Source: Fragum whitleyi | Taxonomy: Eukaryota; Mollusca; Bivalvia; Cardiida; Cardiidae | Assembly (NCBI GenBank): GCA_948146395.1 | Contig: OX411544.1 | Coordinates: 91,822,901 to 91,886,900 of the forward strand | Direction of reading: 5' to 3' | DNA length: 64,000 nt | Part shown: positions 1 through 64,000 of the stretch, piece by piece | Layout: each line of letters starts with the position of its first letter | Position numbering within the stretch: the first letter of the stretch is position 1 | The notes under the pieces: generated by a model | Seen by the model: the letters and a program-made list of their open reading frames with translations, nothing else | Told to the model about the DNA's origin: nothing | The model's database searches: none | Position numbers and translations under genes: made by a program

Positions 1-179
1 TAAGTTCACTTTTAATTGTCGTCTGCAACATCTTTCAAATTGAAGCAGTCTAAAATTTTGTCGTCTGGGAAAGGGTTAATACTAAGGGCGAAAACGACCG
101 TTAAGCATTATGGGCACGTTTGTAAAAGATAGTTATAGTTTTCAACCGTTGCCATGTATAGTCGTTCATATTAGAAAGA

Positions 180-265
180 GTTCGCCGAGCAAACTGTTCG
201 ATGGTCGTCCATTTTGGAAAACGTTCGCCGAGCAAACTGTTCGATGGTCGTCCATTTTGGAAAGC
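180..265. repeat. 43 bp direct tandem duplication
   Basis: Two nearly identical 43 bp units (180-222 and 223-265) lie head to tail, each containing GTTCGCCGAGCAAACTGTTC. The unit is not a multiple of three, so an 89-codon ORF here reads the two copies in different frames. I take it as non-coding. Confidence 0.8.
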
Positions 266-690
266 GCTCGCAAAGCTAACGAGTCGTTCAATTTAGGCTG
301 CTCAATAATGTTTTGGAAACTTCAAGGCTCAGGCCCGCCGAAACTCTCCGAATCAGTTTTTCAGAGTTCTAAATATTAATCGTTAAGATGTAAATTTGTG
401 TATGGTGAGAGTGAGAACAAATCAAAACTTGTGCACACCTATAGACAAACTTAACTTTTCTCCATCTTTTCAAATATATTATTTCTCTATCTTTTCAAAT
501 TATCATTGAAACTGTTCACAACCTGGAACCATTTCATTCTTGCATATTGTTTTGTAAATGTACAAGATAGACATATTGTCTTTTGTTATCTAATAAACTT
601 GTAAACTTGGTATTTAATTATGTGGAATGCAACTTTTTAATGAGGTGAACTGTCAATCAAGGTAGATAGGGCCTTTTTGCTCCAATTTCT
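266..690. other. Unannotated AT-rich DNA
   Basis: I see no gene, splice-supported exon or recognisable repeat here. The first 70 bases of the window resemble, in inverse orientation, a stretch near 25,950-26,010, so they are probably part of a dispersed repeat. Confidence 0.4.
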
Positions 691-694
691 TAAA

Positions 695-890
695 GTGGAA
701 CAATATTCTTGGCATAGTCCCGGACTAGCCTGTGCAATCCTGAGAGGCAAATGGGACAACAATTTCCGCTTCTTAGGGTTAAACTTCTTGTAACAGAAAC
801 TCATATAAAATGCAGATCGCACACTTTAATAATCCGGGACGACACTTTTAGCAGATGCAATAAAATCGGTTTTGCCAGAACGCAGCTTAT
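695..890. repeat. Diverged copy of the palindromic GCCTGTGC element
   Basis: It shares the order of blocks with the better copies at 2,186-2,452 and 62,115-62,385: a GACTAGCCTGTGCAATCC block, TTTCCGCTTCTTAGGGTTAA, a CAGAAACTCATATAAAA block, then CCGGGACGACACTTTTAGCAG and AAAATCGGTTTTGCCAGAACG. Many substitutions suggest an old copy. Confidence 0.6.
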
Positions 891-1129
891 TTATTAACGT
901 CTTGTTACATTACATGTAGTTATACGAATGACCAGCATTCGTGCTTTCCAATTGAATACGTTCCACCCATTGTTCAAGTTCTCCGGTGCCATAAAAATCA
1001 CCATCGGTCCTTGGGTATCTGAGTCAGTTCCTACATTATCATCTTTAAATTTGACGTGCAGTGCCTTTCTTCTGGTTTACGCGCAGCACTGCTACATGGA
1101 GAACATCAGGCCTGCTCGTGCAAATTATA

Positions 1130-1440
1130 TTGTTTTAAGATATCAGGATAAAGTGACTGACCTGTGCTTTACACTGTACACGTTAATGAACCAGGGGGAT
1201 CCATCGTAGAAGAGTAGGGGTAAAACCAGTGTCTCCCTCTTTCGGGCTCTCTGGGACGTGTTTAGCCCTTGATGGTAAAACACGGACGTAAACAATCAAT
1301 CACTTAATCATGGTATCTGGGTTACAAACCAGTACTAGGCTAGGATAAAGTGCCTTGCCCAAGGGCATTCCACCATGACCGGCGCAGGCTGGACGCGAAC
1401 CCTTGTCTCCCGGGTGAGAGTCCGGCACCTTAACCACTAT
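1130..1440. repeat. SINE-derived remnants
   Basis: 1,130-1,310 matches the 3' body of the SINE at 59,770-60,083, including TATCAGGATAAA, GACTGACC, a GTTAATGAACCAGGGG-type block and a CAATCAATCA tail. 1,340-1,440 holds a tRNA-like head on the minus strand, with a degenerate B-box (CGCGAACCC) and CTTAACCACTATGAC. These are probably two abutting, degenerate insertions. Confidence 0.55.
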
Positions 1441-1744
1441 GACAAATTCGACTTTTTATATTGCATGCGGAATTTATGCTGAATATTCAAAAACGTTCAA
1501 AAAAAGAGCACAGCATATTCTGTCTGATATTAATGTGTAAAGGGCTGTTCCTTCCGATTAAATGTTTAAACTAGCAATAAATTTGTCAATAAACCACAAA
1601 CAAAACAAGAAGTGTTGAAAATATTTCCCGTAAGTTGACGTGTCTCCTGCAAATGGCCATTCATTCATTCGTTGTTTGATCATATGTATTTCCCTTGGCA
1701 GTTCATCGCTTGATCTCATATCTTTATTCATTCAGCTGTTGGTT

Positions 1745-1782
1745 CGTTCATTCATTCATTCATTCATTCATTCATTCGTTCA
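1745..1782. repeat. (ATTC)n microsatellite
   Basis: About nine near-perfect ATTC units. Short ORFs rich in SFIH repeats across it are artefacts. Confidence 0.85.
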
Positions 1783-2185
1783 TCTTTCGCTCGTTTGTTT
1801 CTTCAAAAGGGATTCAAAATTCCAAAATTTGTGTGTATAACATCTCCATTTCCGAATGTCCAATTAACAGTTATAAAAGAAATTTAATCAAACCAGAGAT
1901 GCATGTACATGTACGTCAAGAAAAAGGAACCATTTTATAAGGGCGGGTGGTAATAAGTTATTACCAACACGCGACATAGAATCGGTTTTGAACTTTGATT
2001 TGTTTCCATTTTTCGTAACCGTTGCTTGAAACAGTCGTGTTTTAGTCAACTTTTATTCAACGTATTGTTGGGTCTATTTCACTGAATTAGCAAGACTTTG
2101 TTTCTGTATCTAGTATCAAAAAATGGGATCATCTGAGGTGAGCGGGAACGTGAACGATCAGAGATAACAACATTATAGTACATGT

Positions 2186-2452
2186 GAGCCGTGCTTTGAG
2201 AAAAAGAGGCTTATTGTATAGGCGTAAAGTGTCGTATCGTATCAGCCTGTGCAGTCCGCACAAGCTAATTCGGGACGACACTTCGCTACGACTAGATTTA
2301 CTGCTAGGATAAAGCTTCTTCAAACAGAAAATCATCTAAAAGCGGAAAATGTCGTCCCGGATCAGCCTGTGCGGACTGCATAGGATAATCTGGGACGACA
2401 CTTTACGCAGATACAATAAACCCCTTTTTGTCGGAGTACGGCTCATATTCAT
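2186..2452. mobile_element. Palindromic non-autonomous element (GCCTGTGC family), full-length copy
   Basis: The ends are inverted: GTGAGCCGTGCT near the left end answers AGTACGGCTCATATT at the right. Inside, two inverted arms carry GTCGTCCCGGATCAGCCTGTGC-type cores around a centre containing CTACGACTAGATTTACTGC. It is the same family as 62,115-62,385 but in the opposite orientation, and as the shortened intron copies at 49.6-54.4 kb. It has no coding capacity. Confidence 0.8.
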
Positions 2453-2459
2453 TTATATT

Positions 2460-3732
2460 GTTCAGAAAAGATCGTGCAGAGAGCCATGGGATGTTGAAAT
2501 GAGAGGAACGTGAGCGCTATATATCAAGAAGCGTATCCATGATATATCTGATCGAACTCACTATAAACGAAAACATCAGAGATAAAGAAAATTTGTGTTT
2601 GATAAGATGTACTATTTAAATGAATTAAGTGTCTTTTATAATGTATTGTTATTTCAGCTTATTTTGTGACTGAACCAGAGACATGCAGAATGTCATGTTT
2701 ATGCAAAAACGTATGGTACATTTACCTATGTGGCATATTTCCGAACGAATAATCAATTTCCGCTTCAAAATAACTCAACAACAATTTGTCAAGCCTAAAT
2801 GTCACATTCAGGCGAACGGCTTTAAATGCTCCGTAAGGTGGCCTGTTGCGGATACTGTCTGGCTGGTCAAGTAAGAAACAAGTAAGTGCAAACTTTGTTA
2901 TCAAGTGTTTTCATCAGTTATAATTTGTTTAAGATTAAGAAACAAGAGAATGTGTACGTTTTAGAATGTATCTATTTATCTTATTGAAAGAAATTGGCAT
3001 CGGATGTGTTTTTGTTTTCTTATACACCAGTCTGTCTGACAGCAGACGTTTTGGTATATCATTTTAAAGAGAACTCCATCCTTTTTTTCTTTTGTCACAT
3101 CAGTGTAGTTGGGAACATGTGTCAACGTTGTCGTTCTTTTAAGCTATGTGTTCTTATTAATTTCGCAACATTCATTCTTTGCACAGTACCGAAACTCTGA
3201 CACGCAAAATGAATAAATCCCAGTCCCGCTCAAGTCAACATTTAATTCGAGGGAAAAATCGAAAAGTTAAACACATTCCATTCGATCGATTGCTTCTCTT
3301 TCCAGAATTTCTAGTTTGTTGAATTTGAAAAAAAGATGTAAATATGACTTTTGACGAGATAAACGAATCCCACGCTCCGCTCAGGTCAAAGTTTTAAACA
3401 CACAATACGTAGTGAAGAGAAAAGCCATTGCTCATTCGATCAGACTTCTTTTTCCATGTCGTTTATCTATGCGACAAAGCTGTCTCTCCGCCCAGTATGT
3501 TGTTTGTCAGAGTTTCAGTAGGATATCTCACGAACATAAGAGCAGGCCATACACCAACCTCGCTTAACCTCTCCCTATGATGTTGAACTTATCAAGATGC
3601 TTCCCTACATTAGTTTAACGTATTTATCTGTATTGAGGCTTGTTTCTTTGTATTATGTACTTTTCTGTTTGTCTTTATCTAAATATTGTTTTTAATTTTC
3701 TTTTACTTCCATGTCCTATTTAATAGTAATAG
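2460..3732. other. No gene recognised
   Basis: AT-rich sequence with only short ORFs lacking splice or family support. I see no recognisable repeat except scattered similarity between 3,190-3,260 and 3,355-3,430 (AATCCCAGTCCCGCTCAAGTC versus AATCCCACGCTCCGCTCAGG), probably a diverged duplication. Confidence 0.4.
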
Positions 3733-3739
3733 TATTCGC
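3733..3739 (+). repeat. Left target-site duplication TATTCGC
   Basis: TATTCGC stands directly before the left terminus and again directly after the right terminus (18,191-18,197). One further C makes an 8 bp reading possible. Confidence 0.8.
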
Positions 3740-3778
3740 CAGATAGGTAAAGCTAGCTACCAGTAGCCAGCTACTTAT

Positions 3779-5234
3779 TATACCCCCCCAAAACGAAGTT
3801 TAGGGGGGTATATAGGAGTCACCCTGTCGGTCGGTCCGTCCGTCCGTCCGTTCGTCCGTCAGTCTGTTGACTTTTGTCCGCTCAATTTATCAGCAACTAT
3901 GGGATGGATTTTGATCAAACTTCATAGATAGACTCAGTACCAAGCCTAGTTGTGCAAATTACAATTTGGTCACAGTCCATTGATTTTTCACTGAGTTATG
4001 GCCCTTTGTTGAAATTTCTTGTCCGCTCATTTTCTCCGCAATTACTAAATGGATTTGCATCAAACTTCATAAAATGAATCAGTATCAAGCCTAGTTGTGC
4101 ATATTGTAATTTGGTTAAGGTCCATTGATTTTTCACTGAGTTATGGCCCTTTTTTGAAAATTCTTGTCCGCTCATTTTCTCGGCAACTATGTGATGGATT
4201 TGTTTCAAACTTCACAGAATGAATCAGTATAGAACCTAGTTGTGCATATTCTAATTTGGTTATGGTCAATTGATTTTTCACTGAGTTATGGCCCTTTGTT
4301 AAAAAAGGTCTGTCCGGTCAGTCTGTTGACTTTTGTGCGCTCAATTTCTCAGCAACTATGGGATGGATTTTGATCAAACTTCGTAGATAGACTAAGTATT
4401 AAGCCTAGTTGTGTATATAACAATTTGGTCACGGTCCATTGATTTTTCACTGAGTTATGACCCTTTGTTGAAAATTCTTGTCCGCTCATTTTCTCGGCAA
4501 CTATTACATGGATTTGTTTCAAACTTCACGGAATGAATCAGTATTGTACCTGGCTGTGAATATCCTAATTTGATTATGGTCCATTGATTTTCACTGAGTT
4601 ATAGCCCTTTGTTGAATATTCTGGTCTGTCAGTATGTTGACTTGTCCGCTCCATTTCTGGGCTATTGTTGAATGTATTTTGTTCAAACTTCATAGATAGG
4701 TGCAGTGTCAAACCTAGTTGTGCATATCACAATTTGGTCATTGTCTATTGATTTTCATTGAGTTATGGCCCTTTGTTAAATTCTTGTCCGCTTATTTTCT
4801 CTGCAACTACTGGATGGATTTGCACCAAACTTCATAAAAAGAATCAGTATCAAGCAGACATACGCATATCGTAATTTGGTTATGGTTCATTGATTTTCTA
4901 CTGAGTTATGGCCCTTTGTTGAAAATTCTTGTCCACTCATTTTCTCAGTAACTAATGGATCGTTTTGCTTCAACCTTGACAGAATGACTCGGTATCAAGC
5001 AGACTTGCGCATATCCTAATTTGGTAATGGCCCATTGATCTTTTATGGTGTTAAGGCCCTTTGATGGAATTTCTCTTCCGCTCATTTTCTCGGCAACTAA
5101 TTTATGGATTTGATTTAAAGTTCACAGAATGACTCATTTTCAAGCAGACAAAAAGAACCAAGCCTGAGTGACACAGTCTTTTTCATTTGACAAGGAGCAG
5201 TTGGGGGTATTAATCACCTTCAGTGATAGCTCTA
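3779..5234. mobile_element. Hairpin/GTCC tandem-repeat element inserted in the left arm
   Basis: It begins with a hairpin (ACCCCCCCAAAACGAAGTT then AGGGGGGTATAT), followed by (GTCC)n near 3,830 and about eight diverged 150-160 bp monomers containing TTGTCCGCTCATTTTCTC and CTGAGTTATGGCCCTTTGTTG. It ends GGGGGTATTAATCACCTTCAG then TGATAGCTCTAG. The right arm of the host element is continuous at the matching place, so this is a later insertion. The layout resembles bivalve 'pearl' elements; that identity is inference. Confidence 0.75.
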
Positions 5235-7770
5235 GTTCCAGCTACTTGAAATAGAAAAGTTAGCTACTAGTAGCCAGCTACTTGAAACAGAAAAGTTAGT
5301 TACTGGTATCCAGCTACCGGTAGCTAGCTACGTGGAAAAGAAAAGTCCGTGACTTGAAAAATAAAGGAAAGGTACAAGAAGCCAATAACCAGTAGCCAGC
5401 TACTGGTAGCTTGGCTACCGGTAGCAAGCTACCAGTAGCCAGCTACCGGTCGCCAATTACTTGAAAAATAAAAGTGAGATACTGATGCATGACAATAAGT
5501 AGCTAGCTACCCGATATGAAAAATAGCTAAATACCGAGTGAAAAATCCGTTTAGGTAGCAGATAGAAACCCGCGACTTGAAAATGAAAAAAAAATGTTAC
5601 TCATTATCACCTACCAGTAGCCAGTTACTTGAAAACTAAAGGAAAGGTACAAGTAGCCAGCAACAAGCAGCCAGCTACCGGTAGCCAGCTACCAGTAGCC
5701 AGCTACCGATAGCCAGCTTTTTGAAAAAAAAAGAGTGAGATATTGATGCATAACAATAAGTAGCTAGCTACCTAAAATGGAAAATAGCTAAATACCGAGT
5801 GAAAACTCCGTTTAGGTAGCAGATAGAAACCCGTGACTTGAAAATAAATAAGCGTGTTACTGTTGATTACCTACAAGTAGCCAGTTACTTGAAAAATAAA
5901 GGAAAGTTACAAGCAGCCAGCTACCGTTAGCCAGCTACCAGTAGCCAGCTACTTGAAAAATAAGAGTGAGATATTGATGCATAACAATAAGTAGCTAGCT
6001 ACCTAAAATGACTTATAGCTCAATACCGATAGAAAAATCCGTTTAGGTAGCAGATTGAAACCCGTGACTTGAAAATAAAAAAGTTTGTTACTCATTAGCA
6101 CCTACCAGTAGCCAGTTACTTGAAAAATAAAGGAAAGGTACAAGTAGCCAAAAACCAGTAGCCAGCTACCGGAAGCCAGCTACCAGTAGCCAGCTACCGG
6201 TAGCCAAATACTTAAAAAAATAAAAGTTAGATACTGATGCATAACAATAAGTAGCAAGCTACCCGATATGAAAAATAGCTAAATACCGAGTGAAAAATCT
6301 GTTTAGGTAGCAGATAGGAACCCGCGACTTGAAAATAAAAACGTTTGTAACTCATAAGCACCAACCAGTAGCCATTTACTTGAAAACTAAAGGAAAGGTA
6401 CAAGTAGCTAGCAACAAATAGCCAGCTACCGATAGCCAGCTATCAGTAGCCAGCTACCGGTAGCCAGCTACTTGAAAAATAAGAGTGAGATATTGATGCA
6501 TAACAATAAATAGCTAGCTACCTGAAATGAAAAATAGCTACATACCGAGTGAAAAATCCGTTTAGGTAGCAGATTGAAACCCGTGACTTGAAAATAAAAA
6601 AGTTTGTTAATCATTAGCACCAACCAGTAGCCAGTTACTTGAAAACTAAAGGAAAGGTACAAGTAGCTAGCAACACGTAGCCAGCTACCGGTAGTCAGCT
6701 ACTGGAAAAATGAAAGCCAAATACTGATATATAACAATAAGAAGCTAGCTACCTCAAATGTAAAATAAATGGATACCAATTGAAGAATCCGTAACGGTAG
6801 CAGATAGAAACCCGTGACTTGGAAATAAAAAAGTGTGTTACTGATGATCGGCCTCCAAGTTGCCAGTGAGATGAAAAATAAGAGCCAGTTACTTGAAAAA
6901 TAAGAGTGAGATAATGATGCATAACAATTAGTAGCTAGCTACCTAAAATGAACAAAGCTAAATACCGATTGGAAGATCTGTTTAGGTAGCAGATAGAAAC
7001 CCGTGACTTGAAAATAAAAAAGGTTGTTACTAATGATCACCTACCAGTAGCCAGTTACTTGAAAACTAAAGGAAAGGTACAAGTAGCCAGCTACGGGTAG
7101 CCAGTTTCTTGAAAAATTTAAGTGAGATACTGATGCATAACAATAAGTAGCTAGCTACCTGAAATGAAAAATAGCTAAATACTGATTGAAAACTCCGTTT
7201 AGGTACCAGGTAGAAACCCGTGACTTGAAAATAAAAAAGTTTGTTACTGATGATCACCTACCAGTAGCCAGTTACTTGAAAAATAAAGGAAAGGTACAAG
7301 TAGCCAGCTACCGGAAGCCAGCTACTAGTAGCCAGCTACCGGTAGCCAGTTACTTGAAAAATAAAAGTCAGATACTGATACATAACAAGATACCGATTAA
7401 AATACCGTTTAAGTTGCCGATAGAAACCCGTGACTTGGAAATAAAAAAAGTTTGTTACTGATGATCACCTACCAGTAGCCAGTTAGATAAAATAAAATAA
7501 CGGAAAGGTATAAGTAGCCAGAAACCAGTAGTCAGTTACTTGAAAAATAAAAGTCAGAAACTGATGCATAATTATAAGTAGCCAGCTAGTTGAAATGAAA
7601 TATGAATAGATACCGACTGAAAAACTACAGTTTAAGTAGCAGATAAAAACCCGTGAATTGGAAATAAAAAAAGTGTGTTACTGTTGATCACCTACCAGTA
7701 GCCAGTTACATGAAAAATAACGAAAAGGTACAAGTAGCCAGCAGCCAGTAGCCAGCTACCGGTAGCCGTT
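5235..7770. repeat. Left terminal array of the 14.45 kb element
   Basis: About ten units of 180-260 bp, each with TTTAGGTAGCAGATAGAAACC, CCGTGACTTGAAAATAAAAA, CACCTACCAGTAGCCAGTTAC, a run of GTAGCCAGCTACCGG blocks, and ATGCATAACAATAAGTAGC. ORFs rich in 'FQVTGYWLV' or 'SQLPVASY' are translations of this array. Confidence 0.85.
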
Positions 7771-7828
7771 TATCGTTTGTTCTCGGCCAGATGTCAGACA
7801 ACACTTATCTGAGAGCACAGATACTGCA

Positions 7829-8424
7829 ATGCAGGTGGTACTGGAAATCTGCCAAACAGAAAAGGCACAAAAGAAACGGAATGAGGCAAGAATTAAATTT
7901 GTTAGAGATATCTTACAAAAACATGGATATTCAATAAATTTGTTTGGGACGGAATTCGAAATGGCAGTCAAACACCTGGTTAAACCACGAACTCACACAT
8001 ACTGCATGGAATGTATGAGAAACGCTTCACATACATCAGACCTCATAGAGGTAGGAATTGGCATGGAAGAAGCAAGTACAATATAGAGGTAGGAATTGGC
8101 ATGGAAGAAGCAAGTACAATCCAAGAATTGATAAATCAATGGACAAACGGCACATCATATCATTGCCCAGGTGGATGTGGAGGATTGACTGCAACTTACC
8201 ATAATTTTGATTCGCTTCCAGTACTCCTTTTCATTGCTGTGGATGTAGCATCCTCAAGATGTACTTTATTGCACGCCTTTTTAGAAGAATCCATACGTGT
8301 TCTTGGGACGGAATATGACTTATATGCAGCAACACTAAATAGTCAGAGACACTTTTGTATGCTGGTGAGATCCGCTGTTGGAGAACCGTGGTGCAGATAT
8401 GATGGACTCCGTGCAAAGGGATGA
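7829..8424 (+). pseudogene. Deubiquitinase-like gene fragment, frameshifted by a 38 bp duplication
   Basis: Two overlapping frames form one protein of about 185 residues if one copy of a 38 bp direct repeat (8,045-8,082 and 8,083-8,120) is ignored. The first frame holds a basic N-terminal stretch and TYCMECMRNASHTSDLIEVG. The second holds YHCPGGCGGLTATYHNFDSL, then LFIAVDVASS, LGTEYDLYAATLNSQRHFC and GEPWCRYDGLRAKG. CxxC pairs followed by a 'Y-L-A-x-x-HF-x-x-LVR-x-W-YDGL' end are like the zinc site and His box of ubiquitin-specific peptidases (C19). No catalytic Cys box is visible, so it is a C-terminal part only. It begins at the inner edge of the left array and is followed by a MITE. It may be a captured host fragment or the remains of an element-encoded protease. 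Protein class is inference. Confidence 0.5.
8045..8120 (+). repeat. Exact 38 bp direct tandem duplication
   Basis: Both copies start ATAGAGGTAGGAATTGGCAT and end AGTACAAT with no mismatch. The length is 2 modulo 3, so the reading frame shifts and a TAG follows soon after. Confidence 0.95.
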
Positions 8425-8476
8425 TTTGTTCAAATAGGTGAATTTCAATGTCAAAAGGGTGAAGTTGTTGTTCATC

Positions 8477-8722
8477 TGGGGCCAGTTTTACTAAAAAACT
8501 TACGAAATAATTGATCGTAAGTCAAAATCACAAACCATACCTGGTGTTTTTATTCATTGGTAGATTTTGCCTTGCAATATCTCATAAGAATCGTCTTTAG
8601 AAGACGATTCCAATGAGATATTGCATGGCATAATTCGATTTTTAATTACTACTGTACGACCAACTTTAATTTTTGACTTACGCAAAAAATGATCGTAAGA
8701 TGTTTAGTAAAACGGGCCCCTG
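8477..8722. mobile_element. Foldback MITE with GGGGCC(C/A)GTTTTACTAAA ends
   Basis: The left end GGGGCCAGTTTTACTAAAAA and the right end TTTAGTAAAACGGGCCCC are inverted. CTTACG...GATCGTAAG motifs repeat inside both arms, and the centre is a second hairpin around TCTTTAGAAGA. Non-coding. Confidence 0.8.
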
Positions 8723-9500
8723 GTCTTTGTAAAAAAGCCGTGAAAAAGTTCGTTCGTTAATTGTTAAAGAAATGTCCGATTTCAAATATGTTTTTGTCAC
8801 TTTTGATTCTTGAAAGGTGTCGGTGATATTTAGACGTGGCCAGTGACCCCATGTTTGTGAAGAGATTTTGTGAAGAAAGAGATGATAGGGGTAGGTGACG
8901 TAAAACAGAGAGAAATCGTTCGTGGCACTGGTAAACGGCTAAACGCCGTAACTACTGCTTCTGTAGTAACAATACTTATGCTGTTTATACAAAGGTGGTG
9001 TTATAGTCCGTTTGACTAGTATGTGGACCGACATCTTCATCAATTATATCAAATTTGGTTTGTATAATTATTTTATCTTGATTTTAGCAATAATCCATTA
9101 CCAAAAGTAATTTTTGAAGAAGAAACTATTTCGAATTGATGATTTTGCCTATTCAATTAATGTTGATATTTTTACATTTTCCTGTCTCAGATACGAGGGG
9201 TAGGCTGTTTAGTTGTACGAGAATGTAAACATATAGTAGAAACACGTGGTCGTGCATTTGTTAATCGGACATGCACATTTCTCCTTATTTGCACATGATT
9301 AATAGCATATTAATCGACTTGTCATTTTAAACTTCAATATCGCGTGAAATGTACTTTTACAATTAGGCGACTGCTCGTCTATCCCACGTGAAAATCTTTA
9401 TAACTTCGTCCTTGATATATCAAATAATCTATTTTATTTTGTCTGAACTAGGGAATATGGCGCTCATCTCAGAATAGGTCAAAGTTATCATAAAGGTCTG
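8723..9500. other. No gene recognised, core of the 14.45 kb element
   Basis: AT-rich sequence without convincing ORFs. The phrase AGTCCGTTTGACTA near 9,006 recurs inverted near 9,990 (AAACGGACTATA), so 9,000-10,000 may be bounded by weak inverted repeats. Confidence 0.35.
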
Positions 9501-9631
9501 CCCTGCGTTCACTATGACAAAACGTTCGCTAACATTTTTAAAATGGTACCCCGCTTTGCACATATGTGCACGTACAAAGCGGGTTTCCATGTTGAAACTT
9601 TGGCGAGCGTTTTGTCATCCTGAAAGCAGGG
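9501..9631. repeat. 131 bp near-perfect hairpin
   Basis: CCCTGCGTTCACTATGACAA at the left answers TTGTCATCCTGAAAGCAGGG at the right, and arms with ACCCCGCTTTG / CAAAGCGGGT meet at CACATATGTGC. A piece of the same family (TTTTGTCATCCAGAACGCAG) occurs near 47,480. Probably a short MITE. Confidence 0.75.
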
Positions 9632-10126
9632 TTTGTTAAAAATAGTTTGAGTAAAGACAAATTACACAAAGCTTTCTACATTCATGACTTGACAATTGTA
9701 GTAAAATTAGGCCGGTTAGACATAATAAGACACATAATGACCTACCCCTATTCAAATAAGGAGTTTTGTGGCAGGGATAATTCGCTGTTACATTTATCAG
9801 TGAAAACCAGATTATCGAAGGCTGAGAATTAACATATAGACGGACGGACAAAATCTTTATTCTACTTACTTAAATTTTCAAAAACATTAAATCGTCATGG
9901 AAATAGGTGACATTTTGATCTGGAAAGAAACATGTAGATTTTATCAATTTGTTTAAGAGAATTTGACCGAATTGTTGGTCCACATAGAAGTCAAACGGAC
10001 TATACCATTAAAAGGTAACATTGGGCAATATTATCGGAGATAGACACTGTATTTATTGGTTGGTTTCATTGGCTTCCGATTTTTCAACTATTTGGGTCAT
10101 TGATTACATTACATAATAGTCTTCAG

Positions 10127-10402
10127 CCGCGGCAATAAAGCAGTTGGTAGCGCACCGGACTTCTAATCCAGGGGTCCCGGTCAGCGCGGGTTTGATCCCC
10201 GGCCGCGGCACTCATCCTTTCCGACATTTGTCTCTCACCAATGGATGGATAGTCGTAAACCTAAGTGAGATGAGCAGCTGGAGGCTCGCAAAGGATGTCA
10301 TGGTAGTACTGGTGTGCGAAATACAGGAATCCATGGTTAGGTGCTCCAGCCGCCACGACGAATTGTTAAGAGCGGCGTTAAAGCCCATTCAATCAATCAA
10401 CG
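10127..10402 (+). mobile_element. tRNA-headed SINE (GCGGCGTTAAA tail family)
   Basis: It has a tRNA-like head with an A-box-like TAAAGCAGTTGGTAGCGC and a B-box-like GGTTTGATCCCC, then a body with TCCGACATTTGTCTCTCACC and GGTGCTCCAGCCGCC, and ends GCGGCGTTAAAGCCCATTCA plus a CAAT repeat. Same family as 42,257-42,535 and 57,107-57,365. It resembles bivalve CORE/Meta-type SINEs; the precise name is not certain. Confidence 0.85.
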
Positions 10403-11230
10403 TAATAGCCTTCAAAATACTTTTCAAAACTTGTATGCCATTCTGGATTTGCCTAAACGAGTCATGACCATCATTCTACACCCCATGTATATATATAGCA
10501 TGTCAAGCGAAAAAGGACTATCAAGGAAATACACAAAACAAATATTTAAAAAAAAGTATCGTATCGACTGGACGTCCAGCTAAGATCGCATTTCCAATAT
10601 ATACATAGGTAAAATTAACATTCTATGTTGTGAAAACCGTTCATGAGCGAAACGTTTCGACCCTATTCTCCCTGCACAGTCCGAGCAGTCTGACGAGGGT
10701 CGATACTTTTCACACTTTCCAGATGGTTCCTGTTCGGGTGACGAGTCATAAAAGTATGTTGTTATCATACAAGGGAAGTAAATGATACGTACGCATTTCG
10801 ACAAAAGAGCCATTAAACTTTAATTACTCTCTAATAAAACTGTGATTCGACACTTGTACAAAAATCGTTTTAATTGATTTTGTGCTTATTAGGCATTACA
10901 TTTCTAATAGATTGTGCGTTCTCTTAGCCTATGATTTTGTATTAAATTTCCAGATGGAAATCGTTTATATGCAATTTACGAAACTTTTAACCTTTCGTAT
11001 TTTTTAACGTCAAACGAATATCCTAGAAAATTGATCATTTACTGTATGTACTGAATTCCACAATGTAATTGAATTATTGACTCTAGAAATATGGAAGGGG
11101 CCAGCAGGGGACATATATTGCTTAAGCAGTGCTCTCAGCATGCTTGCATCAAGGTACCTTACGTCGATGTTTTAAATACATGCAAATTAGTTATATTACG
11201 AGAATCTAGTACGGCGCAAAATTTTGAATT
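10403..11230. other. No gene recognised
   Basis: AT-rich DNA with short unsupported ORFs, part of the core of the large element or of an unrecognised insertion. Confidence 0.35.
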
Positions 11231-11232
11231 TT

Positions 11233-12290
11233 TAGCTCTACTGGCCGAAAGCCAGCGGGGCTTATGTCGTGGCGAGGGGCCCGTCGTGCGTGCGTCCATC
11301 AGTCCATAAACTTTTTTTTAAAGCTCTTCTCCTAAATGTGGGCGTGGCAGGGCGGGGCAGTTTTACACTTTAAATCCTTTAAAACTCTTCTCCTCCTAAA
11401 CTATTTGGCGGATCAGGACCAAACTTTACAGGAGTGTTCCTTGGGAGACCCTTTCCAAAAATTGTTCAAAAATTTGGATCCAACCATAAATGTGGGCTTG
11501 GCAGGGCGGGGCAGTTTTTCGATTTGAATCCTTTAAAGCTCTTCTCCACATAAACTCTTAGGCCGATCTGTTCCAAAATGTTCCCTGGGTGAACCTTTCT
11601 AAATATTGTTCAAGAAAATTTGATATGTCTATAAATATGAGCGTAGCGGGCCAGTTTTTCACTTTGAATCCTTTAAATCTCTTTTCTCTTCTGAACTACT
11701 GGGCCGATCTGGACCAAACTTTACAGGAATATTCCTTGGGTGATCCTTTCAAAAAACTGTTCAAGAAATTTTTATCCACCCATAAATGTGGGCGTGGCAC
11801 GGCGGGGCTCTTTTTCACTTTGACTTAAAGCTCTTCTCCTCTTTAACTACTAGACTGATCTGGACCAAACTTTACAGGAATGTTCCTTGGGTGACCCTTT
11901 TTTAAAGTTGTTCAAGAAATTTTGACCTGTCGTTAAATGTGGGTGTGGCAGGGTGGGGATAGTTTTTCACTTTGAATCCTTCAAATCTCGTCTTCTTAAC
12001 TAGTGGGCTGATTTGGACCAAACTTTACAGGAATATTTCTAGGGTGAACTTTTCCAAACATTGGCCAAGAAATTTTCAACTGCTCATAAATGTAGGCATG
12101 GCAGTTTTTCACTTTGAATTCTATAAAGCTCTTCTCCTCCTAAACTTGTGGGCTGATTTTGACCAACCTTTACAGGAATGTTCTTTATGTGACCCTTTAG
12201 GTTTAGAAATTAAAATTTGCTCATCAAGGTTAGTTGGGCAGGTCAATAAAACCAGTTGAGCGATACAGGCCCTCCTTGGCCTCTTGTTCG
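11233..12290 (+). mobile_element. Hairpin/GTCC-type tandem-repeat element (TTTAGCTCTACTGGCC family)
   Basis: The head has a small hairpin (CTGGCCGAAAGCCAGCGGGGC) followed by CGTGCGTGCGTCC. It is followed by about five 150 bp monomers with AAATGTGGGCGTGGCAGGGC, TTCACTTTGAATCCTTTAAA, GGACCAAACTTTACAGGA and CCTTGGGTGACCC. It ends GTTGAGCGATACAGGCCC then CTTGGCCTCTTGTTC. Related to the copies at 20,440 and more distantly to 31,970 and 60,610. Confidence 0.75.
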
Positions 12291-12497
12291 TTTGCGGGAT
12301 TAGTCAATTTGTTATCATAAACAACCTAGATGTTTTATTTGTCCGTGAATTTCTTAATCATCCCTCCTACGACAGATTGGCCATACCAGAATGATTGCTC
12401 TTTATTTTTACAACTCCTGACGATGAGTCAGTCGCAAACTGACATAAAGGTTGTTAGTAATATGCAACTTGGCTAATATTGATGTTTTATTTCATTT

Positions 12498-13650
12498 TTA
12501 TGCCGTACCTTCAAAGTAGTCACCATTGCAACGTACACAAAGTTGCAAACGTTTAATCCAAATTTTACACGCATTTTCATCGTTGTCTGCGCATGTCATA
12601 TATTCTCCGTAGTCAGTATTTGAAAAATGCCACCTTGCGGAAGATAACACATTTTTATACATACATACATGGGTAAACAGCGGATCCCAGGGTCGAGAAT
12701 TTTAATATATACTAGCTAAATGTAGGAAACAGGAAATTGTCACGTGGGGCTAGGTCTGGGGAATGAGTTGCATGAGGTAGAACATTAACACTTTCTTACT
12801 TAAAATATGAGGTCACAACAGCGGATTAGTGCGCAGGAGCGTTGTCATGCAACAAGGGCGGGGGGCGTTTAAACCCGGTTTTTGTGCTCCTTTTTATACA
12901 TTTTTAAGTTTCTTCAGTACTTGCTCTTAATGAATTACCCAGTCGCAGACTTTTTAGCTGGAATGATAAGTTGCATTACTGGACTACGAATATATATATA
13001 AAAAATGATGAACGTTGCTTTCTTGGCACTTATAAATCTTTTGTCAATTGATGGACGACGGCAATGTTTTGTAGCCCATATTTTTTTGTTCATTTTCCGT
13101 TTATGCTTCAACAAGTGTACCCATGTCTCATCTCCATTAATAATTTCAGAAAACTGCTTTTTAGAGTATTTTGGTCATATTTTGAGCAGGATTTATGCGA
13201 TTTTACGTTTTTGTTTGTCAGACAGTAAATAAGGGATCCATCCAGCTATAATGCACCTCATTTTATGCCCCCGTATCGAAAGATCGGGGGCATATTGTTT
13301 TACTCGTGTCCGTCTGTCTGTCCGCCCGTCTGTCTGTCTGTCCGAAACGTTAAGTTTCTTCGTTAAGTTGCGTTAAGTTCTGCGTTAAGTTGGGTTAATG
13401 GCCATTTCGGGGGCATTTGTGTTACACGAACACATCTTGTTTATTCATGTCTTAGAATGAGGAATATACTTGCGTTTGAAATGCCAACTAAAGTAGCTAT
13501 CTGATCAACAACTAATCTTGCATCAGACTTGACCACACGATTTACCTTTTTCAATCATTTTACTTGCCGTGGCTTTGCAAGGGTGTCCTGGCGTAGGTAC
13601 CCTACTCGTGACATCGGCATACAATATTTTATTTTGTCTGTGTACAAAAA
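12498..13650 (-). pseudogene. Mariner-type transposase, decayed
   Basis: Minus-strand reading in changing frames gives the ordered signature of a mariner (DD34D) transposase. From the N-terminal side these are a helix-turn-helix part (KVNRVVKSDARLVVDQIATL, 13,445-13,540), NGDETWVHLLKHKRK near 13,120, LLHDNAPAH followed by a stop (TTA at 12,826-12,828), LPHATHSPDLAPRDNFLFP near 12,740, and the end WIKRLQLCVRCNGDYFEG before a stop at 12,498-12,500. The three acidic positions are recognisable, but several stops, frameshifts and a 178 bp insertion break it. It cannot encode an active enzyme. I could not define its terminal inverted repeats. Confidence 0.85.
13264..13441 (+). mobile_element. Short hairpin/GTCC element inside the mariner
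   Basis: It starts ATGCCCCCGTATCGAAAGAT plus CGGGGGCAT (hairpin), continues with (GTCTGTCC)n, and ends with GGGGGCATTTGTGTTACACGA and ACACATCTTGTT. Transposase similarity stops on one side and resumes on the other. Only a fragment of one monomer is present. Confidence 0.75.
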
Positions 13651-15235
13651 CACAACTCATCAGAAATCTCCTTCGGAGATTAACCAAGCTGGCCTCGAGT
13701 CTTTATATAGCCTCGAATTTCAGCTGCATTTACACATTATTGACACGACTTGACCTTTATGCAATGAATAAATTTACCGATGAAAACATTGAGTGTACCC
13801 GTTAAATTTCGAAAAACATCGTTAGCCCACGGAGGTTTTGGGTCGCAAAAAATGTTTGTATAACGCAATTTTACTACAGAAACTCTCCGGCTGTGTGGTC
13901 GTTGTGTATAGACAGCTTATTACAGTTATGCAGGTCCCTGGTTCGATCAACTCTGTGCCATAGTTTTCACTGTAACTGTTTTTCTTTTTTCATTTATGTT
14001 TCAACAATTTTTATTTAAGGAAGTGAAACACGTTATCCTCGTGCTTAATGACAATGAGTTATTTGAACATGCGCGTTCCATTTATTCGCATTCAATCGCA
14101 TGACTGAGCTTAATGTATCAATGAAAAAAATCTAAAAGATATATAAGTGACCCGTCTCGCGAAACCCGACTATCTTGGAAGTGCGAAAAGTGTTTACTCT
14201 TGTCAGACATCGCGATCTGAGAAGGCTGACTTGTGTCTACGACTTTTGCCCAAAGAATATTTTCTGAATCTAAAATGTTACTTCTGCCTTACGAATTGTT
14301 ATTTATAGAAATGCAATCTCTGGTTGGCCTCTGCTGGACCCGATCCTTTTTTAACACTTGTTTTATGCACTACCCAGATAGTTATTTTTCGCGTGATAGG
14401 TCACATATATTAGATATACATAAAATAATAATAAAATATAGGTTATCTCTGGATACATAAGAAAAAAAAATACATTAAAATGAATGAAATCGGAATTAAT
14501 AAAAAAAAAAATGTTTTGTCTGGTGCCTCGAACCACCGTCCTTCGAGTTTCGGGAACTCACACTATCCTTATACTGTGACAAGGGTCTACTCAATTATTT
14601 GAATAATGTTAGATTTATAAGGTATATATTTTAAGACTCGGTTGACAGATTTAAACGAAAACTATCGGAGATACAATATGACGACCAGCCAAGCGTGTGA
14701 GTAATGCTAATAGAGGTTACGGTCAGTCAAGTCAATAAAATATTACTATACCAACCATTTTAGTATAGAGTACATTGAGTATGAGTTGCATTTGTGTTGT
14801 TATAAGCGACGATAAAGTATGCTCATTGATCTTGGTAGACAAATGATGTTCCATTATAGTGGTTCACTTTGTGTGTGAATATCGTACACAGGATGAGTTG
14901 CATTACTTCTGAAATGACCCTCGTATTCTAGGTTCCATCATTTTCAACGGTCGCCTCATTGAAATGTCGCCTAATTGTTCATCCTAAAAAGACTGGTGCG
15001 TGAGATATACATCGTCAACGGACGGTCATAACTACGCAAATGAGCTGTACAGTGAACAACATCATGAAATTGACACTTACCTCACTCAATTTCATTCAAT
15101 ATCGCTCGTTAAGCTTTCCATTCGAAACACTCGTTCAAACCGCTCAAAACATTCGGTAACCTAAATTTAGAAGTTGTGTTGTAAGCAAAACTTATTAGTA
15201 GTACAAAAGTCGCGTGTCTCTCAGAGGAGGTAACT
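13650..15235. other. No gene recognised, with tRNA-like scraps
   Basis: Degenerate tRNA/SINE-like B-box phrases occur near 13,935 (CCCTGGTTCGATCAA) and 14,525 (CCTCGAACCACCG). There are no convincing coding regions. This is the right side of the core of the 14.45 kb element. Confidence 0.35.
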
Positions 15236-18190
15236 CATATATCTAGCTTCTGTAGCTAGCTTCTGGTAGCTGGCTTTCGGTAGCTGGCTACTGGTTGCTG
15301 TCTACTTTTATCTTTGCTTTATCTTTCAAGTAACTGGCTACTGGTCGGTGATCATCAGTTACAAAGTTCTTTTTATTTTCAAGTCACGGGTTTCTATCTG
15401 CTACCTATACGGATTTTCAATCGGTATTTAGCTATGTTTTCATTTTATGTATCTAGCTACTTATTGTTATGCATCAATATCTCACTCTTATTTTTCAAGT
15501 ATCTGGCTACCGGTTGTTGGCTACTTGTTGCTGGCTACTTGTACCTTTCCTTTTTTTCAAGTAACTGGCTACTGGTTGGTGCTAATCAGCAACACACTTT
15601 TTTATTTTCAAGTAACGGGTTTCTATCTGCTACCTAAACGGATTTTTCAATTGGTATTTAGCTATTTTTCATTTTAGGTAGCTAGCTACTTATTGTAATG
15701 CATCAATATCTCACTTTTATTTTTCAAGTAACTGGCTACCGGTAGCTGGCTACTGGTAGCTGGATACCGGTAGCTGGCTACTTATAGCTGGCTACTTGTG
15801 ACTTTTCTTTAATTTTCAAGTAACTGGCTACTGCAAGGTGCTAATGAGTAACAAACTTTTTTTTGTTTTCAAGTCACGGGTTTCTATCTGCTACCTAAAC
15901 TGATTTTTCACTCGGTGTTTAGCTTTTTTTCATATTGGGTAGCTAGCTACTTATTGTTATGCATCAGTATCTCACTTTTATTTTTCAAGTAGCTGGCTAC
16001 CGGTAGCTGGCTACCGGTAGCTGGCTACTGGTGTTTTGCTTCTTGTACCTTTCCTTTATTTTTCAAGTAACTGGCTACTGGTAGGTGATCATCAGTAACA
16101 AACTTTTTTATTATCAAGTCACGGGTTTCTATTTGCTACCTTAACGGATTTTTCAATCGGTATTTAGCTTTTTTTCATTTTAGATAGCTAGCTACTTATT
16201 GTTATGCATCAATATCTCACTCTTATTTTTCAAGTAGCTGGCTACCGGTAGCTGACTACTGGTAGCTGTCTACCGGTAGCTGGCTACTTGTTGCTGGCTT
16301 CTTGTACCATTCCTTTAGTTTTCAAGTAACTGGACACTGGTTGGTGCTAATGAGTAACAAACTTTTTTTTATTTTCAAGTCACTGGTTTTTATCTGCTAC
16401 CTTAACGGATTTTTCACTCGGTATTTAGCTTTTTTCATTTCAGGTAGCTAGCTACTTATTGTTATGCATCAATATCTCACTCTTATTTTTCAAGTAGCTG
16501 GCTACCGGTAGCTGGCTACCTGTAGCTGTCTACCGGTAGCTGGCTTCTTGTACCATTCCTTTAGTTTTCAAGTAACTGGACACTGGTTGGTGCTAATGAG
16601 TAACAAACTTTTTTTTTATTTTCAAGTCACGGGTTTTTATCTGCTACCTTAACGGATTTTTCACTCGGTATTTAGCTTTTTTCATTTCAGGTAGCTAGCT
16701 ACTTATTGTTATGCATGAGTATCTCACTTTAATTTTTCAAGTAACTGGCTACCGGTAGCTGGCAACTGGTAGCTGGCTACCTGTAGCTGGCAACTGGTAG
16801 CTGGCTACCGATAGCTGGCTACTGTACCTTTCCTTTATTTTTCAAGTAACTGGCTACTGGTAGGTGATCATCAGTAACAAACTTTTTTTATTATCAAGTC
16901 ACGGGTTTCTATTTGCTACCTAACCAGAATTCAATCGGTATTTAGCTATTTTCATTTTAGGTAGCTAGCTACTTATTGTTATGCATCAATATCTCACTCT
17001 TATTTTTCAAGTAACTGGCTACCGGTAGCTGGCTACTGGTAGCTGGCTACCGGTAGCTGGCTACAGGTTTTTGGCTTCTTGTACCTTTCCTTTTTTCAAT
17101 TAACTGGCTACCGGTAGCTGGTTTTTGGCTTCTTCTACTTTTCCTTTATTTTTCAAGTAACTGGCTACTGGTAGGTGACCATCAGTAACAAACTTTTTTA
17201 TTTTCAAGTCACGGGTTTCAATCTGCTACCTAAACAGATTTTTCAATCGTTATTGAGCTATTTTTCATTTTAGGTAGCCAGCTACTTATTGTTATGCATC
17301 AATATCTCCCTCTTATTTTCAAGTAGCTGGCTACCCGGTAGCTGGCTTCTTGTTACTGGCTACGTGTATCTTTTCTTTATTTTTGATCTAACTGGCTACT
17401 GATAGGTGATCACCAATTACAAACTTTTTTTTATTATCAAGTCACGGGTTTTTATCTACTACCTAAACGGATTTTAAAATCGGTATTTAGCTATTTTCCA
17501 TTTTAGGTAGCTAGCTACTTATTGTTATGCATCAGTATCGGACTTTTATTTTTCTAGTAACTGGCTACCGGTAGCTGGCTACTGGTAGCTGGCTACGGTA
17601 GCTGGCTACTTGTTGCAAGCTACTTTTATTTTTCATCTATTTGGCTGCTTGTAGGCGATTATCAGTATTAAACTTTTGATTTTCTATTCTTTCTATGTGC
17701 TACCTAAATATATTTATAATCGGGTTTTTAGCTATTTTTCATTTCAAGTAGCTGGTTTCTTATAATTATGCATCAGTATTTGACTTTCATTTTTTAAGTA
17801 TCTGGCTGCCGGTAGCTGGCTACTTGTAATTACACATTTATTTTTCATGTAACTGTCTAGTGGTTGGTGGTCTTCAGTAGCCAACTTTTATTTTTCGAGT
17901 CACTGTCTTTTTTTGTACCAGTAGCTTGTTAATACAAACTTACCTTTCATTTCAAGTCGCTAGCTGCCAATCGTTGACTTTTCTTTTCCAAGTAGCTAGC
18001 TACCAGTAGCTGGATACCAGTAACCAACTTTTCTTTTTTCAAGTAGCTGGCTACCGGTAGCTGGATACCAGTAACTAACTTTTCTTTTTCAAGTAGCTGG
18101 CTACCGGTAGCTTGCTACTAGTAGCTAACTTTTCTATTTCAAGTAGCTAGAATAAGTAGCTGGCTACTGGTAGCTAGCTTTACCTATCTG
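15236..18190. repeat. Right terminal array of the 14.45 kb element
   Basis: It is the reverse-complement counterpart of 5,235-7,770, with about ten units containing CACGGGTTTCTATCTGCTAC, AGCTAGCTACTTATTGTTATG, ATCAATATCTCACTCTTAT and runs of GTAGCTGGCTACCGG. The outer end (18,000-18,190) simplifies to short blocks ending CTTTACCTATCTG. Confidence 0.85.
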
Positions 18191-18197
18191 TATTCGC
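18191..18197 (+). repeat. Right target-site duplication TATTCGC
   Basis: Identical to 3,733-3,739 and directly adjacent to the right terminus. Confidence 0.8.
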
Positions 18198-18240
18198 CAT
18201 ACTATATAGATATGTATTACCTGGAAACGTACGTTCTATC

Positions 18241-18531
<291 letters not shown>

Positions 18532-18549
18532 ATCTTTAAGTAGCTGATA

Positions 18550-19029
18550 AACGTTCACGATCAAGCTCGTTCAGAGTGGTGCGTCCTTAAGTTTCAGTAC
18601 CGTAGCGAAACAAAACAAATTAAGCGACTCGGTATTGTAATTTGATCAGTCCTTTTATCCTACTGATAATCCACACCATATAAAATACCACAGGCCATAA
18701 ATAACAGAAACACCAGGCTCCCAGTTGACAGCTTATCAGTTTTGGTCTCAAGTTCCTTTTAACTATTTACAAAGCTTTTGACAGACAAATCTTAATCTTT
18801 ACATAGTCCATCCAAATCATATGTTGTGAATACTCATAGAACAGCTTTATTTAACAGGTATAAACAATTTCAGCTTCCACGCGTGGCCTTCAGTAGTCTG
18901 TCAATGAGTCGATTCTTATATATACTCAATATACCTTCTAACAGTTGAATATAATCATCAGAGATATGAAATTCTGCACATTTTCCCCATTATTTCATTA
19001 TTTACTCGTATAACGAAAATTGCAACTTA
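18550..19029. other. No gene recognised
   Basis: AT-rich DNA without supported coding or repeat structure. Confidence 0.4.
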
Positions 19030-20105
19030 TTATCCCCCGCCGATGAAATCATCGGGGGGGGGGGGGGAATATTGTTTTTACGTGCGTCGTCCGTCTGTCC
19101 GTCCTTCCGTCGTCCTTCCGTCCGTCCGAATTTCGTTTCCGCGCTATTTCTTGGAAACCATTGACCGGATTTCAATGAAACTTAGTGGAAAGCTTCACTA
19201 CAAAGAGGAGATGTGCATATCGTCGGGGTTACCAAATTCGACTATTAAATTCAGAGTTACTGCCCCTGATTTGTGAGGCTATATACATACAGAGTAATAT
19301 TCGTATCTGCGCTATTTCTTGGGAACCATTGACTGCATTTCAATGAAACTTTGTGGAAAGCTTCACTACAAAGAGGAGATACGCATATCGTCTGGGTTAC
19401 CCTGTTCCACTATTTAATTTAGAGTTACTGCCCCTGATTGGTGAAGCTATATACATACATAGTAATATTTGTTTCCGCGCTATTTCTTTGGAACCATTGA
19501 CCGGATTTCAATGAAACTTTGTGGAAAGCTTTACTACAAAGAGGAGATGCGCATATCGTCGGGGTTACCCGATTCGACTTTTTAATTCAGAGTTACTGCC
19601 CCTGATTGGTGAAGCTATATATACATACAGAGTAATATTCGTTTCCCCACTATTTCTTGGGAACCATTGAAATGATTTCAATGAAACTGTGTGGAAAGCT
19701 TCACAACAAAGAGGAGACACGCATATCGTTGGGGTTACCCGGTTCGACTATTAGATTTAGAGTTACTGCCCCTGGTTTGTGAAGCTATATACATACAGAG
19801 TAATATTCGTTTCCGTGCTATTTCTTGGAAACCATTGGCTGGATTTCAATGAAACTTTGTGGAAAGCTTCACTACAAAGAGGAGATACGCATATCGTTAG
19901 GGTTACCCGGTTTGACTATTAAATTTAGAGTTACTGCCCCTGATTGGTGAAGCTATATACATACAGAGTAATATTGGTTTCCGCGCTATTTCTTGGAAAC
20001 CATTGGCTGGATTTCAATGAAACTTTGTGGAAAGCTTCACTACAAAGAGGAGATGCGCATATCGTCGGGGTTACTCGGTTCGACAATTAATTCAGAGTTA
20101 CTGGT
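19030..20105 (+). mobile_element. Hairpin/GTCC element with six ~169 bp monomers
   Basis: Head TATCCCCCGCCGATGAAATC then ATCGGGGGG (hairpin), next (GTCC)n at 19,087-19,127. Six monomers begin near 19,131, 19,300, 19,467, 19,639, 19,808 and 19,976, each with CGCTATTTCTTGGAAACC, GATTTCAATGAAACTT, GGAAAGCTTCACTACAAAG and GAGTTACTGCCCCTGA. The monomers are very similar to each other, so the array is young or homogenised. The 3' end appears cut off near 20,105. Confidence 0.85.
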
Positions 20106-20439
20106 TTCTAAAATTAAATGACTGATAAAGGCTAGGTTTATCAGACAAGAGATATCATGTTCTTGGTTGAAGTAGATAGAAGATAACCTGTCCCTAAGTT
20201 TGATATACTCCATTGACAAACAAAATATTATCGTTCGGGGATATCAATTCAACGAATTTGCTTGTATAAGAACTGTAATTCTAGCCTTATCAACTTAAAA
20301 TTCCTTTGACTTCCAATGAAAAATACTTAGACTGCTTCATATACATGTATCCTAAACCTCTGAATAAAACTTCATGAACTTTTGCACAAATATTCATGCT
20401 ATGGCAAGGATGTATAGTGCATAGCAACCATAGCTCCAT

Positions 20440-21375
20440 GTGGAATGTCCTTGAAATAATATTCCTTGAATAAAACAAGAAGTCCAAAAGGACCTGTATC
20501 TTCCCACTGGTTAAACGCTCTGGCCCAACCCCATATATAAATTTTCTTGTACAAGTTTTGGAAAAGGTCACACAAGGAACAATCAGGTAAAGTTTGGTCC
20601 AAATTTGCCTAATAGTTTAGGAGGAAAAGAGCTTTGAAGAATTCAAAGTGAAAAATAGCTCCGCCCTGTCCTGCGAACACTTATTGCCTGATCAAAATTT
20701 CCTGAACAATTCTTAAAAAAGGGTCACTTAAGGACATTCCTGTAAATTTTGTTCCAAATCAGTCTTATTTTAAGGGGGAATAGCTTTAAGGAATTCAAAG
20801 TGAAAGATTGTCCTACCCTGCCCACACATGCAGACATCTGAAAGAGGGCCATCCAATGGACATTTCACCCAAACATCATTTGTAACCAATGAGTACTTTC
20901 AGAGAAGAAGAATGTTTCAATATTTCAATCCATGTCCCATTAGCTGCCGATAAGCCTATGCTGTTTGCCCAGTCAAACTCCCTTGATAATATCTGAAAGA
21001 AGTCTTTGTAAGGAATATTCCTGTCAAAAATATTTCATATCCAACCAGTATTTCCAGAGAAAATGATATTTTCATATTTCACTATCCGTTCCATATGATG
21101 TTGATAAGCCCCGTGTAAAACACCCAGGATTTTCGTCATATTAAAATTCCTTGAAGAAATCTGACAGAGGACAATCTAATGCTACTTTTTGGTGACTCTT
21201 CACGATCCCACAACACCCATGTTTTTGACCAAATCAATCTGAGAGAGCATGTCCCAAGGAACATTCCTGTAAAAGTTGGTTGAATTCTGTCCTGTAGTTT
21301 CAGAGAAGATGTTTGAATGAAAAGTTAACGCACGACCTAACGGACGCATGCACGGACCCACGACAGACAAAAATA
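20440..21375 (-). mobile_element. Minus-strand fragment of a hairpin/GTCC element
   Basis: Reverse-complement monomers of the 11,233 family occur here (TCCTGTAAATTTTG, AAGAATTCAAAGTGAAAAAT, GCTCCGCCCTGTCC). The GTCC-type head appears at the right as AACGGACGCATGCACGGACC. The terminal hairpin is missing. Confidence 0.65.
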
Positions 21376-21562
21376 TGGTTGGATACACTTACCAATGGAC
21401 ATACGTATCGCTTATTTTAAGTTATTATCATTAACAAAATTATTTTTAGAATTATTGCGAACAATTAAGAACTACATCTCAAGAGCCATTGTTGGTCCGC
21501 AGAAATCATGCAAATGGGCGCATGTTGCATTTACATAAGATATCTACTTTAATTACAGCTAT

Positions 21563-22906
21563 TTTAGCTCACCTGAGCACAAAGTGCTCGGGGTGAGCTT
21601 TTGTGATCGATCAATGTCCGCCATCCATCCGACTGTCTGTCCGTCCGTCCGTCCGTCCATCCGTCAACTTTTACAAAAAAATCTTCTCCTCCAAAACTAT
21701 TCATCAGATTTTGATGAAACACAGAAATGATCCTTGGGTGATGCTTTTTTCAAAAAAACTTCAAAGGATTGGAATCCATGAAAAACTCTGGTTGTCATGG
21801 CACCCGAAAGAATTTACTAAGAAAATCTTTAAAAAATCTTGTTCTCCTAAACCACAAGGCCTAGAGCTTTCAAATTTTTCATACAGCACATCACCTTAAG
21901 GTCCTCTACCAAAATACTCAAAGAACTGGAATCCATGGAAAAATTCTAGTTGCCATGGCAACCTAAGGAATTTTCTTAGAAAAATCTTAAAAGATCTTCT
22001 CCTCCTAATCCGCATGGCATAGAGCTTTCAAATTTTTCATACAGCATCTCCTTAAAGTTCTCTACCAAAATACTTCAAATTATCGCAATTTGTTGAAAAT
22101 AATGATAATGACAATGATGGTCATATATCGCTCACATGAAATAAACAAACTCGGCCATTGTTTTTCAGGATCCTTTTTCTCAGCTCTTTTTTCAATGGGG
22201 GCTCAAGTTCTTTAATATTTTACACGATGTCCCCTGAACTCCATTCTAAAAATCCACTATACCATTACCCAGAACAAAGGGCTTGTATAATATAAGCACG
22301 CACAAAATAGGATCATTATTCACCTCATTCTAATAACTCTAAGTGTTCTAGTAAAGGATCTTAAGGTGATGCTGCATGCAAAATTTGACAGTTCTATGCC
22401 TTGTGGTTTAGGAGAAGAATAGTTTTTTTTAAGATTTTCTAAGAAAATTCTTTTGGTTGACATGGCAACCAGTGTTTTTCATGGATTCCAGAGGAGAAGG
22501 TTTTTAAAGAATTTGTCTTTTATTTCTATGTAAAATCTAAGTACCCACAACATAGGGCTTATATTCAGCCCATTGCATTTTTTTGAAGTAGAGGACCATT
22601 AGAAGATATTGTGTGCAAAATCCTAAAACTCTAGGCCATGTTGATTTATAGAAAAAGATTTTTTAAGATTTTCTGAGAAAATATTTTCGGTTGCCATGGC
22701 AACCAGAGATTTTCATGGATTTCAGATCTTTGAAGTATTTTGGTATAGCATCACATAAGGATCAATTCTGTGAAGTTTCATCAAATTCGGATGAGTAGTT
22801 TAGGAGGAGAAGATTTTTTTTGTAAAAGTTGATGGACGGCCGGACGCCGGACATTGATCGATCACAATAGCTCACCTCGAGCACTTCGTGCTCAGGTGAG
22901 CTAAAA
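21563..22906. mobile_element. Head-to-head pair of hairpin elements (AGCTCACCTGAGCAC family)
   Basis: The left end TTTAGCTCACCTGAGCAC, a hairpin with GTGCTC and TGATCGATCAATGTCCG is repeated in inverted form at the right end (CGGACATTGATCGATCACAA ... GTGCTCAGGTGAGCTAAAAA). Monomers inside, with TTGCCATGGCAACC and AGATCTTCTCC-like blocks, also run inward from both ends. The outcome is a 1.34 kb element with about 70 bp inverted termini. Confidence 0.8.
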
Positions 22907-25440
22907 ATGTCAGTAACGTTAAATCTTTAACTCTCAAATGCTTTAAAAATACATTATTCCCAAATAAAAAAAAAACTTGACATAAATATAGGTACAATAC
23001 TCCGGTATAAGAAAAAGATAAATTGAACATGATTTTTAAGTCCGTCTAAAATTGAATGAAAATATGTAAATGAACGTCAGGCACGTAAGATATCAGGCAC
23101 GTTAGTTAGTATGATAAAATATAGATTCCTGATTGATTTCGTTGCCAGTTAAAATATTAAATGTGTATTCTAACACCCGAATCTTGATTTTGCACAAAAA
23201 GTACTGAAAAAGATCATTTCTTTAGGTCAACTTTACGATAAGAACGTCGGGCAGGTTAATTAAAAAAAAAACAACAAAAAAACGTGTGATTTGTCTGTTT
23301 TTGAGAAGGATGTTACCTAATGTGTTAAAACGAAAAAGTATACTGTATTCCACGTATTATACGAGGGATGTTAAGTAAATTCCCGGATTATCATCATAGT
23401 ATTTTTGTTTTAAGCTTTATTTAAAATTTATACTTTGGTGTATGTTTACTACAATCAGATATAAAGATTAAATTAGTAGCATAATTGCAAAATCTACTGT
23501 CACTGGCAACGCAGGGTTACATTAGGTGTGACTCTTTTGTATGAGAGTGAGTCGATAATTCGCAAAACATGCCTTGAATGATTTCACCAGTTTACGCGAA
23601 ACCTATTTGTCTAGTACTTGGATTCATATGTCTTAAATAGGGCCTGAATTAAATTAGTAGAATTCTACGGTCGGTTTCCTGAACATGTTCAAAATTTTGA
23701 ACATCTAGAACATTGTGTAGAGAAGCCACTGTTTTCATTTTTTGCAATATTGCGTTTTTAATCTCTAAACCATATTGAACCTTTCTATTGGCTAAATTCA
23801 TTAAGCGACGTTTTGCAGTAAGTGTTAACTAGCATTAAGATTGTCTTTAAACTCGATTGCATTTAACATACATAGTATTATTCAGGAGCACTGCTCTAGA
23901 GCGACATTTACGGGTTAATAAATCTGACATGTTTAGCTTCTGTTTTTCAAAAGAAAAAAAACGCAAATGTATTCATCAGCTTATTTGAATTTTCTATAAA
24001 CAATTCAAATTCAAGAATGTATGTTAATTGCTCTTTAAGAACACGCAGTATCAAGATAGACATAAACATCATGGTGTAGTCCCACCCGACATCGCCGTAC
24101 GATACCATAGTTACTATAAATTTGAAAGTACTACAAGAAATTTAAAATGAATTTTCTCATTACATACATTATGAACCAAAGGATTCCTATATAAAACATG
24201 CTTTCCTATTAAATTCATTTGGAAATAAACTGAAATTAGTCAGGAACGTGGAATGTCAGGAATGTTAAGTATAACATAGAAATAAAGGATTTTGATATTA
24301 ATATAAAGGTTGAAAGTATTTTCAACATATCTGTGAAGCTTATGGTAGCAGAATACAAACTTAATGAGAAATGCTTCTGGTTTATGTTGTGAGTTATTGC
24401 TTGACTTCAATTTCATATGTATAACGTTTCAAAAATCTCAATCAATACCTAAGAACTCGTGTAAGGCGATTGCGTTTCTTTTCATTTTTATGGAAGACTT
24501 TTCTACATAAAGAATATGCAGCAGAGATGCATTTGGTAATATATATTAACTGTTTCTCATGCCTTCTTCAAAGCCTAATTGAGTGGTCAGGCACGTTAAA
24601 CACAAACCACTGAAATCAAGATTTAGAAATGGGAAGTATATCTAAATTTAATGTGCAGATTTTTGTAATAATTATTCCAACATATCGAGACTAAAAGGTA
24701 GTCATATATTGTAACTGTTGTAAACTATAAGGTAAAGCGGATTTTTTTCATATTTCGCCAAAATAACCTAGGTTTCACAGTAAAGACTATACTTGTTATC
24801 AATTCTCTACTACATGTTTTAAAGCAATGTCCCTGGGGTCAAAAACAGCCCGTCCCACAAGTCCAAAGTCTAGAAAAATGCTCGGTTAGAGCAACTGTTA
24901 GAATAGTGTTCCACCATACTAATTATGCCTAGCACATTTATTTTGGAATTAAACCATCCCAAATATTTCTCTAGCAAATTTGAAAAAGAAGCGCTTAGGG
25001 CCTGATCTCAGGTGAGCGTCCCAGTTTCAATAACCCTCTTGTTTTATTTTTATGTTTCTAATGGTCCCCTATGCTTTCTTATGGGCATGTATATAGTGAA
25101 CATACATCGTATAAAAATAAAAAGTAGCTGACTTCTAGAAAGTTTTTAACATTTTTTTGGAATCAGAACTGTCTCTTTCATTGACAGAGTGTTCAATTTA
25201 TTTCGTCTGTGTAAATAATATGTCAGTTCCTTGCAATTGACAGTATTCTTTTTTAAAAAATCTTAAGTTTAAATAATATAGTCCAGTAAATTCTTTTTAA
25301 GACATAAATTTTGAAAAGTGGTAACTAGCAGTCCTTTCAGTACTTTGATTATACCAGTGATTTAAATGATTACTTTAGTGAAAACACATACTGAAAAACG
25401 GAAACATTTCTGTAACAGTTAACACATGTGAACATTCATC
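22907..25440. other. AT-rich region, no gene; scattered TCAGGCACGTTA motif
   Basis: There are no splice-supported exons or known repeats. The motif TCAGGCACGTTA or a close variant occurs at about 23,077, 23,092, 23,245, 24,239, 24,255 and 24,587. Confidence 0.4.
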
Positions 25441-25450
25441 TCTGTGTGTG

Positions 25451-26230
<780 letters not shown>

Positions 26231-26231
26231 G

Positions 26232-26432
26232 TGTGACAGTTAACATCTAATCAACATTCAAGTGGTTGGTATTAAGTTACCGTGGTCGAAAAGCCAAGAT
26301 TTTGGGTTTCGATACCTCATTCCTATAAGTACTGTTAGATAGAGAGTAGGTTGAGCTTGTTAGAGAATAAGACTAATTATATGTAGTATGTAGAATACGA
26401 GTCTTCTTCATTTATGTCCTTTGGACAGTACA
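26232..26432 (+). repeat. Probable 5' LTR of a Ty3/Gypsy-type retrotransposon
   Basis: The stretch runs from TGTGACAGTTAAC to GGACAGTACA, i.e. TG...CA. A few bases later comes TTGGCGACGAGGAT, a phrase I recall as common just inside the 5' LTR of metazoan Gypsy elements. No second LTR is in the window to prove the borders. Confidence 0.5.
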
Positions 26433-26636
26433 TATTTTGGCGACGAGGATAATTTCTTTCCAAAACATGGGGAGAAAAGGATAACGTTGGACAGTAGTAT
26501 CTGGACAATATGACTTATAGTCACTTTCAGTAAATTTGTGGTGAAATTGGATTTAAATCCGTAAAAGAGAAATTGACTATTGGTTTCTCAAAAGCCGGAT
26601 TTTTATAAATTGTTCTTGGATTAAATTCGATTAGCA

Positions 26637-27071
26637 ATGGCTAAAGCTTTACCGGTTGCCATTGTAGAACAATTTAGTTTAGATGGAGATAATACCAATT
26701 TATCCATCAGATGGGACAGGTGGTTGAAATCTTTTAACTACTATGTTGTGGGTTCTGGAATAACGGACAGAACACAAAAGAGAGCTTTGTTATTACATGT
26801 AGTTGGTCAGGAGGTACAGCAAATATTCGAAACTCTAGAGGACACGGGGGACAATGCTGAATTTGACCAAGCAGTTGCGATATTGTCAGAATATTTCCAA
26901 CCAAGAAAGAATGTTTCCTTTGAAAGACACAGGTTTAATTCTGAATTACAGAAGTCAAATGAGACAGTGCAAGATTTTTGTACGCGACTTAGAAAATTGG
27001 TCATGAACTGTGATTTTACTGATACTGAGGACAGAATTCGTGACCATATTGTAGAGAAATGCATTTCTACA
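26637..27071 (+). pseudogene. Retrotransposon gag, N-terminal part, truncated
   Basis: An ATG about 200 bp after the LTR opens about 145 codons. They have the usual features of a Gypsy-type Gag capsid region: WDRWLKSFNYYVVGSGI, KRALLLHVVGQEVQQIF, AILSEYFQPRKNVSFERHRF and ETVQDFCTRLRKLV, then DRIRDHIVEKCISTSL. Similarity stops abruptly there because a hairpin/GTCC element begins (CCCTCCACGAAGTGGAGGGG). The usual zinc knuckle, protease, reverse transcriptase and integrase are not found beyond the insertion, so the element is a 5' remnant. The last residues of the open frame (EVEGDILEMP) come from the inserted repeat. Confidence 0.8.
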
Positions 27072-28405
27072 TCCCTCCACGAAGTGGAGGGGGATATACT
27101 GGAAATGCCATGACTGTCCGTCCGTCTGTCCNNNNNNNNNNNNNNNNNNNNNNNNNNNNNNNNNNNNNNNNNNNNNNNNNNNNNNNNNNNNNNNNNNNNN
27201 NNNNNNNNNNNNNNNNNNNNNNNNNNNNNNNNNNNNNNNNNNNNNNNNNNNNNNNNNNNNNNNNNNNNNNNNNNNNNNNNNNNNNNNNNNNNNNNNNNNN
27301 NNNNNNNNNNNNNNNNNNNNNNNNNNNNNNNGTCCGGAGCATTACTCCTACACTTTTGCACTTACTGATGCTTTAATATAATGTTTATAAGGATATGAAG
27401 TTGTGCATGTGCAATTTTCATGTTCCTACTATAATTGGTAGCGGACTTACTTCCCCTTGAACTTGTAATTTTTACTGAAATTTATGTTGTCAGGAGCATT
27501 TCTCCTACAGTTTTACAAGTATTGATCTGAATTTTTTATATAGTGTTTGTGAGCTTATGAAATTGTGCATGTGCAATTTTCATATCCCTACTGGTATTTG
27601 TTGCTGAATTATCTCCCCTTGAAATGCTAATTTTTACTAAATTTTAACTGAATTATTGTTATCTGGAGCATTACTTCTACAGTTTTGCACATGCTGATCT
27701 TAAATATTTATGCAATGTTTATGAGTAAATAAAGTTGTGCATATGCAATTTTCATGTCCCGACTAGTATTTGTTTTGGAATTATCTCCCCTTGAACTTGT
27801 ATATTTCTACTATATTATTGTTATCTAGAGCGTTTCTCCTACAGTTTTGCACATACTGATCTATAATGTTTAAATACTATTTTTAAGCATATGAAGTTGT
27901 GTGAGTGTAATTTTCATGCCCTTACTCTCATTGGTTACAGAATTATCTTCCATTGAACTTGAAATTTATACTAAATTTTTGTTGTACCATCAATACTTCT
28001 ATAGTATTGCATATTCTGAATCCAATTTTACTTACAGTAATCCATCCAATAAATATCAAGCTATGTATATGCAATGTTCATGACTTTAGTAAGACTGGTT
28101 CCTGAATGATCTCCCCATTAATTTTGTGATTTTTTTTGCTAATTAATTACTAACAATCAGAAGCTAATGGGTTTAGGACACTGATAACTACACAACATGT
28201 TTCCAGACATAAATTGTCCATATTGTCTACATTGGGTAAAAAAATTATCTCCCTGGAATTCTTTAATTGTGGCGATATTTCTTATTCTGAGTACATTGTC
28301 TTTTGAGCAACTCTTTTATGATATAAACTGCTGTCTACAATGAAGACCTTTTTTGTGACAAGGTGCTGGTGGGGGGTATGATCACGTTTAGTGATAGCTC
28401 TTGTT
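27072..28405 (+). mobile_element. Hairpin/GTCC element interrupting gag, contains assembly gap
   Basis: The head hairpin is CCCTCCACGAAGTGGAGGGG, followed by GTCCGTCCGTCTGTCC and then Ns. After the gap, about six 150-165 bp monomers with CGGAGCATTACTCCTACA, GTTGTGCATGTGCAATTTTC and ATTATCTCCCCTTGAA follow. It ends GGTGGGGGGTATGATCACG plus TTTAGTGATAGCTCTTGTT, nearly the same end as the element at 3,779-5,234. Confidence 0.8.
27132..27331. other. Assembly gap, 200 N
   Basis: Exactly 200 undetermined bases inside the tandem-repeat element. The round number suggests a placeholder rather than a measured length. Confidence 0.99.
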
Positions 28406-28861
28406 GAGTTTTAGTACGGTATTGAGTAATTCGGTAAAGCGGATGTGTACTGGTGCAGCAGGCCTCTAGTTGATATTCAAAGATCACTGGCTAGTTTTGT
28501 CTGTTTCCGTTTCACATTTTGTAGCATCGTTTGTCTTTATTCATAATTCCACGCCCCACACTGATAACAAATGAAAATAACAACAAAACAAAAGTTTACA
28601 TAATGTTTTGCCAATACTTGAAATATAAACTATAGTCGACTTATCTGTTTATACAAATGTTAAAAAGTTGAATGAAAAGAAGACGTGGCTCCATGAGACT
28701 TTCCAGTAAATTATGGTTGGACCGGAGTATAAGCGCTTCAGAACTGAAGAAAGCTATTCAAAAATGGTTCAAGTAATTTGGTTCTATACATCTAAGTCTG
28801 ATTTTGAGTAAAACATTTCTATAACGAAGGCGTGGCATTGAAGAGGAATTAAAATATGGAC
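28406..28861. other. No gene recognised
   Basis: Unique-looking AT-rich DNA without supported features. Confidence 0.4.
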
Positions 28862-30282
28862 TTAAGGACGATTTCGGGAGTTCGTTCTTGCGCAACGTCT
28901 TTGCGCATCGAACTCTCCAAAAAGGAGTAAGCGCTCCAAACTTGCACTTATCTCGGACGTAGAAAAAACACTACAAAACCCCTCTTAATTTCTATATTTC
29001 GCGTAAAATGCTTTCATGAAGACGATAAACTAATCATATCACTAAAACATTATTATATAAATTATCGCAGCCATTTTATTTTATAGAATAAAGGATATGA
29101 CGTCGTTTTTGTAGGTATTTGTGACGTTAACGTTCCCGCGCATAATCAGACAACAAACAACGTTATCAGTCGTGAATCCGATAGCTTCATGTTACCGTCA
29201 CATTTCATTTTGACGGGGTTAATTTTTGAAAGGTTGACCTTGATAAACGATCCTGTCTTTGCCAAATGATTTTGACAGATTTTTAATTTCAAATATTTGG
29301 ATTAATTTTTAACAGACCTGTGTGTATTTGAAATTCTATTGGGGGCTTGGGGTGTGAGCGAGGTAGATGACCTTGATCTCATCATATGACTTTGATCAGG
29401 GAATTTGATGATGCCTATTGACAAGATCAATTATTATTCCATATGAGAGTATTCGTTTTTCAACAGGCTTGAAGATTTTTGAAAATACAAGATTTTTGCG
29501 TGATTTATGTGATTTTTATGTGATTTGTTGGCCTTGATATATGACCTTGACCTTTTCATATGATTTGACCTTGGGATTTGTTGACGCAAAACAAAGTGAT
29601 ATCCTAACTGTTGAGGAATTCAACTCCATAATCGATTTATTTAAGAAGGATTGAATATCATTGATTTTGTACATAAAATTGGCACGAGAAAAAGAATCAG
29701 GAGTGATTTTTATCCTTAAGCGTCAAAACTGGGTGACCTAGAATTTTGCATTTTTCTAAAAAATTAGCGCGGTGACCATACCTTTTTTATATCAATATCA
29801 CACAATCATATAATTATCTACAACATATAGAAAAAATAAAATTTTCTATCTCAGAGTTTTTTAGAAATTTGATCAAAAGTAATAAATTTTGATAATATTT
29901 TCGTTTATTTTCGATATACCAGTTTTTACGCATTGGGGAAAAACGTTTAAAAATCATTACTTTTCCTTTCAATCGATAATTGTGTATTATATTCAGTGCA
30001 AATAACTTCCTGTCTATGAAACCAAAACAAAATTGATATGAGTTGTTTGATTTGATTTTATTGTGTTGTGGTTTTATGTCATTACCAAGAAATGAAAATC
30101 GGCGAAAAAAACGGACAAAAATTTACTCGATACCTATGACATTCTATGATGTTTTACGAAAAATCTAATGCGGTGACCCCCTTTTTTCTTTCCATTTTTG
30201 CAATCGCCATACTTTAATCTACAAAATATGAAAATATAAGAAAAATCTATCTCAGGAAATAAAATCTAGCAATCGTCCTTAA
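28862..30282. mobile_element. TTAA-flanked element with GGACGATT ends
   Basis: TTAAGGACGATT at the left is mirrored by AATCGTCCTTAA at the right, 1.42 kb apart. TTAA duplications are made by piggyBac and Kolobok transposases. There is no coding capacity inside and the inverted ends are short, so this is a likely but not proven non-autonomous element. Confidence 0.5.
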
Positions 30283-30307
30283 ATGCATTGTTGTGTACCT
30301 GTAAATA

Positions 30308-31203
30308 ATTGAAGGCTGTCCCTGCGGACAATTTCCCCTGTGGACGATTGCCCCTGATGACAATTGCGTCTGCGGGCAATTTACTCTGATTGTTCAGTTG
30401 TTTTTACTTTAATTGGTGTTTTTGTTTTCAAATAGTAACTTATGTTTCATTTTTAGTGATACCATTTGAGATCTCAGACATTTAGAGTTATTAAGTTATA
30501 AGAAGATTAATTTTTTCACAGTTTCAGATTTTTATCAAAATAAATATTTATCAAGCCTTACAAACGTAAGCAGGTTTGGACGGGTTTCCAGCAGAATGTT
30601 TTTGAAAAATGACATTTGAAAGATAAGAAATGATTTAAAATGCAGAAAGCATGTACTGAATAGGTCAGAAAATATATTGACAAAAGGTGAAATTGTTACA
30701 AGCAATTTCACGTTTTGTCAATTTATTTTCAATTGTTGTCTGCAATAGATACTTCAAAGTCGTCTGCAGTTTGTTAAAGGATAAACAATCATTTTTTTCT
30801 GTTAATTGTGTTTTGTTTCAGAATGGACAAAATTAGCAACAGAATCAATGTAGACAATGACCTGCTAAAGTTTCAGTTCAATGTATATATATTTATATAT
30901 ATATAAGAGCTTACATTTTGCACATCTTTTACAAATACTTACAAAGAAAGTGCCATGAAATGCTATGAAAATAGGCAAACAACAAAAGTCAGTTTTTGAG
31001 TCTAAATGACATCAATTTTGAAGATATTAAAAATAATCAGAAAATCTATATTAAAAATGCCATAAAACAGACATTTTTCAAAGTATTAAAGAACACGCTA
31101 TTAAAAGTTCAGGGGAAAATGTCCAGGTGAACAAATTTTGCAGGAGAATTCGTCCGCAGGGCAGTTCCGCCGGGCAATTGTCCTCAGTGGCAATTGTCCG
31201 TAC
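30308..31203. mobile_element. Element with inverted arrays of a GGACAATTGCCCCTG-like motif
   Basis: The left end repeats a ~15 bp motif four to five times (CTGCGGACAATTTCCCCTG, GGACGATTGCCCCTG, GACAATTGCGTCTGCGGGC). The right end carries the inverse (GGGCAGTTCCGCCGGGCAAT, TGTCCTCAGTGGCAATTGTC). The middle is AT-rich and non-coding. The last repeat lies about 60 bp before the first exon of the SET gene. Confidence 0.65.
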
Positions 31204-31276
31204 CCCGATATATTATGATGTTAGTAATACATTATGTCGCGATGACCGCATTTCTTCCTTTTGTAGATGACAGGAG

Positions 31277-31321
31277 ATGGAGGCTTTCAGAAAAAGACCA
31301 ATATTTCGTCCAACTAGATTG
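31277..31321 (+). CDS. SET gene, exon 1 (start)
   Basis: A 3' splice site (TTTCTTCCTTTTGTAG) at 31,266 is followed by ten untranslated bases and ATG at 31,277. The exon encodes MEAFRKRPIFRPTRL and stops in phase 0 at TTG|GTAAGT. An earlier ATG at 31,267 meets a stop within the exon, so I chose the second ATG. A 5' untranslated exon upstream is implied but not located. Confidence 0.55.
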
Positions 31322-34300
31322 GTAAGTACAATGTTAATATTCTGCTAGTGAGATGTGTAGTCACTGCGTGTTGCATGTAGGCTCCAGTCTAAACAGCCAA
31401 GGTGGCACTTTTGGTCGTGGTTTCAAACCCCGGCCGTGTCTAACCAAAGATATTAAAATGGTAGTAATGCTTTCCCTCCTTGCTGTTCAGGCCCCGAGGT
31501 TATAATACTCCTGAGCAAACTCAGAAAGGAACTCTGTGCTCAAAACAAATTCTGGCTTCTGATTGATCAAGACTGTATGTTTTGAGCAGAGTTCGTATAC
31601 AGTATTGACCAATCAGAAGCACAGCGTTCATTTCTGAGCAAACTCAAGTGCTTTATAACCTCGGGGCCAGGACTATGGGGATAGCGTCACGACTTGTACG
31701 TTAGTGGCTGTGCGGATTCATTCTCACGTATATCAGTGCTCAAGAACGCAACCTATAAATAGAAGTGAAACCGAATCGTAACGAAACCGCAAAAATTATA
31801 ACAATAAAGCAACGCCAAAGCGTTCAATGGGTATTATACACAGAAAATAATTTTTAAAAAGCAAAAGAAAACGTGAAAAAACAAAGCATCGCTCGTACGA
31901 GCAATATTTTCTTCTGTAAATGCAGAACGAAACGCACCAAAATCGAAGGAATACTGAAGGGGAACCGTTTTTAGCTCGACTGGCCGAAGGCCACTGGGGC
32001 TATTGACATGGCGAAGTGTCCGTCGTGCGTGCGTCCGTCCGTGCGTGCGTCCGTTCGTGCGTGCGTGCGTCCGTCCGTCCATCCGTCCGTAAATGTTTTC
32101 TTTAAAAAATCTTCTCCTCAGAATCTACTGGTTCAATTTCAACCAAATTTCATAGAAATGATCCTTGGGTGACCCTCCATTAGATTCCTTCAAAGAATTT
32201 CGATAGCATTAAAAACATGGCTTTAATGGGCGGAGGTAATTTCCATATAAGGTAAAACCTTTGAAAATCTTCTCCTCAGGATCCACTGGTCAAATTTCAA
32301 CCAAATTTCACAGAAATGATCTTTGGGTGACCCTCTATTAGATTCCTTCAAAGAATTTTGATCGGATTAAAAACACGGCTTTTATGGGTGGAGCTAATTT
32401 CCATATAAGGTAAAACATTTGAAAATCTTCTTCTCAGAATCTACTGGTCCCATTTCAACCAAATTTCACAGAAATGATCCTTTGGTGATCAGATTCCTTC
32501 AAAGAATTTTGATCCTATTAAAAAATACGGTTGTTATGGGCGGAGCTAATTTCCATATAAGGTAAAACATTTCAAAATCTTCTCCTCAGAATCTACTGGT
32601 CCATTTTCAACCAAACTTCATAGAAATGATCCTTGGGTGACCCTCTATCAGATTCCTTCAAAGAATTCTGATTGGATAAAATTCATGGCTTTTATGGGCA
32701 TAGCTTATTTCCATATAAGGTAAAACCTTTGAAAATCTTCTTCTCAGAATCTTTTGGTCCAATTTCAACCAAATTTCACAGAAATGATCTTTGGGTGACC
32801 CTCTATCAGATTCCTTCAAAGAATTTTGATCAGTTTAAAAACTTGGCTTTTATGGGCGGAGGTAATTTCCATATAAGGTAAAACCTTTGAAAATCTTCTC
32901 CTCGGAATCCTCATATCAAATTTCATCCAAATTTCACAGAAATGATCCTTGTGTGACCTTTTATAAGATTCCTTCAAAGAATTTTGATCAGATGAAAAAC
33001 ATGGCTTTTATGGGCGGAGGTAATTTCCATACAAGGTAAAAAAATTGAAAATCTTCTCCTCATAATTTAGTCATCGCAATTTCATCCTAATTTCACAGAT
33101 ATGATCTTTAGTTGACCCTTTATCAGATTCTGTCAAAGAATTTTGATTTGATGAAAAACATGACTTTTATGGGCGGAGCTAATTTCCTCATATGATAAAA
33201 ACTTTAAATTCTATTTCAACCAAATTTCACAGGAACCAACCTTTAGGTGACCTTTGTCAGATTTTTAAAAAGATTTCGAATTGATGAAAAACAAGTTTTT
33301 CATGAGTGGGATTAATTTCTACATGGTGGTTATTTTGGGAAAAAATCATTATGCTAAGTCATTATTTGTGCATTTGAGTTGCTTCCCTTGTTGAAAAAAT
33401 GCTACTGTTCTTCCTTAATCGATCTTACAGGCCTGTGGAGCAATACAGCCGCTCAAGCGGCTCTAGTTGTTACTTTCTTCATTTTCAGTACAGTAAACAC
33501 GGGGCACATTTAAGAATCAGGAGGCGAGAGGTCTATTGGGGGCAAGGGGGCTATTGTAGAAGAGCAGGGGTTAAAAATCCGATTTCCCTCCGTCTAGGAC
33601 ATCCATTAGCCCTATGTGGGAGACTATTCATTCAGTAGGCCACATTCCAAAAAGAATTAAAAAGCAAACAAGGCTTAAACTTCACTCACTTCCAAATTCA
33701 ACCTCGGAGAGGTGCCGCTTCTCATTTGAGCACAATCTCCACCCGTCAAAACGTTTTTTTATGCTACAAGTCCTACTACTTAAAACTATTTTGTGACACG
33801 ATTTGTTCCTTACTCAATGTCACAAAAGAATTTTATCAATGTGTGCGTTGTCATCGCAATCTGGTGGTCGCGTGGTCGAAACATCTTTTCCGCAAAAAAT
33901 TACCATTAACCTCTAAATGTGTGAGTATGTGGTTAACGACATGCAAAGAAATATTTTGACAACTGCATGGTGTTAGCCTGTTAGCCGAACTAGACGCGCT
34001 GATCTACGTACCAACGAAAACAATGTTTTAATTAGTTACAGTGATCTGGAAATATTGAATAAGTTACGACTAAAATTTGCATTATATTTCCTTTCAATAA
34101 GGATGTTTCAGCTAAGACTCTTAAAAAAGTTATGTATATAGATATCACTTTGTGGAAAGTGGCATATAGGCACATGGAGCAAGGTGTCTTTTGTTCTATC
34201 TTTATTACTTTTGTAACTGTTGTACATACACATATAACTATAGTAAAATATCTATACCGCCTCACTTTGGATGTTGCATTCTAGTATTTCAATACTGTAT

Positions 34301-37300
34301 CACAGTAAGCTCTTAACCAACGTAATGGCTCACAAAAACATAACATAACATAACATAACTTTATTCAGAAAAGCGACTTGAACACACAAGGTTCGTCGTC
34401 GACATATACATATATAATAATTTACATACATGAGTATGGACAAACATTTACAGAAAAATTGGGAATATAATTACGAAATGCATATTTTTAACAGATGGGA
34501 GAGAATGTTAATCAGGTAGACGTTTGCAAGCAGTGGATAGCAAACGAAAACGACCCAGATTGGTTTGAAGTGAAGCTTGTCAACAAAACTATTGGTAAGA
34601 AACCGATTTTACTAAGAGCTTAATTTATATTCTGGAAGTGTGCCTTTACTGTTGCTTTTCGGGCTTTTTCTGTGTCTTTGCCAAATGTTGTTGGCAATAG
34701 TTTGCAATTTCAACAATAATAGGAGTAATTTTAATCGTTTTATTTTGTATTTTTTCGAACTGAATGTACATGCCAAATAGGATTGCTTTGTTTGCATACC
34801 TGAAAGATTGCATGTGTGTCTGTTTTGGTTTAACATTGTTGCTTCAAACGTCATGATTGTTGCCATTGTATACAAAAGAACTTACTCTAAGTACTGCATC
34901 TCGTGATGCTTAAAATATACTTACCGTACTCACTCAGAACAAATAATAAATAACGTTTGTTCCAAAAAATATTAAATTTGGAGAAAAATTTGAAGAATCT
35001 AAGCAGTTTCTAATTATAATTTGTATCTTTTAGAAACGTATTTAATTTTAATATAACATGGTTGGTTTACTTCTTAATTTAACATCACTTTCCTCCATTT
35101 CTATAACATGTTTTCCATTTATTTTGTTCGTTCTTTTCCATATTCATGGTTGCACCTAACGTTACTGTTATGTACCAAGACAACTTGGCCATGTTGACAC
35201 AACGCATACATGTAATAAACCTTTCAAACAAAATCCACGATTTTCATCTGCTTTTGTAGATTTAATGATATACAAAATACGACATTTTTACAAGGAAAAT
35301 GCCTACGGTTCGACTTGAAACAACCACCTCCTATTCTATCTTCACATGCACCATGCATTACATAACAGAAACTCTTGCAGCACCCAACAACGTAAAGTAA
35401 GTGTCCGTAATATTTAACTGACAAATGGGACAACCCCCCAAAAGTACAAGCACGTCTTACTTGTAGAAGTCGAATCATAATAAATATTGCTTTCACAGTT
35501 ATCCAGTACAGCATTTTTAGACTCTTCCAATTTATATAATAGTAATATTGTATAATAGTATCTCTTTAGGTGAAAAATACATTGATTTGTTGTTGTTACA
35601 TATTCAAAAAACTTTCATACAATTAAGATATAATAGTTGTATAAACATATTTTCTAGAACATGCACAAATACAATAAATCGAACTGAGCAGATGCGATGA
35701 CTATATGAACTTTATATACATGATTTAATTTTGCAAACGGATTAGGCTACAAGTTTTATCAACATTAGAAAATGGCTCTTTCAAGGAAAGGTAGTAAGAA
35801 TCTGAATATAAATCAGTATTCTAGTCAATCTAGAAATCTTAAATGTATGATTTGTCGGAATGAATGTAATAATTGGACACTATTAATTTCCTTAAGAAAA
35901 GAAGAAAAAAATTACAAGTACGCAAAAAGAAAAAAAGTATTACTTCATGTACATCAGCGAAAATTACTCAACATTCCATCTAATATCTCCTCTTATTATA
36001 TCTTTATTATCATGTCTAATGTACATGTAGTGTACCGTACAGATATTGAACAAAGAAAAAATATTTTGGAAAAAGAAGTCATTGCTCATTGTAAGCAAAG
36101 ACTTCTTTTTTCCACTGTATTTTAGAACTTAATACAATGGCAATGTATTTAAAACGTGTATCTACGGAATAAAGGATTTAATCAGTTCTTTGTACGGTAG
36201 TTTAACGTAAAATCATCACGTATCCGGCCGGGTTTCGCATCAGCGATTGTCTTATCATGAGTAGCAACATCCGATGCAAGAACTACCTAGGTTCGCAAAG
36301 AAAATGGTATGAAGTAGATTCAACTGGATGATGTAAATTCTATAGACAATAATTTATGTTATCCATGTGTTTGTGTCTATTTTTAGGTCAAGGTCTCTTT
36401 TCTAAACAAAACTTTCGAACCGGAGAGGCCTGCATGAGAGAAAAAAGCTACTTGCCAGAATTAGGCTCATTTCTGTTCTTTTTCCGACACAGCGGTAAGA
36501 ATCTATGGTAAGTATCATAAATTTGTTACTTACAGTACTGAAACTGAAGAAAGCAACCATTTTTTCCGGCTGCGCTTCGGTTTCGCTTCCATCGTGTGGG
36601 GTTTCCTTCTGAATATTATAGTGGAAAACAATGTGGAAACAGCAGCCATTCCTCGTACGAGCAATGGCTTTTTTCACAATATTTTCTCTAGCTATTTTAC
36701 AACTACTTTCTTTTTAAAATACCTATTTATGGCTTTGGTACTACCTTATATTTTATAATGTTTGCGGTTTTGGTGCGATTCGGTTTCGGTTTCGCTTTGG
36801 TTAAGAGGTTGCAGTCTTGAGTTTCAGTACTGTATTTTGTCAAGTTTTTGTTCAATTGATAAGTCATCACAGTCGAAAGGTGCAAAACAATTTGTTGTTA
36901 AAATATCACGTTAAGAATAAAAATAAAATACTGTTAATGTTGATAACTACATAAAACAACAGCAGCAACAACAAAACAGTAAAACACCTATTAAGATGTC
37001 CTTTTTGGTATACTTTGTTGTTCTTGTTACTGTAATTGAAACGACGGTGAAATTGATTGCGTTGACAGTGCTAACCTGTTTCCTTTTTAAGTGTCGACGC
37101 AACTGTTTCGAACTCACGTGGAAAATACATTAATGATGGTGTTGGTAATGAGAAGAATGCTGAAATGAAGAAACTTGTATTTTCGGGAATTCCTCACTTG
37201 TGTGTGTTCGCAACTAAGAATATACGACCGGGTGAGGAAATCAGGTACGACTATGGTGTACTAAACTTGCCTTGGCGGACGTCAAGCAACACGGGAAACA

Positions 37301-40300
37301 AAGATAATACAAAGGTAATTTGTAGTTAATGTTTTGTTTAAAATTATAACTGCCTTAAAAGAAGTTGGCATATTTATTAACATTTTTGACAAATGCTACA
37401 CAAAATGACTTAGAAAATGCCTTGGTAAGAGAAGCTAATTAATCCATTGCTCTATAGAGCAATGGTTTCTCTTCTTATGGCATTTTCCTTTTGTTGAGTT
37501 TTTACTCGAGGAGAGCGAGAGCGCCTGGTTTAAATACATTTGGGAGCTTCATTTCTGTATGACAGTGTTAAATCCTTTACCTCATATTTTTTACTCTTCA
37601 ATCAAGAGATTTGTGGGAATCTGTGTAAAGCATGGTTTCATATTTGTTTGTAAATATTTTATATTTTTACATACACTTTTGTCGACCAAAACCAGCTTAA
37701 AAGGATACGTAGCCTATTAGCTTTCATATATACTCAATATATTATTTAGAAATAATATGAAAAAGGCAAAGCCTCTGAACGATCGCAGTCCTCAACTATT
37801 CATTGTCACTTAACAAACTTTAATTCAACAAGACGTGTAAGAGACGGGTAATGCTCCCTGAACAAGTGCTTGTCATCAAGACCCCCTTTCCAATAACAAA
37901 GTTTTGTGTGAATGAATTACAAATAGCATATGGTCTATATCATTTGATTCATATCTGGAATGTGAAAATTCACCCAATTCTGACCAGTACTTTAGAAGAT
38001 TTCAGAGAAAATTTATTTTTTTTACATTAGGTCCCTTTTTGTGACACACCTATAAATTGAGAAATAGTGAAAAGGATATTTGGGAAAATATTCCAAGAAG
38101 TAATTGCATAAAGTATCAATCAATTTTGCCCAGGGGTTGTAGAAAAACGGCTTTGGACAAACATAAACTGCTTTTCACAGTACTAAAGCCCTTTTTCTGT
38201 GACACAGGCATACATTGATTCTTGAGTAAATGAATTTCAAATAGAATCGTTTGATTTTAAACTTCAATTTGAAACATTATGTCCATGACTAGGACCATAA
38301 GATAAAATTAGATAAAAACTGGCACATTGTCAAACTTTTAAAGTCAAGGAATGTTATATTGGTGTCATTTTTCATACAAAACTTGCCTGTCATACATCAT
38401 GTTTTAACATAATGCAGCCCTGGACTTAAAAATTCAATAATTGAGGAAGTAGGTCAAGGTCAAAGGCTTACCTTGAAGCCAGATGAGAAGCAGTCTTTTC
38501 TCAACTCTTGCTTATCAGAAGTTTAGCTCCAGTATTGATGATTAACAAGTTAATTTTATCTGGTTAATTTCATCTGTGTTACATGAAAATGCCAACCAGG
38601 AAAAGGAAAAACCCCCTAGGATGACAAGATAAGTTGTGGGGGTATCCTGTTTCAAAAGATTAACACATATCTTGTTGAATTTAAATTTTGTTTCAAACTT
38701 ATTGCCAATTAGTAAGACATTTCAACCAGTGTCGCTCAATTTTGTTTTATATTAATTAAATAGAAAGCATGAAAATGTGGGCTATGATCAGACTGCACAT
38801 CTGTGAAGACTGATCTTAGTCTATACTGCCTGTCAACACTATGGCTACAACAGGATTATTATGTCGGGAACAGTATTAGAACCGTTTAATGAGGATCTTG
38901 CCCGGATTGAAGAAAATAGACAATGCAAACAATAAACAAGCAACACAAATTGGCGCATAAAAATATGTCAAGGTAATTTAAAGAGTCCTTTCAACAGATA
39001 AACTACTAATGATATGAACTAGAAAGCCTGACTGGGATTCGAACCCAGGTCTCCTCAGGTGTTAACTGAGACGCTTTGACCACTAAGCAATCAGGCTGCA
39101 CTCTAGCATAAAATCATCAGAATTTGCCTGTTAAAAGTGTTCACTGAATGATTTCTAAATTCGAAAAGATTTTGTGACATTTTCAATGCATAAGCTTTTG
39201 TTTATTGGACAAAACCTGTTTGCTTTTAAGTTGCTATTATCCCGTTGTTGTGCGGTCTGGTCACTGGTAAAGTTTAGGGGGTCACATTCAGAGCAAAATA
39301 TCTGAAAGGAATTTTCCTAGATATACCACCTGCCTGTGGTCTCTTCCAGTACATGTAATTTAATTGCTCCATTTTATCAAAGTTTACCACTTTTTCCCAA
39401 TATTTCTGACCCGGTCCCAAAACTTTGCAAAAAAAAGAAAAACTGAAATAAGAGACTAAAAATGTCAAAAGAAGAATTGGTTAATGTTGGTTAAAGCCCA
39501 TCTGTTTTCATAAATTTACATGACATGCTAATCTGGGCAATAATTATAACCTGTACCTGTATCTCCGTTTTTCTTAACAGGTTATCATATGAAAAATATA
39601 TACTACTCAAAACAAGTTAAGGGTCAAAACTTTGAACCTCTGGTAAATTCCTTTATCATATCAATATGACCAATGAGCTACAGCATGATGATTTTTAACA
39701 TGCTTTCTACACGATTACAAAAGATGGTAGCGTTAGAAAAATGATTTACCAAAGATAAATAACGTTAATGCGACGCACCCCCATAAATGCAAACTACAAA
39801 CCCTCATTTGAGGAAGTGGATCAGATTAAAGTTTGGTTTAATATTCAAATCTGTTATTGGTCTTTGGAGTGAAAGTCATGTGCGTCTTTTTTCATGAAAA
39901 AACTTTTTATAGGCATCGAAGTTATCCCATTTAACGGCTAAAACGTGAAGAACGTTAGCGTCAGGACGTGTACTCTACTGGATTATTCTAATGCCGCTAT
40001 CAGCTTAAAATCTAAGTGCAAAGTTTCACGAATCCCATTAGTAAACTGAAAATACGAAAACTAACCATACGGAAGCTCATAGTAGTGTTAGCAGATGTCA
40101 TTTTAGCAGCTCAACGATTGGGTGGCAAGTGTTTTGTCACGATAATAGAGGCTTTAAAGTCCAAATATGGTCACATCATGTCTCTTTGAATTCCTGAGAA
40201 TCTGGATTGACTCATTAGAAGTTAAAAATACGGCTCTGAAGTAGATTTAGCCAATCGGAGTGCTATGTTTGAGGTGTACAGAGTATTGCTGCCTTTCGAC

Positions 40301-43300
40301 AAAGGGTCAATTTTAGGTGACTATAGAAATCTTGCATTTGGACATTTTGATGAGAAATTTGACAGTAAAGTGTCTTGTAAACTGATAAACCAAGTTGTGT
40401 CACTAAATCGTAAAAAATATTGTTGAATAAAGATAATGTTGATAAGTTTGTGTAAGGTAAAATTTGCTTTATTCCTGTATTATTTATTGCGCTTTTCTTA
40501 AGAATACCAACATCATTTGTCAAGTCAGTTAACTTAACTGTGCTTCATTTATGTCTAACACACAGAAAGCATCAATGTTTTGAACTCCTACAATCTTTGG
40601 AAAAGAAACAGAAACCGGGGATTAAAAGATGACATTTTATTGTTTGACCCTTAAATTGTTTTGAGTAGTATATATTAATTGAGCATGCGCGTGACAATTC
40701 CAACAATTTAAATCTAACTAAGATCTGCTTGCACAGTAAGCAAATGCCGTGAACAACATGATAAGGGTTAAAAAACACCCTTATAGCTAGGAAGTCCATA
40801 GAGCACTTGACTTCAAAACCTAAAGGTTAAGGGCTAACAAACAAACAACTTAGCATTATTGTCTTTCGGATGAGATGTTAAACCAATACCCTGTGCAATA
40901 TACACAAAGCACGTTCAAGAACCAGTCTGGTCCAGGCGGAGCTTTCATCATCCTGAATCCTTGCAGTTTCCCTAGCTAAAGTGACAAAGTATCCTATATG
41001 AAATTGGCTTACTTTCATTTATGATAAGGCAAAACTTTTGGTATCAAAACTGATGACAGCTTCAAAATGATGCAATTTGACCATCCTTGAGGAAAAGACT
41101 TTGAAATATCAGCAGAATTTGACTGCCTACACATTTTATTAGACAGTAAAATCTTATTCCATGTATAAAAATTGAAGAAAAGTTCCATTATCCATCAAAA
41201 CACCAAACATTGTTTCCTTGAAAGGTTAATGTTGTTGTTGTTTTTGACCCGTGATAGACTTGGTCTTGAGTCAACTCGGTATAACTTGGATCGACCAAAC
41301 CGGTATAACGACTGAAAAAAATATGCAAAACCTACTACTGATTATCAGTTTATCCCGTTTTATCCTGACAAGAAATGCCCCACCCACACAGACAACCTTG
41401 TCAATAGCGATTACAATATCAAATGCAGTATTAGGAACGGGTTATACATGACGTATTTTAAATAAACGAGAGTACATACGAAATGTATGAAAAAATGGAT
41501 CAACCGTACTTTGAATGTCGAGAATTAACAATAAACGAAGCATTTTTTTTTACTTGAAGTTTTATGTTTGTATATTTTGACATCTTGTTTCAAAATGCTA
41601 TTTACAATTTGTATATTGGCGTTTTTAGGAACTGTGTTCAATTTTGGTTTTTGGAAAAATTGCACGCAAATGCGCGATGCTGACATCTGTCATTTGGACA
41701 TTTTATTCATCATTAAATATCTTGGAGGAGAATTCGTTATTAACAAGGAAAATTAACGAATTATATCGAAGCGAAGTAATGGCTGCCATCATTGGATTTC
41801 AAAATATTCATTGTTCAATATGTAAATTGAGTGAAGTTTTTTTTACTATATCACATTATTTCACATGTAACGAATAAAAGATCCCGATAAATAAAATAAC
41901 TGGTATATCAGTTATTGAATAAATAGTTTGCAGTTGTAATGATAAGTATTGAAAGCATTTTTTCGTATTTCATGGAGTTATGAAATATTGGGTAATTTTC
42001 AACCGATTCTAACATGCATCTTCTTGCAAATTAATTGAAAAATACCCAACATTTTATAACAAATGCACTCCGTTCTGATTTTGATTGCAGGCAAAAGTAA
42101 AGTCAAAAAAGCAAATGAATGCACATGACTTCAACAGGAAAGGTAAGTCTAATTCAATAAAGATGCACTGTTGCATTCGTGTACATTTTCTACCACTATA
42201 TACATGCATTCCTTGTGATGTTATTATCTCATAATGTATACTTCTACGGGAATCGTGCCGCCGTCATAGCGCAGTTGGTAGCGCGTCGGACTATCATTCA
42301 AAGGGTCCCGGGTTCGATCCCCGACGGCGGCAATACTCTTTCCGACATTTGTCTCTCACCAATGGGTAGATAATCGTAAACCTATGTGGGATAGCAGCTG
42401 GAGGCTAGGAAAGGGTGTAATGGTAGTACATGTGCGAGAAATACTAGGAATCCATTGTTAGGTGCTCCAGCCGCCGCGATATGACTGAAAGATTGTTAAA
42501 AGCGGCGTTAAACCCCATTCAAACAAACAAATAAATCTACGGGAATCGTATAGGTAACCGAAACGATTGAACAATCGGCAATTACCCAACTCCTGGTTCC
42601 TGTTCTACATAGATGTTCATAATTTATTTATTAGTAAATTTCCATATATAAAGATCATTTTGTTAGTTTAAATGAGATGTGTCCCATCACAATAATTATG
42701 TTTAAGTCATTGCAGTTTGCTTTTTCTATGGGTTTTACGGATTTGAGACATGTATATCGTTGTGGGGAAATTTTAATATTTTATACAGCTAAAGTTAAGC
42801 ATTGACATCTGTATGCTGGACGCTTGTTCTAATTTTATTTTGTTGGTAGGCAATTGGCAAAGGCATTTTCAGACATAAATTATGTGTGCTTTTTACAAAA
42901 ATAGAAGGTTTTTATCACCAGAAAGGATAATGTGATGTGTCAATATTCAAAAAGATTAGACAATATATAGATGTTGGAATACACTTTAAAAAAGAATTAT
43001 CTAAGTGCTCTTTTGTTCCGAATTAAGATTGTTATTTTAAGCTGGTAGCATATACTTACAATAAAATCCATTGTATTGAAATGTAGTGTTGTTTTTTTTT
43101 TCAGAACAAAGTCCTGGACTAGTTGATGGATATGAAACAAAACTGAAAGTATGTGTATGTCAAAGAATTAACGAAAATGTTGTATTTATAATAAACTTCA
43201 CATATTCCGTTAAATATTCTATTCATGAACATTATAACTTTTAAACTGACTAATAATCCGTGAATAAATATAATTGAAAAGTATGTGTTTGCTCAGATTT

Positions 43301-46300
43301 TGAAAATATTTGTTGTAAAAATAATACTTTTTCGACATCATGGGTCAAATCGGGATGGTTATTTTCCTTTCACACTTACCTAAACTAAGTTGTACCAGTT
43401 TCGCGTGCTCTCATTTAAAGTCATTACAAATTTTATTCCACGCCGTCGAAAGGCATAACAAATAAATATGTTCGTCAAGACCACGTCTAGCACCAATGAC
43501 CACATGGTCAGTGGTTGGAAAAATTGCAAATGGAACAACCCAAACGGATGGCAACACTATCTGAAAATACTTACTTGTCTAACAAAAAGCCTTAAATGAC
43601 GGAAACAAAGGAAGTAACTTATTTGTCGTTTCAGGCATGTTTGGTTTCACTTCATCGACTGTCCACAGATGAGCCAAAAAGTAAGTTGTGTCTTTGAATC
43701 ACTTCCCCCCTACCTGCCTCCCTCCGTCCCCCTCTCTCTCTCTCTCTCTCTATCTGTTTCTATCTCTATTCTCTCTCCCCATTCTCTCTTTCCCTCTCTC
43801 TATCTGTCTCTCTATCTCCCTCCTCTCTCTGTCTCTCTCTGTCTCTCTATATCCCTTCTCCCTCTGTCTCTTCTCTGTCTCTCTTTCTCACACTCTCTCT
43901 CTGCCTCTCTTTCTCTCTCTCCGTCAATCTCTCTTTTACACACTTTTCTCATCTGTGTCCCTGTCAGTCTGACGATTGTGGAAAATTAAAGTCCAAACAG
44001 CTTTTTGAGACAACAGTTAATAAATGTGATAAGTACTCAGGAAGCAATGATGTAATAATTTACATTTTCTTTACTTAAGAGAGTACTCGTCTATTGAATA
44101 AGTATTACTTTCATTTAAAGAAGAAATAAGCAAGGTGTAAAGGGTACAATGTCAGCACACGATTTAATTGATCAGTTACAAACAAAAATGACAGAAAGTG
44201 AAACAATACTCTCATTTCAGATAAATTCTCAATTAAAACGTAATTAATTACACTTTTTATTAAACATGAATACAATTTTATTATCAAAATTGCAATAACA
44301 TGACACAAATTAACGACATTAAGGTAGGACCTGTGTAATGAGAATCACCTATTTCTGTATTACTGAATTTATCAAAAACTTGATAACTGTTGAAAAACAA
44401 TCGTTGAAATAGTTTAACCGTGGCACATTTGATGATTTCACATTCTCAAAATTATTATTTGTGAAATTTAATCACTCTTATTGTATTGATGAATTATTTG
44501 GAATTACCTCCCCGTACTAAAATAGTATGAATTCCTTCAAGTTATTGCACAAAATAAAAAAAAAACTTGTAAAATTTCCACGGTTCAAAATATTGAAAAC
44601 TTTAAATGTTGCATACTCTATAAATTATTTATTTGAATTTATTTCTAATAAAATTTGTCTGAAACCCATTACACAGGTCATACCTTAAAATATTGTTAAA
44701 TGTTTAAATACCAGAAGTAATCCTAAACAGTAAATCTAAATAAAGGCAATTAATGTGCATTCACGCGGTAAAATTTAGGTTTTTGGTACAATATTGATCA
44801 ACAATTTCATGGTTCATTTTATACTCTTAGGACATCCCATTTTCACTTCTTTCTGCATTGATTTTCATTCAAAAATAAACAATGAATGACTTATTGTCGA
44901 TATAATATGTTCAACATAGTGTTCCTGAAATGGATAGTAATGTAACATGTTATATTTACAAGAACAATCTATTTATAACTTTGATAAACGTTATTCATGC
45001 TTTTTAGTCCCCTACCGGCAAAGCCGATGGGGACGTTAGGTTTGCACTCCGGACCTCTTTCTAAAACGTAATAGAGTTACAGATTAAGTTTGAGTTTCGT
45101 TCTCGTCCATTGATTTTGGACCAAGATACAGTGATAGACTTAGAACATTGATCATAAAATTCAGTTTTCCGAACTTTTTTTCCCAGTCGCTGTCAAATAT
45201 TGAACTGAGTTTTAGTGTGTGAGTCCGTAATTGTGAGTCAGATATCAAGTTTGAGTTTTGTTCTGGTTCGTTAATTTTGGACCAAGATACTGTGCTGAAC
45301 TTGAAACATTGATCACAATTCAACTGTTTTAAAGGTTTATTTTTTACTTTTTGCTTCATATATCTCTAGGGGTATACACGTGTATGAATAAAGCCGACAG
45401 AGGACTCGGTATATGCAATATTGACAGGCAACATAAATTACAACATACAAAAATTACCTAGATATTCAGTATTGAACTTTATACTTTGCAGACAATGTTC
45501 CTGATTTGATTCAATCCATATTGATTCTTGATTGTGTTTGGAATCTTTATCAAATATACCTTCATAACTTTATTAACATATGGATATTGATCTAGGATCG
45601 GTAGTTATTTACCAGACACTATCAAACTTTGTATACCCTGGTCATCTTTGCAAAAATATTGGTTGGGTCTTTCAGCAAAACAAACGACCACAGACGCTAT
45701 CAACATTACTCCCGAATCAGGTTTAAAACAAAGCGATGGTGGTATAAATGGGATGACTGTAGAAAAGCAAACACTTGGTTGGTATATTGTTTTTTTCTAT
45801 CAATGTAAAGGTTGGCATTATTGTATGTTGGCGGTATTTAATTAAACCATTAAGAGATAATCAGATAACAAAAATCAAATTGGTATATGCCACGTCTAGA
45901 TGAAAATCTAATCAATTCTTTCTGTCTGTCTTTCAGTTGCCAACGCCAATGCATGTCAAAGTCAAATTATAGTACAATCTATTCGGTTTGAAATTGGTCA
46001 TTTTATTTGCAAAAATAAAATATTATTAGAAGTCCACCTTTTCCCTGACGGGACTTCAAATTGAAAAAAAAAAATTGGAAGATGCATAGGCGCAATATCA
46101 TAAAGAATTCATATAACTATGGAGTCTCATCTAATTTGACCAAGGACCTGTGTAGACATCCTTTCTGACGGAAAGACGAAGCGGCAGCTATATGTTAATG
46201 ACAAATGTTTATAGGTTGTTTTGAGTAGATCCTCATTCAAATTTATCGAAGGACTGAATGATTATCATATATGGAAATAAAAGACTCTAAAAGCCAGTTT

Positions 46301-49300
46301 TTCATTCGATCAAATTTCGTTCACAAATTTAAAAAAAAAACCGCTCACCCAAAGATCATTTCTGTCAAATTTTGTTGAATTGCATCAAAACTTTTCTGAG
46401 AAGAAGACCTTCAAATGTTTTACAATATACTGAAATTAGCTCTGCCTATTAAAGTCATGTTTTTCATAAATTCTTTGAATTATCTGATAAAGGGTCACGT
46501 AAGGATCATTTCTCCGAACTTTGGTTGAAATTCATCCTGTAGATTCTGGGGAAACAAAGAAAAGGTTTACGGATGCACGAAGGACAGGACAGGACAGACA
46601 TTCTGTCATGACAATAGCCCGCTGACTTTCGGCTAGTGGAGCTAAAAACAATATTCAATATTCAGTTTCTAAATTGATAGAAAAAGGCTGAGACTTAAAA
46701 GAGTTGAAACTGAGCATCATTCTATTTTTGCTCGAAGGTAGTTCGTACGATGATCAAAGTTTTCATGACAATACTGTACAATTTCAGGGAAACTATGTAG
46801 GAAAAGAATAAACTATGTGTTCGCTTTAGTTAGAATATAAAAGTAAATAAAAATCATTGTTTATCAAGCGACTAGTTATCAACAGAACACGTCATAGCAG
46901 ATGTCATCAGTCACATATTTTCGCTAGTCTATTTCCGCTTTGGAAGTTTTTCAGCTCGTACATTTATTATTGAAGACCTGTCGAACATAATCAGTTCATC
47001 GGGTACCTAAAGACTACGCTTGAGTTTGACAGTTCTATTCATTTTGCAATTACCTACACCTCCATCCGAATCAGGCTAGAAATATAGGAGGAGATGCGCT
47101 CATAAGAAATGGATGGACACACATAACGCCGTTACCTTAACGGGTCCAGTGACACGCCTAGGTATGACTAATTTGTAACCGTTTCAATCCCAACAACATC
47201 AACAGTGTTTAGGTAAAATTAATAATCCTCCGGTAGACGGACTTCAGTGGAGTCCGTCATCGATTCGGATTTTTACTCTAATTCTATCGAAATCTAGTCG
47301 CTAACCACATGATCGGCTCTATATTTCATCAAATAAATGTATAAAGTTTATAAATGCCTTATTTTAAGAATAAAATGACCACTTGTTACTTTCATTTTTA
47401 AAAGTTGATCTGGGCATGTGCGTGTCACCTGACCGCCAATTCTGCATTTCTTTCGGGATGGCAAAATGCTTGCAAACGTTTTGTCATCCAGAACGCAGTA
47501 CGCTAGGTCGATATTCTTTGTTAAAGGGTGGATATACCGTCCTTTCGCGTTGCCACAACATCGGCGATCCAATAGCTATATCAGTGAGTATTTGGATTTC
47601 GTATTCAACGAGTAGGACACTGATAAATACACACCGGTGAGGTTCTCTAGACAGTGGAGGAATACACCACAACACTAATTACAAAAACATCAAGTCATTT
47701 TAGCGTTTAGCTTTGTAACACCATATTTCTCAAATCTGGAAACATGGGTCGAACAGTTTAACTTCAGCCTGGTTGTATTTTATAATCATTTTCTTAAGTA
47801 ATGACCGAAGAGGGAAATTCAACCTAAATCGGACACTATATTTTGTGGCAGCAGTTTAGATGGACACTTCGACCCACAATTTTCAAAGCTCTTGACGGCT
47901 AGAGGCGAGGAATTTCCTGGCCTAATAAAAAAGAGAAACTCTTTGCTAAAATGGTGCCTTGAAATCCTTAATGGTTGTAATTATTTCGAAGATTTCCTTA
48001 TTCAATAATCGGTAAATAGATCTACTTTTTCAGCGACTTGAGGTGGCCTCCTAGGCCAACATTTTTTGACTGAAAGTAGATCCGTGAAGCGCTTTTGGTC
48101 GCTAAACGCAAGGAAATCTCTTGAAAGGGATTTCCTGGCCTAAGAATCAATTTGCATTTAAGCCTAAAAAAGCACATCATTTTTATACGCCGCCGGAGGC
48201 GGACGTATATTGGCGTCATCTTCTTCGTCTGTCCGTCCGTCCGTCCGTCCGTCCGTCCACTTTTCTTGTCAACGCAACTCCTCCTAAGTTTCTGGCTGGA
48301 TCTTCTTGAAACTTGCTCAGTGTTATCACCATAATTGGTAGATGTGCATGAAGGAAGGATTTTAAGGATCGTTGATTTTTGCCTGAGTTATGCCCCTTAA
48401 AAACTTACTCTCTAGGCCTTATTGAAATTGCAGCCTTGTCAACGCAACTCCTCCTAAGTTTCTGGCTGGATCTTAATGAAACTTGGTCAATGTTATCACC
48501 TCAATTGGTAGATGTGCATGAAGGAAGGATTTTAAGGATCGTTGATTTTTGTCTGAGTTATGCCCCTTAAAAACTTACTCTCTGGGCCTTATTGAAATTG
48601 CAGCCTTGTCAACGCAACTCCTCCTAAGTTTGTGGCTGGATCTTAATGAAACTTGGTCAATCTTATCACCTTAATTGGTAGATGTGCATGAAGTAAGGAT
48701 TTTATGGTTCAATGATTTTTGTCTGAGTTATGTCCCCTTGAAACTTAGTCTCTGGGGATTATTGAGATTTGCAGACTTGTGAATGCAACTCCTCCTAAGT
48801 TTTTGTCTTCATCTTAATGATTCTTGCTCAATGTCATCATCTTAATTGGTAGATGTGCATGGATTAAGGGTTTTATGGATCATTGATTTTTGCAAGAGTT
48901 ATGCCCCTTGACACTTAGTCTCTTGGGCTTATTGATATTGCAGCCTTGTGAACGCAACTCCTTCCAGGTTTTTGACTGGATATTTATAAAACCTTCTTGT
49001 GAAAGCAATTTTTCCAGGGTTTTACTGGATATTTATAAATCATTGTCAATGTCATTTTTGTGTCTCAAGTTTTTTTATAAATGAATCTGTATGAAACTTG
49101 GTCAATGACATGACTATAATGGGTAGACATGCATTTATTTTTTTTTTACTCAGCCATTTTGATGTTTCCATCAACCCACAGTCATTTGCGTGAAACAGCA
49201 GCAAAGTGGCGGCGTATATTGTGACGATGGCACTCTTGTTCAAATAAAATTTCATGCAAGGTGTACCTTATGTGGTAATCGGTACTATTCAATATTTCAG

Positions 49301-52300
49301 CATGTCCAAAGGAGCAGTGTCCGTCAGAAACACAATTTCAAAGCGACCAAGATCCACAGGAAGAACATTTCATAGGTAATCAACGGAAGAAAAATTTACT
49401 AAAGACACTAGAAACATGAATTCGAAAATACATTAAATTCTGAGATATGCAATTTGCAGACAATGTTCCTATTTTGATTCAAATCATATTGAGTATTGAA
49501 TGTGTGTGAAATTCTTTAACAAATATGTCGTCATTTCTTTTGTAATACATGAATATTGGACTTGTGTTGATAGTGTTTTGCCAGACATTATTATATTTTA
49601 TATACCCTGTTTTTGTTTATATATATGAGCAGCGTCGCGACAAAACCCGCCTTATTTCATCTGCGTGAAGAATCGTCCAGGATCAGCCTATGCAGTCCGC
49701 ACAGGCTAATCCGAGACGGCATTTTCCGCTTTTAGATGCTTTTCTGTTTAAAGAAGCCTTACTTTAGCAGTAAATCTAGTCGAAGCGGAAAGTGCTGTGC
49801 CAGACTGCACAGGCTAATCTGGGACGACACTTTACGCAGATGCGTGTGTGTGAAATATATGCAAAAACGTTATGTTTGGTCTTTCAGCAACGCCAGTCAC
49901 TCAAGACACTTTCGATGTTGGTACAGATGGGATGCCTATAGAACAGCAACAAGTTGGTAGGTATATTCAATGTTTCTGTTAAGGAAATTGTAATCATTAT
50001 GACGGTAATTAATGAAAGTAGTTGACTAAATAATCAGGTATTTGAGATGATATTTTTGTCGTCATTTTTCATAGGTAAGAAACCCGGAAGGTGAACGATG
50101 AAGGATGTGTGTTAAAATCCAAAGTCATGTGACTTTTAACTGACACGTGAAAGTTGTTTTCTGATTAATCATTTTTAAAGTTACCCATGGTATATCAAAT
50201 AAAGATATTGCATATTACTTATAAGATGACTTTCAAAGGATTAAGCATCAAATATATCGTCATTTCTTTTGTAATACATGAATATTGGACTGGTGTTGGT
50301 AGTGTTTTGCTAGACATTATTATATTTTATATACCCTGTTTTTGTTTAAAAAATATGAGCAGCGTCGCGACAAAACCCGCCTTATTTCATCTGCGTGAGG
50401 TATCGTCCAGGATTAGCATATGCAGTCCGCACAGGCTAATCCGAGACGGCACTTTCCGCTTTTAGATGCTTTTCTGTTTAAAGAAGCCTTACTCTAGCAG
50501 TAAATCCAGTCGAAGCGGAAAGTGCCCTCTCGGACAGCACAGGCTAATCTCGGACGACTTTTAACGCAGATGCGTGTGTGTGAAATATATGCACAAACGT
50601 TATGTTTGGTCTTTCAGCAACGCCAGTCACTCAAGACACTTTCGATGTTGGTACAAATGGGATGCCTATAGAACGGCAACAAGTTGGTTGGTATATTCAA
50701 TGTTTCTGTTAAGGAAATTGTAATCATTATGACGGTAATTAATGAAAGTAGTTGAATAGATAATCAGGTATTTGACATATTTTTGTCGTCATTTTCATAG
50801 GTAAGAAACCCGAAAGATGAACGATGAAGGATGTGTGTTCAAATCCAAAGTCTTGTGACTTTTTACTGACACGTGAAAGTTGTTTTCTGATTAATTAGCT
50901 ATAGAATTACCGGTGGTGTATCAAATAAAAATATTGCATATTACTAATAAGATGACTTTCAAAGGATTAAGCATCAGATATATCGTCATTACTTTTGTAA
51001 TACATGAATATTGGTCTTGTCTTGGTAATGTTTTGCCAGACATTATTATATTTTACATACCCTGCTTTGTTTATAAATATGAGCAGCGTCGCGACAAAAC
51101 CCGCCTTATTTCATCTGCGTAAAGTATCGTGGTCCGCACAGGCTAATCCGAGACGGCACTTTCCGCTTTTAGATGCTTTTCTGTTTAAAGAAGCCTTACT
51201 CTAGCAGTAAATCCAGTCGAAGCGGAAAGTGCTGTCTATTAGCACAGGCTAATCTGGGACGACACTTTACGCAGATGCGTGTGTGTTAAATACATGCAAA
51301 AGCGTTATGTTTGGTCTTTCAGCAACGACAGTCACTCAAGACACTTTAGATGTTGGTACAAATGGGATGCCTATAGAACAGCAACAAGTTGGTACGTATA
51401 TTGAATGTTTCTGTTAAGGAAATTGTAATCATTATGACGGTAATTAATGAAAGTAGTTGAATAGATAATCAGGTATTTGACATGATATTTTTGTCGTCAT
51501 TTTTCATAGGTAAGAAACCCGGAGGGTGTACGATGAAGGATGTGTGTTAAAATCCAAAGTCATGTGACTTTTAACTGACACGTGAAAGTTGTTTTTTGAT
51601 TCATCATTTTTAAAATTACCCGTTGTGTATCAAATAAAGATATTCCATATTACTTATAAGATGACTTTCAAAGGATTAAGAACATTACGCGAACAGCCAC
51701 TGCTTGATTGAGTAATATTTCTTCTGTACGCTAGGCCTTCTAGTGCCTAAACCTTAAGTTTAGCTGAATGTAGTTTGAATGTATAATCTGAACGAAATCT
51801 GAGTTATGACAAGATCATAGTTTCGTCGCCGCCAACTGTAAATTTCTTAAGGTTCATGAATGCAATTTACGTTAAGTTTACCCCACTCTCTTAATTTCTT
51901 ACAGGGGCAAACATTTGCTTAGCTTAATTAACTTCATCTCTGGTAAGCAGGAAATTTTAAAATCATCTGCTTCTTAAGAATATTTCGAGCAAATACCACA
52001 ATTTGCTAACTTTATTAACATTTCAGTATTTCCCTCTCCTGCAGAAAAAGAGGAGTGTCCCTCGGATGAACAAATTCAAAGCGAGCAAGATTCACAGGAA
52101 GAATATTTCATAGGTAACAAAAATACATTTAGTACTCTAGTAGAATGAACTCCCACATTAAATCCGTTCTTCAATGTGCGTAGAACGTTTCAGTCAAATG
52201 TATCTTCATTACTTTTATTACACATGTATATTGGACCAGGATCGGTTATGATGTTCCGCATATTATATCCCACAAAGGGAGATCATATAGTCGCCTCTTT

Positions 52301-52784
52301 GTCCGCTCGTCCTTCATAACTTTGTCCGGAGCATAACTCAAAAACTATAAGAAGCATCAGCACTAAACTGCATAGGTTGATAGATCTTGTTGAGGAGACG
52401 TGCATTGGTTAAGAACCATAACCCATCTTTATAATTTAGGATTTATTGCCCTTTGTTTATATTTTCTGTGACAAAAATTTATTCGGGGAGCATAATCCGT
52501 TTCCGACGGTCCTTGTTGTTTATATTTTGCAACAAATTGTGTTTGGTATTTCAGCAACGCCTGTCACTCAAGATACTATCAACGTTGGTACAAATAGGAT
52601 GCCTATAGAACAGCAACCAGTTGGTTGGTGTATTGGATGTTTCTGTTATGGAAATTGTCAGCCTTATCCCTTGATTACGGTATTAAATGAAAAATTAATA
52701 AAGTAAATCAGAAAAGGAAAATTCAAATTGCAAACTGATAAATCAAATCTAATCTACTCTGACTTAAATTGTTCTTTCTTCCAG

Positions 52785-52827
<43 letters not shown>

Positions 52828-52936
52828 CACACTCACTCCACTCACTCACTCACACACTCACTCACACTCTCTCTTACTCATTAACTCACTCACTATCTCT
52901 CTCACATTCACTAACTCATTCACTCACTCACACTCT

Positions 52937-52976
<40 letters not shown>

Positions 52977-55958
52977 TCTGTCTGTCTCTATCTCTGTCTC
53001 TCTCTCTGTCTCTTTCTCTCTCTCTTCCTTCGACTGGTGCTGGGGAATATTCAGAAAGTACAATTTCTTCCAAAGAAACGACGCCAATTCAATAAATATA
53101 TTCTAAGAAAGGATGAAACAAACATTTTCCACCTCTTTTAAGGAAATTGTTATCATTATCACGGTAATTAATGAAAGTAGTTGAATAGATAATCAGGTAT
53201 TTGATATCATATTTTTGTCGTCATTTTTCATAGGTTAGAAACCCGGAAGGTGAACGATGAAGGATGTGTGTTAAAATCCAAAGTCATGTGACTTTTAATT
53301 GACATGTGAAAGTTGTTTTCTGATTAATAATTTTTAAAATTACCCATGGTATATCAAATAAAGATATTGCATATTACTTATAAGATGACTTTCAAAGGAT
53401 TAAGCATCAAATATATCGTCATTTCTTTTGTAATACATGAATATTGGACTGGTGTTGGTAGTGTTTTGCTAGACATTATTATATTTTATATACCCTATTT
53501 TTGTTTAAAAAATATGAGCAGCGTCGCGACAAAACCCGCCTTATTTCATTTGCGTGAAGTATCGTCCAGGATTAGCCTATGCACTCCGCACAGGCTAATC
53601 CGAGACGGCACTTTCCGCTTTTAGATGTTTTTCTGTTTAAAGAAGCCTTACTCTAGCAGTAAATCTAGTCGAAGCGGAAAGTGCCGTCTGGGACAGCACA
53701 GGCTAATCTGAGACGACACTTTACGCAGATGCGTGTGTGTGAAATATATGCACAAACGTTATGTTTGGTCTTTCAGCAACGCCAGTCACTCAAGACACTT
53801 TCGATGTTGGTACAAATGGGATGCCTATAGAACAGCAACAAGTTGGTTGGTATATGCAATGTTTCTGTAAAGGAAATTGTAATCATTATGACGGTAATTA
53901 ATGAAAGTAGTTGAATAGATAATCAGGTATTTGACATATTTTTGTCGTCATTTTTCATAGGTAAGAAACCCGGAAGGTGAACGATGAAGGATGTGTGTTC
54001 AAATCCAAAGTCATGTGACTTTTAACTGACACGTGAAAGTTGTTTTCTGATTAATTAGTTTTAGAATTACCGGTGGTATATCAAATAAAGGTATAACATA
54101 TTACTAATAAGATGACTTTCAAAGGATTTAGCATCAGATATATCGTCAGTACTTTTGTAATACATGAATATTGGTCTTGTGCTGGTAGTCTTTTGCCAGA
54201 CATTATATTTTATATATACCCTGCTTTTGTTTATAAATATGAGAAGCGTCGCGACAAAACCCGCCTTATTTCATCTGCGTAAAGTATCTTGGTCCGCACA
54301 GGCTAATCCGAGACGGCACTTTCCGCTTTTAGATGCTTTTCTGTTTAAAGAAGCCTTACTCTAGTAGTAAATCCAGTCTAAGCGGAAAGTGCTGTCCATT
54401 AGCACAGGCTAATCTGGGACGACACTTTACGCAGATGCGTGTGTGTGAAATATATGCAATAGCGTTATGTTTGGTCTTTCAGCAACGACAGTCACTCAAG
54501 ACACTTTAGATGTTGGTACAAATGGGATGCCTATAGAACAGCAACAAGTTGGTACGTATATTGAATGTTTCTGTTAAGGAAATTGTAATTATAATGACGG
54601 TAATTAATGAAAGTAGTTGAATAGATAATCAGGTATTTGACATGATATTTTTGTCGTCATTTTTCATAGGTAAGAAACCCGGAAGGTGAACGATGAAGGA
54701 TGTGTGTTAAAATCCAAAGTCATTTGACTTTTAATTGATACGTGAAAGTTGTTTTCTGATTAATCATTTTTAAAATTACCCGTTGTGTATCAAATAAAGA
54801 TATTGCATATTACTTATAAGATGACTTTCAAAGGATTAAGAACATTACGCGAACAGCCACTGCTTGATTGAGTAATATTTCTTCTGTACGCTAGGCCTTC
54901 TAGTGCCTTAACCTTAAGTTTAGCTGAATGTAGTTTGAATGTATAATCTGAACGAAATCTGAGTTATGACAAGATCATAGTTTCGTCGCCACCAACTGTA
55001 AATAATTAAGGTTCATGAATGCAATTTACGTTAAGTTTACCCCACTCTCTTAATTTCTTACAGGGGCAAACATTTGCTTAGCTTAATTAACTTCATCACT
55101 TGTAAGCAGGAAATTTTAAAAGCATCTGCTTCTTAAGAATATTTCGAGCAAATACCACAATTTGCTAACTTTATCAACATTTCAGTATTTCCCTCTCCTG
55201 CAGAAAAAGAGGAGTGTCCCTCAGATGAACAAATTCAAAGCGAGTAAGATTCACAGGAAGAATATTTCATAGGTAACAAAAATACATTTAGTACTCTAGT
55301 AGCATGAACCCCCACATTAAATCCGTTCTTCAATGTGCGTAGAACGTTTCAGTCAAATATATCTTCATTACTTTTATTACACATGTATATTGGACCAGGA
55401 TCGGTTATGATGTTCCACATATTATATCCCACAAAGGGAGATCATATAGTCGCCCCTTTGTCCGCCCGTCCTTCATAACTTTGCCCGGAGCATAACTCAA
55501 AAACTATAAGAGGCATCAGCACTAAACTTCATAGGTAGATAGATCTTGTTGAGGAGACATGCATTGGTTAAGAACCATAACCCATCTTTATAATTTAGGA
55601 GTTATTGCCCTTTGTGTATATTTTCTGTGACAAAAATTTATTCGGGGAGCTTAATCCGTTTCCGACGGTCCTTGATGTTTATATTTTGCAACAAATTGTG
55701 TTTGGTATTTCAGCAACGCCTGTCACTCAAGATACTATCAACGTTGGTACAAATAGGATGCCAATAGAACAGCAACCAGTTGGTTGGTATATTGAATGTT
55801 TCTGTTATGGAAATTGTTAGCCTTTTCCCTTGATTACGGTATTAAATGAAAAAATTAATAAAGTAAATCAGAAAAGGAAAATTCAAATTGCAAAGTGATA
55901 AATCAAACATTTATATAAAAATCTAATCTATTCTGACTTAAATTGTTCTTTCTTCCAG

Positions 55959-56004
<46 letters not shown>

Positions 56005-59000
56005 AGACACTCACTCCACTCACACACCCACTCACTCACACTCTCTCTTACTCATTAACTCACTCCCTATCTCTCTCACATTCACTAACTCATTCACTCA
56101 CTCACACTCTCCCTCTCTCTCTCTCTCTCTGTCTGTCTGTCTCTATCTCTCCTATCTCTGTCTCTCTCTCTGTCTCTTTCTCTCTCTCTCTCTTCCTTCG
56201 ACTGGTGCTGGGGAATATTCAGAAATTACAATTTCTTCCAAAGGAACGACGCCAATTCAATAAATATATTCTAAGAAACGATGAAACAAACATTTTCCAT
56301 TTCTTCATATCTCATAGAATCCACATTAATGTGCTCAATTTCTTAAGTGGTACATCCAATTTCCTTAGTCGCCATGGCTAAAGCATTTCCGAGCAAATCA
56401 TTGTAAACATCTTTTAAGCCTTTCACACATATATACGCATTTTCACGCATGTTTTCAGAGAGGCTTTGGAAAACATTTTGAAAAAAGGAGAACTGAGCCA
56501 TTTCTCCTTTTCTCAAAATGTTTTTCAGTGTCAGAAAAGGTACATGATATATTGTTCCAATTACTGTTTCAGGACTTGATTTACCTGTTATTTGTAAAAG
56601 TCTGAAAATGCCTGTCTGATAAAGGGTTAAAGTCAGGAGCACCCGGCTACGTTATATTTGAAATATGTATCTCTACTGAGGGTACTACATGTTTTAAAAC
56701 TACATGCCCGTGAGTCATACAAAACTATAAATAAACTTAACATTTATAAAAAAGTGTTTTGACATTAAATCTAGTAAATTCAAGAGAGAAAATGGAGTCA
56801 CAAATAAAACAATTCGAACATGATGCATATTTATAAAATGGTTGTATCTAATATTTCAGTAAGCTCCATCGACAGTGAATACTGTCAGCAGTCACCTGAA
56901 GCGTCATTTGAAACAAGTGATCCCTACTGCAACCAAATTAACATTGATTTAGAAGAGACTGATTCGCTTAACATTGGTCAGTACTATTAGTTTTTATAAG
57001 TTCACATTCCTTGCATTTGCTTATATCTTTTGCCTTGGCCTATATCACAGCATTGGCATGCAAAGTTGGAAAAAGAAGAATTTTGTGATGATTGTTTGTT
57101 TGAATGGGGTTTAACGCCGCTTTTTAACAATCTTTCAGTCATATCGCGGTGGCTGGAGCACCTAACAATGGATTCCTGATTTTTCGCACCTGTACTACCA
57201 TTACAGCCTTTCCTTGTTTCCAACTACTATCCCTCATAGGTTCACGATTATCTACCCATTGGTGAGAGACAAATGTCGGAAAGTCGATTGCCGCCATCGG
57301 GGATCGAACCCGGGACCCTTTGAATGATAGTCCGACGCGCTACCAACTGCGCTATGACGGCGGCTAAGTTTGTGATGAACGCAATGCGACATTAATTATT
57401 ATCATGAAAAATATGAATGTCTTTTGAATAAATAAAATGAGTAAATAAATCATAGGTAACAGAAACATAAATAATCAAGTCAATCCGAAATAGATAAATA
57501 AATAAACAAACAAACCATTAAACAAGCAACCGTTTCTGTTTCACAGTTATTTTAATATTCCTTTCATTCAAAATGATAGTAAGTTAGATCGGGATTTAAC
57601 GAAGCTTTTAAACATATCTCAGATCATTTCGCAGTGATGAAGCACCAGTCATGCTTTTCTTGCCTATTCATGTCAGTACTTACACTATTTTATTTTCTTA
57701 CCCTGCCAATGACTTCATACTCATATATTAAGAGGTGAGGGCAAATGTTTGCCGGAAAGAAGTTCAGTTCGGCCAAGAAATGAACCCGCGACCTACAAAT
57801 CACAGGTGCGGTGCGCTCACCAACTGCGCTACCCCGGCTTGGACAAAGTTTGAACTGAGAGAGATAGTGAGCGATATTGATGTGTTGGTTTCCATTCAAG
57901 CAAGTCTGTGCTTTATTCTAATAACTATAATGCAAATAATCAAACGAATACTTAAAATATATATTAACTAAAAAACAAAAAAATAAATGAAAAATCAAAC
58001 GTTATCTTTTACATGAGCAATATTTTTTCATTCCACAAAGGTTCCCCAAGCCGTAAAGTCTAAACTATGCGGCAACACACAGGAAAGCCTTAGGCCTATA
58101 TTCAAAGTAAGGTGATTAAGGGTACAATGACAGTCCACGAATAAATGACCAGTGAATTATAAAATAAAGAGACGGAAAGAAATGAATGAATAGATCAGTG
58201 AAAGTTGTCAAGATTTATTCGCTGTTAAATAATGAACTTGAACGTAATTTCTATTCTCCAAATTACATGTAACTCTTTTCCAAAATGTTATTCAGATCAT
58301 TATAATGTTATTATACATCATTTAACGCAGTAATGACGTTGGAATAGTATGTACCATTAAGTCAGAGGAAGGTTTCTGGACAATACTTGAATCTAAACAT
58401 CATTTGTTTTGATGCAAAACTGGTGTACACTTTCATGTGTCCTTTTTACTTGAGGCTACGTCACGCATAACATATTCTCTTTTCCCTGTCGGGCTAGCTC
58501 AGTTGGTAGAGCGTCGGCTTTACAATCCTAAGAAACCGGAGGGTTTCAAGGGTCGTGTGTTCGAATCCTGGCAGCGGCAGCTTCTTTCCGGTGAATTTTC
58601 ACCTCTCACTGCCGGTTCAAGTGAGAAAGCAGTCAGAGGCTTGGAATGAAGTAGTGTGAGTACCGGTATGGGTAAGCCAGGAAAACACTGTAGACCGCCG
58701 CGATATAACCTCAGTTGTTGAAAGCGGCGTTAAACCCCACTCAATCAATCAATTGTCCTTCCTCAGGTTTGATGCTGCACTGACTTTCCTTTAAAACTAA
58801 TAGTTAGCACGTATATTTCAGATATACATGTAAATTTCTCATTGAAGAATTCGTTTAATTTATCTGTTACCACGTCCATTACAGTAAATTAAATTTCATG
58901 CCAGGTGTACCTCATGTGTAATCCTTACTATTTAATACTTCAGCATGTCCTAAGGAGCAGTGTCCGTCAGAAACACAAATCCAAAGCGGCCAAGGTCCAC

Positions 59001-62000
59001 AGGAAGAATATTTCATAGGTAATCAACGGAAGAAAAATTTACTTAATACTCTAGTAACATGAACTCCAACAGTTTTCATACATTACATTCTTAGATATGC
59101 AGTATTGCACTTTGCAGACATTGTTCCTATTTTGATTCAAATCAAACTGAGTATTGAATATGTGTGAAACTCTTTATCATTACTTTTGTAATACATAAAT
59201 ATTGGACTGGTGTTGGTAGTGTTTTGCCAGACATTATTATATTTTATATACCCTGTTTTTGTTTTTATATATATAATTGTGTGTGTGTGTGTGTGCGTGC
59301 GTGTTTGTGTGTGTGTGTGAAATATATGCAAAAACGTTATGTTTGGTCTTTCAGCAACGTCAGTCACTCAAGACACTTTCGATGTTGGTACAAATGGAAT
59401 GCCTATAGAACAGCAACACATTGGATGGTAGTTTTTTTCGATGTAAATACTATCTATAGTGCACAGACGTTTTTGACATACACTCTTTTCATTCTTCATT
59501 ATTTCTTTCAGACAACAACAATTTACCGGAAGGATCATGTTCAAGAAGATCTGGAAGTAGTTTGCAGGGTGAGAAATGCTTATTGACCAATCCAATGTTG
59601 GGTAGAAATATACCATTTCAACATTTACCTGAGCTGAGGCTGATTCCTTTCTTTTATACGGAAATATATGAAAATCAAGACATAGGGGATGTCCGTTCGT
59701 ACGTCCGTCACATTCTAAGTATTTTTTAGAAACTATGAGGGCTATTAACTTGAAACCTCACACATGTATTCGGGTGAGGGAGGTCGTGGATTCGAGTCCC
59801 GATCGGATCATAACAAAGACTTTCCGAAAAATGGTAGTATTTGTGTCTCTCCTTGGCGCTCATGATTATTGGGTTTAGCATTATGGCTGGTTCGTTAGTA
59901 TCAGGATAAATTGACTGACCGAGTTCAGTCCGTCGTGTATCAGTGCTTTACACTTGGCACGTTAAAGAACCAGGGGGCTCTATTGTTGAAGGGGTGGGAC
60001 AAAACTTGGCTCCCGTGTACTCTCTGGGACGTCCATTAGCCATTGATAGCAAAACATCGACGTAACCAAACAAACAAACAAGTATTTGGGGTATACCTTC
60101 TGCCAGGCCAAGTTCTTTAAATTTTTGGCCCCTACTGAAAATGAAACGGTTTTTGCACGGGGTCGAAATTTGGTTCTGCCCCTGGGGTCACAAGTTTGTA
60201 CATAGGAACATGTAGTAAGATAGTAAAAATGCGGTTTTTGCACGGGGGTGAAATTTGGTCCCGCCCCTGGGATCACAAGTTTGTACATAGGCATATGTAG
60301 TAATGCGATTTTCATAACTCTTAGCAGGAATTATCCTTGGGTGAAACTCTTCCGAAATAGCTTAAAGACTTATGATCTGTTGACAAAAATGCCTTTCGCG
60401 GCATCACAAAATGGGGAAAAGCTACCCTAACATTGAAGCCCTTTTATTCACTAACCCTAAAGCCTAGGATTACCAAATGTGATGTAGCATCATCTTTTTG
60501 GTCTCTACCAAATATGTAACGGTTCCTCTGGCCCGGAGGTCAAATTCGCCCACTCTCCCTCGGGAGTCATAAATTTTTACATAAGCATATGTAGTATAAA
60601 GGTAAACTAGAGGCGCTTGAGCGGCTGTATTGCTCCATAGGCCTGAAAAGATCGATTAAGGGAGAACAGCAGCATTTATTTTCAACAAGGGAAGCAACTC
60701 AAATGCACAAATAATGAGTTAGCATGATTTTTTCCCAAAATTTCCACTATATGGAAATTATTCCCACTCGTGAAAAACTCTTTTTATGGAAATAAGCTCC
60801 GCCCATTAAAGCCATATTTTTTATTATCAAATCCAAATTCTTTGAAGGAATCTGAAAAAGGGCACCCATAGATGATTTCTGTAAAATTTGGTTAAATTCT
60901 ATCCCATAGATTCTAAGAAAAAAATTCAAGGTTTTATCATATATGGAAATAAGCTACGCCCATTAAAGCCATGTTTTTCACCCGATTCAAATTCTTTGAA
61001 GGAATCTGAAAAAGGGTCACCCATAGATCATTTCTGTAAAATTTATTTGAATTCTATCCAATAGATCTTGAGAAGATTTTTGAAGGTTTTACCATATATG
61101 GAAATCAGCTCCGCCCATAAAAGCCGTTTTTCATCCGATCCAAATTCTTTGAAGGAATCTGATAAAAGGTCACCCAAAGATTATTTCTGTAAAATTTGTT
61201 TGAATTCTATCCAATAGATTCTGAGAAGAAGATTATTGAAAGTTTTGCCATATATGGAAATTAGCTCCACCAATTAAAGCCATGTTTTTCACCCGATCAA
61301 AAATCTTTGAAGAAAACTGATAAAGGTTCACCCAAGGATCATTTGTGTAAAATTTGGTTGAATTCTATCCAATAGATTCTGAGAAGAAGAATTTTGAAGG
61401 TTTTTTCATATATGGAAATAGTTTTGCCCATTAAAGCCGTTTTTCACCCGATCCAAATTCTTTGAAGGAATCCGATATAGGGTCACCCAAAGATCATTTC
61501 TGTAAAATTTGGTTGAATTCTATCCAATAGATTCTGAGACGATGATTTTTTAAGGTTTTACCATATATGGAAATTAGCTCCGCCCATTAAAGTCATGTTT
61601 TCCACCCGATCAAAATTCTTTGAAGGAATCTGATAGAGGGTCACCCAAAGATCATTCCTGTGAAATTTGGTTGAAATTGGACCAGTAGATTCTGAGGAGA
61701 AGATTTTTTTAAAAAAAAAAGTTTACGGACGCACGGACGGACGGACGGACGCACGACAGACACTCCGCCATGACAATAGCCCCAGTGGCCTTCTGCCAGT
61801 GGAGCTAAAAATGAGACCTCTTAAACCACTGGTTAGATTTTCACCACGATTAACTTGAAACTTAACACATGTCAAGTTCGAATTTGCTTGTGATCCTGAC
61901 TTTTGGCTCTTTTCCTATCTACCTGTAACCACAACTGGCTTGAGATCAAACACCCCAAGGGCATGCAATGCTCTTGTTCTGATCATAACCAGGAATAAAG

Positions 62001-64000
62001 AGGGGTTTCACTTGCACTTTTCAAGCACAGTTACAACTCTATAAAATGTAACACCGTCAGTCAAAAGAAGACATCGAGTGGTAATCGTAGATACAGACTA
62101 CGTCTTGAAAATACATATGAGACGTGCTCTGACAAAAAGGGGTTTATTGTATCTGCGTAAAGTGTCGTCCCGGATTAGCCTATGCAGTCCGCACAGGCTG
62201 ATCCAGGACGGAACTTTCAGCTTTTAGATGATTTTCTGTTTGAAAAAGCTTTACCCTAGCAGTAAATCTAGTCGTAGCGGAAAGTGTCGTCCCGAATTAG
62301 CTTGTGCAGACTGCACAGGCTGATCCGAGACGACACTTTACGCCTATACCATTAGCCTCTTTTTCTCAGAGCACGGCTCATATGTATATAATGAACTTGT
62401 GCGATATTCTGTAACGATCCTGTGAAATTATGCGGTAGAGGATTGATAGAAAAAATGATACCAAAACTAAACAAACTGCATTATTGTAGCCTTAGGTTTA
62501 AGGAAAGGCGAAGAAATCAAATTACTATAAGCCCACAATATGGAATTTGACTCCAAAGAAATATTCAGAAATCATGCTGATCCGTCGCGACAATTGATGT
62601 AACTTTTAAGTACGATCCTCGGTTGACCAGAAAAGAAATTGAAACTATAGGTTGGCCCCTTGTCGAGCGAACAATGGTGTCATCTAATTTTGCAGTAAAG
62701 CTATTTTCATTTTTTGAAAAATACCAGATGATGTTAATTTCCTTTCCATTCTTTCCTTTTCTTTATTTTTGTGCGTGCATTTGTTGTATATTGTGAATGA
62801 GTATGAAACGTTTGCCTTTCAGAATTTCTACATGCCGTTACAACAGAGGCGTTAGTGCAGTTAGCACTAAAGGACAAATACCTAATTGAAAGAGATGTAC
62901 TTAAAGATATATCAAAGAAGTTACCAAAAAGCTTAGGTTCAGAGATAGACGATGCTGTATTGTCAGCTGCAGAACCGTACTTTACAACAGATGCTTAGGG
63001 AAAGGTTCTCGATATGCTTGAAACTTTAAAAGGTAATTAAAAAGATAATGTCTGGAATCGGTAATAAACGACATTATTATGTATCTGAGCCTACTTTACG
63101 AAAAAGATTTTATGTGAAGTCAATGCCACAATAATTTACAGAAATTACATTTTCGTTTCTAGGGGATGCTTGCAAAACGAGACATTCTGATGCGGATGAC
63201 GGCAATAATTCGCAGACAGAAACAACTTTAGAAGCACGTATTAGATACAAAAAACCACACAGGCCATGTCCGTTGATGTCTAAATTACGAAAACACATTG
63301 AAAGGAAACACAAAGATGAAGCGGAGGTAAAAGCAGCTCTATTATTAGAGAAAGAAGAAAAAGATAAGGCCTTCGATGCTCTACGTAAAAAGGGAATTCT
63401 GCAACATAACATGACTCTGATGACAGAAAAGAGCCCAAGTAAAGAACTTGAGAGGGAACGTAAAGCTTGTAAAGAAGACAGCCGTGTGATCTATTGTTCG
63501 AAGTGCTACGCATTTATTTCCCAATCTTTATTTTACCGACATAAAACCTTAAGCTATATGTCGGGTAATTCTGTTACTGTTCCCAACAAAATTTATCCGT
63601 CAGTAGCTTTTCAAGAAGACGATCATGCAGGATTTCAGAAAGAAATTTTATCAACCTTTCAAAATGACGATGTTGGTGGGCTATGCCGAACAGATCCACT
63701 TATAACAGCCTATGGCCGACGAGAATACCAAAAGGTTACACTAAATGTTGACAAGAAAGACGAGCGCCGTAAGACTTTGAAAAGTGATATGAGAAGGTTG
63801 GCAAGGATGTACATTGCCTTCAAAGAAGTTTGTGGAACAGAAAAGACCTTCTCTGACACTTCAATGGATTTGCTAAGCAGGCAACATTTCAGATTTCTAG
63901 AAGCGACTATTAACAAAATATCGATTACTGATGATGAAAATACCAAAGATGGTTTCAAATTAGGAATTGGATATCTCATCAAAAAGGTCGCCAAATTTGT
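31277..64000 (+). CDS. SET-domain (KMT5A-like) multi-exon gene with cassette exons, incomplete at 3' end
   Basis: Full span of one gene model built from GT-AG splice sites and matching phases. The 5' exons (31,277-37,314) encode a start and a SET domain of the KMT5A/SET8 type, which in known members monomethylates lysine on histone H4 or other proteins. A linker of many tiny exons follows (42,091-59,568), nearly all beginning and ending in phase 1. Exons E and F give an acidic/basic C-terminal part with zinc-finger-like motifs and a conserved-looking helical region, still open at the window edge. Every junction keeps frame from the first ATG to exon E, where a TAG occurs. No transcript evidence is available; exon use is inferred. 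Similar SET genes are, from memory, expanded in bivalves and cnidarians. Methyltransferase activity is uncertain because part of the SET fold appears missing. Alternatives are a decaying paralogue or two adjacent genes joined by my model. Confidence 0.65.
31490..31668. mobile_element. 179 bp foldback MITE (GGCCCCGAGGTTATAA ends)
   Basis: GGCCCCGAGGTTATAATACT at the left answers CTTTATAACCTCGGGGCC at the right. Both arms continue with CTGAGCAAACTCAGAAA-like sequence for about 45 bp, with TTTGAGCA / TGCTCAAAA near the centre. It sits in intron 1. Confidence 0.9.
31970..33465 (+). mobile_element. Hairpin/GTCC element in intron 1, eight monomers
   Basis: The head TTAGCTCGACTGGCCGAAGG has a hairpin, then (CGTCC/GTGC)n at 32,022-32,090. 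About eight 150-160 bp monomers follow with AAATCTTCTCCTCAGAATC, AACCAAATTTCACAGAAATG, CCTTGGGTGACCCTC and TTATGGGCGGAG. The end is GGAGCAATACAGCCGCTC, AAGCGGCTCTAG. It is the same family as 60,610-61,809 in opposite orientation. Confidence 0.85.
33530..33640 (+). repeat. SINE 3' fragment
   Basis: GGGGGCTATTGTAGAAGAGCA followed by CTCCGTCTAGGACATCC and ATTAGCC matches the 3' bodies at 1,195-1,270 and 59,965-60,050. Confidence 0.5.
34495..34594 (+). CDS. SET gene, exon 2 (SET entry)
   Basis: Acceptor TTTTTAACAG, donor ATTG|GTAAGA; 100 nt, phase 0 in and phase 1 out. It encodes 33 residues ending DPDWFEVKLVNKTI plus the first base of a Gly codon. 'DPDWFE-K-..-IG' is the usual lead-in to the SET domain in KMT5A-like proteins as I recall them. 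Confidence 0.8.
35772..36125 (+). other. 117-codon open frame in intron 2, doubtful
   Basis: An ATG-started ORF in AT-rich sequence, lysine-rich with one CMICRNEC pair. No family is recognised, no splice sites fit the gene phases, and the composition does not differ from the intron. It is most likely chance and is listed only so the stretch is accounted for. Confidence 0.1.
36387..36507 (+). CDS. SET gene, exon 3 (SET N-part)
   Basis: Acceptor CTATTTTTAG, donor CTATG|GTAAGT; 121 nt, phase 1 in and phase 2 out. The split Gly codon gives GQGLFSKQNFRTGE, the SET-N glycine loop, then REKSYLPELGSFLFFFRHSG. Between TGE and REK..Y the strand that normally reads like 'EYxGxLI' is missing (roughly 15 residues), with no intron there to hide it. 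Confidence 0.85.
37092..37314 (+). CDS. SET gene, exon 4 (SET C-part)
   Basis: Acceptor CTTTTTAAG, donor AAAG|GTAATT; 223 nt, phase 2 in and phase 0 out. It encodes the SET-C signatures: CVDATVSNSRGKYIND (the usual 'DAT...GR-INHS' with His replaced by Asp), GIPHLCVFATKNIRPGEEIR and YDYG, then LPWR and a polar tail. The cofactor Asn (residue 103) and the Tyr residues of YDYG (141/143 in my numbering) are kept. There is no post-SET cysteine cluster, as expected of KMT5A-type proteins. Confidence 0.9.
37315..39020. other. Intron, no recognised element
   Basis: AT-rich intron between exon 4 and exon 5. I see no supported repeats or exons in this part. Confidence 0.45.
39025..39097 (-). tRNA. tRNA-like gene, anticodon loop suggests Val(AAC), possibly pseudo
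   Basis: The minus strand gives a 73 nt cloverleaf. It has a perfect 7 bp acceptor stem (AGCCTGA / TCAGGCT), a D-arm GCTT...AAGC with AGTGGTCA loop, CTCAG/CTGAG around loop TTAACAC, and a T-arm CTGGG-TTCGAAT-CCCAG. A- and B-box promoters look good. There is one extra base before the anticodon stem, which suggests a diverged gene or SINE-related copy. It lies in an intron, antisense to the SET gene. Confidence 0.55.
39597..40674. mobile_element. 1.08 kb element with ~33 bp terminal inverted repeats (TACTACTCAAAACA)
   Basis: TATACTACTCAAAACAAGTT plus AAGGGTCAAAAC at the left is mirrored by GTTTGACCCTTAAATTGTTT plus TGAGTAGTATA at the right, flanked by TA on both sides. A TA duplication fits Tc1/mariner-type integration. 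No transposase motif is visible inside, so it is non-autonomous. Confidence 0.8.
40800..40985 (+). repeat. SINE-like core fragment
   Basis: TCTTTCGGATGAGATGTTAA, ACCAATACCCTGTGCAATAT, GCACGTTCAAGAACCAGTCT and TCCTTGCAGTTTCCCT follow the order of a widespread invertebrate SINE core. The head is degenerate (CTTGACTTCAAAACC). Confidence 0.45.
42091..42142 (+). CDS. SET gene, exon 5 (linker)
   Basis: Acceptor TTTTGATTGCAG, donor GGAAAG|GTAAGT; 52 nt, phase 0 in and phase 1 out. It encodes AKVKSKKQMNAHDFNRK, a basic linker. It is supported only by strong splice signals and correct phase. Confidence 0.65.
42257..42535 (+). mobile_element. tRNA-headed SINE, well preserved
   Basis: The head is a tRNA-like sequence with a perfect acceptor stem (GCCGCCG / CGGCGGC), A-box TAGCGCAGTTGG and B-box GGTTCGATCCC. 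The body has TCCGACATTTGTCTCTCACC and GGTGCTCCAGCCGCCGCG. The tail is GCGGCGTTAAACCCCATTCA then (AAAC)n. Low divergence suggests recent activity. It is sense-oriented in the intron between exons 5 and 6. Confidence 0.9.
43105..43148 (+). CDS. SET gene, exon 6 (linker)
   Basis: Acceptor (T)10-CAG, donor CTGAAA|GTATGT; 44 nt, phase 1 in and phase 0 out. It encodes EQSPGLVDGYETKLK with the split Glu codon. Small and polar; no domain. Confidence 0.6.
43635..43680 (+). CDS. SET gene, exon 7 (linker)
   Basis: Acceptor TTTGTCGTTTCAG, donor CAAAAA|GTAAGT; 46 nt, phase 0 in and phase 1 out. It encodes ACLVSLHRLSTDEPK. From its end onward all further exons are phase 1-1. Confidence 0.65.
43727..43945. 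repeat. (CT)n-rich microsatellite
   Basis: A degenerate CTCT/CTGT tract starting 47 bp after the exon 7 donor. Serine/leucine ORFs here continue from exon 7 only by reading through the splice site and are artefacts. Confidence 0.9.
44319..44687. mobile_element. TTAA-flanked MITE (GGTAGGACCTGTGTAATG ends)
   Basis: TTAAGGTAGGACCTGTGTAA at the left is mirrored by TTACACAGGTCATACCTTAA at the right, 369 bp in all. The TTAA duplication fits piggyBac/Kolobok-type integration. Non-coding. Confidence 0.85.
45007..45062 (+). repeat. Head fragment of a hairpin element
   Basis: TAGTCCCCTACCGGCAAAGC plus CGATGGGGAC forms the hairpin seen at the heads of the other elements here, followed by GCACTCCGGACCTC. 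No GTCC array follows, so it is truncated or a different family. Confidence 0.45.
45676..45777 (+). CDS. Cassette exon A0 (founder-like A copy, long)
   Basis: Acceptor TTGGGTCTTTCAG, donor CTTG|GTTGGT; 102 nt, phase 1-1. It encodes KQTTTDAINITPESGLKQSD followed by GGINGMTVEKQTL, which aligns with the shorter A exons (..TQDTFDVGTNGMPIEQQQV) apart from an extra ~11 residues. Upstream intron sequence (CCAGACACTATCAAACTTTG, TATACCCTG) also matches that upstream of other A exons, showing common descent. Confidence 0.7.
45937..45996 (+). CDS. Possible cassette exon, degenerate B-like
   Basis: Acceptor TTTCTGTCTGTCTTTCAG, donor AAATTG|GTCATT; 60 nt, phase 1-1 and open. It encodes VANANACQSQIIVQSIRFEI, only vaguely like the B exons. 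Splice signals and phase fit; the sequence alone cannot confirm use. Confidence 0.35.
46300..46650 (-). mobile_element. Minus-strand fragment of a hairpin/GTCC element
   Basis: One to two monomers occur (AAAGATCATTTCTGTCAAAT, AAGTCATGTTTTTCATAAAT), followed by a reverse head (GGATGCACGAAGGACAGGAC) and hairpin GCTGACTTTCGGCTAGTGGAGC. Family of 31,970 and 60,610. Confidence 0.7.
46651..48180. other. Intron, no gene recognised
   Basis: AT-rich intron sequence. The only repeat I see is a piece near 47,440-47,500 related to the 9,501-9,631 hairpin. Confidence 0.4.
48183..49240 (+). mobile_element. Hairpin/GTCC element with ~170 bp monomers
   Basis: Head TACGCCGCCGGAGGCGGACG (hairpin), then (GTCC)n at 48,231-48,260. 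Five or more monomers follow with CTTGTCAACGCAACTCCTCC, AATTGGTAGATGTGCATG and GAGTTATGCCCCTT. It ends GGCGGCGTATATTGTGACGA then TGGCACTCTTGTTC. Monomers decay toward the right. It lies about 60 bp before exon B1 and interrupts intron sequence that is continuous upstream of exon B3. Confidence 0.85.
49301..49375 (+). CDS. Cassette exon B1
   Basis: Acceptor TTCAATATTTCAG, donor ATAG|GTAATC; 75 nt, phase 1-1. It encodes ACPKEQCPSETQFQSDQDPQ then EEHFI. Two Cys, many Gln/Glu; no known domain. It pairs with A1 as B3 pairs with A8. Confidence 0.75.
   Translation, partial: HVQRSSVRQKHNFKATKIHRKNIS
49626..49844. mobile_element. Palindromic element in the intron before A1
   Basis: A shortened GCCTGTGC-family copy: GAGCAGCGTCGCGACAAAAC start, CAGCCTATGCAGTCCGCACA, TTTCCGCTTTTAGATGCTTT, AGCAGTAAATCTAGTCGAAG, GGACGACACTTTACGCAGAT. 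It ends 43 bp before the exon. It is absent at the corresponding place before A8, where a (GT)n tract stands. Confidence 0.85.
49888..49956 (+). CDS. Cassette exon A1
   Basis: Acceptor TTTGGTCTTTCAG, donor GTTG|GTAGGT; 69 nt, phase 1-1. It encodes ATPVTQDTFDVGTDGMPIEQ then QQV. The Asp (GTDG) differs from Asn in most copies. Confidence 0.75.
50355..50573. mobile_element. Palindromic element in the intron before A2
   Basis: Same shortened copy as at 49,626, ending 45 bp before the exon, with small substitutions (GCCCTCTCGGACAGCACAGG). Confidence 0.85.
50618..50686 (+). CDS. Cassette exon A2
   Basis: 69 nt, phase 1-1, acceptor CTTTCAG, donor GTTG|GTTGGT (weak; a GTATAT donor 4 bp on would break the phase). 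It encodes ATPVTQDTFDVGTNGMPIER then QQV. Confidence 0.7.
51079..51279. mobile_element. Palindromic element before A3, 18 bp deletion variant
   Basis: Same family, but the block around GATTAGCCTATGCAG is deleted (GTATCGTGGTCCGCACAGG). The copy before A6 has the same deletion, as expected if A3 and A6 arose by the 3.16 kb duplication. Confidence 0.85.
51323..51391 (+). CDS. Cassette exon A3
   Basis: 69 nt, phase 1-1, donor GTTG|GTACGT. It encodes ATTVTQDTLDVGTNGMPIEQ then QQV. Confidence 0.75.
52027..52113 (+). CDS. Cassette exon B2
   Basis: Acceptor TTAACATTTCAG, donor ATAG|GTAACA; 87 nt, phase 1-1. It encodes VFPSPAEKEECPSDEQIQSE then QDSQEEYFI, homologous to B1 and B3 but with four extra residues at the start. 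A second AG (CTCCTGCAG) 18 bp in offers an alternative acceptor that also keeps phase. Confidence 0.75.
   Translation, partial: YFPLLQKKRSVPRMNKFKASKIHRKNIS
52266..52500 (+). repeat. Short hairpin-type repeat fragment (TCCCACAAAGGGAGATC head)
   Basis: Head CCCACAAAGGGAGATCATAT, then CCTCTTTGTCCGCTCGTCC and one monomer ending TTATTGCCCTTTG. It interrupts intron sequence that is continuous before A1. A duplicate lies at 55,424-55,660. Confidence 0.55.
52555..52623 (+). CDS. Cassette exon A4
   Basis: 69 nt, phase 1-1, acceptor TTTGGTATTTCAG, donor GTTG|GTTGGT. It encodes ATPVTQDTINVGTNRMPIEQ then QPV. It is a separate subtype shared only with A7. Confidence 0.7.
52785..53095 (+). CDS. Possible alternative terminal exon, Ser/Leu repeat (copy 1)
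   Basis: Acceptor TTCTTTCTTCCAG at the phase the gene needs (G|CT, Ala). The frame then reads (SL)n, HSLTHT-like runs and ends PSTGAGEYSESTISSKETTP IQ with TAA at 53,093-53,095. That TAA is part of AATAAA (53,091-53,096), a polyadenylation signal. The alternative is that the CT tract is only a microsatellite or polypyrimidine tract. Low confidence. Confidence 0.3.
53514..53732. mobile_element. Palindromic element before A5
   Basis: Duplicate of the copy before A2, same length and position relative to the exon. Confidence 0.85.
53777..53845 (+). CDS. Cassette exon A5
   Basis: 69 nt, phase 1-1, donor GTTG|GTTGGT. It encodes ATPVTQDTFDVGTNGMPIEQ then QQV; duplicate of A2. Confidence 0.7.
54239..54439. 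mobile_element. Palindromic element before A6
   Basis: Duplicate of the deletion variant before A3. Confidence 0.85.
54483..54551 (+). CDS. Cassette exon A6
   Basis: 69 nt, phase 1-1, donor GTTG|GTACGT; identical in protein to A3 (ATTVTQDTLDVGTNGMPIEQ then QQV). Confidence 0.75.
55186..55272 (+). pseudogene. Cassette exon B2', broken by TAA
   Basis: 87 nt, same splice sites as B2. CAA became TAA at 55,245-55,247, in frame after SDEQIQSE. The same change makes CGA|GTAAGA, a consensus-like 5' splice site at 55,244. Use of that site would leave phase 2 and shift the frame. The exon must be skipped, or transcripts that include it end here. Confidence 0.75.
55714..55782 (+). CDS. Cassette exon A7
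   Basis: 69 nt, phase 1-1, donor GTTG|GTTGGT; protein identical to A4 (ATPVTQDTINVGTNRMPIEQ then QPV). Confidence 0.7.
55959..56263 (+). CDS. Possible alternative terminal exon, Ser/Leu repeat (copy 2)
   Basis: Counterpart of 52,785-53,095 with a shorter microsatellite. The length differs by 6 bp, so the frame still reaches PSTGAGEYSEITISSKGTTP IQ and TAA within AATAAA (56,259-56,264). Same caveats. Confidence 0.3.
56298..56859. other. Intron, no gene recognised
   Basis: AT-rich intron between unit 2 and exon C. The 99-codon minus-strand ORF here has no support. TTTTGAAAAAAGGAGAA / CTCCTTTTCTCAAAATG makes a weak local inverted repeat at 56,476-56,521. Confidence 0.4.
56860..56976 (+). CDS. 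Cassette exon C
   Basis: Acceptor TCTAATATTTCAG, donor ATTG|GTCAGT; 117 nt, phase 1-1. It encodes VSSIDSEYCQQSPEASFETS, then DPYCNQINIDLEETDSLNI: acidic, Ser/Glu-rich and probably disordered. Only one copy. Confidence 0.75.
57107..57365 (-). mobile_element. tRNA-headed SINE, minus strand
   Basis: Reverse complement of the family at 42,257: GGGGTTTAACGCCGCTTTTT, GGAGCACCTAACAATGGATT, GGTGAGAGACAAATGTCGGA, B-box GGGATCGAACCC and the A-box end CCAACTGCGCTATGACGGCG. Closely similar to the plus-strand copy at 42,257. Confidence 0.9.
57730..57842 (-). repeat. tRNA-like SINE head, minus strand
   Basis: Reverse reading gives GCCGGGGTAGCGCAGTTGGT (A-box), GTAGGTCGCGGGTTCATTTC (B-box-like). No full body follows, so it is a fragment or diverged. 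Confidence 0.55.
58484..58761 (+). mobile_element. tRNA-headed SINE, second subfamily
   Basis: Head GTCGGGCTAGCTCAGTTGGT with A-box and B-box GTTCGAATCC, body with TTCCGGTGAATTTTCACC and CAGTCAGAGGCTTGGA, tail CGCCGCGATATAACCTCAG then GCGGCGTTAAACCCCACTCA plus (CAAT)n. It shares only the 3' tail with the family at 42,257. Confidence 0.85.
58944..59018 (+). CDS. Cassette exon B3
   Basis: Acceptor TTTAATACTTCAG, donor ATAG|GTAATC; 75 nt, phase 1-1. It encodes ACPKEQCPSETQIQSGQGPQ then EEYFI. The flanking introns match those of B1. Confidence 0.75.
   Translation, partial: HVLRSSVRQKHKSKAAKVHRKNIS
59278..59320. repeat. (GT)n microsatellite
   Basis: An imperfect GT run at the place where, before A1, the palindromic element is inserted. 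Confidence 0.85.
59355..59423 (+). CDS. Cassette exon A8, usual donor lost
   Basis: Acceptor TTGGTCTTTCAG as in other A exons. It encodes ATSVTQDTFDVGTNGMPIEQ then QHI. At the phase-1 donor the sequence is ATTG|GATGGT, so GT is GA. The nearest GT (TG|GTAGTT, exon end 59,427) would give phase 2 and break the frame into exon D. It may be skipped or dead. Confidence 0.5.
59512..59568 (+). CDS. Cassette exon D
   Basis: Acceptor TTATTTCTTTCAG, donor GCAGG|GTGAGA; 57 nt, phase 1-1. It encodes DNNNLPEGSCSRRSGSSLQ, a polar linker. Confidence 0.7.
59770..60083 (+). mobile_element. SINE, third subfamily, degenerate head
   Basis: Head with B-box-like GGATTCGAGTCCC at 59,789. Body with TATCAGGATAAATTGACTGA, GTTAAAGAACCAGGGGGCTC and CTGGGACGTCCATTAGCC. 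Tail (CAAA)n. Same family as the fragments at 1,130 and 33,530. Confidence 0.7.
60084..60600. repeat. Short tandem duplications, possible diverged repeat element
   Basis: A block with GGTTTTTGCACGGGG(T/G)(C/T)GAAATTTGGT, CGCCCCTGGG and CACAAGTTTGTACATAGG occurs twice (60,148-60,220 and 60,231-60,300), and more weakly near 60,530-60,600. Non-coding; both ORFs across it read the repeat. Confidence 0.55.
60610..61809 (-). mobile_element. Hairpin/GTCC element, minus orientation
   Basis: The left end TAGAGGCGCTTGAGCGGCTG and the right head (GGACGGACGGACGGACGCAC, then GCCCCAGTGGCCTTCTGCCA, GTGGAGCTAAAA) are the reverse complement of the 31,970-33,465 element. About seven monomers lie between. Confidence 0.85.
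61810..62110. other. Intron, no recognised feature
   Basis: I see no exon or repeat that I can support. Confidence 0.4.
62115..62385. mobile_element. Palindromic non-autonomous element, full-length copy
   Basis: ATGAGACGTGCTCTGACAAA at the left is mirrored by TTTTTCTCAGAGCACGGCTC at the right, with two inverted GGATTAGCCTATGCAGTCCG-type arms. It is the opposite orientation to 2,186-2,452 and the reference for the shortened intron copies. Confidence 0.85.
62823..63032 (+). CDS. SET gene, exon E, with in-frame TAG
   Basis: Acceptor TTTGCCTTTCAG, donor TTAAAAG|GTAATT; 210 nt, phase 1-1. It encodes EFLHAVTTEALVQLALKDKY, LIERDVLKDISKKLPKSLGS, EIDDAVLSAAEPYFTTDA, then TAG (62,996-62,998), then GKVLDMLETLK in the same frame, which joins exon F in phase. 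Charged, helical-looking, no recognised domain. The stop is near the exon end. It may be a true end of the protein, a disabling mutation or an assembly error. Confidence 0.65.
63163..64000 (+). CDS. SET gene, exon F, C-terminal part, runs off the window
   Basis: Acceptor TTTTCGTTTCTAG, phase 1 in, then 278 codons without a stop to the window edge. It starts GDACKTRHSDADDGNN and then has RPCPLMSKLRKHIERKHKDE, which looks like a C2H2 finger that lost one Cys. A Lys/Glu-rich helix (EKEEKDKAFDALRKKGILQH) follows, then YCSKCYAFISQSLFYRHK (a second finger without a clear fourth ligand), then DDVGGLCRTDPLITAYGRRE, and LKSDMRRLARMYIAFKEVCG with further helices. From memory this order occurs in uncharacterised proteins of bivalves, cnidarians and fish. 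No function is assigned. A DNA- or protein-binding role is inference. Confidence 0.75.

Follow-up and report, generated by a model that had tools for sequence, protein, structure and literature searches.

How does a bivalve gene come to carry a long run of very short, frame-neutral exons between a SET domain and a zinc-finger-like C terminus, and does this run serve to generate protein variants? The question is raised by a 64,000-nucleotide stretch of Fragum whitleyi DNA (here referred to as the window), in which a first-pass annotation made from the letters alone had noted about 15 such exons. The answer that we favor, at a probability of roughly 60%, is that the run reflects nested tandem duplication of linker exons in one member of a gene family with the layout SET-linker-zinc knuckle-tyrosine recombinase (YR), and that this copy was recently broken.

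Gene structure of the locus

A single gene model holds across the locus (Table 1): KMT5A-like SET exons are followed by S4 to S6, the exon run, and a last exon encoding two zinc knuckles and a YR domain, which extends beyond the window end into the right flank. The model is longer than the interval originally annotated, with S1 to S6 lying upstream at 34495-43680, and the C-terminal exon first described as a single unit does have a zinc-knuckle end but is really split into F1, which contains an in-frame TAG, and F2. The chain from S1 to F2 is in frame, and inside the window only B2 and F1 contain stops. S6 ends and F2 starts in phase 1, and all 16 exons joined between them (A0 to A8, B0 to B3, C, E, and F1) have lengths divisible by three and phase 1 at both ends, a pattern that had been claimed for nearly all of them. 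That the exons are spliced together we infer from frame and splice signals.

Table 1. Exons of the gene model and units of the large duplication, in window coordinates
Feature	Positions	Strand	Evidence
S1, opens the modeled coding sequence (ATG) and ends in phase 1	34495..34594	+	in-frame chain, donor; PC7 paralogue matches weakly (E 0.009)
S2, first half of SET, without 14 residues of relatives	36387..36507	+	segment kept in PC2, PC7, PC3a
S3, second half of SET (ND for NH; YDYG kept)	37092..37314	+	PF00856; KMT5A chains
S4, short, phase 0 to 1	42091..42142	+	splice signals and frame only
S5, short, phase 1 to 0	43105..43148	+	splice signals and frame only
S6, 46 nt, phase 0 to 1	43635..43680	+	equal length and phase, similar peptide in PC2, PC7, PC3a
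A0, 102 nt, phase 1-1, weak donor	45676..45777	+	in-frame chain, profile search, donor score
B0, 75 nt, phase 1-1	49301..49375	+	in-frame chain, profile and DNA searches
A1, 69 nt, phase 1-1	49888..49956	+	in-frame chain, profile and DNA searches
A2, 69 nt, phase 1-1, weak donor	50618..50686	+	in-frame chain, profile search, donor score
A3, 69 nt, phase 1-1	51323..51391	+	in-frame chain, profile search
B1, 69 nt (or 87 nt from 52027), phase 1-1	52045..52113	+	in-frame chain, profile search
A4, 69 nt, phase 1-1, weak donor	52555..52623	+	in-frame chain, profile search, donor score
A5, 69 nt, phase 1-1, weak donor	53777..53845	+	in-frame chain, profile search, donor score
A6, 69 nt, phase 1-1	54483..54551	+	in-frame chain, profile search
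B2, copy of B1, in-frame TAA	55204..55272	+	in-frame chain, profile search
A7, 69 nt, phase 1-1, weak donor	55714..55782	+	in-frame chain, profile search, donor score
C, 117 nt, phase 1-1, single copy	56860..56976	+	no match in four paralogue loci
B3, 75 nt, phase 1-1	58944..59018	+	in-frame chain, profile and DNA searches
A8, 69 nt, phase-1 donor without GT	59355..59423	+	in-frame chain, profile search, donor score
E, 57 nt, phase 1-1	59512..59568	+	in-frame chain
F1, 210 nt, phase 1-1, in-frame TAG	62823..63032	+	in-frame chain
F2, zinc knuckles and first part of YR; continues past window, where a TGA interrupts YR	63163..64000	+	
3.16-kb duplication, first copy (A2, A3, B1, A4)	about 49975..53133 (or to 53137)	+	
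3.16-kb duplication, second copy (A5, A6, B2, A7)	53134..56305	+	

The annotation of the SET module as KMT5A-like is borne out by a PDB search with the SET region, in which the best-ranked 14 sequences are all of KMT5A type (KMT5A/SETD8/SET8 or “H4 lysine-20 specific”; E 1.8e-11 to 2.3e-10), the alignment beginning at about query residue 50. The E-Y-x-G segment is among the 14 residues missing from the window copy in the alignment with its relatives, while the paralogues PC2, PC7, and PC3a keep EYHGE; ND stands in place of NH in the window, its relatives, and these three paralogues. The window copy thus has neither the E-Y-x-G segment nor the NH motif of a complete SET domain, both of which we take to have roles in that domain.

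In the last exon, five YR residues (R251, K300, R374, H400, and Y409 in the numbering of the related protein P0002) are invariant in 7/7 aligned relatives, and we take them to be the catalytic residues from the spacing in XerD. The window copy has all five, with an in-frame TGA preceding the last three; the HxxR histidine is not conserved. The YR part is predicted to have the fold and catalytic residues of the tyrosine recombinase superfamily. An initial structure model, of the relative P0004 (pLDDT 60), gave no match with E <= 0.001, and a viral-contig search with three alignments returned 169, 16, and 218 pattern matches, with no relative among them.

The exon run

Profile searches of the whole window on both strands recovered the nine A exons of the first reading (45676 to 59423) as well as four B copies (49301 to 59018), of which B2 is broken by an in-frame TAA; the next-best matches had E values of 1.6 and 0.33. 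The single exon C was likewise found, but no single exon D could be identified inside the interval. The splice signals fell short of the “mostly good” GT donors reported: five of the nine A exons have the weak donor GTTGGT (scoring -1.25, at the 81st percentile of window GTs), with a rival GT 4 bases beyond, and A8 lacks a GT where its phase-1 donor should be. Donors of S1 to S6, E, and F1 score 2.6-8.6 on the same approximate weight table.

A scan of 43681-62822 for phase 1-1 exons found 10 acceptors when a fair donor was required, whereas 40 dinucleotide-shuffled sequences averaged 1.8 and never exceeded 5; with a lax donor threshold the count was 24 (shuffles: mean 8.8, maximum 17). Eight of the 10 correspond to A or B exons (B1 counted twice, and one with a different donor), one is E, and one is unrelated; the excess overstates the surprise, because exon copies are not independent. 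These counts, together with the fit of all phases, argue against A and B being merely exon-like intronic repeats, as does the lower divergence of exons than introns in one duplication block (see below). Within the same genome, DNA searches found A and B exons in this gene only, at a sensitivity at which diverged copies escape (the B search missed B1 and B2, and the A search missed A0). Although A and B are also unmatched in the four paralogue loci and in the relatives found, as intronic repeats might be, we consider that reading very improbable indeed.

Origin and divergence of the copies

The arrangement of the A and B copies indicates an origin by nested tandem duplication. Many of the copies are recent. 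A single head-to-tail duplication of 3.16 kb accounts for A2-A3-B1-A4 and A5-A6-B2-A7, and the units holding A1, A2, and A3 repeat in tandem, each ~727 bp long.

Within the 3.16-kb duplication, exons differ at 4/294 positions versus 131/2857 in introns (P = 0.006), which hints at constraint on the linker exons, whereas four other unit pairs showed no significant difference (P 0.30-1.0). The excess of silent changes anticipated among the A copies did not reach significance (5 silent changes, with 3.6 expected, to 11 replacements; P = 0.27); nor did that among the B copies (4 silent to 10 replacement plus a stop, P 0.22).

State of the window copy

The copy in the window is probably broken. Its lesions comprise the loss of 14 SET residues and of a zinc-knuckle cysteine in F2, the A8 donor, and in-frame stops both in B2 and F1 and in the YR part, which cannot be skipped; the damage to S2 and F2 is absent from PC2 and PC3a. 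The stops, read from one assembly, could be haplotype specific or assembly errors. F2 does not change clearly faster than P0002 (31 versus 20 changes, P = 0.16), so that either function was lost recently or some constraint still acts on the gene.

These lesions bear on the suggestion that the locus could generate many linker variants, which is sound in its frame logic but weak for the window copy, where constant exons are damaged. If A and B were cassette exons, alternative splicing would join SET to zinc knuckle-YR through linkers of many different lengths. All 16 exons are symmetric, the weak A donors and their rivals could fit regulated splicing, linker exons are less diverged than introns in one block, and three lesions (the B2 stop, the A8 donor, and the F1 stop) sit in exons that can be skipped in frame. 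However, the TGA lies in the non-skippable last exon, SET and zinc knuckle have both lost residues, and no silent excess is significant, which makes an isoform generator rather unlikely. The stronger proposition, that the sequence by itself demonstrates an isoform system, was rejected in view of the nonsignificant silent excess, weak donors, and damaged constant exons.

Alternatively, the locus might encode a short functional product, a SET-plus-linker protein that the F1 stop terminates ahead of the zinc knuckles and recombinase. The path from SET to E is open if B2 and A8 are skipped, and the F1 stop (62997-62999) is just 33 bases from the exon end. By the usual 50-base rule, a stop this near an exon end need not trigger mRNA decay, and this would apply here. 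Yet the missing SET residues include the E-Y-x-G segment, and F2 is still close to its relatives (303/439 residues identical to P0002), as if translated until recently; we therefore hold a short product to be highly unlikely.

Paralogues in the same genome

Four further loci were fetched as the long F2 matches other than the window, near which SET matches were already visible beforehand. In 4/4, SET precedes zinc knuckle-YR on one strand in the same order. A profile search of their 94 kb for A, B, C, E, and F1 gave one match, on the reverse strand at E 0.16, and the idea that these exons are common to the paralogues was rejected.

PC3a (C3:42490001-42518000) carries an array of its own at the equivalent linker position: six tandem copies of a 153-165-nt phase 1-1 exon unrelated to A/B, all open (copy D1 with an alternative acceptor) and with lengths that are multiples of three. 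Because this array is unrelated to A/B, linkers in the family grew at least twice by frame-neutral exon copying. A DNA search of the genome with the PC3a exon gave six matches, all within the array, although it missed diverged relatives, one exon each, in PC2 and PC7. Among five of the six copies, silent changes were not in excess (6 silent to 34 replacement, P 0.89).

The constant exons of the paralogues appear to be under constraint, with dN/dS values, each from few differences, of 0.11 (S2), 0.08 (S3), and 0.14 (zinc knuckle plus YR-N, cut before the PC7 frameshift) for PC2/PC7 and of 0.13 (S2) and 0.11 (S3) for PC2/PC3a. The window copy is not alone in being damaged, since PC7 carries a frameshift. 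PC3a apparently is intact where examined, a partial check in which S1, S4, and S5 were not located.

Relation to known systems

KMT5A (SETD8) has the closest SET domain among the best-ranked PDB matches and shares YDYG with the window, but it has NH where the window and its relatives have ND, and the window SET, besides lacking 14 residues, is joined to a linker, zinc knuckles, and YR. SET, linker, and zinc knuckle occur by alignment in one predicted protein in Pinctada imbricata FSP39_024330 (P0010) and ENA protein P0009, both of which end at the zinc knuckles; tblastn on the window gave no match of the A/B exons to either. Conversely, sea urchin LOC115923643 (P0003; 38% identity across the part of F2 used in the search), P0004, and P0005 have zinc knuckles followed by YR, as in the window, and no SET domain was found in these three. 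A protein search with the whole gene model returned one fish protein among 7995 scored candidates.

Animal YR domains, sometimes fused to other domains, are described in the excerpted text of PMC3212892 for Crypton transposons and DUF3504 genes (ZMYM2, KCTD1), and DUF3504 is there said to lack most of the tetrad. In contrast, R, K, R, H, and Y are all retained in the relatives aligned here, and Pfam DUF3504 did not match the seven YR relatives P0002-P0008 at E 0.1, Crypton likeness being judged by this profile only. A SET domain alongside a mobile-element protein occurs in proto-Helentron, which, according to the portion of PMC4067079 consulted, differs in being a rolling-circle element with a Clr4-like SET in a separate reading frame. 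Similar exons in tandem inside a gene are known from Dscam-type and other tandem exon duplications (excerpts of PMC9013439 and PMC1397879). The A and B exons are likewise tandem, homologous, and frame neutral, as in cassette or mutually exclusive arrays, but they are predicted exons in the linker of a probably broken gene. Among open-licence PMC papers, we found neither a SET-YR fusion nor a bivalve KMT5A-like gene with this layout, in agreement with the first-pass annotation, which knew of none.

Proposed explanation and implications

What the genome shows directly is the set of exons and their phases, the blocks of duplication, the common layout of five loci, and PC3a's unrelated six-copy array. 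Under the duplication reading, members of this multigene animal family would encode a KMT5A-like SET, an acidic, Gln/Thr-rich flexible linker, a pair of zinc knuckles, and a YR domain. With phase 1 introns on both sides, gain, loss, or skipping of a linker exon would never shift the frame. Unequal exchange in the repeat-rich introns would make copies; these would persist because the flanking phase 1 introns keep the frame, and the linker would lengthen, its sequence being little constrained. The window copy would then have recently lost function, leaving an array that is now mostly a relic rather than a working isoform generator, while in the apparently intact PC3a linker length may still be changing in this way. 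It is tempting to go further and speculate that a chromatin-linked recombinase family kept in this animal lineage has repeatedly and independently lengthened its linkers by copying different phase 1-1 exons, selected for variable SET-recombinase reach, with the window copy recently broken and PC3a working, but this fuller scenario seems to us distinctly unlikely.

The window, its right flank, and the four paralogues unite a KMT5A-like SET, zinc knuckles, and a YR with conserved active-site residues, whereas the proteins found show these parts only pairwise. The amplification of different linker exons in two paralogues is a small natural experiment on frame-neutral exons and disordered-linker length, and the same two arrays bear on whether it is splicing or simply linker length that counts. 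A broken copy beside apparently intact ones provides a control for how an array appears without function.

Frame-neutral linker exons in the window gene

The window lies at C2:91822901-91886900 of a 1.22-Gb genome. One reading frame on its + strand would join the predicted exons of the SET-recombinase gene, from S1 (34495) to F2, the last exon, which carries zinc knuckles and a tyrosine recombinase (YR) domain and extends past the window's right edge. The order is S1, S2, S3, S4, S5, S6, A0, B0, A1, A2, A3, B1, A4, A5, A6, B2, A7, C, B3, A8, E, F1, F2, with the KMT5A-like SET domain in S2 and S3. The first-pass annotation had described about 15 tiny exons, nearly all phase 1-1, between SET and a zinc-finger-like C terminus, and this was largely borne out: each of the 16 exons that separate S6 from F2 is phase 1-1 and has a length divisible by three. 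Profile searches of the window likewise returned its nine A and four B copies, B2 being interrupted by an in-frame TAA. Whole-genome DNA searches with A1 and B0, which overlook diverged copies (A0, B1, and B2 are absent from the lists), gave eight and two matches, respectively, all inside the window gene. A scan for open phase 1-1 exons with fair splice signals found 10 acceptors (eight A or B, one E, and one unrelated), compared with a mean of 1.8 and a maximum of 5 in 40 shuffles. Joining 12 linker exons (excluding B2, A8, E, and F1) yields a 295-residue peptide with 15% Q, 14% T, and a net charge of -42.

A family of SET-YR paralogues

Searching the genome with the F2 protein returned at least 17 matches, five of them long: the window's own and four paralogue loci (PC2, PC7, PC3a, and PC3b). 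Weaker YR matches are grouped on chromosome C16 (C16:42245100-48755831), which also holds separate SET matches. The DNA examined comprised the four loci, near all of which an earlier genome search had already shown SET matches, and 20 kb right of the window. In 4/4 loci, the zinc knuckle-YR exon is preceded on its own strand by the SET exons, the second of them about 6.5 to 19.5 kb away, and three loci hold a counterpart of S6, a 46-nt phase 0-to-1 exon. The zinc knuckle-YR stretch is open over 584, 591, and 539 residues in PC2, PC3a, and PC3b and frameshifted in PC7. Between PC2 and PC7, dN/dS was 0.11 for S2 (4 silent, 2 replacement), 0.08 for S3 (7 silent, 2 replacement), and 0.14 for the zinc knuckle plus YR-N (11 silent, 7 replacement), and YR-C had 3 silent and zero replacement differences; PC2 versus PC3a gave 0.13 for S2 and 0.11 for S3. 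No predicted protein was seen with SET and YR together; the case for their putative union in one gene is the gene order at five loci, the pairing of SET with a zinc knuckle in the predicted proteins P0009 and P0010 (Pinctada), and the presence of zinc knuckle and YR in a single exon.

Open-licence PMC papers yielded no description of a KMT5A-like bivalve gene of this layout or of a SET-YR fusion. Published passages report three kmt5a paralogues in Capitella teleta, within the annelid chromatin toolkit (PMC12153100), and treat Crypton elements (PMC3212892), tandem exon duplications (PMC9013439), and a SET domain in a proto-Helentron (PMC4067079). An oyster SNP paper (PMC6740020) had no bearing on the gene.

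Growth of the linker

Within the A/B run, A2-A3-B1-A4 (49975-53137) and A5-A6-B2-A7 (53134-56305) are the two copies of a single head-to-tail duplication. A1, A2, and A3 sit in ~727-bp units of about 91% identity, and the units that hold B0 and B3 are 85% identical. Among the A copies, A0 has diverged the most. An interspersed ~185-bp repeat lies upstream of A1, A2, A3, A5, and A6 (49618-54399) and again at 62110-62294; it may have helped unequal exchange. The two 3.16-kb copies differ at 4/294 exon sites versus 131/2857 intron sites (P = 0.006); in four other unit pairs, exon and intron divergence did not differ significantly (P 0.30 to 1.0). The silent excess anticipated among A copies was not significant: A1 to A8 (A0 excluded) show 5 silent and 11 replacement differences, with 3.6 silent expected (P = 0.27). 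For the B copies, the count is 4 silent against 10 replacement differences, plus one stop (P = 0.22, with 2.4 silent expected). The lack of a significant silent excess in either suggests that the amino acid sequence of A and B exons is at most weakly constrained.

PC3a holds six tandem phase 1-1 exons (lengths 156, 165, 165, 165, 165, and 153; all open) between an S6-like exon and the zinc knuckle-YR exon, five donors scoring 5.6 and one 2.6. One copy used as a whole-genome DNA query gave six matches, all in this array; the exon profile matched nothing in the window and picked out a single related exon in PC2 and another in PC7, both open from AG to GT. Five copies (D1 excluded) show 6 silent and 34 replacement differences, with 8.6 silent expected. 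Two paralogues have thus amplified different linker exons. The PC3b tandem duplication (2.67 kb, 99.7% identical) is a third kind of event beside these amplifications: it doubles the second SET exon, whose window counterpart, S3, is not symmetric.

Features in the window and at the PC3 loci
Feature	Position	Strand	Remarks
PC3a array	C3:42506046-42511242		Within L033-L034 (C3:42500001-42518000); sequence unrelated to window linker exons
PC3b duplication	C3:35967163-35972500		Within L035-L036 (C3:35962001-35982000)
tRNA-Asp-like sequence	42260-42332	+	Probably part of a tRNA-derived SINE
tRNA-Asp-like sequence	57289-57361	-	Probably part of a tRNA-derived SINE
tRNA-Val-like sequence	39024-39097
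Open frame	26625-27113		gag/PNMA-like match just short of Pfam cut-off (E 5.8e-05 for 26625-27044)
N run, 200 bases	27132-27331		After gag/PNMA-like open frame

Damage to the window copy

Compared with P0009, P0010, PC2, PC7, and PC3a, S2 is 14 residues short around the E-Y-x-G segment. The alignment shows both zinc knuckles altered: residues are missing from the first, its second cysteine among them, and the second has another residue in place of its last cysteine. Besides the B2 stop, the window holds an in-frame TAG in F1, and A8 has no phase-1 GT donor. To the right of the window, the YR part has an in-frame TGA at F2 residue 494, preceding the equivalents of R374, H400, and Y409 of the YR relative P0002. 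Skipping B2, A8, or F1 would preserve the frame, but the YR stop could not be avoided in this way. A relative-rate count (31 changes versus 20 in P0002, P = 0.16) revealed no clear acceleration, so any loss would be recent. Since the lesions come from one assembly, they may reflect its haplotype or an assembly effect.

Discussion

Because the constant modules are damaged in the window copy, we read its array as mostly relic. Judged from sequence, the most economical account of linker growth combines phase-1 introns, unequal exchange, and little removal. The phase-1 introns flanking the linker would make exon copies frame-neutral, unequal exchange within repeat-rich introns would add copies, selection would remove few of them, and linker length would drift or get used. 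In the SET-YR family, the sequence of the linker seems to matter little.
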